The translations under genes were made by a program, and so were the position numbers. 37,437 nt of DNA from a virus. Shown piece by piece: positions 1 through 37,437 of the stretch. The notes below the pieces were generated by a model. The model ran no database searches. It had not been told where the DNA came from and worked only from the letters and a program-made list of their open reading frames with translations. The stretch is from the IMG/VR virus record IMGVR_UViG_3300033155_001978, positions 1 through 37,437 of that record, one strand, 5' to 3'. Within the stretch, counting starts at the first letter, position 1. Each line of letters opens with the position of its first letter.

Positions 1-660
1 GGGGCCACGGCTGGGGTCTTGGTTGCGGTCTTCTTGGTTGCTTTTGTCATCGGTCTGTCCTCTCTGGTCTCTGGCCCGCGTCGGGGGGCTTCCCGGTGGG
101 GGGCTGCTGCCCCAATCCACAACCCATTATATCACGGGAATGGGGGTCGGCGCAACTACCGTTCGTCGGGTCGGGGATACCGTTCGTCGGGTGCCCGAGG
201 GACGCGTGGAACACCCGTGGAACAGACCTCTCGGCAAGAAGCGTGCCAACTGGACACAGCCCGAGGGCGAACACCAGAGGCAGATACCGACCGACAAACA
301 CCGGGCAAACGGGAGCCAGCTGGGTCGGGACCCGTGGAACACAACACCGTGGAACACCGCCCGGAGGCGGACGCCGTGGAACACCGTGTCGTGGAACACC
401 CGCCGAGAGGGCAAAACCGGAACAAATAGGACACAAACCGAAGGTTGCACGACGAGGGCCAAACCCGGAAGAACGAACCGAAACTGATAGGTGCGGGGGG
501 AGGGGGGCCGTGAAACACAACCGTGGAACACCGACCAAGAGACCACAACCGGGGGGTGAGGGCACACAACCAACAAACACGGGGCAATAGGCACAACCAA
601 GGGGAGAGGGGCCAAAACCGAAAGGCACGACGAACCGAAACCAAGAAGAACGCCCCCGAA
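1..660. other. GC-rich, T-poor non-coding left end
   Basis: No gene is supported here. The plus strand is very poor in T from about 190 to 660, so every stop codon (all contain T on the plus strand, as do their reverse complements TTA, CTA and TCA) is rare, and long open frames appear in all six frames by composition alone. The implied proteins are low-complexity (Arg, Pro, Thr, Gly), overlap each other, and match nothing I know. Composition changes sharply to AT-rich DNA near 660-700. The stretch carries short degenerate repeats and lies just upstream of the terminase genes, a common place for a packaging site. It could also be a chimeric or mis-assembled contig end. Confidence 0.6.
206..531. 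repeat. Dispersed GTGGAACAC repeats
   Basis: GTGGAACAC occurs exactly at 206, 334, 349, 376, 391 and 523. Near copies are GTGGAACAG at 217 and GTGAAACAC at 510. Spacings of 11-15 bases recur (206/217, 334/349, 376/391, 510/523), so many copies come in pairs, usually preceded by C or CC. Most are in direct orientation on the plus strand. They sit 370-700 bases before the small terminase gene, so they could bind a phage protein such as TerS, or be a minisatellite. No function is proven. Confidence 0.55.
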
Positions 661-766
661 TTGCAAGGTGGTACTCTTTCGCGGTTCGATCAATTATTAA
701 CATGCTACAATATAAATTTGGCCTTAATATGGGATACCCATTGCAATAGTAATATTATATTGTCAA

Positions 767-821
767 AAGAGTATATACCCTATTTTCCGGGAAATATACT
801 TTGGTTAAAGAGTATATACCC
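767..821. repeat. 14-bp direct repeat AAGAGTATATACCC
   Basis: The 14-mer AAGAGTATATACCC occurs at 767-780 and again at 808-821, 41 bases apart start to start (about four helical turns). Both copies lie in the AT-rich leader upstream of the terminase genes and just before a TTGACA box, so an operator or activator-binding role for the late genes is plausible but only inferred. Confidence 0.5.
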
Positions 822-837
822 CCTATACCAAAATTAC

Positions 838-866
838 TTGACAATTTTTGTGGGTTTATGCTATTT
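838..866 (+). promoter_or_regulatory. Candidate late promoter upstream of terminase genes
   Basis: A perfect -35 hexamer TTGACA lies at 838-843. A 17-base spacer leads to CTATTT at 861-866, a weak -10 match, so either the promoter is activated or a non-housekeeping sigma factor reads it. The next gene starts at 902. The paired 14-bp repeat lies directly upstream. Confidence 0.35.
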
Positions 867-901
867 TTTAAAAAATCCATGTTTTTCGGTATCAATACCA
901 T

Positions 902-1411
902 ATGCCTTCATCACAAGCAATGACGATTACTGACGACGATGATATCGAGGTTATGAAAGAGTCATTTCTGTCCCATTTAGAGACCACGGGCATTGTAAAG
1001 ATGGCCCTCGCAAATTCCGGTTTACCTCTAAAAATAGCATATCGTCAAAAGAAAACGGATAAAGATTTTAGGCAGGCTTGGGATATTGCCGTAGATTCGT
1101 CCATGGACCTTTTAGAGGGCGAGGCATATCGTAGAGCTTTTGAAGGTGTCAGTGAGCCAGTATTCAGAAAGCATGGTCAAGTTGGCACGGTTACCAAGTA
1201 TAGTGACCAGCTCCTAATGTTCCTACTAAAGGGTCACTACCCTGAGAAGTATCGCGAGAAATTTGACATCAAAAAGACTATTGATGTAACTATCAAAGCC
1301 GCAGAATTACCTGATGATATGCTTGCTAAAATTGCAGCTGGGGATGATATGCTCGCTAAAATTATGGCCGGGGACGTTATAGAGGGCGAGATTGTTAATG
1401 GAGAGGATTAA
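902..1411 (+). CDS. terS: Terminase small subunit-like protein
   Basis: A 169-residue protein placed directly before the large terminase, which is the usual place for the DNA-recognition subunit of the packaging motor. It has a helical N-terminal half that looks like a helix-turn-helix, a middle region with LLMFLLKGHYPEKYREKF (about residues 103-120) typical of many proteobacterial-phage small terminases, and an acidic C-terminus where DDMLAKI occurs twice. No clear ribosome site precedes the ATG at 902; ATG 920 and ATG 953 (after GAGG) are alternative starts. The family call rests on that motif and on gene order. Confidence 0.75.
   Translation: MPSSQAMTITDDDDIEVMKESFLSHLETTGIVKMALANSGLPLKIAYRQKKTDKDFRQAWDIAVDSSMDLLEGEAYRRAFEGVSEPVFRKHGQVGTVTKYSDQLLMFLLKGHYPEKYREKFDIKKTIDVTIKAAELPDDMLAKIAAGDDMLAKIMAGDVIEGEIVNGED
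1313..1372 (+). repeat. 30-bp tandem duplication inside terS
   Basis: Two adjacent 30-base units (1313-1342 and 1343-1372) begin with GATGATATGC and are nearly identical over the first 21 bases. They encode the doubled DDMLAKI segment in the C-terminal tail of the small terminase. The frame is kept, so this is an in-frame expansion. Confidence 0.75.
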
Positions 1412-1440
1412 TCCTCTCCATTGCTACGAACTTTGAAATT

Positions 1441-2928
1441 ATGACCAATAGTTCTGCAATAATGAAGAATATCAGTCGTCAAGAAGCGGCTGCAGAATTA
1501 TTAATGCGGCGTGATGCTAAAAATCATCTAGCTCCTTTCATTAAGTATGTATTCAGCATCGTAGATCCCGGAACCCTTTATAAGCATAACTGGCACATCG
1601 ATCTAATCTCTGAGTACTTGGAAGCCGTTACCTTCGGAGAAATCAAGCGTCTAATTCTAAATATTCCACCCCGGTCATTAAAGTCAATTTGTGTATCTAT
1701 TGCTTGGGTGGCCTGGTTATTGGGTCGTAATCCTTCAGAAAAAATTCTATGTGGTTCGTATTCTTTAGCGTTATCACAAGATTTGTCGGTAGATTGCAGA
1801 ACTGTTATCGAGAGCCCGTGGTATCGATTGTTATTCGGCGATACCATTTTATCCCCAGCCCAGAATACTAAGTCAAAATTTGAGACCACTAAACAAGGCC
1901 ACCGTATCGCAACCTCAGTCGGTGGTTCAATTACTGGTGAGGGTGGTAATGTTAAAATTCTCGATGATCCCATGGACCCCGAGGGGGCTGCTTCTGACGC
2001 GGAGCGGGATCAATCCAATCGGTGGGTGTCCCAAACATGGTCGGGCCGCACCAATGATCCGGCGACTGTTAAAGATGTTATAGTCATGCAGCGGTTGCAT
2101 AGTGTTGATACTACTGGGTTCTTGCTAAAGAAGGGTGGTTGGACGCACGTTAAAATCCAGCAGGAAGCAATTAAAAAGACTATTATAATTTTCCCACGGT
2201 CTGGTAAGGAATTGATACGTGAGCCGGGGGATTTGCTTCACGCTAATCGGATCACCAGAGAAGCTAACGAAGCCATTAAAATTGATCTAGGTAGCTATGG
2301 GTATTCGGCACAACAACAACAAAACCCCGTCCCCGTTGGCGGCGGTAGAATTAAGATCGACTGGTTCGGCAGGTACGATAAGGTTCTTAAACCAGAAGAT
2401 TATGACCAGATTGTACAGAGTTGGGACACCGCAAATAAGGCAAAGGAAATTAACAACCCCAGTGTCTGTCTAACATGGGGTTTAAAGAATAACGTATGGG
2501 CATTACTTAATTGCTGGAAACATCGTGTAGCCTTTCCCGCGCTTAAGAGAGCCGCCGTAGATCAGGCCGATTTGTGGAAACCCCATGCGATCATAATTGA
2601 GGATAAAGCATCAGGCCAGCAATTGCTTCAAGAGCTGGAAGAAGATACCATGTTACCGGTCATCCATATCGAGCCGATAACTGATAAAGCGTCCCGAATG
2701 GAGATGCAATTGGGGTTCGTCGAGGCCGGAAGACTAGCGTTACCTAATACAGATGTGTTACCATGTGGGTGGGTAACCGATTATGAAGCAAATATAATGG
2801 AATTCCCAAACCCTACGGAATGGGATGAGATCGATGCCACCAGCCAGTTTATCAAGTGGGTTAGAATTAGTGATGGAAGTCCTGTAGTTGTACCATTTAG
2901 CAGCACCGGGAAAAGCCACTGGAAATGA
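1441..2928 (+). CDS. terL: Terminase large subunit
   Basis: This is the ATPase-nuclease that drives DNA into the prohead. The 495-residue length is normal. An N-terminal ATPase shows a deviant Walker A (PPRSLKS, 76-82) and a Walker B-like VKILDDP (171-177). A C-terminal RuvC/RNase H-like nuclease shows the acidic strand IVQSWDT (Asp329), then IIIEDKASG with Glu387/Asp388, and a late acidic site in EWDEIDAT near 460-466. The C-terminal half resembles the putative large terminase C-terminal domain (TIGR01630-type). No good ribosome site precedes 1441; ATG 1462 is possible. The stop overlaps the portal start by four bases (ATGA). Confidence 0.93.
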   Translation: MTNSSAIMKNISRQEAAAELLMRRDAKNHLAPFIKYVFSIVDPGTLYKHNWHIDLISEYLEAVTFGEIKRLILNIPPRSLKSICVSIAWVAWLLGRNPSEKILCGSYSLALSQDLSVDCRTVIESPWYRLLFGDTILSPAQNTKSKFETTKQGHRIATSVGGSITGEGGNVKILDDPMDPEGAASDAERDQSNRWVSQTWSGRTNDPATVKDVIVMQRLHSVDTTGFLLKKGGWTHVKIQQEAIKKTIIIFPRSGKELIREPGDLLHANRITREANEAIKIDLGSYGYSAQQQQNPVPVGGGRIKIDWFGRYDKVLKPEDYDQIVQSWDTANKAKEINNPSVCLTWGLKNNVWALLNCWKHRVAFPALKRAAVDQADLWKPHAIIIEDKASGQQLLQELEEDTMLPVIHIEPITDKASRMEMQLGFVEAGRLALPNTDVLPCGWVTDYEANIMEFPNPTEWDEIDATSQFIKWVRISDGSPVVVPFSSTGKSHWK

Positions 2929-4319
2929 CAGAAGAGATTGAAAAAGCTGTTCGCATGAGAGAGATAGGCTCTACCGGTCTTGAGCATTGGTCAGGGAGGA
3001 TCGATGAAGAGTGGCTGAAGGAAATGAGCCACGACAGGAAGTGGAAGACCATCCGCGAGATGCGGGATAATGACCCCATCATCGGCGCGATTCTATTTGC
3101 TGTAGATATGCTGATAAGAAACATTGTATGGCATATAGAACCGGCATCAGATACCCCCGAAGCTATGGAAGATGCTGAATTTGTTGAGTCTTGCCGAAAC
3201 GACATGTCCCAAACTTGGGAAAATACAATCAGTGAAATCCTATCATTCCTACCCTATGGCTTTAGTTATCACGAGATAGTTTACAAACGTCGTAAAGGTA
3301 AAAAGAGTAGATTTAAAGATGGTTTGATTGGCTGGAAGAAATTACCCATCCGAGCGCAAAATTCTTTAGATCGTTGGGAGATGGATGACAACGGCGGCGT
3401 TAAAGGATTTGTTCAGGAATCGACGTCTGATAGTACTAAACAAGTAACGATACCGATTGAAAAGGCGCTACTGTTTAGAACCACCTCCTTCAAGAACAAT
3501 CCCGAAGGTCGAAGCGTACTTAGAAATGCCTTTAGACCGTGGTATTTTAAAAAGCGCATTGAAGAGATTGAGGGTATTGGTATTGAGCGTGATTTAGCCG
3601 GTCTGCCAGTAATTTATGCCCCCAATAAAATTATGATGACCGGTGCTAGTGCTGATGATGTAGCGGTATTTAATGAACTAAAAAACATTGTACGGAACGT
3701 CCGAAGGGACGAGCAAGAAGGAATCATCATGCCGGGCGATCGCGATGCCATGGGTAATCGCCAATATGAATTAAAACTATTGGCTACCAGTGGCCAGCGC
3801 CAGTTTAACACAAATCAAATTATCCAACGATATGACCAACGTATAGCAATGACAATCCTAGCGGATTTTATCTTACTTGGTCATGAAAAAGTTGGTTCGT
3901 TCTCGTTAAGTAGTAATAAAACGTCATTATTTGCCACGGCTATCGGCGCGTGGATCGGTGAAATTAAATCAACATTTAATCAATATGCCATCCCACGTTT
4001 GATGGAAATAAATGGTAAAGAACGGAAAGCATATCCGACCCTAGCACATGACGACATAGAAAACCCGGATTTAAAAGATATAGGTAAATATATTAAGGAT
4101 ATGACTGGTGCAGGATTCGATATCAGCAAAGACCCAGATGTAGAGAATGTATTACGTGGGTATGCTAACTTCCCTGAAAAGAAACAAGAAGATATTGATG
4201 AAGAGGAAAAGCAGCGTAAAAAAGCAGCTGATAAATTAAAGGGTGCTGCGTTGGGTGACAATGGTAACCCTATTGAGGATGAAGAACTAGAGGAAAAAGA
4301 CGATGCCATACGCGAGTAA
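2925..4319 (+). CDS. Portal protein
   Basis: The portal forms the dodecameric ring through which DNA is packaged and to which the neck is attached. The 464-residue protein follows terL with a 4-base overlap. It has an N-terminal region rich in charged helices, a block around 60-110 (DPIIGAILFAVDMLIR, then WHIEP), the segment RSVLRNAFRPWYFKKR (about 193-208) and an acidic C-terminal tail. These features and the position fit the DUF935/Mu gp29-like portal group. The exact subfamily is my reading, not a database result. Confidence 0.87.
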   Translation: MTEEIEKAVRMREIGSTGLEHWSGRIDEEWLKEMSHDRKWKTIREMRDNDPIIGAILFAVDMLIRNIVWHIEPASDTPEAMEDAEFVESCRNDMSQTWENTISEILSFLPYGFSYHEIVYKRRKGKKSRFKDGLIGWKKLPIRAQNSLDRWEMDDNGGVKGFVQESTSDSTKQVTIPIEKALLFRTTSFKNNPEGRSVLRNAFRPWYFKKRIEEIEGIGIERDLAGLPVIYAPNKIMMTGASADDVAVFNELKNIVRNVRRDEQEGIIMPGDRDAMGNRQYELKLLATSGQRQFNTNQIIQRYDQRIAMTILADFILLGHEKVGSFSLSSNKTSLFATAIGAWIGEIKSTFNQYAIPRLMEINGKERKAYPTLAHDDIENPDLKDIGKYIKDMTGAGFDISKDPDVENVLRGYANFPEKKQEDIDEEEKQRKKAADKLKGAALGDNGNPIEDEELEEKDDAIRE

Positions 4320-5199
4320 TTCAGCTTTACCAGAAAATGTAAGAGGCGTATTACCCGACAACGCCCAGTCTGTGTTTCGGAACGTCGTGAATAGTCAACT
4401 TGAACGAGGACTTAGTGAAGAGCGCGCTTTTGCATCAGCATGGAGTGCATTGAAGAGTCAGGGCTGGAAGAAGGGTGATGATGGTAAATGGCATAAAATA
4501 CAAAAGAATTTAGTATCGATATCCGGGGCGTGTGTGGATGATGTTACTGATTTAATTAAGAAGCAAATTGATATTGATAAAGAATTATATGATCCTGTTA
4601 TGGGAAGTCAATGTGAATTTTGTGAGAACCCAGCTATAAAGGCCATGTTATGGGCTGGTGGCTCTCAGCATATGTTCGTCTGTGCTGATCACATTGAAAC
4701 CGGTCTACGTCAAATTGTTGACAATAACCGGGATGCTGTTAATCAGGTAATTGATTTAGTAGCACCAGCTATGGAAGAGGATAGCGTGGCGGATGATGAT
4801 ATTACCGAAATTAAAATTACTATTTGGAAGGAAATTGAAATTACTAAAGAATGCCCGATATTAAAACGGGATGATGAAAAACGTTTGGTAACCGGCGTAG
4901 TGTTAGAACCGGAAATTGAAGATGCGCATGGGGATATTATCTCCGAAGCAGATGTTGAGGAAGCTGCCCACGATTTTATGAGGAAATCACGTGTCATTGG
5001 TCTTCAGCACAAAGAATTGGGGCCTGTTGAAGTTGTTGAAAGTTTCATAACTAAGGAAATAATGAAAATCGGTGATGAGCAGGTTACAAAAGGAGCATGG
5101 GTCATGACTGTTAAGGTTCATGATGAAGATGTTTGGGAAGCGGTAAAATCGGGTGAATTCACCGGCTTCAGTATCGGTGGCACAGGTGTGAGAGGTTAA
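4303..5199 (+). CDS. Prohead protease: ChaB domain + CxxC/CxxH + XkdF-like
   Basis: The 298-residue protein combines three parts. Residues 9-66 resemble a ChaB domain (LPDNAQSVFRNVVN, then GDDGKWHKI). Residues 104-130 hold a possible zinc site, CEFC (104-107) and CADH (127-130). Residues 194-298 match the XkdF-type putative serine protease (Peptidase_S78_2): GVVLEPEIEDAHGDIIS, conserved His236 in GLQHKELG, and FTGFSIGG with probable nucleophile Ser290. The enzyme would cut scaffold and capsid proteins during head maturation. It starts 17 bases inside the portal gene. In relatives I know, a scaffold-like extension often follows in the same chain; here the chain stops and the next gene carries it. 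Confidence 0.82.
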   Translation: MPYASNSALPENVRGVLPDNAQSVFRNVVNSQLERGLSEERAFASAWSALKSQGWKKGDDGKWHKIQKNLVSISGACVDDVTDLIKKQIDIDKELYDPVMGSQCEFCENPAIKAMLWAGGSQHMFVCADHIETGLRQIVDNNRDAVNQVIDLVAPAMEEDSVADDDITEIKITIWKEIEITKECPILKRDDEKRLVTGVVLEPEIEDAHGDIISEADVEEAAHDFMRKSRVIGLQHKELGPVEVVESFITKEIMKIGDEQVTKGAWVMTVKVHDEDVWEAVKSGEFTGFSIGGTGVRG

Positions 5200-5203
5200 T
5201 GTT

Positions 5204-6163
5204 ATGGCAACGAGATTAACTAAACTGAAGATCGGTGAAGTTAGCTTAGTAGATAAGGCCGCAAACAAGCGGAAATTTTTAATAATGAAAAGTGAAGGAG
5301 GTGATACAATGGGTGATTTAGTCCTTAAAAATGTTGATGAGGATTTGGCAAAAATCCTGAAGGCAATCGCTGAAGATAAGAAGTTTGTTGATGTTCTTAA
5401 GTTCGCAGAAGGTAACGAAGCGTTCTTGAAAGCAGTAATGGAAGGTGACGTTGAACTGATGAAATCAGTGTTGGCTGGTAGCGAGTTTGCTACTAAGGTG
5501 GTTAAATCGATTCTGGAAGGTGAAAGCAAGACGGAAGCCGAAGTGGCTATGGATCTGTTGGATTCTATCGAAGGTGATCTATCCGAAGAGACTGTCGCCG
5601 CCATCACTAAAATGGCTGGTATCAAGAAGAAAGCCAATATTACCACTATCAAGAAGAATGATGATGGTAGTTTTGATCTGAGTGATATCACGGAAGAAAT
5701 CCGCCCGATGGTGGAAGAACTTTGGAAGGCTAATGAAACCAACGCCGAAGCGATCAAGAAGGCTAATGATCGGGCTGAGGAAAATGAAAAAATTCTTAAG
5801 GCAGAACGTGACGAGCGCCTGTTGAAAGAGTTTATCACCAAGGCTGATGGATTCAAGAATTTGTCTGTTAAGTCTGACGTCTTCGGTAAAATCTTGAAGA
5901 AGATTTCTGCTGCTCTGTCCGATGACGAGAACAAAGAATTGGATCGTGTTCTGAAGTCTGCTGATGATAACATTACCAATCTTTTCAAGGAGTATGGTCA
6001 CAATAACGACGGTGATGATGACACATCTGCTATCGCCCAGTTGGAAAAGGCAGCTGGCGTCATCGCAGCACGTGATGGCATTACTAAAGAGGTAGCTTTT
6101 GTGAAGGCCATGGATGAGAACCCAGAGTTGGCCAAGAAAGAGCTTGCTGAACGTACTCATTAA
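5204..6163 (+). CDS. Scaffold-like protein (split XkdF C-terminal part)
   Basis: The 319-residue chain is acidic, Lys/Glu-rich and helical, as expected for an internal scaffold that shapes the prohead and is then removed. Its first 25 residues (TKLKIGEVSLVDKAANKRKF) look like the segment that joins protease and scaffold in XkdF-type proteins, here under its own start. GAGG at 5192-5195 lies 8 bases before ATG 5204. A second in-frame start at 5309 has a much stronger ribosome site, so a 284-residue form beginning MGDLVLKNVDEDL may be the main product. It precedes the decoration and capsid genes, the classical scaffold position. Confidence 0.75.
   Translation: MATRLTKLKIGEVSLVDKAANKRKFLIMKSEGGDTMGDLVLKNVDEDLAKILKAIAEDKKFVDVLKFAEGNEAFLKAVMEGDVELMKSVLAGSEFATKVVKSILEGESKTEAEVAMDLLDSIEGDLSEETVAAITKMAGIKKKANITTIKKNDDGSFDLSDITEEIRPMVEELWKANETNAEAIKKANDRAEENEKILKAERDERLLKEFITKADGFKNLSVKSDVFGKILKKISAALSDDENKELDRVLKSADDNITNLFKEYGHNNDGDDDTSAIAQLEKAAGVIAARDGITKEVAFVKAMDENPELAKKELAERTH
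5295..5311 (+). promoter_or_regulatory. Strong internal ribosome site and nested scaffold start
   Basis: AAGGAGGTGAT at 5295-5305 is an almost complete complement of the 16S rRNA 3' end. It sits 7 bases (from GGAGG) before ATG 5309-5311, which is in frame with the gene starting at 5204. This predicts a nested shorter scaffold product, much as lambda Nu3 is nested in gene C. Confidence 0.7.
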
Positions 6164-6183
6164 TTAAATAGGAGGTTATTAAA

Positions 6184-6594
6184 ATGACTTGGGAACAGAA
6201 TGGCTTTTGCGTCGGTGCTCTTGTATCCGATGCTGACATGGCTAGTAATCAGTTTAAATGCGTGAAAATGAGCGCCAGTAATGGTATATTCTCACTTTGT
6301 GATGCCGATGGTGAAGTTGTGCTGGGTGTTCTACAGGACAATCAAGATTCTGGTGTTGCTGGTAAGATCTGCATGAGCGGTGTTACTAAGGTTGTTGTCG
6401 GCACAGGTGAAACCCTTGTCGCCAATCAATCTTGGGGTGTCGATGCCAGTGGTGAGGCAAAGACCGTTGAGGGTTCGATTACTGGTGCTGACCTCGGTGA
6501 TTATGCTGCAGGTATCGTACTAGAGGGCGCAGGTGCCGGTGAATTGGCTACTGTTACTATTGGCTTACAGACCTTCAAAGTTGAAGCTCAGTAA
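6184..6594 (+). CDS. Head decoration / capsid cement protein (DUF2190-like)
   Basis: A 136-residue, beta-rich, Gly/Val/Ala-rich protein immediately before the major capsid gene. The pattern of short strands (FKCVKM, GVLQDNQDSGVAGKICMSG, then LGDYAAGIVLEGAGAGELATV) fits the small beta-barrel capsid cement group that binds the outside of the shell. A consensus AGGAGG lies upstream of ATG 6184. It could be an exposed surface that is chemically modified, but nothing in the sequence shows this directly. Confidence 0.75.
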   Translation: MTWEQNGFCVGALVSDADMASNQFKCVKMSASNGIFSLCDADGEVVLGVLQDNQDSGVAGKICMSGVTKVVVGTGETLVANQSWGVDASGEAKTVEGSITGADLGDYAAGIVLEGAGAGELATVTIGLQTFKVEAQ

Positions 6595-6623
6595 TTTTTA
6601 ATTTAATTTAGGAGGATTTAGTT

Positions 6624-7574
6624 ATGCCACAACCAACTCGCGGTGATGTGCATGTAGTCCGCGCACTTACCAACGTTAGTGTTGCCTACATGCAGCAGTC
6701 AACTGATTTTATCGCGTCATCGGCTTTTCCGTCGGTGCCGGTTACATTTCAGTCTGATAAATATTTTGTGTTTGATTCGGTTGATTTTCGCCGCGATAAC
6801 GCAAAACCACGCGCCCCCGGCACTGAGTCTGCTGGTGGCGGTTTCGATGTTAATACGGCAACTTACACTGCTGAAGTATATGCCCTGCATCAGGATATTG
6901 CTGATCAGATTCGTTCTAATTCCGAGATCGATATGGATCGTTCAGCATCGGAATTTGTTGCGCAACAGCTTCTGATTCAGAAAGAAGTTAATTGGATGAG
7001 CAAGTATTTTGGTATCGGTAAGTGGACAACGGATGTTGTTGGTGCCACCGACTTCACTAAGTGGGACGATAGTTCATCTGATCCGGAAGCTGATATTGAT
7101 GCTGGTAAGGCCACCATCAAGAAGGCTACCGGTCTGACGGCCAACACCTTGATCGTGAGTTATGAAACGCATCAGGCTCTGAAACGCCACCCACTGATCA
7201 CTGAACGATTCAAGCATACCTCCAGTGATTCCATTACTGCTGCTATCTTAGCCCGCTTCTTCGAAGTGGATCGTTATATGGTTGCAAGTGCCTCTTATAC
7301 CACTTCTGCTGAGGGTGCGGCTACGACCGTTAATGCCTTCATCGCTGGTAAAAATGCTCTGCTTTGTTATGTTGCCCCAAATCCCGGTATCATGGTGCCG
7401 AGTGCTGGTTACAGCTTCGTGTGGAGTGCATTCTCTGGTGCTGCTGGTGGTATGCGCACTAAACGATTCCGTATGGAAGCTCTGTCTTCTGATCGTATCG
7501 AGGGTGAATTCGCTTATGATCAGAAGTTGGTGCTGGCAGCAGCTGGTTATTTCTTCAGTGCGACGGTAAGTTAA
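6624..7574 (+). CDS. Major capsid protein
   Basis: The 316-residue protein is the likely HK97-fold shell subunit, judged by position after protease, scaffold and decoration genes, by size, and by features of known shell proteins: an N-arm (residues 1-60), an E-loop-like Gly/Pro segment (APGTESAGGGF, about 64-74), a long spine helix near 95-125, and a C-terminal strand-rich domain. A consensus AGGAGG precedes ATG 6624. Codon choice (many CTG Leu codons) differs from the TTA-rich accessory genes, consistent with high expression. A stem-loop follows the gene. Confidence 0.87.
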   Translation: MPQPTRGDVHVVRALTNVSVAYMQQSTDFIASSAFPSVPVTFQSDKYFVFDSVDFRRDNAKPRAPGTESAGGGFDVNTATYTAEVYALHQDIADQIRSNSEIDMDRSASEFVAQQLLIQKEVNWMSKYFGIGKWTTDVVGATDFTKWDDSSSDPEADIDAGKATIKKATGLTANTLIVSYETHQALKRHPLITERFKHTSSDSITAAILARFFEVDRYMVASASYTTSAEGAATTVNAFIAGKNALLCYVAPNPGIMVPSAGYSFVWSAFSGAAGGMRTKRFRMEALSSDRIEGEFAYDQKLVLAAAGYFFSATVS

Positions 7575-7581
7575 GTTAGCT

Positions 7582-7613
7582 ATGTAAGAACCTGCTCTCG
7601 TAGGTTCTTACAT
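7582..7613 (+). terminator. Perfect 12-bp stem-loop after the capsid gene
   Basis: ATGTAAGAACCT (7582-7593) pairs perfectly with AGGTTCTTACAT (7602-7613) around an 8-base loop. Only TTATTC follows, so it is a leaky terminator/attenuator or an mRNA 3'-end protector that could raise capsid message relative to downstream genes. The next ribosome site (AGGAGG) begins a few bases after it. Confidence 0.65.
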
Positions 7614-7634
7614 TTATTCAGGAGGAAATGTATT

Positions 7635-7868
7635 ATGGGTAATCGACAAGTTGCATCAATTACCAAGGGTGCTATCGGCTCTAAGTCCGGTGTTATGTTT
7701 GGTGATGGTGTGTTTTTGTTTACAACCGCTACGACACCGGCAGATGGTACGTCCGGTGACGGCGCGGGTTGGGCCGGTAAAGGTTCTATCGCTATTGCTT
7801 TAGATACTGGTGAACTTTACACCAACACGAACACCAAGGCCAGCCCTACGTGGGCTAATCAAACTTAA
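7635..7868 (+). CDS. Small Gly/Thr-rich protein, probably virion-associated
   Basis: A 77-residue protein with a strong AGGAGG upstream. It has no charged cluster or membrane segment and is made of short polar strands ending in GELYTNTNTKASPTW, a pattern common in phage head-fibre and tail-fibre modules. It lies between the capsid stem-loop and the head-tail genes, so a minor head or head-fibre role is plausible. I do not recognise a named family. Confidence 0.6.
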   Translation: MGNRQVASITKGAIGSKSGVMFGDGVFLFTTATTPADGTSGDGAGWAGKGSIAIALDTGELYTNTNTKASPTWANQT

Positions 7869-7895
7869 TAATGTAGTGCGTAAGGAGCATATATT

Positions 7896-8345
7896 ATGGG
7901 TAAAATAGTAAGAGTTTTAAAACCTGGTAAATTAATGGGAGAAGAGCGTAAGTATGGTGATCTTCTGCCACCCGCTAAATATTTTTCATTACCAATCAAT
8001 GTTCAAACTTCGTTGGAAAGTGCCAATCATGTAGAAATTGATGTAGAAGAGGGCGATGCCAGTCAATATGGCTCAGATATTGAATCTAGAATGCTTCGCC
8101 TTGAAAGAAGAATTGAAATTCTGGAAAATGTAATGATGTCAGATACCACTGAAATCAAACTTGATTTAATTCAACCAAAAAATGAAATTACCCCTACCAA
8201 GGGTAATATGGTAACATTTATTGATAACGGCGTTGAGATAACTGGTGAAGTAACATCTATTGTTAAAAAGAACGAAATTGCGCGGGTTAAAACAAGTGAG
8301 GATAAATTTGCGGTAAGTTTTAAAGACCTTACAATTATCAACTAA
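7896..8345 (+). CDS. Unknown head-module protein with coiled coil and small barrel
   Basis: 149 residues, start supported by AAGGAGC upstream. Three parts are visible: an N-terminal region (about 1-60) with a LPPAKYFSLP segment, a short coiled coil near 65-85 (SRMLRLERRIEILENVM), and a C-terminal beta-rich domain (about 99-149) whose GNMVTFIDNGVEITGEV pattern looks like a KOW/SH3-type small barrel. The gene lies among minor head genes. No family is recognised. Confidence 0.55.
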   Translation: MGKIVRVLKPGKLMGEERKYGDLLPPAKYFSLPINVQTSLESANHVEIDVEEGDASQYGSDIESRMLRLERRIEILENVMMSDTTEIKLDLIQPKNEITPTKGNMVTFIDNGVEITGEVTSIVKKNEIARVKTSEDKFAVSFKDLTIIN

Positions 8346-8357
8346 CAGAGGTGATTC

Positions 8358-8666
8358 ATGGCTGAACAAACTGGTTGGGTGGAGCCTGCAACCGCATCTG
8401 CTGGTGTTGCAACAGCGACTAAAGTAGCTGATGTGAATAGGCAACACATTATACATTCTGTCGATGCTAGTGCTGTGGGGGCTGCTGAAATTCTTTTATT
8501 GCAAATCAGGGATGACACCGACGTAATTTGGGAAGGCCATGTACATCAGCAGCGTGAAGTATTGTTCCCTAAAGGCTTATCTATTACAAAAGGTAATGCA
8601 TGCAGCGCAGTACTCACAGCTGGGGCTGGTATAACTAAAGTAAATTTACATGGGGCTAGTAGATAG
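8358..8666 (+). CDS. Small beta-rich protein of unknown function
   Basis: 102 residues, preceded by GAGGTGATTC close to ATG 8358. Alternating hydrophobic strands (HIIHSVDA, AEILLLQIRDD, VIWEGHVHQQREVLFP) suggest a compact beta-sandwich. The stop is directly followed by the next start, so the two genes are translationally coupled. The location suggests a minor head component. I recognise no family. Confidence 0.55.
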   Translation: MAEQTGWVEPATASAGVATATKVADVNRQHIIHSVDASAVGAAEILLLQIRDDTDVIWEGHVHQQREVLFPKGLSITKGNACSAVLTAGAGITKVNLHGASR

Positions 8667-8924
8667 ATGATGCCTGCTCAAGATAATGTAGATACCAGAG
8701 CTTTGGAAAAAGCCACGGAAGCCCTTGTAAAAATTGAATCTTACGAAAGGGTTTGTTCCCAACGTTATGCAGAAATCGCGTCTGGACAAAAGGCTATATT
8801 CCGTAAATTAGATGAAATGGATAATAAACATTTCAATCGATGGTTAATAGTAGCGGGGGCTACCATTGTAATTTTATTGGCTGTTATTGGCTCCCTATAT
8901 CAAAATACTGGGATAGTACATTAA
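8667..8924 (+). CDS. Small single-pass membrane protein (XhlA-like layout)
   Basis: 85 residues: a helical, charged N-terminal part that could form a coiled coil (about 9-55) and one C-terminal membrane segment (about 59-78, WLIVAGATIVILLAVIGSLY). This is the arrangement of XhlA/haemolysin-type phage membrane proteins that help holins, but here the gene sits in the head module, far from the lysis genes. Two ATGs (8667, 8670) abut the upstream stop codon. It could also help DNA entry or membrane docking. Function is not established. Confidence 0.55.
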   Translation: MMPAQDNVDTRALEKATEALVKIESYERVCSQRYAEIASGQKAIFRKLDEMDNKHFNRWLIVAGATIVILLAVIGSLYQNTGIVH

Positions 8925-9362
8925 ATGACTTGGACATACACCGGCGACCCTAGCGCTAATAATAGGGATGAAGTTAGATTTTTAATTGGTGATACCGATA
9001 ATGCTGATAAAATAGTTCAAGATGAGGAAATTGCATATGCTATCGCTAATGAAGCAAATAATCGTTTAGCAGCAATTCGAATCGTTAGAACTCTAGCTGG
9101 TAAATATGCCAGAAAAGTCGATAAAACAGTTGGTGACCTCAAGATATCATACAGCCAAATCTATAAGCATTATGTTGATTTGGCTACATTTCTTGAGGAG
9201 TCTGATGCTAATTTATATGCTCCAATTGCTTATGCTGGTGGTATAAGTGTATCAGATAAGGACTCTGTGAGGGATAATTCAGATCGTGCTGATCCTATGT
9301 TCACTAAGGGAATGAATGATAACCCATCTAATAATGTAGAGAGTGATAATAATGATTACTGA
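8925..9362 (+). CDS. Head-tail connector (gp6-like adaptor)
   Basis: A 145-residue protein. Its N-terminus (MTWTYTGDPSANNRDEVRFL, then IGDTDNADKIVQDEEI) followed by a helical bundle with LAGKYARKVDKTVGDLKISY is a pattern I know from phage adaptor proteins that dock under the portal. The polar tail (about 105-145) looks disordered. ATG 8925 directly follows the upstream stop; the 3' end overlaps the next gene. The usual partner neck genes appear only about 8.4 kb downstream, at 17797. Confidence 0.75.
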   Translation: MTWTYTGDPSANNRDEVRFLIGDTDNADKIVQDEEIAYAIANEANNRLAAIRIVRTLAGKYARKVDKTVGDLKISYSQIYKHYVDLATFLEESDANLYAPIAYAGGISVSDKDSVRDNSDRADPMFTKGMNDNPSNNVESDNNDY

Positions 9363-10287
9363 CAGGATTGATTCAATTACCAAAGTAGAAGATTTTCGCT
9401 CTATCCTACCAGCCCCAAAGTCAGTAAAAATTGAACTTACTAATAAGTGTAATTACCGGTGCGGATTTTGTGCTTTAAGGACGAGGGATAAACAATTAAA
9501 TACAGATATGGATATCAATTTATATAAACGGATCGTCATGGAAATGGCGGATGCCGGGGTACAAGAGATAGGCGTTTTCTACTTGGGGGAATCATTCATG
9601 TCCCCCGATATTCTAGTAGAGGCTATTCGTTTTACTAAACAGGTTGCTAAAATTCCCTATGTTTTCCTAACATCTAATGCCTCTATTGCTTTCCCTGATA
9701 TGGTATTAAAATGCATGGAGGCAGGGCTTGATTCACTGAAATGGTCTATCAATGCCTCTGATGATGCCCAATTTAAGGAAGTTATGGGTGTTAAGCCAAA
9801 ACTCTATGGTAATGCTTTTGCTAATATGAAAGCTGCATTTGAGATCAGGGGTAATCATAAATGTGGTCTTTATGCTTCTTCTATTAAATATGATGGGGAG
9901 CAGCAGGGAAAAATGGAGGCTTTGCTGGATGAGAAAGTTAGACCCTATATTGATGAACATTATTGGCTACCGCTTTATTCAATGGGTTCTGTAGCCACTC
10001 AAAGAGAGGCAGAACTAGGTTATCGTCCTACTGCCGGTAATCAAGGGCGGTTGGGGCAATTAAGGCCACCTCTTCCTTGTTGGAGCGCGTTCACAGAAGG
10101 TCATGTAAGGGCCGACGGGGGACTTTCCTTATGTTGTTTTGATGCGGATGGACGTTTTGTAGTTGGGGACCTCAAAAAAGAATCTTTCATGGATGCTTGG
10201 AATTCAGAGAAATTTCAGGAGGTTCGAAGGGCTCATTTAAAGAAAGACTTAACCGGGACGGTTTGTGAGAAGTGTGTAGCATACTGA
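9352..10287 (+). CDS. Radical SAM protein with SPASM-like C-terminal domain
   Basis: The chain has the radical SAM iron-sulfur motif CNYRCGFC (CX3CX2C), shortly after IELTNK, and a partial TIM-barrel after it. The C-terminal part has PCWSAF, a CC pair in LSLCCFDADG, and CEKC at the very end, arranged like the extra cluster ligands of SPASM domains. Such enzymes use S-adenosylmethionine radicals to modify peptides, sugars or other substrates; the substrate here is unknown. ATG 9352 gives 311 residues; GTG 9343 adds three. It overlaps the connector gene by about 11 bases, so it is co-translated with virion genes. No precursor-peptide gene is evident beside it. Confidence 0.88.
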   Translation: MITDRIDSITKVEDFRSILPAPKSVKIELTNKCNYRCGFCALRTRDKQLNTDMDINLYKRIVMEMADAGVQEIGVFYLGESFMSPDILVEAIRFTKQVAKIPYVFLTSNASIAFPDMVLKCMEAGLDSLKWSINASDDAQFKEVMGVKPKLYGNAFANMKAAFEIRGNHKCGLYASSIKYDGEQQGKMEALLDEKVRPYIDEHYWLPLYSMGSVATQREAELGYRPTAGNQGRLGQLRPPLPCWSAFTEGHVRADGGLSLCCFDADGRFVVGDLKKESFMDAWNSEKFQEVRRAHLKKDLTGTVCEKCVAY

Positions 10288-10311
10288 TGAACACCATGGT
10301 GGTTGAATAAT

Positions 10312-10875
10312 ATGGCCGCACCAATTTATTACGAAGATCAAGACCTTAAATTTAAAAGGCCAGTCGGTTCAGATTGGCCTTTACCCGTTATAGATGTTTT
10401 CCATTTAAGAACACATGATGGTACGACATTTATCGGGGGGCATTTATGGGGGGATATAATAGCGGCTGATGGATATGCTGATTTACTTATCACTATATCC
10501 CCCGATAATTCACCACATCTATTGTACAATGTTAGTGTTGGTAGGGATTCAGAATTACAATTCTTTACTAATGTTACAGCGAGTAATGTGGGCTCGTTGG
10601 CTATTATAAGGAATAGGGCTTACTATTCTATGGTTGAATCCAATATAGCACTACACCACGACCCGGTTATTACCGATTTGGGGGACCCATACCCTGCAGA
10701 ATATATTCCGGGTGGTTCTGGTGGTAATGCAGCAGGCGGGGTGGTAGGTGGTTTCGGTGAATTCGTACCCGGTCCTGGTACACATTTAATACGAATAACT
10801 AATATTGGTGGGCAAACCATGCGGGCGTCCATCACTCTGCATTGGTATCAGCATACACCTAGGCCGACCGTTTAA
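10312..10875 (+). CDS. Probable virion protein of unknown fold
   Basis: 187 residues from ATG 10312; a TTG at 10303 would add three residues, but GGTGG near 10299 suits the ATG. It is polar and beta-rich, with a Gly-rich linker near 134-160 (GGSGGNAAGGVVGGFGEF) and a final ITLHWYQHTPRP. It has no catalytic motif, signal peptide or membrane segment. This style is common in phage surface or decoration proteins. It follows the radical SAM gene by 24 bases, so it could be a substrate or just a neighbour. Confidence 0.6.
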   Translation: MAAPIYYEDQDLKFKRPVGSDWPLPVIDVFHLRTHDGTTFIGGHLWGDIIAADGYADLLITISPDNSPHLLYNVSVGRDSELQFFTNVTASNVGSLAIIRNRAYYSMVESNIALHHDPVITDLGDPYPAEYIPGGSGGNAAGGVVGGFGEFVPGPGTHLIRITNIGGQTMRASITLHWYQHTPRPTV

Positions 10876-10882
10876 ATGGGGA

Positions 10883-10911
10883 TTGACAAAAATAGGTATG
10901 ATAAATTTTAC
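10883..10911 (+). promoter_or_regulatory. Possible internal promoter before the methyltransferase gene
   Basis: The only sizeable gap in this area (10876-10945) holds a perfect TTGACA at 10883-10888. No good -10 lies at 17 bases (TTTTAC); TATGAT at 10897-10902 is a good -10 but only 8 bases away. The two elements may be coincidental, or one may be read with an activator. AAGGAGCG precedes ATG 10946. Confidence 0.25.
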
Positions 10912-10945
10912 TTGTTAGGTAATTAGCGAATTAAGGAGCGCAAAA

Positions 10946-11551
10946 ATGGGTAATACACATCAAGAAGAGAAAAAGAAGTATGAAAAATGTTGGGACACGG
11001 ATGGGTATAGAATTCATTCCCCCGGTGAAAATAGTCTAAATGCTTTTAAAAAGATTGTTAAACCGTTTGAATTTAGTAGCATAGTAGATTGTGGTAGCGG
11101 CACGGCACGTGCTAGTTTAGCATTGGCAAAAGAGGATTACGGCGTTACGATGTTGGATATTACCAATCAATCGATGGATGATGAGGTTCGGAATAGCATA
11201 TCTAATATGGTAAATCTCAATTTTTTTGAAATCAATTTATGGGATTCACCAGCCATGGTGAGCCACGCCCATGATTATGATTATGCTTATTGTTGTGATG
11301 TGATGGAGCATATCCCAACTGAATATGTAATGGCTACCCTCCAAAATATTATTAACACCTGTAAAAGAGGTGCTTTTTTCTATATCTGTTTGGTACCGGA
11401 CAGTTTTGGTCAAATTATTGGTTCACCTTTACATTTAACAGTAAAACCATTTTTGTGGTGGCGTGATAAACTAGCTGAATTAGGTAATGTCGTCGACGCA
11501 CGGGATTTAATCTCGAATGGCATGTATTATGTAGAAAAGGAGGTGAACTAA
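10946..11551 (+). CDS. Class I SAM-dependent methyltransferase
   Basis: 201 residues with the Rossmann-fold hallmarks: motif I VDCGSGTARA (47-56), an acidic end of strand 2 (MLDI, Asp71), and CDVMEHIP (117-124), the post-strand-4 motif of small-molecule and sugar methyltransferases. It lacks the NPPY or DPPY motif of DNA-base methyltransferases, so a small molecule, sugar or lipid target is more likely than DNA. Its stop shares one base with the start of the sulfotransferase fusion (TAATG), so the two are tightly coupled. Confidence 0.83.
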   Translation: MGNTHQEEKKKYEKCWDTDGYRIHSPGENSLNAFKKIVKPFEFSSIVDCGSGTARASLALAKEDYGVTMLDITNQSMDDEVRNSISNMVNLNFFEINLWDSPAMVSHAHDYDYAYCCDVMEHIPTEYVMATLQNIINTCKRGAFFYICLVPDSFGQIIGSPLHLTVKPFLWWRDKLAELGNVVDARDLISNGMYYVEKEVN

Positions 11552-13035
11552 TGACCCCACAACCAATATTTGTGACGGGTGTGGCCCGTTCTGGTACCTC
11601 CATGGTTGCCCATCTTTTACATGAGTGTGGCGCTTGGTCTGGTACAACTGAACCCGGCAGTTCTGAAAACCTGAATGGATTTTATGAAAATCGTTATTTG
11701 CGTGATGGTCTTATGAAGACTGCATTATCTATGTTGGGTGCGGATCATCTTGGTATACACCCCCTGCCCCCCCATGATATCTCATCGGGCGTTAACCTCA
11801 AATCTCTTGTTGATAGACTACTAGTAGACGATGGTTACTTCGAGATACCTAAGGGGCCTCCGTGGATGTATAAGGATGCTAAACTGCTCCTGATGTGGCG
11901 TGATTGGCATCATTCATACCCAGATGCTACGTGGGTAGTGGTGCGCCGGGATCGCGAAGAGTTGATCGATTCCTGTTGTCGAACCCCCTTTATGAATACC
12001 CCCAAATATGGCCCGCGCGATCGGGAATTCTGGGCAGTATGGGTAGATTGTTATTTAAACCGGATGGAAGCATTGAAGAAATCAAGTGCTAATGTTATCG
12101 AGGTTGATGCAAATGCATTGATCAGGGGTGATATCAGTTCATTTAAGATAGTTGTTGAACAAACTGATGGATTAAGTTGGGACGATCTAAAGGTTAATTC
12201 TGTGATCCAGCCCGAGTTATGGGGGAAAAAGCGTCTTAAGATTAATATGGGTATGAACGCCAATATTGCGGATATTTTAGAAAATGTCCGTGTTAATGTT
12301 AAACGTCAACTACCTCAGGTAAAACCCTATGAAATCAATGATAAACAAAAGATCGCAATTGTTGCTGGCGGCCCATCTCTTAATGACACCCTACCTGAAT
12401 TACGTCGACAAGTTGAGGAAGAGGGTTATATGTTGGTGGCAGTTAATAATACACATGATTGGTTGGTAGAAAGAGGGTTTAAGCCGTCTGTGCATGTAAT
12501 GGTAGACGCTAGGCAGCATAATGTTAGATTTGTGCAAAACCCAATCGATACATGTAAATATTTAATGGCATCTCAATGCCACCCTGATGTATTTGATGCA
12601 CTGGAAGGTCAGAACGTTCAAATTTTCCATGTTTTAAATGAGATGGGGGAGAAAGAAATATTAGATAATCATTATTTTGGTAAGTATTATTTCGTAGTTG
12701 GTGGATCAACAGTAGTTCTTAGAACTATTTGGATGATGAGAATGCTGGGTTTCAAAAAAATGGAAGTATATGGGTTTGATTCTTGTTACATGGGGGGTGA
12801 ACACCATGCATACAACCAAATAGAAAATGATGAATGTGAAGTACATGATTTAGTATGTATGGGAAAAACGTTTAAGTGCGCTGCATGGATGGCCAGTCAA
12901 TTTGAAGATTTTCAACGGTTTATCATATCTTTAGGTGACAAATTTGAATTAAATGTTCATGGTAATGGATTAATCGCACATATGATGAAAGAAGGTGCTA
13001 AACTTAGCGAAAAATTAACCATAGGAGGTAATTAA
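11551..13035 (+). CDS. Sulfotransferase-like + DUF115 (Maf/MptE-like) fusion
   Basis: 494 residues in two parts. Residues 1-230 look like a PAPS-dependent sulfotransferase: FVTGVARSGTSMV (7-19) is the 5'-phosphosulfate loop, and WVVVRRDREELIDSCCR (128-144) resembles the 3'-phosphate site. Residues 255-490 look like DUF115, the domain of flagellin glycosylation (Maf) and MptE-like proteins: VAGGPSL (271-277), VMVDA (317-321), GGSTVVLRT (384-392) and VYGFD (406-410). The join suggests one chain both transfers and sulfates a glycan, but activity is unproven. AAGGAGGTG lies just before ATG 11551. Confidence 0.8.
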   Translation: MTPQPIFVTGVARSGTSMVAHLLHECGAWSGTTEPGSSENLNGFYENRYLRDGLMKTALSMLGADHLGIHPLPPHDISSGVNLKSLVDRLLVDDGYFEIPKGPPWMYKDAKLLLMWRDWHHSYPDATWVVVRRDREELIDSCCRTPFMNTPKYGPRDREFWAVWVDCYLNRMEALKKSSANVIEVDANALIRGDISSFKIVVEQTDGLSWDDLKVNSVIQPELWGKKRLKINMGMNANIADILENVRVNVKRQLPQVKPYEINDKQKIAIVAGGPSLNDTLPELRRQVEEEGYMLVAVNNTHDWLVERGFKPSVHVMVDARQHNVRFVQNPIDTCKYLMASQCHPDVFDALEGQNVQIFHVLNEMGEKEILDNHYFGKYYFVVGGSTVVLRTIWMMRMLGFKKMEVYGFDSCYMGGEHHAYNQIENDECEVHDLVCMGKTFKCAAWMASQFEDFQRFIISLGDKFELNVHGNGLIAHMMKEGAKLSEKLTIGGN

Positions 13036-13036
13036 A

Positions 13037-13492
13037 ATGGCAGCACAAGCGTGGATTATTTACAATAAATTTCGGGAGTATATGGCCGATAACACTATCG
13101 ATCTTGATGGTGATACTTTTATGTTGGCTTTATTCACTAGTGCATCAAATGCAGCAATAGCAACTTTATCTACACGCAGTCAGGTGACGAATGAAGTTTC
13201 TGCAGCAAATGGCTATGCAGCGGGTGGTAAGTCATTGTTGGGTATAACTTGGGCAGAGGGTGCATCCGCGGGTGTGATGCGGTTTGATGCCACTGCAACT
13301 ATTTGGTCCGCTTCAGGTGGTAGTATTGTTAATGCCAAGTTTGCAGTATTATATGACTTAACCACGGGTGCATCTGCCGGTGTTCAGAGATTAGTTGCAA
13401 GTTCACAACTTTCAACTAGTCAGTTTACTGTCACTGACGGCAATACATTAACAGTGACGCCAAGTGCAACTGGTATCTTTGAGTTAACTTAA
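13037..13492 (+). CDS. Probable virion structural protein
   Basis: 151 residues, start supported by AGGAGG. It opens with AAQAWIIYNKFREYMADN and continues with DGDTFMLALFTSASNA and many short Ala/Gly/Ser/Thr strands, as in a family of phage proteins of unknown function found in structural clusters. It is rich in Ser, Thr and Ala and has no catalytic signature. It abuts the sulfotransferase fusion. Which particle part it belongs to cannot be read from the sequence. Confidence 0.6.
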   Translation: MAAQAWIIYNKFREYMADNTIDLDGDTFMLALFTSASNAAIATLSTRSQVTNEVSAANGYAAGGKSLLGITWAEGASAGVMRFDATATIWSASGGSIVNAKFAVLYDLTTGASAGVQRLVASSQLSTSQFTVTDGNTLTVTPSATGIFELT

Positions 13493-13517
13493 CTGTAATA
13501 TAATAAGGAGTGATGTG

Positions 13518-14051
13518 ATGAAAAACTATTTTTGGGTTTTTCTATTGATCCTAATTGGTGGTGGGAGCAGTAATGCTGTTGCCGCTATTCCGGTCGGCGA
13601 ATGTGTGCGTGTAGTAGACACAGTAGTTTGTAATATGGGCTATCGCGCTTTCAACTTAAAGACTTTCAACGACAGTTGGCCGCAGGGAACCGCTACCCTC
13701 GGGGAGCTTGGGCTTATATTTGGGGCTAGTCAGCGAATCTTAAATGAAGAAGAACTCGCAATTATTAATGACACCAATGTGATCCAACTACCCCCACCAG
13801 ATCTTGTTGAGTGGGTGGTACACAAACACCACCCTACGGCGGTTAAAAGGCCATCTTATAAGTTTATTTCTGGCAATTTGATCGAACACAAAACACTATA
13901 CGCCACAATTGGCGAACCGTGTGGGGCTTTAGCGATACCGACGACCAGAACACTGCAATACCGTTATTTATGGAAAACTGATGCTGACGGAATGACTCCG
14001 TACCAGGATGAACTTGGTAATCATCTGGTGGCGATTTGTGTACAAATCTGA
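13518..14051 (+). CDS. Secreted protein with N-terminal signal peptide
   Basis: 177 residues. The first about 22 residues form a signal peptide: Lys2, a hydrophobic core (FWVFLLILIGG) and a small-residue site (NAVAA) before IPVGEC. There is no lipobox. The mature part has Cys residues that could form disulfides (early C-x-n-C pair VGECVRVVDTVVCN). AAGGAG at 13505-13510 fits ATG 13518 better than the GTG at 13515. An exported phage protein might act in the periplasm, for example in exclusion or lysis, or be a moron product. Family unknown. Confidence 0.65.
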   Translation: MKNYFWVFLLILIGGGSSNAVAAIPVGECVRVVDTVVCNMGYRAFNLKTFNDSWPQGTATLGELGLIFGASQRILNEEELAIINDTNVIQLPPPDLVEWVVHKHHPTAVKRPSYKFISGNLIEHKTLYATIGEPCGALAIPTTRTLQYRYLWKTDADGMTPYQDELGNHLVAICVQI

Positions 14052-14503
14052 CATTTAACCAGCTTCTGAAAGCAACACCCAATATCCGGGCAATCGGTAT
14101 ACAGGTACTAAGAAGTTGGGGCTACACGGATCGAGAGGCAGAGCAGGAAGCGTTGATCGCTTTGTGGGACGTTTCGAGGGAAGATAAACAGCCGAAAAAT
14201 GTTAGTGCCTACATCCGGGTTACATTAAAGAATGCAGAGATAGATAGAACTAGAAAACTACAGTCAAGAATGGAAGTTGTGGGGATTACTGACGAACCGT
14301 TTGAGAAGGAGCAACAATTCAATCTAATCTGGTTTTTTATGCTTACGGAAAATATCACACACAAACATCGCAGGCTTTTGTTCCAGTCATATGTGCTTAG
14401 ATATAGTGGGCCTGAACTCGCGAAGAAATACGGGGTCGCGCTAGGAACAATAAAATCCAGACTTAACAGGATTTGTAGACGGGTAATGGGGGCGTGCAGA
14501 TGA
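14036..14503 (+). CDS. ECF-like RNA polymerase sigma factor
   Basis: 155 residues with a two-domain sigma layout. A region 2-like part (about 32-75: YTDREAEQEALIALWD, then NVSAYIRVTLKNAEIDRTRK) would bind core polymerase and the -10 element. A region 4-like helix-turn-helix (about 118-152: YSGPELAKKYGVALGTIKSR) would bind the -35 element. It could direct transcription of phage late genes or host genes. The start appears to be TTG 14036, 15 bases inside the preceding gene, with GGTGG upstream; the rare start suggests low expression. No anti-sigma gene is visible. Confidence 0.75.
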   Translation: MCTNLTFNQLLKATPNIRAIGIQVLRSWGYTDREAEQEALIALWDVSREDKQPKNVSAYIRVTLKNAEIDRTRKLQSRMEVVGITDEPFEKEQQFNLIWFFMLTENITHKHRRLLFQSYVLRYSGPELAKKYGVALGTIKSRLNRICRRVMGACR

Positions 14504-15027
14504 GCATAGTTTCAAATCAAACAATCGCAGATAGCGACACGCAAGTAAGTGGCTTGCGAAGTATACGCCATGAATTTACTGATCATTTAGGGAAGGTGCA
14601 TATTCGTGGTGCTAGAAAAGTTAATGGTGCCTGGACTGAAGTTGAATATTCAGCAGAACGTTTAGGGATTATCTCTGTACTAGAAAACGATTTGGCATGG
14701 GAAGAAGTGCAGCAGCAAATAAATGTAGCCATTATGAATGGTAATCCCGATAAGGTGCCAGATCACCAAACACAGATAGATTTTGATCGACGTTTTTTAG
14801 GCGCATCAATGTTGCTTGACACAGATTCGTTATTAAGTTGTCAGCCTGTTTATGATCGCGTTCAGACCGAAGGAGCCAATAATAATCAACGGGCTACGTA
14901 TCTTGGTATAACAAGCCAGGAGTATGGTTTAGTTAATGATCGCTATGTTGATGCAATCTCCAATCAGTGGTATCGAGATTTGGAGGTTATACATCGGTGG
15001 ACTGAAATTAATGGGGCATTCTTGTAA
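14500..15027 (+). CDS. Unknown protein downstream of the sigma factor
   Basis: 175 residues from ATG 14500, which overlaps the sigma stop as ATGA (GTG 14494 would add two residues). The chain is mixed alpha/beta, with RHEFTDHLGKVHIRGARK near the start and an aromatic C-terminus (SNQWYRDLEVIHRWTE). Some phage virion proteins of the fibre or neck region have a similar N-terminal strand pattern. The stop overlaps the next start (TAATG). I do not recognise a family. Confidence 0.5.
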   Translation: MSIVSNQTIADSDTQVSGLRSIRHEFTDHLGKVHIRGARKVNGAWTEVEYSAERLGIISVLENDLAWEEVQQQINVAIMNGNPDKVPDHQTQIDFDRRFLGASMLLDTDSLLSCQPVYDRVQTEGANNNQRATYLGITSQEYGLVNDRYVDAISNQWYRDLEVIHRWTEINGAFL

Positions 15028-16307
15028 TGGCATATTTCTACGTTAAATCAAGTTATGGCACACGCATTGCAGGCGGTGGCACCACAAAACAAACAGGTGC
15101 TTATTCATCGTTAGGTGTTGGCAACGTTTATGCAACTATTACGTTAGCAATAACAGATGGAGCTGGCTCTGGTGATTTTATTATTTGCTCAGATGTTCAC
15201 GACCACGATTACGGCACAAGTCAGGCATTAATCACATTAGCCAGAATAGTCGGCGCCGACGATGCAAATTGTGATGTTGAAAGTTTCGGTGCGATAGAAG
15301 AATGCACAACGGCTGGCGCTGATTTATCGATTACCAATGCGATTTGTCATTCTATGACGTTTAAAGCTGCTGATGATATGTGGGGTAATGATTCTAATTT
15401 CTATAAATGCTTACTTCATATCGGAACGGTAAGTGGTGGTGCCCAGTTTGGTTGGTTAGCTTCTGCTGCTGACAAATTAACGAAGCTTCATTATTGTACT
15501 ATTCATTCTATCAATAATCTTACTAGTTTTTTCAGAGCACAAACAACCTCTATTAGGTGTCATTTGGAGTTGATTGGGACAAATATAACAGCAGGAGGAA
15601 CAGTAACAAGCATTTTTCGCGCGGGATCGGCTTCTCAAACAGTAACTATGCGCGGAGGATCATTACCAGATTGTACTAATCTTTTGGAGAATGCAGCAGG
15701 AGATGCTCATCTATATCTTAGTAATGTTGATTTAGGTACATACACCAATGAGTCGAGCGCTGCTCTTAGCTTATTGGACGAAATAATCTTATCAGGGTGC
15801 AGCAGTGGTGATAATAATCTTGAAGATATTCTTATGTCTTATTCCGGGAAGGCAGAGGTTGACACTACTACCTATTTAAATGCAAGTGATGGTACAACTT
15901 CATTTTCTAAAAAGATAATCACCACTGCAAATGCCTCTTTCATTGAGCCATTCAGAGTTAAGTTGGGCATGGTTCGTTTGGATGCGTCAACAGCTAAAAC
16001 AGTAACAGTGCAAATATTACATGACTCTGCAGCTAATCTTACAGATGATGAAGTATTTATTGATTTGGTATATCAAGATGATACGACTAACAAGGGATGG
16101 GTAGAGAATTCACTAGGTGACGTACTTTCACCGTCCGATATCATAACCAGTTCAGAAGTATGGACAGAAGACCTTACAGACAATAACGAGCAGGAAATGG
16201 CCGTCACAACTTCCGAAACGGGTGATAATGCCGTGGCCGAAGTTTGGATCAATATAACAAAAGCTAGTTATACATTGTGGGCTGACCCTGCCTTTGTGGT
16301 GACATAA
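15027..16307 (+). CDS. Beta-helix-like virion protein
   Basis: 426 residues. The first 270 residues are a run of short strands and turns with Ser, Thr, Asn and Gly (MTFKAADDMWGNDSNFYKCL, LHYCTIHSINNLTSFF, LELIGTNITAGGTV), the look of a right-handed beta-helix. The C-terminal about 130 residues form a separate strand-rich domain (FRVKLGMVRLDASTAKTVTV, then ISFDLVYQD-like strands). Such proteins serve as phage fibres or decoration proteins. The gene is coupled to both neighbours (TAATG upstream, adjacent start downstream). Confidence 0.55.
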   Translation: MAYFYVKSSYGTRIAGGGTTKQTGAYSSLGVGNVYATITLAITDGAGSGDFIICSDVHDHDYGTSQALITLARIVGADDANCDVESFGAIEECTTAGADLSITNAICHSMTFKAADDMWGNDSNFYKCLLHIGTVSGGAQFGWLASAADKLTKLHYCTIHSINNLTSFFRAQTTSIRCHLELIGTNITAGGTVTSIFRAGSASQTVTMRGGSLPDCTNLLENAAGDAHLYLSNVDLGTYTNESSAALSLLDEIILSGCSSGDNNLEDILMSYSGKAEVDTTTYLNASDGTTSFSKKIITTANASFIEPFRVKLGMVRLDASTAKTVTVQILHDSAANLTDDEVFIDLVYQDDTTNKGWVENSLGDVLSPSDIITSSEVWTEDLTDNNEQEMAVTTSETGDNAVAEVWINITKASYTLWADPAFVVT

Positions 16308-17432
16308 ATGGCCGATGTAATCCTAATCCCTAGTGTCGGCTACTATGAAGTTGCTGATGATGGTAATGAATACCTAATTCCTGGGGGTGGGTATTTTAAT
16401 GAGGCATCACCTGCTGGTGTATCTATAGAAGTACCAAGTTCTAATTTAATTTTATCAACAACAGCACCAACCGTAGATGTGACATCGGTTGGTATTAGTT
16501 TTGAGGTTCCTGCTGTAAATCTTACTTTAACAACTGTTGCTCCTTCAGTTGGGATAGGTATTAATATACCAGTAGTGAACCTCTCCTTATTAACAACAGC
16601 CCCGACGGTAGTCATTACTGATCATGTAGACATTGAAGTACCTGTTGCTAGTTTGACGCTTTCTACAACAGCCCCGACGGTAGTCATTACTGATCATGTA
16701 GACATTGAAGTACCTGTTACCGATTTAACATTTTTAACAACTGCTCCATCGGTGGAAATTAGTGCTGGTATTGATATTATAATACCAGCTACAAATTTAG
16801 TTTTATCAACGGTTGCACCAGCAGCACTAACCACTGAAAATAGAAATATTGAAGTCCCGGTAGTTAACTTATTATTACCAACTACCGCACCTGTAGTATT
16901 ATTGGGTACAGGTATTGAGACCCCCACAGTTGATTTAGTGTTATCAACAGCGGCCCCAGTTGTATTTACTACGGCCCACGTTAGTATTGATATCCCAGCA
17001 GTTGATTTGATTTTATCAACATCCGCTCCGACAGTTGGTGTTAGCGCTGTTATTGATATTGAGACCCCAACGGTTGATTTAGTTTTATCAACATCTGCTC
17101 CGATAGTTGGCATCGGTATCAATATAGATGTTATCATCCCAGTTGCAGCCCTTAATATTTCAACAACTGCACCTATTGTTTCAGTACCGGTTAATATTAA
17201 TATCGAAATCCCACAAGTTGATTTATTATTATCAACATCTGTTCCAATAATTGGTGAAACTACTACAATAAATTTAGTTATACCAGTAGTTGATTTAATA
17301 TTAAGTACCACTGCGCCGGTAGTTTCAGCTGTTACAGTAGCATACCCAGCTAAAAGTTTAACGTCTACAGAACCGGGCACCGGGTTTATAACTACGCGGT
17401 TAGATCGTACGAAAAATACAGGAATATCATAA
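16308..17432 (+). CDS. Repeat protein with 13 LSTTAPxV-type units
   Basis: 374 residues. After a 37-residue Tyr/Gly-rich N-terminus, 13 units of 22-24 residues follow, with the loose consensus IxIExPxVDLxLSTTAPxV plus a 4-6 residue link. They run to about residue 343 and are followed by a short tail. The extended beta and Pro pattern suggests a fibrous, possibly shaft-like structure. Every unit has a Ser/Thr-Thr/Ser-Ala-Pro core, resembling an O-glycan acceptor site. Two neighbouring units are nearly identical at the DNA level. The same TTAPxV ending recurs in the genes at 31880 and 32212. Confidence 0.7.
   Translation: MADVILIPSVGYYEVADDGNEYLIPGGGYFNEASPAGVSIEVPSSNLILSTTAPTVDVTSVGISFEVPAVNLTLTTVAPSVGIGINIPVVNLSLLTTAPTVVITDHVDIEVPVASLTLSTTAPTVVITDHVDIEVPVTDLTFLTTAPSVEISAGIDIIIPATNLVLSTVAPAALTTENRNIEVPVVNLLLPTTAPVVLLGTGIETPTVDLVLSTAAPVVFTTAHVSIDIPAVDLILSTSAPTVGVSAVIDIETPTVDLVLSTSAPIVGIGINIDVIIPVAALNISTTAPIVSVPVNINIEIPQVDLLLSTSVPIIGETTTINLVIPVVDLILSTTAPVVSAVTVAYPAKSLTSTEPGTGFITTRLDRTKNTGIS
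16593..16718 (+). repeat. Exact 54-bp repeat, 72-bp period
   Basis: Bases 16593-16646 and 16665-16718 are identical over 54 bases, 72 bases (24 codons) apart. They encode the adjacent units ending in TTAPTVVITDHVDIEVPV. Other units are diverged, so this copy is recent, which fits ongoing unit expansion or gene conversion in the repeat protein. Confidence 0.85.
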
Positions 17433-17794
17433 TGGCTGCTATATACACTACACAACAAATGATTGGCGCATATCTTAAAGGTGAAATCCCGCAAGCTTTG
17501 CAAATAAGTTTTAAAAATGATGCTGGGGCTATTTTAGATTTATCGGGGTTCACTGCTCAATTTGAGATAATTAGAATTGATGATGGCGTTGACCCTGGAA
17601 ATCTTGGTCAAGGAGTATCATCTGTACCAACACCTTCTAGTGGTATAACCCAATATGTGTGGCATGAAAATGATCTATTGACAGTCGGTATGTACCGGGG
17701 TATAATGTGGGTTGGGGATGGTACAAACCGGTATGGCTCTGAATTTTTTGAATGGTTTATCCGGGATTCATTAACTACAGTACCGAGTATTTAA
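17432..17794 (+). CDS. Beta-rich structural protein (BppU-N-like?)
   Basis: 120 residues. The segment ALQISFKNDAGAILDLSGFT (about 22-41), then a strand-turn pattern to SEFFEWFIRDS, resembles the N-terminal domain of phage baseplate upper/fibre attachment proteins, though this is a faint likeness. It begins with the TAATG overlap after the repeat protein and abuts the head-closure gene. It may attach the repeat protein to the particle. Confidence 0.5.
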   Translation: MAAIYTTQQMIGAYLKGEIPQALQISFKNDAGAILDLSGFTAQFEIIRIDDGVDPGNLGQGVSSVPTPSSGITQYVWHENDLLTVGMYRGIMWVGDGTNRYGSEFFEWFIRDSLTTVPSI

Positions 17795-17796
17795 AA

Positions 17797-18126
17797 ATGG
17801 CTATTAACGATTTTCTAGATATGATGCCAGCTACTGTTGTACACAGGCCATTAATTAGTCGGGATGAATATAATGTACCTACTTATGGTGATCCTACTCC
17901 CTACTCTGCCAGAATTGTTCATAAGGATACGATAATCCGTGGTTCTGATGGTTCTGAACTTGTATCTAGGCTTCAATGTTGGGTGGGTGGTATACCATCT
18001 ATGGGTCCTGAGGATAGTGTAACTTTACCTGATGGTACTGCGCCCCCGATATTTAATGTTGAAAAATTTACTGATGAGGGCGGTGATCATCATGTTAAAA
18101 TATTTTTCGGTCAGGAGGTAATATGA
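17797..18126 (+). CDS. Head closure protein-like (neck)
   Basis: 109 residues from ATG 17797, which follows the upstream stop by two bases. No clear ribosome site is seen, so translational coupling is likely. The sequence ATVVHRPLISRDEYNVPTYG, then YSARIV, and a strand-rich end with HHVKIFFGQEV, fits the small head-closure/stopper proteins (SPP1 gp16-type) that sit below the connector ring. Position before the gp10-like and terminator genes supports this. Confidence 0.65.
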   Translation: MAINDFLDMMPATVVHRPLISRDEYNVPTYGDPTPYSARIVHKDTIIRGSDGSELVSRLQCWVGGIPSMGPEDSVTLPDGTAPPIFNVEKFTDEGGDHHVKIFFGQEVI

Positions 18127-18509
18127 CAACCATATCTATGGATATTAAAGGGATTAATAAAATTCAATCCCAGATGAAAAGATATGGTGAAATAGCTGAG
18201 GCGGCTCTTACTAAATCTTTAAAAGAGGAGGCGAATGGTATTTTAATACAGAGCAAAGAATTGGTCCCTGTAGCCACTGGTGCATTAAGGGATTCCGGTA
18301 AAGTTACCGGGCCGATTGGTAATGTTATCTCTATTAAATTTGGTGGTGGGAATGTGAATTATGCGGCTGCTGTCCATGAAATAATTGATGCTTGGCACAC
18401 CAATGGTATGGCTAAATTTTTAGAAATACCAGCTAGAAAGGCTATATCTGGGATGAGCAAACGAATTGCAAAGGATATTAAGATAGCCACAAAGAGTCTT
18501 AAAAGATGA
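18123..18509 (+). CDS. HK97 gp10-like neck/tail-completion protein
   Basis: 128 residues with the typical gp10 pattern: helical N-terminal half, then KELVPVATGALRDSGKV (about 39-55), then VNYAAAVHEI near 79-88 and a basic C-terminal helix. These proteins bridge head and tail at the neck. AGGAGG at 18113-18118 and an ATGA overlap support ATG 18123. Confidence 0.8.
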   Translation: MTTISMDIKGINKIQSQMKRYGEIAEAALTKSLKEEANGILIQSKELVPVATGALRDSGKVTGPIGNVISIKFGGGNVNYAAAVHEIIDAWHTNGMAKFLEIPARKAISGMSKRIAKDIKIATKSLKR

Positions 18510-18889
18510 GCATATTAGATGATATTGGTGCTGAATTAACGTCTGATGGCGTAGTTGGTGGGGTAACCGACTGGGTACTTGCTAAATCATATATGCCACC
18601 CACTCCCGATAACGTGATCGCATTATTTGAGACTGGGGGTGACGCCCCTGATCAAACCCCTGGGACTAAATATGAATACCCAACTTTTCAGGTTAGGGTC
18701 CGCGGCAGTAAATTTGGTTATGAGGCTGCTAGAATCAAAATACAGGAGGTGTTCGATAGTTTAAATGATTCTACTATATCAGGCTATATATATGTTTTCC
18801 CTTTACAATCCGGCCCTATCCCATTGGGTTATGACCGAGAAGACAACAGACCGGAGTTATCATGGAACTTCGCAACGATGAAAGGGTAA
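18506..18889 (+). CDS. Tail terminator-like / minor capsid protein
   Basis: 127 residues. Placement after gp10, an N-terminal helix (SILDDIGAELTSDGV), a middle EYPTFQVRVRG strand pair, and a C-terminal NRPELSWNF resemble the phage tail terminator (minor capsid protein type) that caps the head-proximal end of the tube. It overlaps its neighbour by ATGA at 18506. Its 3' end overlaps the next gene by 28 bases, an unusually long overlap for a genuinely co-evolved pair, and marks the boundary of an inserted cassette. Confidence 0.7.
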   Translation: MSILDDIGAELTSDGVVGGVTDWVLAKSYMPPTPDNVIALFETGGDAPDQTPGTKYEYPTFQVRVRGSKFGYEAARIKIQEVFDSLNDSTISGYIYVFPLQSGPIPLGYDREDNRPELSWNFATMKG

Positions 18890-19449
18890 TTTATATAGCT
18901 GGTGGTGGCCCGTCTTTAAAAGGTTATGATTGGGACCTTTTAAAGAATAAAAGAATAATCGCCGTTAATAGATCATATGAAGTTATACCACGGGCTGAAG
19001 TAGTATATTTCACAGACAAGAGATTTTTTAATTGGCATAAAAATGGTTTAATAGCACACAGTGGTGTTAAAATAACTGGTGATAAAAATGTTGACCACCC
19101 TGATATACAAAATTATAAATTAACTGGGTGTAAAGGAATTGATTTAGGTCATATGCAATTAAAACATGGTAATAATTCTGGTTATGCAGCTATGAATTTA
19201 GCGGTTCATCTCGGGGCTAGAATAATAGTTTTACTCGGATTCGATATGAAATTCAATGGAAAAGAGTCTCATTGGCATGATGGATATCCAGTAGCTAGTA
19301 GACCCAAACAATATAAAAATATGCTACCGTGTTTTAAATCGATGGCGGAAAAACTGGATAGTATGGGAATTGTGGTATTAAATGCGTGTGAAGATTCAGA
19401 ATTAAAAGAATTTTATAAAACACCTTTAGGTGGGGCTCATTTAATATGA
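18862..19449 (+). CDS. Short DUF115/MptE-like protein
   Basis: 195 residues. The core motifs are YIAGGGPSLKG (11-21), VNRSYE with a following VYFTD (48-52), NNSGYAAMNLAVHLGA (104-119) and LLGFDM (124-129), which also appear, more diverged, in the C-terminal half of the protein at 11551. DUF115-family proteins occur in flagellin-glycosylation (Maf) and sugar-transfer settings. This is the first of six consecutive carbohydrate-related genes. It could be a glycosyltransferase or a nucleotide-sugar-binding partner. Confidence 0.68.
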   Translation: MELRNDERVIYIAGGGPSLKGYDWDLLKNKRIIAVNRSYEVIPRAEVVYFTDKRFFNWHKNGLIAHSGVKITGDKNVDHPDIQNYKLTGCKGIDLGHMQLKHGNNSGYAAMNLAVHLGARIIVLLGFDMKFNGKESHWHDGYPVASRPKQYKNMLPCFKSMAEKLDSMGIVVLNACEDSELKEFYKTPLGGAHLI

Positions 19450-20261
19450 AAGCGTGTAATTTAATAAAACATCGCGATGGATACCCTTGGGGGGAAGTTC
19501 AACAAGGGCTTCGCAACGCAGGATGTGAGTTTGTTTCTCAGTATATTGACGCAGATGTTCTTGTTACATGGCTACCATGGAGTAATTCATCTCACCATCA
19601 TGCTGGAGAATTCCATAAAAGTCAAGATAAATTATGGATTGTAATGGAAAATGGTTATATCCCCCATATTAATGGTCAACGATATTATGCTGTGGATGTC
19701 AATGGTTATAATGGCAATGGTTTGGGGATGGTTATTGATCATTCCTCTGATCGTTGGGATAATTTTAATTTAGCAATTGAACCATGGAAAGAGAATGGCG
19801 AAGCAATATTAGTTATAGGCCAATTTGGCCATCAAGATACTCGTTATTCTATGTCGCGTGATTGGCCAGATGACATAATTACACGACTAAGAAAAATAAC
19901 AGATAGACCAATCATATATCGGCCTAAACCAATAAAATCTAAATTTCCGCAAAATTCTTATGCTAATGTTAATGTTGACAATACCACGCCTCTTATGGAA
20001 CAACTCGATAATGCACATGCTATTGTAACTTGGAACAGTCCTTCAATTACCAATAAAGCATTACTTAAAGGTATTCCTGTATTCATAGATGCCCCGAATT
20101 GTATAGCAAAAAAATTAAGCGCGGGAAGTTTGTTGAATATTGAAGATCCTAAAAAATTACCACGCGAACAATTTTTTTACAACCTCGCTTATTTACAATG
20201 GTCCAAGGAAGAAATTAAACAGGGGTTGCCATTTAAATTATTACAAAAGGGGGGTTATTGA
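19446..20261 (+). CDS. GT-B-like glycosyltransferase, paralogue 1
   Basis: 271 residues. The C-terminal half has IIYRPKP (156-162) and VTWNSPSITNKALLKGIP (194-211), which resembles the C-terminal sugar-nucleotide domain of capsule glycosyltransferases of the KpsC/KpsS kind. It ends with an LAYLQWSKEEIKQG-type motif also seen in the next two genes. The N-terminal half is diverged. The ATGA overlap with the upstream gene shows coupling. The family call is tentative; no acceptor is known. Confidence 0.6.
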   Translation: MKACNLIKHRDGYPWGEVQQGLRNAGCEFVSQYIDADVLVTWLPWSNSSHHHAGEFHKSQDKLWIVMENGYIPHINGQRYYAVDVNGYNGNGLGMVIDHSSDRWDNFNLAIEPWKENGEAILVIGQFGHQDTRYSMSRDWPDDIITRLRKITDRPIIYRPKPIKSKFPQNSYANVNVDNTTPLMEQLDNAHAIVTWNSPSITNKALLKGIPVFIDAPNCIAKKLSAGSLLNIEDPKKLPREQFFYNLAYLQWSKEEIKQGLPFKLLQKGGY

Positions 20262-20262
20262 A

Positions 20263-21114
20263 ATGCATGCGATAATTTATCAAGGTGATGGGAAAAGATC
20301 ACATGAGGTATGTACAGCATGGCGGGCAGGACTTATTAATCGCGGTATCAGTCATCGTGTAAAATCTGTAAATGGGTGGGGCGGTGGGATAGAAGCTGAT
20401 ATTGCCATATTTTATGGACTTAAAGATAAATTAAGAAAAATTCAACGCACATATTCTAAGTGTAAAGATGCGCATGCAGTTTTCATTGATCTCGGTTATT
20501 GGGGAAGAACGGAAGGAGGTCAATTAGAAGGATACCACCGAATAGCTGTAGATTCTCTTCATGCCAGTGATTATTTCCAAAACATAAAACATGGAACCGA
20601 TCGTGTGCAACGATTTAATATCACCCCCTGTCCGATGAAGAAAAATGAAGAAGGCCATATTTTATTATGTGGGCAATCTGAAAAGGCAGCATGGGTATTC
20701 GGCCTTGCCCCCGAAGAATGGGAACAAAATGCTATCGCAACTTTAAAAGGATATACATCTCGACAAATTATTTATCGTCCAAAACCTTCTTGGCCGGGGG
20801 CTGGTCCAATTGATGGGACAACATATTCACCCCCCGAACAGGAATTAGAAGAGGTACTCGATAGTGCATGGGCGGTGGTAACACACCATAGTAACGTTGG
20901 GATCGATGCTTTGGTTAAAGGAATCCCTTCTTTCACATTAGAAGGTTTAGCAAAACCTTTATCTAAGATGGGTTTAAAGGATATTGAACATCCATTATAT
21001 CCATCAAGTGAAATACGCCAACAATTATTTAATGATGTGGCATACACGCAATGGAGTATGCCTGAAATTCGTTCTGGATTGGCGTGGGATTATTTAATTA
21101 AGGAGGTATTTTAA
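20263..21114 (+). CDS. GT-B-like glycosyltransferase, paralogue 2
   Basis: 283 residues from ATG 20263, which follows a purine-rich GGGGGG ribosome site; longer upstream starts would overlap the previous gene for more than 100 bases and are unlikely. The C-terminal half has IIYRPKP (169-175), VTHHSNVGIDALVKGIP (206-222), and ends VAYTQWSMPEIRSG. These match its neighbours on both sides, so the three genes arose by tandem duplication. The N-terminal halves differ, suggesting different acceptors or partners. Confidence 0.6.
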   Translation: MHAIIYQGDGKRSHEVCTAWRAGLINRGISHRVKSVNGWGGGIEADIAIFYGLKDKLRKIQRTYSKCKDAHAVFIDLGYWGRTEGGQLEGYHRIAVDSLHASDYFQNIKHGTDRVQRFNITPCPMKKNEEGHILLCGQSEKAAWVFGLAPEEWEQNAIATLKGYTSRQIIYRPKPSWPGAGPIDGTTYSPPEQELEEVLDSAWAVVTHHSNVGIDALVKGIPSFTLEGLAKPLSKMGLKDIEHPLYPSSEIRQQLFNDVAYTQWSMPEIRSGLAWDYLIKEVF

Positions 21115-21115
21115 A

Positions 21116-21982
21116 ATGAAAATTGTTATTTACCGTTCTGATAAACCGCATGAAAGAAATATCGCAGATGACATGCTCAGTGGTGCAGTTATACACGGTT
21201 TTGATTGTGAAATACGACGTATGGCAGATTATGAAGACCCCACGGATGATACAGATATTGCTATGATAATTTCGGTTAAAGGAAAAAGTAAACGTTGTAT
21301 GAATGATCATTTAGCTTGCGGAAAGCATATCATATATGTGGACAAAGGTTATGTACGTTGTAAAGAACAAGGTGCACATAAAACAATGCCACAATTATGG
21401 AGATTTTCAGTAGATGCTTTTCAACCAATGGCATATTTTCAGAAAAAATCAAGACCATCTGATCGCTGGGATGCTCTTGGTATCAGTATGCGCCCACGAT
21501 ATACGGAGGGTGAATATATTTTGTTTGCCGGTAAATCACAAAAATATTGTGATTGGTGGCGATTGGGTGATGCAAATAAATTTGCCGCTAAAATAATTGC
21601 TCGAATTCGCAAATGTACAAAAAAACCGATTATATATCGGCCCAAACCCTCGTTTAAAAATGCCACACCGATTGAAGGGACAATATTTTCTGGCCCAAAT
21701 AAAAAAATATATGCTGAATTAGATCGTGTTCATTGCCTTGTTACCCACGGTAGTAATGCTTCATTAGATGCGATATTTTTCGGTATCCCTGCCATTAGTT
21801 TGGGGGAGTGTATTGCTAATCCAGTAGCTAATGCTGAATTAATAAATCTTAAAAAAGAATTGTTTTTTCCCTCTGAGTCTGAACGGTTACAATGGGCATA
21901 TGATTTAGCATATTGTCAATGGACTTTAGAAGAGTTAAAAAATGGGGAGGCCATGCAATATCTTAAGGAACAATTGTCATGA
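21116..21982 (+). CDS. GT-B-like glycosyltransferase, paralogue 3
   Basis: 288 residues with AGGAGG before ATG 21116. It shares IIYRPKP (172-178), VTHGSNASLDAIFFGIP (209-225) and LAYCQWTLEELKNG at the end with the two upstream genes. Paralogues 2 and 3 are most alike in the stretch after IIYRPKP (PSWPGAGPIDGT against PSFKNATPIEGT). The stop overlaps the next start (ATGA). The cassette thus has three related putative sugar transferases in a row. Confidence 0.6.
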   Translation: MKIVIYRSDKPHERNIADDMLSGAVIHGFDCEIRRMADYEDPTDDTDIAMIISVKGKSKRCMNDHLACGKHIIYVDKGYVRCKEQGAHKTMPQLWRFSVDAFQPMAYFQKKSRPSDRWDALGISMRPRYTEGEYILFAGKSQKYCDWWRLGDANKFAAKIIARIRKCTKKPIIYRPKPSFKNATPIEGTIFSGPNKKIYAELDRVHCLVTHGSNASLDAIFFGIPAISLGECIANPVANAELINLKKELFFPSESERLQWAYDLAYCQWTLEELKNGEAMQYLKEQLS

Positions 21983-22779
21983 ATTATACAGTCGTAACAA
22001 GCTTTAGTAAAAAGGGGTTTCATGAGTATGGCCGTAGATTCATAGAGACTTTTAAACAATTTTGGCCCCCCGAAGTATCCCTCATGATATACCACGAGGG
22101 GTCTGATGACCCCATTGTGTTACGACATCATAATGTAAACTTGATAAAATATGTCAAGAACTGCTATACTTTTTTGGGGGAATATTCAGATAACCCATTA
22201 TTTAATGGGGCCTTGGTTAATCAGCCCCTACCATGGAAAAAGAAATGTATAATGGAAGGATATAACTACAGATTTGATATGATAAAGTTTGCTCGAAAAG
22301 TATTTGCTATCGAGGATGCAGCATCAGTTAATAAAACCGGGAAGATGTTCTGGGTAGACGCTGATGTATTAACTTTTGCTAAAATTTCTATTGATTTTTT
22401 AGACAGCCTTCTGCCGAATAATGTCGCTCTCAGCTTTTTAAATCGCCCCGGATCATATAGCGAATGTGGTTTTGTTGGGTATAATTTAAATCACCCAGCC
22501 TGCCACCCCTTTATTTCCGAGTTTGCTGATGTATATAAAAATGGTAAGGTTATAGATTTTGCCGAGTGGCATGATTCATATGTATTTGATAAAATTAGAA
22601 TTTCTAAAAATATTCCGGGTTATGGTATACCATCACCAAATCGCGGTCATATATTTATTAATAGCATCTTAGGTAGTGTTATGGATCATTTAAAAGGCGA
22701 TAGGAAGAAGTCTGGTAGATCCAATGATATAGATTTAACAACGATGCATGAGCATAAATATTGGCAGAGGAAAGTATGA
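21979..22779 (+). CDS. GT-A-like glycosyltransferase with DxD motif
   Basis: 266 residues. WVDADV (125-130) matches the metal-binding DxD site of GT-A nucleotide-sugar transferases. The N-terminal strand (YTVVTSFSKKGFHEYG) and a C-terminal HLKGDRKKSGR are consistent with a sugar-nucleotide fold. It is unlike the GT-B-like genes before it, so the cassette can use at least two fold classes. It overlaps both neighbours by ATGA (stop of 21116 gene; FkbM start at 22776). Confidence 0.72.
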   Translation: MNYTVVTSFSKKGFHEYGRRFIETFKQFWPPEVSLMIYHEGSDDPIVLRHHNVNLIKYVKNCYTFLGEYSDNPLFNGALVNQPLPWKKKCIMEGYNYRFDMIKFARKVFAIEDAASVNKTGKMFWVDADVLTFAKISIDFLDSLLPNNVALSFLNRPGSYSECGFVGYNLNHPACHPFISEFADVYKNGKVIDFAEWHDSYVFDKIRISKNIPGYGIPSPNRGHIFINSILGSVMDHLKGDRKKSGRSNDIDLTTMHEHKYWQRKV

Positions 22780-23414
22780 AACAGCATGGCGGTTTATGGT
22801 TGCCCGATAGCGATCAATATTTTGGTAAAATATTTGAAAAGGAGAATGGTTTTCAGATAGATCGTCTTAATATAGCTTTATCTTATGTGACATCATGGGG
22901 ATATGCTATCGATGGTGGTTCCCACGTGGGAACATGGTCGATTGAGATGGCTAAACAATTTAAGTATGTCTTATCATTTGAACCAGCACCCGACACGTTT
23001 GAATGTTTATGTAGGAATACAAAAGAATTTCTAAATATAGAACAATTTAATGAAGCGCTGGGTGATCGTCAGGGACTTGTAACTTCAATGGATGATATAA
23101 CTAGACCGGGTAATACAGGGTCTAGATTTGTTAAACAAGACCCTAATGGTGAAATCCCAATGGATAGCATTGATAATTTAGATTTACCATCACTGGGATT
23201 ATTGAAATTAGATCTAGAAGGCGCTGAATATTTAGCATTAAAGGGGGCAAAGGAAACGATATGTAGACACAAGCCCGTAGTTTTTGTTGAAATAAAGAAA
23301 GGGATGGCGGAAAGATTTAATAATGATATGTATGCACCATTAAATTTTTTAAAAGAGCTTGGTGCAGAAAAAGTCGATCGCATTAAAAGCGATTATATTT
23401 ATATGTTTAATTAA
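22776..23414 (+). CDS. FkbM-family methyltransferase
   Basis: 212 residues from ATG 22776, with GAGG at 22767-22770 and an ATGA overlap upstream. Motifs are AIDGGSHVGTWS (SAM-binding), SFEPAP (end of strand 2) and LLKLDLEGAEYLALKGA, typical of FkbM/Methyltransf_21 enzymes, which O-methylate sugars, polyketides or sphingolipids. It ends the cassette just before the tail tube gene, and would cap or methylate the glycan built by the preceding enzymes. Confidence 0.85.
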   Translation: MKQHGGLWLPDSDQYFGKIFEKENGFQIDRLNIALSYVTSWGYAIDGGSHVGTWSIEMAKQFKYVLSFEPAPDTFECLCRNTKEFLNIEQFNEALGDRQGLVTSMDDITRPGNTGSRFVKQDPNGEIPMDSIDNLDLPSLGLLKLDLEGAEYLALKGAKETICRHKPVVFVEIKKGMAERFNNDMYAPLNFLKELGAEKVDRIKSDYIYMFN

Positions 23415-23428
23415 TAGAGGAACTGAAA

Positions 23429-23842
23429 ATGGCAGCCAGTAGAGGACGTAATATTTTATTGAAGATCAGTGATGGTACCTCACCGGGTACATTCACCACT
23501 ATTGCAGGATTGCGATCTAAAACTATCACTATCAATAACGAAACTGTTGACATTACCACAAGTGATGATGCCCCGTGGCGTCAATTATTGGGTAATACTG
23601 GTATCCGCTCTGTATCAATGAGTGGTTCTGGTGTATTTCAAGATGATGCTGCTGTGAATGATATTGAAGATTTAGCTATGGATGGTTTAACACAGGAATT
23701 TCAGATGGTATTTGAAAATGGTGATATCATCCAAGGTTTCTTCCAAGTTACGTCATTTGAGTATGGTGGTGAACATACTGCTGAACAAACTTTCAGCGCA
23801 TCATTCGAAAGTTCAGCGAATGTAACATTAATTCGGGCTTAA
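23429..23842 (+). CDS. Major tail (tube) protein
   Basis: 137 residues. The strand pattern GRNILLKISDG, LRSKTITINNETVDITT, FQMVFENGDIIQGFF and SFEYGGEHTAEQTFSASFES is that of the TP901-1-type tail tube protein, which stacks in hexameric rings. Start supported by AGAGG upstream. It is closely similar to the first 133 residues of the protein starting at 26775, so the tube gene has been duplicated with the chaperone and tape measure genes between the copies. Confidence 0.85.
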   Translation: MAASRGRNILLKISDGTSPGTFTTIAGLRSKTITINNETVDITTSDDAPWRQLLGNTGIRSVSMSGSGVFQDDAAVNDIEDLAMDGLTQEFQMVFENGDIIQGFFQVTSFEYGGEHTAEQTFSASFESSANVTLIRA

Positions 23843-23864
23843 TATTTATCAAAGGAGCAATACG

Positions 23865-24254
23865 ATGGCTAATAGTCAGCGCGGGGAAGTTAGTATTAAT
23901 TTGTCAGGTAAAACTTATATTATGAGGCCATCATTTGAGGCACTATGTGAATTGGAAGATGTGTTGAATACAACGCTCCCTCAATTAGTGATAGATTTAC
24001 AAACGGGGAGCGTTTCACTTAAAAAGGTGACTGCCGTAGTTTGGTCAGGTATTTGGGGTTATAATAAAGATGAAGCCCCTAGTATAAATGAGATCGGGCA
24101 AATGGTAGTTGATGATGGTATGTTAAATATAGTTAATCAGGATTTAGTTAAAGGCTCTATGGTAGAGGATGCTGGTCCGATTATAACTTATTTGGTATAT
24201 GGTATTTCCGGTAGTAAATCTGCGGAGGAACAAACTGAAGACCCAAAAAAGTAA
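23865..24254 (+). CDS. Tail assembly chaperone, zero-frame product (GTA-like)
   Basis: 129 residues. The start (AAGGAGC upstream) and the pattern VSINLSGKTYIMRPSFEALCELEDVL resemble the GTA gp10-type tail assembly chaperone, which keeps the tape measure protein soluble. The 3' end is GAC-CCA-AAA-AAG-TAA, where a -1 shift fuses the protein to a second chaperone module (see next entry). Confidence 0.78.
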   Translation: MANSQRGEVSINLSGKTYIMRPSFEALCELEDVLNTTLPQLVIDLQTGSVSLKKVTAVVWSGIWGYNKDEAPSINEIGQMVVDDGMLNIVNQDLVKGSMVEDAGPIITYLVYGISGSKSAEEQTEDPKK

Positions 24255-24469
24255 GTGAAGACGAGGAGGCTAAGGATTTCCGTCTTCACATGAGATTTGC
24301 TCTAGGAGTGTTAATGTGGTCGCCTCAACAATTTTGGGAATCGACAATGTGTGAATTATTAGCCGCTAGTGAAGGGTATACTAAAGCTAATACCATTGAA
24401 TCTGAGGATAAGCCTATGACTAGGAAGGAATTCAATGATTTGAAGGAATTATTGGATAAAAAATCATGA
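23865..24469 (+). CDS. Tail assembly chaperone, -1 frameshift fusion product
   Basis: Ribosomes that slip back one base on A-AAA-AAG (24245-24251) continue in the minus-one frame as VSEDEEAKDFRLH and then through 59 residues of conserved sequence (MRFALGVLMWSPQQFW near its start) to a stop at 24467-24469: 129 + 72 = 201 residues. The conserved region begins before the first ATG of that frame (24290), so a frameshift fits better than a separate gene. The motif WSPQQFWESTMCELLAA is the small second chaperone seen in GTA-type tails. An independent start at 24290 cannot be excluded. The stop overlaps the tape measure start (ATGA). Confidence 0.72.
24245..24289 (+). promoter_or_regulatory. Programmed -1 frameshift signal: slippery site plus hairpin
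   Basis: The heptamer AAAAAAG (24245-24251) is in the A-AAA-AAG frame, the most efficient bacterial slippery type. A perfect 9-bp stem, GTGAAGACG (24255-24263) with CGTCTTCAC (24281-24289), encloses a 17-base loop that itself contains AGGAGG (24264-24269). The hairpin begins 3 bases after the slippery site, shorter than the usual 5-8. GGAGG at 24224-24228 lies 16 bases upstream and may act as a stimulating ribosome site. Confidence 0.75.
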
Positions 24470-26775
24470 CCACTAGAGTTGAAGACTTAATTGTTGAATT
24501 AAGAGCTAATATCAAACAATTTACTCAACAGTTTGATAAGGCTAGTAATAAAGTTGAAAAATTCAATAAAAAAACTAAAAAAACTAAAAAAGGTGTCACT
24601 GATGCTTCCAGTGCTCTCAGGGAAATGGCATCATCTGTTGCTATTTTACAAGGGCCATTAGGGCCGATTGCCGGTAGAATTGGTGCCCTTGGCGCGGCAC
24701 TAGGTCGTGTAAACCCCCTTATTTTAGTGGGGGGTTTAGCTTTTGCTGCTTTTACCTTAGCACTCCGCAAAGCTATCTCTATGGGAATTGCCGCTGAAGT
24801 TCAATTACAGCAATTAGAAGGTCAAGTTAAGGCTACTGGCTATGCTGCAGGGTTAACATCCAAACAAATAGATAAGTTTGCGGTGGGTCTTGGTGATGCT
24901 ACACTGACATCAGCAAAAGCGGTTAGAGAAGCATCAGGAATACTACTTACATTTCGATCTATATCAGGTGAAGCTTTTAAGGAAACGCTAAGATTAGCTC
25001 AAGATTTATCACAGGCTGGTTTTGGTTCCCTAAAAACTAATGTGCTTTCTTTAGCTAAAGCTTTAGAAGACCCTGTTAGGGGTATGACCGCTCTTCGTCG
25101 TCAGGGTGTTATATTTTCACAAACTCAAACTGATATTATAAAGAATTTAGTTGCAACTAATCAATTATTTAAAGCACAAGAATTAATATTAGAAGGAGTA
25201 GCTAAACAGGTCGGCGGGACGGGTTTAGCAGCATCTCAAAAAACATTAGCTGGTTCCCTCGATACAATGAATGAGAGAATGAGTAAATTCACTGAACAAG
25301 TGATAAAGAATAGTGGTGCCCTTGGATCCCTTAAATCCGTATCTGATTCTATTAATGCAGGCTTAAAATCACTAATCGGTAGTACCAAAGCATATTCCGA
25401 TCTCAGCCTCGAAGAATTGGTCGGTCAGCATAGGATGGTGACTTTTCAGCTGGCGGAACAAAGGAAAGCCTTTACAGAAGCAAACTTTTTAACTAGAACT
25501 GGTATCAGTAATGATTTTAAAAAATCCAAAGCTATGGAGGAGGCTCTTAGAAAAGAAATCAAACTTAGAAGAGAGTTGAGAAAACTAGCAGCGGAAGGTC
25601 CTAAAAAAGTAAAAGCGCAAAGAAAAGTAGATGAAGACGTAGCTGCGGCGAATAAAATAAAAGAAGCGAACGATAAATTTCAGGCTTCTTTAGAAAAACA
25701 AATTGCTACATTAGGTAATACCAATGTTCAGATATTGCAGTATAAGGCATCGTTGTTATCCCTAAGTGGCCCACAAAAAGAAGTCATAAATAGGTTAATA
25801 GAAACTATTCAGGCATTTGAAAATCAAAAGGTTGCCTTAAGTGATACTACTAAGGAAATGGCAACCAGTCGACTTGCAGAACTTGATAGATCTATGATGA
25901 ACGAAAAGCAGTTGTTAGCTCTCGGTTACAATGAGCAAACTGCTATAATTACTAATGCTCTTGCTCTTCAAATTATAAATATAACAGCCGCTAAAGCTAA
26001 AATGATAGAATTAGAAGAGGAATACCAAGAAGCCTTGACTAGTATTACCCGCAAAGAAGCTTTAGGAGGTCTCGATCCTGAAACAGTCGCCAGCCGACTT
26101 GCAGCATTAGATGAATCATTATTGAGTGAATTGGATTTACTAGCATTAAATTATAACCAGCGTGTTCAAATAGTTACTGACGCTTTCACCGAACAAGAAT
26201 TGATAGAGGGGGAAGGTAAAGAAAGATTATTACTGCTGGAAGATGAATACCAAAAAAATAAAAATAGAATTACACAAGAGGGTGAAAATACCCGCCGATT
26301 TATGCTAACTGCTGGATTGGGTGCCGCAGCTAACATTTTTAATGCCTTAGCATCATTGTCAGGTAAAGCTGGTGCGAAAATGAATGCTCAACAAAAATTA
26401 TTTGCACGTGCCGGTATAATAGCATCTACTGCGCAGGCTATAATGCTTGCTTTGCATGCTACCCCGTTTTATCCCGTTAATTTAGCTTTAGCTGCGGGTG
26501 CTGCACTCCAGGGTGCCCAACAATTAAGGGTAGTAGGCGGCGGCGGGGGCGGTGGTGGTGGTGGTGGTGGTGGTGCTTCTGTTGCAGCGCCAACCGCCCC
26601 AACAATAGCTGCCCCCACTACTGTGGGTGCGGGCGGGGCGGGGGCGGTTGATCTTAGGATTAATTTAGGTGATGATGATGACTTAATTAGTAAAAGTGCC
26701 ATTCGCCGTTTAATCGATAAGATTAATGATGAAATAGCAGATGGCGCAACTATAGCCAGTATAGGTGTTGCGTAA
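24466..26775 (+). CDS. Tail tape measure protein
   Basis: 769 residues. It starts after the chaperone genes, as usual for the ruler that sets tail length. It has an early coiled-coil region, a long hydrophobic segment near 75-105 (PLILVGGLAFAAFTLALRKA), a mid-region of heptad-like helices (about 380-620), and a second apolar region at 610-690 (ANIFNALASLSGKAG, ending in a 13-Gly tract at 26536-26574 before ASVAAPTAPT). The predicted tail is short, about 115 nm at 1.5 angstrom per residue (inferred). A TAATG overlap joins it to the next gene. Confidence 0.82.
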   Translation: MTTRVEDLIVELRANIKQFTQQFDKASNKVEKFNKKTKKTKKGVTDASSALREMASSVAILQGPLGPIAGRIGALGAALGRVNPLILVGGLAFAAFTLALRKAISMGIAAEVQLQQLEGQVKATGYAAGLTSKQIDKFAVGLGDATLTSAKAVREASGILLTFRSISGEAFKETLRLAQDLSQAGFGSLKTNVLSLAKALEDPVRGMTALRRQGVIFSQTQTDIIKNLVATNQLFKAQELILEGVAKQVGGTGLAASQKTLAGSLDTMNERMSKFTEQVIKNSGALGSLKSVSDSINAGLKSLIGSTKAYSDLSLEELVGQHRMVTFQLAEQRKAFTEANFLTRTGISNDFKKSKAMEEALRKEIKLRRELRKLAAEGPKKVKAQRKVDEDVAAANKIKEANDKFQASLEKQIATLGNTNVQILQYKASLLSLSGPQKEVINRLIETIQAFENQKVALSDTTKEMATSRLAELDRSMMNEKQLLALGYNEQTAIITNALALQIINITAAKAKMIELEEEYQEALTSITRKEALGGLDPETVASRLAALDESLLSELDLLALNYNQRVQIVTDAFTEQELIEGEGKERLLLLEDEYQKNKNRITQEGENTRRFMLTAGLGAAANIFNALASLSGKAGAKMNAQQKLFARAGIIASTAQAIMLALHATPFYPVNLALAAGAALQGAQQLRVVGGGGGGGGGGGGGASVAAPTAPTIAAPTTVGAGGAGAVDLRINLGDDDDLISKSAIRRLIDKINDEIADGATIASIGVA
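26536..26574 (+). repeat. GGN microsatellite (13 glycines) in tape measure gene
   Basis: Thirteen consecutive glycine codons, the last eight or so being GGT repeats. Such tracts can gain or lose codons by slippage; in-frame changes would alter only a flexible linker between the tape measure helices and its C-terminal domain. Confidence 0.8.
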
Positions 26776-28070
26776 TGGCAAAAGGTAGAAATTTGTTATT
26801 ACAAGTTGATATCAGTGGTACGATGACGACTATAGGTGCCTTACGCTCTAAAACTATTACTATCAATAATGAAACAATAGAAATTACAAATCTTGATTCT
26901 AATGATTGGAGAGAACTTAACCCTGATGGATTGGGCACCAGATCGATTTCAGCATCTGGTTCTGGAATATTCACTGGTGATGCAGCGGCGCAATTTATTG
27001 AGGATGCCTGTTATAATAGGAATATCTTATCGATGCAAGTAGTATTTGAAAATGGTGATATTCTTTCCGGTAATTTTGCTATAACTTCCTTTGTTAGGGG
27101 TGGTGAACACACTGCAGAAGAAACTGTGTCGATGTCGTTAGAAGGTTCTGGTGCATTTGTGATGACACGTTTCACAACATGTACCATACCAACGGTGTTT
27201 ACATTTACTGACAGAACTCCATCAACACCGTCTGAAGCGTCCCAATATGACATAGCATTTGACGTTTCAACCGGTACATGGATGATCGCAGCGGTATTAG
27301 TAATGTGGAAATCAACTGATCGATCTACTTGGGTTCCAACAGTATCATTGCCACAAATTATGTCGGCTGATCAAATTACTTATATTGTGGAATCAAATGG
27401 AGCAGGTACATGGATAACCACTTGCACCGACGGTACAACTAACTGGATATTCCGATCTACGGATATCGGTAACACTTGGACTCTTGTAGATACAGTAACC
27501 TCGGTTAATCGTATACGAAACATAACTTATGGTAATGGTGTGTGGGTTGCACCATATATAGGTAATGCCAGGATATCTATCGATGATGGATTAACTTGGG
27601 GTAATACGGGCACGGGCACTGCTGGTGCTTCAGTTGCTACAGACGGGGCTGGGAATTGGACATTAACAACAAATTGGCAAGCTTATTCGTCAGATAATGG
27701 TGTTTCATGGACTCAAGGTTGGCGTAATATTTCAGGTATCATGTTTGGTATGCTTTATGCGAACAATTTATGGGTTGCTGTCGGTAGTCTTGGTCAAATA
27801 CTTACTAGCATTAATGGAGTTACTTGGACTGAGAGACAGGCCCAAAACGAAAAACCCGTATCAGGTAAGCACCATAGAAATATAGCCTATTATGGTACTG
27901 GGTGGATAGCATCGGGTGACTTTGGTATGTATCAAACTTCAGTTGATGGTATAACGTGGTCAAATTTAGGTACATTGGGCCCACAAGTAGCAGCAGTGGA
28001 AGGTAATGATGGTTGCTTAATCATAGCTGATGCAAACAGCTCATCTAGTAAGATTTGGGAAGGAACTTAA
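26775..28070 (+). CDS. Tail-tube-like domain fused to an Asp-box beta-propeller
   Basis: 431 residues. Residues 1-133 are a paralogue of the tube protein at 23429 (LRSKTITINNETIEIT, FENGDILSGNF, GGEHTAEETVSM). Residues 150-431 carry six repeats of the BNR/Asp-box type SxDxGxTW: 179-186, 227-235, 267-275, 305-312, 344-351 and 388-395, which build a propeller like those in sialidases and photosystem assembly factors, often glycan-binding. No catalytic sialidase triad is evident. The protein may cap the tail tip or decorate the tube, presenting a binding domain. Its position after the tape measure fits a tip adaptor. Confidence 0.75.
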   Translation: MAKGRNLLLQVDISGTMTTIGALRSKTITINNETIEITNLDSNDWRELNPDGLGTRSISASGSGIFTGDAAAQFIEDACYNRNILSMQVVFENGDILSGNFAITSFVRGGEHTAEETVSMSLEGSGAFVMTRFTTCTIPTVFTFTDRTPSTPSEASQYDIAFDVSTGTWMIAAVLVMWKSTDRSTWVPTVSLPQIMSADQITYIVESNGAGTWITTCTDGTTNWIFRSTDIGNTWTLVDTVTSVNRIRNITYGNGVWVAPYIGNARISIDDGLTWGNTGTGTAGASVATDGAGNWTLTTNWQAYSSDNGVSWTQGWRNISGIMFGMLYANNLWVAVGSLGQILTSINGVTWTERQAQNEKPVSGKHHRNIAYYGTGWIASGDFGMYQTSVDGITWSNLGTLGPQVAAVEGNDGCLIIADANSSSSKIWEGT

Positions 28071-28071
28071 C

Positions 28072-28830
28072 GTGGCTAAACCAAAATTCGGATACGAAAA
28101 CTTCTTTACCACTGGGACAGTAACAGTCACTAGTGAGGCCACCGGTTTCCCCAAGGAAAATGCCTATGATTGGAATACTTATGATTATTGGAAGGCAAAT
28201 GCTGCGGGGGTGGTTTATTTAACAGTTGACTATGGATCAGCTAGACCGGCTGATTTTTTTGGTATAGCTGCCCACACTTTATTTGATAATGCTGCTACCA
28301 TTCAATGTCAGTACAGCACGGATAATTTTTCTGCTAGTATTGTTGATATAGGTGATTTGGTAACACCGGTTGATAGCAGTCCAATTTTTAATGTTTTTAC
28401 TCTAACTTCTGCCAGATATTGGCGTCTTAAAATTACTTCCACAGGTGCAGCTAGTGCTATCGGGGTAGCATCAATTGGAGCATCCTTAGAAATGGATCGC
28501 GCCGTAGGCTCAGGGGCTATGTTACCTAAAGAATCCCGGATGGATAAGATAATAAATCAAACTTCAGAGGGTGGTCAATTTATAGGTCGATCAATTATAA
28601 GGAAGGGTGTTAAATTTAGTTTATCATTTACAATTCAAACATTAGCATTTGCTCGTGATGACTGGAGCACGTTCATAGATCATGCCGAAGTAAAACCATT
28701 TTGGTATTCATGGAATCCTGATTATGATGACGCTGTGTTTTGTTGGATGGATGGCTTTCCGATGCCCCCCAAATTTGATAGACCTAATACGATGACCTTA
28801 GGGATGCAATTAATGGGACTTCGTTCATGA
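28072..28830 (+). CDS. Distal tail-like protein
   Basis: 252 residues from GTG 28072, one base after the upstream stop, with AAGGA upstream. Its N-terminal half has a jelly-roll/discoidin-like pattern (GTVTVTSEATGFPKENAYD, then VYLTVDYGSARPADFFGIAA, then YWRLKITSTG), and the C-terminal part resembles a tail-tip domain (MPPKFDRPNTMTLGMQLMG). Such proteins often attach the tip to the tube. The stop overlaps the hub start (ATGA). Assignment is by order and fold look only. Confidence 0.6.
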   Translation: MAKPKFGYENFFTTGTVTVTSEATGFPKENAYDWNTYDYWKANAAGVVYLTVDYGSARPADFFGIAAHTLFDNAATIQCQYSTDNFSASIVDIGDLVTPVDSSPIFNVFTLTSARYWRLKITSTGAASAIGVASIGASLEMDRAVGSGAMLPKESRMDKIINQTSEGGQFIGRSIIRKGVKFSLSFTIQTLAFARDDWSTFIDHAEVKPFWYSWNPDYDDAVFCWMDGFPMPPKFDRPNTMTLGMQLMGLRS

Positions 28831-30905
28831 GTTATAGTTCAGAAAAATCCGTGGTAGGGCGCACACCATTCCCCGCCATAAAACTATCTTTGGATTACTG
28901 TACTCGTACATATGGCAGGGATGAATGTGCCGTAGGTAGGGAAGCATCTGGGACTGCTCAAGCTGGTGGAGTTAACACTATTACGATATCTGCTAGTGAC
29001 TCTTTTGGTGATGATACCCTAATTGGCTATGTTGTTTATATTTCTGGTGGAACAGGGGCTGGGCAAGAAGGTAGAATTACGGCGAACGACAATGGTACTA
29101 AAATAGTTACAGTTGCGGATAATTGGGTAATACAGCCTGATGTAACTAGTACTTATGTACTTATTAACAGGCCGGATGCCTGTTATAATACGCGATCCAA
29201 TTGTCAGGACGTAGCTAATTACAATGGAAGTCCTACTGAAAATGAGATATGGGTAACTGGCGTCACGGCTGATTTCCCAGCAGATATCTGGGATGAAGCT
29301 GGCCTCGGTATCGCTGTGCCTACATTAGATAGGATTTCAGCTACACCACCTAAAATCGATATTGCAGGTGGGTTGGGTAATCGCGCATCTATTTCTATAA
29401 ATTGTATTGATTTTCCCCACCATGATCGTGGGGTTGATAAATATGCATTAAATCGTTCTTATAATGCCTATGAAAGAGGAACATTTTGGGGTAAATTTGT
29501 AACCAGAAATACTTATTATCAAGGCCGCACATTAACTTATTATGATGGTTATTTAGTTAATGGTCTTTTTGATATAACAAACTTTAATGCCAGGGTATAT
29601 ATAATAGAAAAGATCACTGGTCCTGATAGTAATGGTAGAGTATCTATAATTGCTAAAGATATATTAAAATTAGCGGATGATGATAGATCGTTTGCCCCCG
29701 CACCATCGAAAGGAACTTTAGATGTTGATTTTTTAAGTACAGATACTTCAATATATCTGGTTCCCGGTAATAATTTTTCTATTGAGTATGGTAAAAGTGG
29801 TTATGTTAGAATAAATTCAGAGATAATATATTTCACAGATAATACTAATGATATTTTAAGTGGATTAACTAGGCAAACATGGGGCACCGCTCTAGACAGT
29901 CATGATGCCGGTGATTCAGTTCAGTTGTGTTTAGCTTATGAAAACGTTAATGTTGTTGATATAGTTGAAGACCTCTATATGAATTATACAGATATACCAT
30001 CATCTTATATACCATCTACTGATTGGGCTGTTGAGAAAAATACATTATTGTCTTCAAACAATTTAACTGCTATAATATCAGAACCGACTGGTATCAATAA
30101 ACTTGTTAAAGAGTTAGTTCAACAGAACTTAATGTATGTGTGGTGGGCCGATAGCGAACAAGAAATTAAATTAAAAGCTTTCGCACCTATAACGACTACT
30201 ATCTCCATTAATGACAATGATAATATTTTAGCTAACTCCATAAAGATTTGGCATGAACCTAAATTACGTGTAAGTCAATTTTGGATGTATTATGCTATTA
30301 GGGATTACACTAATACTGATATAGTTAATTACAGAAATTTATATATACAGGTGGATTCTGATACAGAAAGTGCTGATAAATATGACGAAACTAGACGTAG
30401 AAGGATAGAATCAAGGTGGTTAAATGCTAGTGGGGGGGCTGGTTTAGTTTTACAAATAGCTGGGCGTACCTTATCCCTATTGTCAGAAACACCTAGACTA
30501 GCTAAATTTCGTTTGGATGCCAAGGATGAAGTAGAGACAGGGGATTTTATTACTTTAACTACTAGACTTATGCAGGATGCCAGTGGTCTTGATATTAGTT
30601 TAGATATGTTGGTTATCGAAAAAAGACAAATAGAATCTGGAACCATATATGAATATCTAGCTCAAGAATTTAATTTCACAGGTAAGTATGGCTATATCGG
30701 CCCTGATACGCTTCCAGATTATTCAGGGGATACCGTTTTAAAACAAGATGGTGATGCTCTATTAACTGAGATTGGTGATTTTATTTTATTAGAGGATGCT
30801 ATAATCATCAATGGTGCCAGTGATGAACAAAAAAGTGCATATGCTTGGATAGCCCCCGATAGTGGCTATTTTGCTAATGGTGATGAAGCCTATAAAATTT
30901 TGTAA
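28827..30905 (+). CDS. Tail hub/tip protein with four conserved Cys
   Basis: 692 residues in the tail-tip position. The N-terminal part has Cys25 and Cys34 (C-x8-C, YCTRTYGRDEC) and Cys119 and Cys126 (C-x6-C, ACYNTRSNC). From memory, lambda gpL binds an iron-sulfur cluster with the same two spacings, so an Fe-S site is possible. Between the pairs lies a strand-rich insert. The middle (about 160-480) resembles hub domains, with KYGYIGPDTLP near 632-642, and the end has GDFILLEDAI-type strands. It likely binds the tip and receptor-binding proteins. Confidence 0.65.
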   Translation: MSYSSEKSVVGRTPFPAIKLSLDYCTRTYGRDECAVGREASGTAQAGGVNTITISASDSFGDDTLIGYVVYISGGTGAGQEGRITANDNGTKIVTVADNWVIQPDVTSTYVLINRPDACYNTRSNCQDVANYNGSPTENEIWVTGVTADFPADIWDEAGLGIAVPTLDRISATPPKIDIAGGLGNRASISINCIDFPHHDRGVDKYALNRSYNAYERGTFWGKFVTRNTYYQGRTLTYYDGYLVNGLFDITNFNARVYIIEKITGPDSNGRVSIIAKDILKLADDDRSFAPAPSKGTLDVDFLSTDTSIYLVPGNNFSIEYGKSGYVRINSEIIYFTDNTNDILSGLTRQTWGTALDSHDAGDSVQLCLAYENVNVVDIVEDLYMNYTDIPSSYIPSTDWAVEKNTLLSSNNLTAIISEPTGINKLVKELVQQNLMYVWWADSEQEIKLKAFAPITTTISINDNDNILANSIKIWHEPKLRVSQFWMYYAIRDYTNTDIVNYRNLYIQVDSDTESADKYDETRRRRIESRWLNASGGAGLVLQIAGRTLSLLSETPRLAKFRLDAKDEVETGDFITLTTRLMQDASGLDISLDMLVIEKRQIESGTIYEYLAQEFNFTGKYGYIGPDTLPDYSGDTVLKQDGDALLTEIGDFILLEDAIIINGASDEQKSAYAWIAPDSGYFANGDEAYKIL

Positions 30906-30914
30906 GGAAAAAAT

Positions 30915-31868
30915 ATGACCGATTTCAATGCTATTCCAGATTCTGATATTGATCCAGAAAGTCCTATCACCACAACTTTAATAACGTGGTTGCGTAATAA
31001 CCATATAGCTACCGCAGAGGCTGCTGATGGTGCCCCTAATATTTGGCATAGATTCAATCCGTGGTTAATGAATTTTGGTGATCAATCTGATGGCGCTATA
31101 ACTCATTCTGTAAATGGCAGCGTTGCAGGTGGTTTATATCAATGTACCACATTTACTATTGATGCCAGTGTAGCAGTTGCGTTTGACGCCCCTGTAATTA
31201 TCAGAGCTTCTACTTCTATCATCATCAATGGTAATATAAATTGTCGAGGTACTGATAAAAGTTACGAATTAAGTAATGGTGGAGCTATTGGTGGTGGTGG
31301 CGGCGGTGGTGGCGGCGGTGGTGGCACTTTCTATAACGATGGTAATTCGGGCTTCCCTGGGCAATTTGGAGTATATGATGCTATAGGTGGTACTCTCGGT
31401 GCCCCCGGAAGTCTCAGTGGTGGTAATGGTGGCGCTGGTGGCACCAATACCACCACCAGAGGTAAAATATCGGCTTTAGAAACCCTCCCAGCAATCCTTT
31501 CTGGTGGTGCGGGTGGTAGGGGCGGTTATGGAGGTAGTATCTATGATGATTCATCCGGTGGTGCGGGTGGTGCGGGTGGTAAGGGTGGTGGACCCATTAT
31601 TCTCATAGCCCCTAGTATTATTATCGATGCCGCCGCTGTGATTAATGCCAGCGGGGCTGGTGGCTCAAACGGTATTGTGGGTGGTGGTGGTGGTGGTGGC
31701 GGTGGGGGAGGTGCTGGTGGTGCAATTATAAAAGTTGGGCGATCCATTACCGATGCTGGTACTAACACTGTCACTGGCAGCAGTGGTGGCAGTGGTTTGG
31801 GGGTTGCTGGTGATGGCGGTTCTGGGGCTGTTGGGTGGGCATTGAATCTATTGATAGTTGATGCATAA
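30915..31868 (+). CDS. Glycine-rich tail fibre/adhesin-like protein
   Basis: 317 residues, with AAGGAAA before ATG 30915. The first about 120 residues form a polar N-terminal domain. The rest has Gly blocks, including a 12-Gly run (126-137; 31290-31325) and an 11-Gly run (256-266; 31680-31712), between strand segments such as PIILIAPSIIIDAAAVINA. Gly blocks of this sort can form polyglycine II helices, as in phage S16 gp38-type adhesins. It is therefore a candidate receptor-binding tip, though a head-fibre role is possible. Confidence 0.6.
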   Translation: MTDFNAIPDSDIDPESPITTTLITWLRNNHIATAEAADGAPNIWHRFNPWLMNFGDQSDGAITHSVNGSVAGGLYQCTTFTIDASVAVAFDAPVIIRASTSIIINGNINCRGTDKSYELSNGGAIGGGGGGGGGGGGTFYNDGNSGFPGQFGVYDAIGGTLGAPGSLSGGNGGAGGTNTTTRGKISALETLPAILSGGAGGRGGYGGSIYDDSSGGAGGAGGKGGGPIILIAPSIIIDAAAVINASGAGGSNGIVGGGGGGGGGGGAGGAIIKVGRSITDAGTNTVTGSSGGSGLGVAGDGGSGAVGWALNLLIVDA

Positions 31869-31879
31869 GGGGATATATA

Positions 31880-32215
31880 ATGGCTTCAACAAAAATATCA
31901 AATTTAACAGCGGTTACCGAAGTTGCACTTACGGATGCATTTATAGTCGCTCAAAGTGGTATTTCGAAGAAGATGACGATTGATCAAATTCGAACATTAG
32001 ATGCTGTAACTATATCTGGTCTAGGTGATGAAGCTACCTACCAATGGCATCTAGCGATCGTAACTGATGACATTAACGGCCCTAGTGCTGATAATCGATC
32101 TATTGTTTATAGTGATGGCATAGACTGGCGTCGCATGTCAGATGGTACGATACTCGCTTTAAGACCCCCTACAATAGATTTAGTTATGTTAACAACTGCA
32201 CCGGCAGTATCATGA
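31880..32215 (+). CDS. Small fibre-associated protein A (TTAPxV tail)
   Basis: 111 residues, with AAGGGGAT upstream. The N-terminus (KISNLTAVTEVALTDAFIVA, then QSGISKKMTIDQIR) is a common phage tail-fibre motif. The middle has YQWHLAIVTDD and YSDGIDWRRMSDG strands, as in the next gene. The C-terminus PPTIDLVMLTTAPAVS matches one unit of the repeat protein at 16308. It may be a fibre adaptor that joins the repeat-bearing protein. Confidence 0.6.
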   Translation: MASTKISNLTAVTEVALTDAFIVAQSGISKKMTIDQIRTLDAVTISGLGDEATYQWHLAIVTDDINGPSADNRSIVYSDGIDWRRMSDGTILALRPPTIDLVMLTTAPAVS

Positions 32216-32604
32216 CCGCCATTAAAATATCAGATTTACCAGCTGTTGCAATACCAGATTTCAATGATGAGTTTGCTATTGTCGATATTTCAGCAGATGA
32301 AACAAAAAAAGTAACTTTAGGTATTATTAGAGCAAAACCAACATATTCATGGGCTAACCTACCTAATGCTGCCCTATATCAATGGCAATTGGTAGTAATA
32401 TCCGATAATGTTAATACTCCCATCGCGTATAGTGATGGTACCAACTGGAGATATGCTAGTGATGGCAATTTGGTCAAAATGGAAGACATCCCACCTGCTG
32501 ATATAGCGATTAATTTAACTGCTCCAACTGCTATTGTCGACAATCCAGTTAGTATACCTGCAGTTAGCCTATCATTAACTACAACAGCACCAACGGTGGT
32601 ATGA
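32212..32604 (+). CDS. Small fibre-associated protein B (TTAPxV tail)
   Basis: 130 residues, overlapping the previous gene by ATGA. It is a paralogue of that gene: KISDLPAVAIPDFNDEFAIV (start), LYQWQLVVISD and YSDGTNWRYASDG (middle). Its C-terminal 45 residues carry two units, the second being IPAVSLSLTTTAPTVV, which matches the repeat consensus at 16308. The stop overlaps the amidase start. The two genes probably arose by duplication. Confidence 0.6.
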   Translation: MTAIKISDLPAVAIPDFNDEFAIVDISADETKKVTLGIIRAKPTYSWANLPNAALYQWQLVVISDNVNTPIAYSDGTNWRYASDGNLVKMEDIPPADIAINLTAPTAIVDNPVSIPAVSLSLTTTAPTVV

Positions 32605-33140
32605 ATATGATTTTTGTAAGTGCGGGACATTATGAACGTAAACAAGGTGCAAGCTTTGATAATTTCACTGAGTGGAAGGAGGCTATGAAATGGCGGGATT
32701 TACTTGTTGATTTACTTGGTCAAGCATCCATAGCTGTTCCGCCAATATCATTAACTAGTAAAGTTACCTTTATAAATAATCATAACCCGGATGATGGTGA
32801 TATTGCTGTTGAGATTCATTTTAATAGCGCTATCAACTCTCATGGCACTCACATCGGGGAGGGTAGCGAAACTTTATATTGTCCCGGTAGTTCCAAAGGT
32901 GAGATTATTGCCGAATATATACAGGAATCTATGCGCTACATTTGGCCACCATCTAGGGGTGTCAAACAGGGTTGGTACCAGATGAATCCTGCTAAAGGGC
33001 CAGATTATTTTTTAAGGGCTACTCATTGCCCAGCAATTATTGTGGAACCAGAATTTGTGCACCATGCGGATATGATTGAAGAGCGTAGATACGTCGGGTG
33101 TACGGCACTCGCTGCGGCACTCCTTGATATGCATGGTTGA
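32601..33140 (+). CDS. N-acetylmuramoyl-L-alanine amidase (endolysin)
   Basis: 179 residues with the Amidase_3 zinc site: His10 (VSAGHYE), a nearby Glu24, His73 (EIHFNS), and an acid in VEPEF (Glu149/151) as the likely catalytic residue. It would cut the amide bond of peptidoglycan. It has no signal peptide or membrane segment, so release depends on the holin. It starts with the ATGA overlap from the gene before. Confidence 0.85.
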   Translation: MNMIFVSAGHYERKQGASFDNFTEWKEAMKWRDLLVDLLGQASIAVPPISLTSKVTFINNHNPDDGDIAVEIHFNSAINSHGTHIGEGSETLYCPGSSKGEIIAEYIQESMRYIWPPSRGVKQGWYQMNPAKGPDYFLRATHCPAIIVEPEFVHHADMIEERRYVGCTALAAALLDMHG

Positions 33141-33285
33141 TATATCTCCGTCGCACGGGGAGGTACATCCCCGCCACTCTGAGATGTATATAGGTACATA
33201 TATAGCTATTCCATAGGTTAATAAGAAGGAGGGCAGGGGACGAATTAATATCAGGGCCAAATTTAACTTAATATAGGAGATTGTT
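33141..33285. other. Lysis-region gap with a GC hairpin
   Basis: 145 bases without a gene. CGGGGA (33156-33161) pairs with TCCCCG (33168-33173) around 6 bases, not followed by a T tract, so it is a weak terminator at best. Further on there is a run of TATATAG direct repeats and an AAGGAGGG at about 33226-33233 with no start codon at the right distance; the next gene uses its own AGGAG just before 33286. Confidence 0.45.
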
Positions 33286-33474
33286 ATGAAGTTTGATCAA
33301 AATCTATCCACCTTCTTATCTAGTAAAAGTAATTGGACAGGGATGACGGCGATAGTTGGTTCTATCAGTGCATATATTACTGGAACCATAGATGTTAACC
33401 TTATGTTACAAAGTATATTCGGTGGGCTGGCATTGATTTTTGTTAAAGATGCTGTAGCTAAAGCCGGTAAATAG
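33286..33474 (+). CDS. Small holin-like membrane protein
   Basis: 62 residues. Two apolar stretches (about 18-33, GMTAIVGSISAYITG, and 40-53, SIFGGLALIFVKDA) suggest one or two membrane passes, with a charged C-terminal end (KDAVAKAGK). Small membrane proteins right after the endolysin gene are typical holins or holin partners. A strong terminator follows the stop, so this may end the main late transcript. Confidence 0.65.
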   Translation: MKFDQNLSTFLSSKSNWTGMTAIVGSISAYITGTIDVNLMLQSIFGGLALIFVKDAVAKAGK

Positions 33475-33485
33475 TTGTATGACTT

Positions 33486-33527
33486 CACCACCCGGAACAC
33501 CCTCCCCGCGTCCGGGTGGTGCTTTTT
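33486..33527 (+). terminator. Strong rho-independent terminator
   Basis: CACCACCCGGA (33486-33496) pairs perfectly with TCCGGGTGGTG (33511-33521) around a 14-base loop and is followed by CTTTTT (33522-33527). It is the best terminator in the window and lies after the first holin-like gene. The gene at 33543 starts only 15 bases after it, so readthrough or another promoter is needed for that gene. Confidence 0.9.
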
Positions 33528-33542
33528 AAAGGAAATATTGAT

Positions 33543-34088
33543 ATGTTTGATTTTTTAGGTGATGCATTAGGAGCCATCATTTCAGGTGGCACCACCGGAT
33601 TGCTTGGAGCTGGTATTAGTTTGTTTGGTGAAATTAAAAAGCAAAAATTAATCTTCGATCATGATGAAAAAATGGAAGGTTTAAAACAAGATAGTATGGA
33701 ATTAGAAGCTAACCTTAAAATGGAATTAGCAAAGGTTGAGGGTGATGTTAAAATAAACCTATCAGAGATGCAAGCTTTCACACAGTCCCAATCTAATGAT
33801 AAAGCTACCTATTCCGACCCCAGCAAACTTGGTACAGTTGGTAAATTTTTTATGATAATGGTTGATTTTTTTCGCGGTATGATTAGACCCAGTATGACCA
33901 TTTACATGACCATATTAACTACTCTTATTTACACGCAATTAATGGAATTGGTCGGTGGTTTGGATGGTGTTATCGATAAAGATATGGCCTTAGCGCTGGT
34001 TCAACAAATTATCCTCGTAATCCTTTATATAACCAGTACTATTATCTTGTGGTGGTTCGGTACTAGGCAGAAGATAATATCAACTTGA
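33543..34088 (+). CDS. 3-TM holin-like protein (GTA-holin type)
   Basis: 181 residues from ATG 33543 with AAGGA upstream. A Gly-rich N-terminus (FLGDALGAIISGGTTGLLGA), a charged coiled coil (about 30-80) and a C-terminal region with at least two membrane segments (about 105-130 and 150-175; ILVILYITSTIILWWFG) match the Holin_3TMs/GTA-holin layout, including the RPSMTIYMTI turn before a TM. It probably makes membrane pores for lysis. Its 3' end overlaps the convergent gene by 9 bases. Confidence 0.7.
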   Translation: MFDFLGDALGAIISGGTTGLLGAGISLFGEIKKQKLIFDHDEKMEGLKQDSMELEANLKMELAKVEGDVKINLSEMQAFTQSQSNDKATYSDPSKLGTVGKFFMIMVDFFRGMIRPSMTIYMTILTTLIYTQLMELVGGLDGVIDKDMALALVQQIILVILYITSTIILWWFGTRQKIIST

Positions 34089-34097
34089 TAATATCTT
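34071..34097. terminator. Candidate bidirectional terminator in convergent overlap
   Basis: AAGATAATATC (34071-34081) and GATAATATCTT (34087-34097) form an 11-bp stem with one mismatch and a 5-base loop, centred where the rightward gene stops (34088) and the leftward gene stops (34080). The stem is AT-rich and has no long T tract, so it may be weak. Confidence 0.4.
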
Positions 34098-34526
34098 TAC
34101 TAATGCTTGGAAATCAATTTTCCCAGACCATATGTGGTCGCACTGCACAATTAATTCGCGTTTGGTTAACTGCCCAACCATTTGGGCTTGCTGCCAATCA
34201 AACAACATGAATTCATCTTTACCAACTCTTAAAAATAACCAACAATTCTGGTTGTATCTACCCCTGTTACGCAACCACCTCCTCTGCTCAGAAGTGTAAT
34301 GATCAATACTGACTACCGTATTAACCATTTTGGGCCATTCGTGGAGATATTTCAATTCAATCCAACCACCACCACCACCGATGCCAAACGACACATCGGG
34401 TATACCCAGCGTTAATTTATCCTCATGACGTTGAACATGCCAGTACCCCTTCATCCCCTTCCGTAGGTAATCCCAAAATGTACTCTCATCCACGATGCAG
34501 ATTCTCGAATTCGATTTGGCTGACAT
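34080..34526 (-). CDS. PD-(D/E)XK-like nuclease
   Basis: 148 residues. GIPD (41-44) followed by GGWIELKY (53-60, E57-x-K59) is the PD...ExK catalytic signature of many restriction and recombination nucleases (VRR-NUC-like in spacing). The Gly run between them is unusual and may be a loop. It would cut DNA in recombination, repair or defence. It overlaps the HD-domain gene by 41 bases and the plus-strand holin gene by 9. No strong ribosome site is seen before 34526. Confidence 0.65.
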   Translation of the reverse strand: MSAKSNSRICIVDESTFWDYLRKGMKGYWHVQRHEDKLTLGIPDVSFGIGGGGGWIELKYLHEWPKMVNTVVSIDHYTSEQRRWLRNRGRYNQNCWLFLRVGKDEFMLFDWQQAQMVGQLTKRELIVQCDHIWSGKIDFQALVKILSS

Positions 34527-35073
34527 TGTTATTTTGAGCTAGATTTCCCAATAAATCTAAAATACTTAACCAATCATGGATCGGCCATTTAGCTTTGGCC
34601 ACTTGGATATTTCTACCTAGAGTATTCACCAAGCACGATCGGACATAGGATGCATGGTCACCCATACCTTCAGTGCTAAGAAATACAATACCATCCATGA
34701 TATCTGCTAATTTAACCACAGCCTCGATATAGGTTCCAGATATTGCATCTTTAGCATCACCATATACCTCATACATCTGGCGATCAAGGATATCAAATGG
34801 GTCTTCATTACATTTGCTTTTGATCATCTTCTTCATCGGTGTTGCAACATCACCGGTAATTACTTCTGGAACGTCATGGTTCAATGACCAGTTCATTAAT
34901 TTGATTTTCTCATTATCAGGTAATGGACCTAGATTAATTAATTCTGCTATTTCCAGACTTAGCATAGTTACTAGATAAAGGTGCTCAGCCAGTGTTTGTT
35001 GTCGAGCGGTGCGAACAATTTGCCATCTGGTAACATGCCCGGTTCTTAAAATATCTTTAATTGTGATTTCCAT
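34486..35073 (-). CDS. HD-domain 5'-deoxynucleotidase (YfbR-like)
   Basis: 195 residues. R16, W17, H31, H66, D67, E70 and D75 appear in the same order and spacing as the active-site residues of E. coli YfbR, a dNMP 5'-nucleotidase (each shifted by two). The region NHDVPEVITGDVATPM (65-80) is the clearest match. It would hydrolyse dNMPs and help manage nucleotide pools. GGGAGG precedes the start, and its start codon shares one base with the next gene's stop (TAATG). Confidence 0.83.
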   Translation of the reverse strand: MEITIKDILRTGHVTRWQIVRTARQQTLAEHLYLVTMLSLEIAELINLGPLPDNEKIKLMNWSLNHDVPEVITGDVATPMKKMIKSKCNEDPFDILDRQMYEVYGDAKDAISGTYIEAVVKLADIMDGIVFLSTEGMGDHASYVRSCLVNTLGRNIQVAKAKWPIHDWLSILDLLGNLAQNNNVSQIEFENLHRG

Positions 35074-35315
35074 TAACGCCCCCTCCCATCAGCCCATCTG
35101 TCTAATGTATGTAAAGCATCCTCAACCCTAGGTTCAATGTGATGCTCTCTGATATGTCGCATTTCATAATTTATACTTGCTAACACGCAAGCCTCCCTTA
35201 ATTCAGATGGTGTAAATCGCGCAGACTCAATCATACCCTCAAGAGTGTGGACCAAATGATGATATTCGGGATCATTCATATACTTCTCTCTAGGTGATTT
35301 CATCGATCTAGACAT
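35073..35315 (-). CDS. Small conserved phage protein of unknown function
   Basis: 80 residues, predicted helical: MKSPREKYMNDPEYHHLV, then MIESARFTPSELREACVLAS, then INYEMRHI. I know similar short proteins from siphophage nucleotide-metabolism regions, but no function. Start supported by AAGGGGAA upstream. It is coupled to the nucleotidase gene (TAATG). Confidence 0.65.
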   Translation of the reverse strand: MSRSMKSPREKYMNDPEYHHLVHTLEGMIESARFTPSELREACVLASINYEMRHIREHHIEPRVEDALHTLDRWADGRGR

Positions 35316-35378
35316 TCTCTATTCCCCTTAATATCACAAATTCTATTTATAATAAGAAATCAGCATCATCTAAAACTA

Positions 35379-35621
35379 TTATGTACTCTCAACCCGTTGA
35401 AATAGATGGCAGCTCCAATTATTAGCTAGCGCTTTAAATCGTTTTTGGGCGGCAAAGTGATCGGTGAATACTTCTGGTTTCATATCAGCATCATCAAAAA
35501 CTATCATCCAATCTGGGGTTGGTAATTCCGCACACAACAAATCATTGGAGTCAATATGTTCCTTACCTGCTTTTGTTAGCGACCCGCTGCGTGTTTCTTC
35601 AACCATTCTTTCATCCATCAT
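35379..35621 (-). CDS. Hypothetical protein
   Basis: 80 residues, start supported by GGGGGTG upstream (ATG 35621; ATG 35618 also possible). A charged N-terminus, a PDWMIVFDDADM strand near 36-47, and a C-terminal helix with WSCHLFQRV. A near copy of the DNA for VFDDAD lies just after its stop codon. Family unknown. Confidence 0.55.
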   Translation of the reverse strand: MMDERMVEETRSGSLTKAGKEHIDSNDLLCAELPTPDWMIVFDDADMKPEVFTDHFAAQKRFKALANNWSCHLFQRVEST

Positions 35622-35633
35622 ACACCCCCATAC

Positions 35634-36131
35634 CTAATCAGGCACATCACATGGTCGCTGGCCAAGTTTCTCATAAATCAAGTCAAAGTGGCCTCGAACC
35701 ACTATTCTCCTTAGTGCTGAGTACATCATCTGTGTTTCACATCTTTTGTTTCCTTCAAATGGTTTTTTGTTCCACCAATGGCAATTACTAGGGACACCAT
35801 GTATCTTTTTTATTTGCTTTGGTAATATATAAAGCAGACCCCAGCCAGTGGGAAGATCATCAATTTTAATAACGTCTGGTGGGCACATATAAAATCGCCA
35901 GTCACCCATCCCAGTATCAGCCTTCCGCCTAAATTTTTTATTCTTGTCTGCGAGAAAATCTGAACGGGATGTTTTACATTCGATTAATATAGATAGCCCG
36001 TCACGCCAGCCAATTCCGTCTGGTTGCTCCCCATTATGTGTATTTGCCTTAAATTCATCACGAAACACTATACCACATCCTTGGCTCTTTAACCATTTCT
36101 CTGCTCTCAGTGTTAACTCTGTGTGTGTCAT
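35634..36131 (-). CDS. PD-(D/E)XK-like nuclease (MmcB-like look)
   Basis: 165 residues. EQPDGIGWRDGL (35-46) and ILIECKTSRSDFLADKNKKF (49-68) give PD...ECK, the acid-acid-Lys catalytic set, followed by a basic helix. The protein resembles small DNA-repair/phage nuclease-like proteins that are sometimes misannotated. The start overlaps the next gene's stop (ATGA at 36128-36131). Confidence 0.65.
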   Translation of the reverse strand: MTHTELTLRAEKWLKSQGCGIVFRDEFKANTHNGEQPDGIGWRDGLSILIECKTSRSDFLADKNKKFRRKADTGMGDWRFYMCPPDVIKIDDLPTGWGLLYILPKQIKKIHGVPSNCHWWNKKPFEGNKRCETQMMYSALRRIVVRGHFDLIYEKLGQRPCDVPD

Positions 36132-36358
36132 ATTTTCATTGGTGCTTTTGGTTGTTCATCTGGAAATTCTATCTCCCAAGGATTGACTACTCCTATAAGA
36201 TTACAGGCTTTAGATACCTTTTCAGTATTCCCGTCAGCTAATATGTATATAAGCTGGTAACATTCTTCCAATGCTTCGTGGGCGTCACCAAGATTCTCAA
36301 TAAAATCCATGGTGAAAGTGCCATCGTCGTTTACGATATGATTTAATGATCCAGCCAT
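36128..36358 (-). CDS. Hypothetical protein
   Basis: 76 residues with a purine-rich ribosome site (GGGGGG) before ATG 36358. It has an acidic N-terminus and an aromatic-rich helix around 30-45 (LEECYQLIYILADGN). No family is recognised. It is coupled downstream to the nuclease-like gene. Confidence 0.5.
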   Translation of the reverse strand: MAGSLNHIVNDDGTFTMDFIENLGDAHEALEECYQLIYILADGNTEKVSKACNLIGVVNPWEIEFPDEQPKAPMKI

Positions 36359-36378
36359 TTCAAACCCCCCTTAATATT

Positions 36379-36398
36379 GGGGCCGGTCTCCCGGCCCC
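36379..36398. terminator. GC-rich hairpin between small minus-strand genes
   Basis: GGGGCCGG (36379-36386) and CCGGCCCC (36391-36398) form a perfect 8-bp stem around TCTC. On the minus strand it is followed by AATATTAAGG, not a T tract, so it is probably an attenuator or processing stem rather than a strong terminator. Confidence 0.4.
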
Positions 36399-36404
36399 GC
36401 AACT

Positions 36405-36608
36405 TTACAACTTTGCTAAACGACCAGCTAGACTCTCTTTGGTCTTCACTGCCTTGTCAACGGCCTTCATAGCTACCTTAAGTTCCTTATTAGCAGCCGC
36501 TGCAACTTTACGTTTGGCCGTTGCTTCGGCCTTCAGTTCTTTGACTATTGCATTCGCTTCTTTAATCACAGATCGAAGATCTGCTTTTTTCTGCTTATTA
36601 TCACTCAT
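36405..36608 (-). CDS. Small Lys/Ala-rich helical protein
   Basis: 67 residues, almost entirely Lys, Ala, Glu and Val in heptad-like order (KEANAIVKELKAEATAKRKV), so a coiled coil or nucleic-acid-binding helix is likely. GAGGAG lies 8 bases before ATG 36608. It overlaps the MazG-like gene by 8 bases. Function unknown. Confidence 0.55.
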   Translation of the reverse strand: MSDNKQKKADLRSVIKEANAIVKELKAEATAKRKVAAAANKELKVAMKAVDKAVKTKESLAGRLAKL

Positions 36609-36939
36609 TTTCTTGCTCCTCTTTCTTTGGTTTAATGTGGTTCATAAATCCGGTTTCCGGGTTTCTTTCCCACTTTCGTTGGCGGTTAATTTCCATCTTT
36701 TCTAACACCGCCTTTTTTACATCAATGCCTTTAAGGTAAGCTATATCTAAGATTAAGATTACCAAATCAGCATATTCATGGGGATCACTTTGGTCTCGTA
36801 ACCATTCAGGTATCTCCTCTAGAATTAGTTTTGTCGTTGCGTTAAATACCGTTCGATCAGGGAATATTTCATTGGCCCAAGAAGCAATTTGCTCCTGTAA
36901 CATACCAATATCACCCTCCGCCAATATTTTATGATCCAT
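36601..36939 (-). CDS. MazG-like / DUF550 dNTP pyrophosphohydrolase
   Basis: 112 residues from ATG 36939, which has a good GGAAGGCGG upstream; ATG 36966 (121 residues) overlaps the previous gene more. The helical pattern with LILEEIPEWL, DPHEYADLVILILDIAYLKG and a closing KMEINRQRKW is that of DUF550/MazG-like enzymes, which split dNTPs to dNMP and pyrophosphate. It overlaps the dATP/dGTP enzyme gene, so they are coupled. Confidence 0.72.
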   Translation of the reverse strand: MDHKILAEGDIGMLQEQIASWANEIFPDRTVFNATTKLILEEIPEWLRDQSDPHEYADLVILILDIAYLKGIDVKKAVLEKMEINRQRKWERNPETGFMNHIKPKKEEQENE

Positions 36940-37264
36940 ATTTACCGCCTTCCGGTCGATCATCAAATTTATCCATTTTACGTAATTCTTGGGCGAGCAA
37001 CATTAAAACACAACAAGCGGCATGGGCCAAGTGTGATCTATTACTTTCTTCATCAGGACCCTTTTTACGCCACCAAGCAATTAAATGGCCCACACCGGCA
37101 CGGAATAAACGGCCAGCATTAATACCCAGCTCCCAATTACGATCACCATACTTTTCAGAACCCATGGTTAAGATTTGGGTAACTTCATCAATAGCGTCAT
37201 ATGGAATTAAATCATAACGGGGCTTGCCCTCATCAAACTTTAATCCTTGCTTTTTAGTTACCAT
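36929..37264 (-). CDS. dATP/dGTP diphosphohydrolase-like protein
   Basis: 111 residues. LKFDEGKPRYDLIPYDAIDE, then SEKYGDRNW, then GHLIAWWRKKGPDEESNRSH and a HAACCVLML helix are the pattern of the dATP/dGTP diphosphohydrolase N-terminal family (PF18909, by recall). Such enzymes adjust dNTP pools in phages. It is co-directional with the MazG-like and YfbR-like genes. AAGGGAG precedes ATG 37264, and TAATG joins it to the upstream gene. Confidence 0.7.
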   Translation of the reverse strand: MVTKKQGLKFDEGKPRYDLIPYDAIDEVTQILTMGSEKYGDRNWELGINAGRLFRAGVGHLIAWWRKKGPDEESNRSHLAHAACCVLMLLAQELRKMDKFDDRPEGGKYGS

Positions 37265-37434
37265 TATTTTTGCTCCCTTATATCGTTAACTGTTGGCCCA
37301 TAACCTAGATATACGACGCCATTACCACCTTGTTTTCTACATTGGCCATTAATGTCTCGAATTAGTTCTTCCCTACTGTCGGGATCGTCTATGTAGTTCA
37401 TGAAATTTACGAATATTTCAGTAGGGCGGCACAT
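37264..37434 (-). CDS. Short unknown protein at the right edge (possibly truncated)
   Basis: A 56-residue frame reading MCRPTEIFVNFMNYIDDPDS and ending GYGPTVNDIREQK overlaps the dATP/dGTP gene as TAATG. The first ATG in the window is at 37434, three bases from the edge, so the gene may start outside the window. Family unknown. Confidence 0.5.
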   Translation of the reverse strand: MCRPTEIFVNFMNYIDDPDSREELIRDINGQCRKQGGNGVVYLGYGPTVNDIREQK

Positions 37435-37437
37435 TCG

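Follow-up and report, generated by a model that had tools for sequence, protein, structure and literature searches.

A cassette of glycan enzymes with three tandem Kdo-transferase relatives among the virion genes of a phage, and its possible role in virion glycosylation

Serotype-conversion clusters of the gtrABC type, which comprise a membrane flippase and a polytopic transferase, are located in the lysogeny module of phage genomes. Glycosyltransferase clusters for DNA hypermodification are accompanied by a cytosine C5-methyltransferase and a TET/JBP-type dioxygenase, and Pyle reportedly described in 2024 phage glycosyltransferase clusters that hypermodify DNA. WaaZ acts on LPS, and CstII on lipid-linked or surface glycans. 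In mycobacteriophages, phage-encoded glycosyltransferases are reported to modify capsid and tail-tube proteins (Freeman 2023, as cited in PMC12619734 and PMC11256854). Among the papers listed by searches of the open-licence PMC literature, no account of the cassette described here or of a phage KpsC-like family was found.

Six co-oriented open reading frames (A to F, Table 1) occupy the + strand at 18862-23414 of the window, i.e., the whole 37,437-nucleotide stretch analysed, amid the phage's own tail genes. Open reading frames, profile matches and flanks all agree with an earlier, sequence-only reading of a six-gene set of glycan enzymes within a structural operon. That reading had placed the set between tail terminator and tail tube genes; the tube gene is confirmed, while the presumed terminator is better described as a head-tail connector. 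Likewise, coupling by ATGA/ATG overlaps holds for A/B, D/E and E/F (4-nt ATGA overlaps), but not for B/C and C/D, which are separated by 1-nt gaps (the starts of C and F were set at their ATG, the list of reading frames having upstream TTGs). The connector gene overlaps A by 28 nt, and 14 nt lie between F and the tube gene. Between two relatives pN/pS is low (A 0.10, B 0.12, C 0.15; reported instead of a dS-based ratio because dS was saturated in five of six pairs), which, together with the gene order kept in many viral loci, argues that the cassette is more than a chance assembly. Twelve terminator-like sites were counted against 6.5 in shuffled sequences (sd 2.5), and three of them lie on the + strand within E and F, so that a single unbroken transcript is not assured. 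The promoter scan gave no excess (35 seen, 35.3 expected), and blastn of the region against phage records returned a single 129-nt match.

Table 1. Positions in the window of the cassette genes, their flanking genes and further genes possibly linked to the cassette.
Feature	Position	Strand	Length	Predicted identity and matches
Upstream flank	18506..18889	+		head-tail connector gene; phrog_2595 5e-8, phrog_10344 (minor head protein) 1e-8
A	18862..19449	+	195 aa	GT42/DUF115-clan transferase; GGGPSL N-terminal motif
B	19446..20261	+	271 aa	first tandem KpsC/WbbB-clan GT-B paralogue
C	20263..21114	+	283 aa	second tandem KpsC/WbbB-clan GT-B paralogue
D	21116..21982	+	288 aa	third tandem KpsC/WbbB-clan GT-B paralogue
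E	21979..22779	+	266 aa	GT-A transferase
F	22776..23414	+	212 aa	FkbM-family SAM methyltransferase
Downstream flank	23429..23842	+		tail tube (major tail) protein; phrog_1407 1.2e-27
Radical SAM/SPASM protein	9343..10287	+		may form a second half of the glycan system; PF04055 7.7e-13, PF13186 9.5e-13
SAM methyltransferase	10946..11551	+		possible second half; PF08242 1.2e-7
Sulfotransferase fused to MptE-like/DUF115 domain	11551..13035	+	494 aa	possible second half; PF13469 9.4e-8, PF01973 1.2e-18 (both above cut-off)

The product of gene A had been read as a DUF115-like, Maf-like protein. Its glycan-enzyme clan is retained, but the Maf-like assignment was dropped in favour of the GT42 clan: the best PHROG match is phrog_4603, "alpha-2,3-sialyltransferase" (5.2e-37), and a profile of A (A4) retrieves an alpha-2,3/8-sialyltransferase, which we take to be CstII, as its first seven PDB matches (best 2.6e-4). 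Matches to the MptE-like family PF01973 (1.8e-6) and to WaaZ TIGR04437 (1.4e-5) fall below the respective cut-offs. A is thus predicted to be a member of the GT42/DUF115 sialyltransferase clan. Sequence-only PDB searches with A, A1 and E as queries and the search with profile A3 gave nothing useful.

For E and F the earlier assignments are upheld. E carries the motif WVDADV, and its D127-x-D129 (DxD) is invariant across the 30 aligned rows of A3. The AlphaFold2 model of E (pLDDT 93.7) is closest to BoGT6a (Z 15.1), followed by the PBCV-1 capsid glycosyltransferase (14.7), GlyE (14.6) and glycogenin (14.3), and both fold and DxD identify E as a predicted GT-A glycosyltransferase. F exceeds the cut-offs of PF05050 (1.1e-12; 48.9 bits, cut-off 22.7) and TIGR01444 (1.7e-20; 73.9 bits, cut-off 37.7), as expected of a putative FkbM methyltransferase. 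B, C and D had no confident match in Pfam, PHROG or NCBIfam. A match of B to HMD_N (PF22616 4.7e-4, below cut-off; NCBIfam 0.021) was discarded as a chance nucleotide-fold match.

The description of B, C and D as three GT-B paralogues is borne out by the predicted fold of D, the family profile and the identities to D (C 31%, B 28%). The motif IIYRPKP occurs once in each of them; of the second motif reported as shared, VTxxSN, C and D have exact copies, and B reads VTWNSP. The AlphaFold2 model of D (pLDDT 95.4), the one of the three proteins that was modelled, matches WbbB (Z 14.7, rmsd 4.8 over 248 residues), KpsC (14.6) and KrkA (12.3), with the next unrelated fold at Z 9.9. The first nine PDB matches of the family profile are KpsC or WbbB, led by 6mgc (E 1.9e-5), four of them with E <0.001 and five between 0.07 and 0.14. 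On the D model's Z scores and the best profile match, B, C and D are predicted to be homologous to KpsC, WbbB and KrkA, which are retaining beta-Kdo transferases.

Family-wide patterns were drawn from an alignment of 195 rows (from 217 matches, after removal of window repeats and low-coverage rows), reduced to 122 rows, i.e., 119 after removing those >85% identical plus the three of the window. The search patterns were built from IIYRPK, so that RxHP relatives are under-sampled. B (n=18, SH-aLRT 99), C (n=25, SH-aLRT 96) and D (n=31, SH-aLRT 88) form separate clades, the membership being hand-copied from a quick tree search and the support given as SH-aLRT only. B precedes C in 17 of 17 loci with both, and C precedes D in 17 of 18 (the B and D entries of locus L021 are blank, and its near-twin L022, with 93% DNA identity, represents it). 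These are three old clades, and their order is preserved in phages that have diverged. With nearly the same patterns, 137 of 178 matches were confirmed in viral contigs versus 5 of 99 in species genomes, which suggests that the tandem type is nearly confined to viruses.

The active site is partly conserved. The general-base site (KpsC Glu66) is acidic in 121/122 rows (Asp 81, Glu 40, Asn 1), with Glu in B and Asp in C and D of the window, and the CMP-site residues are largely kept across the family (Arg 119/122, Ser 117/122, Pro 105/121). The (K/R)XHP motif is altered: His is replaced by Lys in B, C and D of the window, and across the family its position is Lys in 68 rows, His in 46, Arg in seven and Asn in one. 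The nucleophile Asp of QXXXD, located by profile alignment rather than by superposed coordinates, is present in 13/122 rows, all of them among the other relatives (13/48) and none in the B, C and D clades (0/74). At this site the window has Gln in B, Ala in C and Tyr in D; the Gln of QXXXD is kept in the window's B and C but lost in most C- and D-clade rows. The Tyr of the D clade (27/31) was considered as a replacement nucleophile and rejected, since Phe (three rows) and Trp (one row) show that it is not universal. The exchange of His for Lys together with the loss of the QXXXD Gln could mean that the donor is no longer a CMP-sugar.

The absence of both the nucleophile and the HP-motif His from the C and D clades might also be taken to mean that these proteins are catalytically dead and serve in glycan binding or in holding a complex together, with catalysis left to A, B, E and F. 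We consider this improbable, as both clades retain a catalytic-looking, clade-specific set of residues: the base site is acidic throughout (C 25/25, D 31/31), the Arg is kept in 23/25 and 31/31 rows and the Ser in 24/25 and 28/31, and the HP-His position holds Lys in all 25 C rows and Lys or Arg in 30/31 D rows.

The setting of the cassette was compared over 79 loci kept from the 137 confirmed relatives, the locus comparison itself using a shorter hand-picked list plus the window, with repeat-looking contigs left out. The first set of flanks came from 17 loci. In 28 of the 29 cassette loci the retrieved flanking sequence contains a structural or packaging gene (head, connector, packaging, tail), a lenient and plain count over flanks of up to 9 kb rather than an enrichment test. 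When 126 of 224 flank proteins were compared with PHROG, 25 of 135 matching families were listed, and 21 of these 25 concern head, packaging, connector or tail. The cassette-bearing phages differ in their capsid, portal and terminase families, and the cassette is inserted at several different places of the virion module. Two cultured phages speak against a virion role: in Caulobacter phage CcrSC the cassette (gp169-gp174) lies between tail-fibre-region and lysozyme genes, and in Pelagibacter phage Mosig family members are found among metabolic and hypothetical genes. Besides these two, Caulobacter phage CcrBL9 is a cultured carrier of family members.

The usual hydropathy threshold for a membrane segment is about 1.6. 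Over a 19-residue window, A to F peak between 0.79 and 1.71, the maximum belonging to the conserved core of A and lying just above that threshold; neither a clear membrane segment nor a polytopic protein is evident, and no flippase was found among A to F. Tyrosine integrase (PF00589), the one integrase type searched for, occurs in 2/26 records, many of them fragmentary, and is absent from the window's own 89-kb contig (G001); lysogenic conversion would seem rather unlikely for most of these phages. This context speaks for the earlier suggestion that the virion may be the target.

However, we also have to consider that the enzymes could act on the host surface late in infection. Kdo-like or other sugars would then be attached to LPS, to capsule or to an undecaprenyl-linked glycan and would block superinfection or re-adsorption of released progeny. 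The weak WaaZ match of A fits such a role. The substrates of KpsC, WbbB, WaaZ and CstII are a counter-argument to the virion reading, being lipid-linked or surface glycans and not proteins. In favour of the host-surface reading, capsule or LPS is the substrate of KpsC and WbbB, the nearest enzymes that have been characterised (PMC10148158, PMC9587256), and jumbo-phage glycan clusters have been interpreted by others as directed at the host surface (PMC7824862). Against it speak the lack of a clear membrane segment (the A peak aside) and of a flippase, and the low count of tyrosine integrases in the records searched. The cassette also keeps close to head, neck and tail genes across phages whose capsid, portal and terminase families differ. 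On balance we regard this reading as the main alternative, possible but rather unlikely.

Glycosylation of the phage DNA by the cassette enzymes appears very improbable. A thymidylate-synthase-family gene in G001 and a cytosine-C5 methyltransferase (PF00145) in 4/26 cassette records would fit it, but the former exceeds the cut-off of TIGR03284, the model of ordinary thymidylate synthase, and PF00145 is absent from G001 and from 22/26 records. G001 moreover encodes PurZ, i.e., its DNA probably contains 2-aminoadenine. Tet_JBP (PF12851) has no match in the 26 records, and likewise none in the control genomes.

We judge it slightly better than an even guess that the cassette encodes a soluble, late-expressed pathway by which a virion protein receives a glycan that is O-methylated and probably of ulosonic-acid type. 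Such an assembly line, made alongside the virion proteins, would build a short oligosaccharide, for which at least A and B may draw on an ulosonic or nonulosonic acid in CMP-activated form. B, C and D would act by single (inverting) displacement, in contrast to the covalent double displacement of KpsC; E would add a sugar from an NDP-sugar, and F would cap the glycan by O-methylation. Candidate acceptors are the tube, the capsid and a repeat protein (16308-17432). The last had been a candidate for an outstanding Ser/Thr-rich acceptor, but with a Ser+Thr fraction of 0.22 it does not stand out from the tube (0.21), the second tube protein (0.22) and others. As the studied members of the clans of A and of B, C and D use CMP-ulosonic or sialic acids, a shift of +220 Da (Kdo) or of NulO type plus methyls would be expected before the hexose-type shift proposed earlier.

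The donor would most simply be host CMP-Kdo, because a CTP_transf_3 synthetase is absent from all 26 cassette-bearing records (0/26; positive in 11/14 control genomes). A phage-made CMP-sugar was rejected on the same count. The 25 families listed (of 75) for 136 of 290 neighbours of variant or stand-alone members, pooled and not resolved by locus, include epimerases, aminotransferases and CTP_transf_like, but neither NeuB nor CTP_transf_3.

Three further genes of the window (Table 1) might constitute a second half of the glycan system. In locus L018 the cassette has a homologue of the radical SAM/SPASM protein on its 3' side, and homologues of the methyltransferase sit within the cassette in other phages.

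The recurrence of the cassette in otherwise different phages, among tail genes and with three Kdo-transferase relatives of altered active site, implies that the particles may carry an unusual sugar coat. If so, virion glycosylation would be no mycobacteriophage curiosity but would recur in environmental tailed phages by way of a transferable cassette. The family would also offer a natural series, from relatives with intact QXXXD and RXHP (13/122) to tandem paralogues lacking both, of the loss and rebuilding of a double-displacement mechanism. Both questions are approachable now, since CcrSC, CcrBL9 and Mosig are cultured and carry family members. In a wider and more tentative reading, which we would hold as possible yet short of likely, B, C and D would be virus-invented families derived from covalent-intermediate Kdo transferases, which lost the nucleophile and now act by single displacement; with their GT42-like partner they would give phage particles an acidic, ulosonic-acid-containing, O-methylated coat, and the cassette would be mobile between unrelated virion modules.

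Compared to the known systems, A to F differ from gtrABC-type clusters in having neither a flippase nor a polytopic protein, and from DNA-hypermodification clusters in that G001 contains no PF00145. A shares profile similarity with the clan of GT42, DUF115 and WaaZ (sialyltransferase, MptE-like, KdoIII transferase), but is shorter and below the cut-offs of PF01973 and TIGR04437. The likeness to GT107 (KpsC), GT99 (WbbB) and GT140 (KrkA) comprises the predicted D fold, the profile, the acidic general base, the motif Arg and Pro and the phosphate Ser; unlike these, the B, C and D clades have no nucleophile Asp, the window's proteins have Lys for the HP His, and they are only 271-288 aa long, phage-borne and arranged in tandem triplets. 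The predicted GT-A type fold of E is shared with the glycosyltransferase of the PBCV-1 major capsid protein (2p6w, 2p72, 2p73), a likeness at the level of fold only (9-10% identity), BoGT6a, GlyE and glycogenin being within 1 Z. If the cassette targets the virion, the outcome would be of the same kind as in mycobacteriophages. In mycobacteriophage Maravista the glycosyltransferase genes are located towards the 3' end of the genome, whereas the cassette described here lies within the structural operon and draws on CMP-sugar clans.

A new enzyme family stands at the centre of the cassette. Its members, the tandem GT-B paralogues B, C and D, have no confident family match in Pfam, PHROG or NCBIfam. 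Retaining beta-Kdo transferases fill the first 17 Foldseek matches of the model of D (pLDDT 95.4, built with a 122-row alignment), and VIA-align places it closest to WbbB (GT99, Z 14.7), KpsC (GT107, 14.6) and KrkA (GT140, 12.3), followed by UDP-GlcNAc 2-epimerase at 9.9. Independently of the fold, the family sequence profile finds KpsC as its top match in the PDB (1.9e-5), and the first nine matches are all KpsC or WbbB, four below 0.001 and five at 0.07-0.14. Judged from sequence and predicted structure, the function of B, C and D would be most like that of the CMP-sugar transferases of the KpsC/WbbB clan.

In three papers (PMC10148158, PMC9587256, PMC12887879), retaining Kdo transferases are defined by a QXXXD nucleophile, an acidic general base and a (K/R)XHP CMP motif, the last common to sialyltransferases; a pseudaminic acid transferase of unknown mechanism is also described there as a KpsC homologue, so donors besides Kdo are possible in the clan. 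We mapped the active-site residues of the 122 rows to KpsC via profile alignment. The general base is Asp in 81 and Glu in 40 rows, the CMP-motif Arg is kept in 119 and the phosphate Ser in 117, and the His site is basic (Lys 68, His 46, Arg 7), whereas of the QXXXD residues Gln is found in 54 rows and the nucleophilic Asp in no more than 13. None of the 74 rows of the B, C and D clades has this Asp, and because this defining feature was tested for and is absent, we do not place these three proteins among the retaining Kdo transferases.

A tree resolves this mixture into clades, each with its own signature. In the 18 rows of the B clade, every one of which comes first in its tandem, the base is Glu, followed by Gln in 17, the nucleophile Asp in none, Arg, and His in 13; at the same successive sites the 25 rows of the C clade have an Asp base, Met (17), Ala (18), Arg (23) and Lys (25), and the 31 rows of the D clade (support 88) an Asp base, Ser (21), an aromatic residue (31), Arg (31) and Lys (24). 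B precedes C in 17/17 loci and C precedes D in 17/18, the exception being L027 (L-numbers denote other contigs with relatives). Order and signatures are thus kept despite a median within-clade identity of 32-37%, which is how three old, distinct activities would look and is not expected of spare copies. The pN/pS between close relatives (0.10-0.15) likewise speaks for function. All 13 rows that have Q..D and RxH fall outside the three clades; eight are stand-alone phage copies (L044, L046, L053, L055, L068, L074, L076 and L083), possibly true beta-Kdo-type transferases.

The remaining genes are likewise of glycan type. A matches phrog_4603 (alpha-2,3-sialyltransferase, 5e-37), and the first seven PDB matches of its family profile are alpha-2,3/8-sialyltransferase (best 2.6e-4), which we take to be CstII of GT42; similarity to the KdoIII transferase WaaZ is weak. 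E has no match in Pfam, PHROG or NCBIfam. Its predicted structure (pLDDT 93.7) has a GT-A fold with tied neighbours (Z: BoGT6a 15.1, PBCV-1 capsid-protein glycosyltransferase 14.7, GlyE 14.6, glycogenin 14.3), and the two Asp residues of its DxD motif show no variation across 30 alignment rows. F exceeds both of the curated cut-offs for FkbM methyltransferases.

The window, a virus record of 37,437 bases, is 100% identical to part of the 89,264-base viral contig G001. The sequence-only reading had described six genes, all coupled by ATGA/ATG overlaps, between tail terminator and tail tube genes. All six are present, co-oriented, at exactly its coordinates, the coupling holds at three of the five internal junctions (the other two have a one-base gap), and the supposed terminator is instead a connector gene, within which A starts by 28 bases. 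Promoter-like sites occur at chance level (35 against 35.3 expected); one perfect TTGACA-17-TATAAT in that scan lies about 1.2 kb 5' of the cassette. Terminator-like sites exceed chance (12, where 6.5, sd 2.5, would be expected); three plus-strand ones lie within E and F. From the packing of the genes, one transcript across the cassette is likely. The G+C content of A-F (0.34-0.40) is slightly below that of connector, capsid and terminase genes (0.44-0.48) and near that of other tail genes, which makes composition by itself a poor guide to origin.

Features of the window
Feature	Coordinates	Strand	Remarks
Second glycan-type cluster	9343-13035		downstream of capsid genes; radical SAM/SPASM; methyltransferase; sulfotransferase fused to MptE-like/DUF115 domain
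Small sigma-factor-like protein	14036-14503		within structural module; phrog_1740 1.4e-4; sigma-70 regions below Pfam cut-off
Repeat protein	16308-17432		374 aa; ~24-residue repeats, 72-nt spacing
Promoter-like site	17678-17706		within gene 17432-17794
Connector gene	18506-18889		upstream flank
A	18862-19449	+
B	19446-20261	+
C	20263-21114	+
D	21116-21982	+
E	21979-22779	+
F	22776-23414	+
Tail-tube gene	23429-23842		downstream flank
Second tail-tube protein	26775-28070		PF06199 3e-26, residues 2-129
YfbR-like HD phosphohydrolase	34486-35073	-	PF12917 6.9e-12
dATP/dGTP diphosphohydrolase	36929-37264	-	PF18909 2.7e-26
PurZ	37264-37437, continuing into L089:10952-12001	-	NF038379 5.6e-107, above cut-off

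In 28 of 29 cassette loci, which include one near-duplicate pair (L015/L016, 93% over 5.4 kb), the flanking sequence retrieved (up to 9 kb) contains a recognised gene for head, connector, packaging or tail; the locus without a recognised structural flank, L032, is a 5.4-kb contig, and L031 is counted via an adaptor cluster common to L018. The window, L006 and L024 have connector and tube on opposite sides of the cassette; only the connector side is seen in L015, L041 and L048, and only the tube side in L009, L016 and L047. Elsewhere the cassette adjoins portal (L021, L023, L026, L040, L070), follows capsid or adaptor genes (L011, L017, L018, L038), or precedes protease or capsid (L019, L023, L027, L030, L033, L037), terminase (L007, L008), an adaptor gene (L025) or a tape-measure gene (L051). 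Among the best 25 of the 135 PHROG families matched by 126 flank proteins, 21 are head, packaging, connector or tail. Going by these flank counts, the cassette would appear to travel as a unit and to settle, at differing sites, in the virion module. Eight loci add an FAD-oxidoreductase-like gene. A second GT-A-like gene, H (phrog_28018; Glyco_transf_8 weak, below cut-off), was found as 47 ORFs in other phages and not in the window or G001; its fusion to a GT-B paralogue in a single reading frame (L058:4911-6407, L065:1925-3577) links the two as partners.

Among 2.9 million viral contigs, 137 of 178 pattern matches were confirmed as relatives, against 5 of 99 with nearly the same patterns in contigs of 84,980 species. 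Of these five, L093 (Alphaproteobacteria MAG) is 100% identical to the IMG/VR viral contig L038 across 11,560 bases and is read as a virus contig binned with that MAG, a possible hint at a host; in L092, A, E and H accompany four GT-B genes, adjoining portal- and protease-like genes; L091 and L095 (< 5 kb) have one GT-B gene apiece; and the copies in L094, which is from Hyphomicrobiales and 303 kb long, are intact at the Q..D and RxH/KxH residues. From these counts and contigs, the tandem type looks viral, its clan being present also in bacteria. Within 50,697 annotated phage records, D matches 14, C 16 (CcrSC-kind Caulobacter phages, Pelagibacter phage Mosig, podovirus MW202713) and E two. 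Caulobacter phage CcrSC has the order A, GT-B, GT-B, H, FkbM plus one unknown gene, flanked by a tail-protein gene and lysozyme.

Other genes of the phage deserve mention. The rSAM and methyltransferase homologues of the second cluster adjoin the cassette in other phages. The second tail-tube protein has about 300 extra residues, with no second domain in Pfam, carrying Asp-box motifs of the SxDxGxxW type (three strict matches). From its Z-genome genes, PurZ and the two phosphohydrolases, the phage DNA probably carries 2-aminoadenine.

No clear membrane segment was found in A-F by hydropathy (peaks 0.79-1.71, the highest inside the conserved core of A), so the enzymes would be cytoplasmic, in the compartment that also produces the virion proteins. 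Apart from cited results, we infer donor, inverting transfer, chain end and acceptor. Two of the cassette's enzyme clans use CMP-sugars, CMP-Kdo is present in Gram-negative hosts, and no CTP_transf_3-type synthetase was found in 26 records; host CMP-Kdo would thus be the simplest donor. Since the nucleophile is lost while the base is kept, direct, inverting transfer by B, C and D is predicted, and methylation by F would terminate the chain. Candidate acceptors are tube, capsid or the repeat protein, a possible one that matches neither Pfam nor PHROG and whose Ser+Thr fraction (0.22) is on a par with the tube's (0.21); at the corresponding position of L041 (4186-5790) stands another, dissimilar repeat protein. 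The observation behind the proposal that the cassette glycosylates the virion is confirmed, and its interpretation is supported in part. Virion glycosylation itself is already known in mycobacteriophages, as cited in PMC12619734 and PMC11256854.
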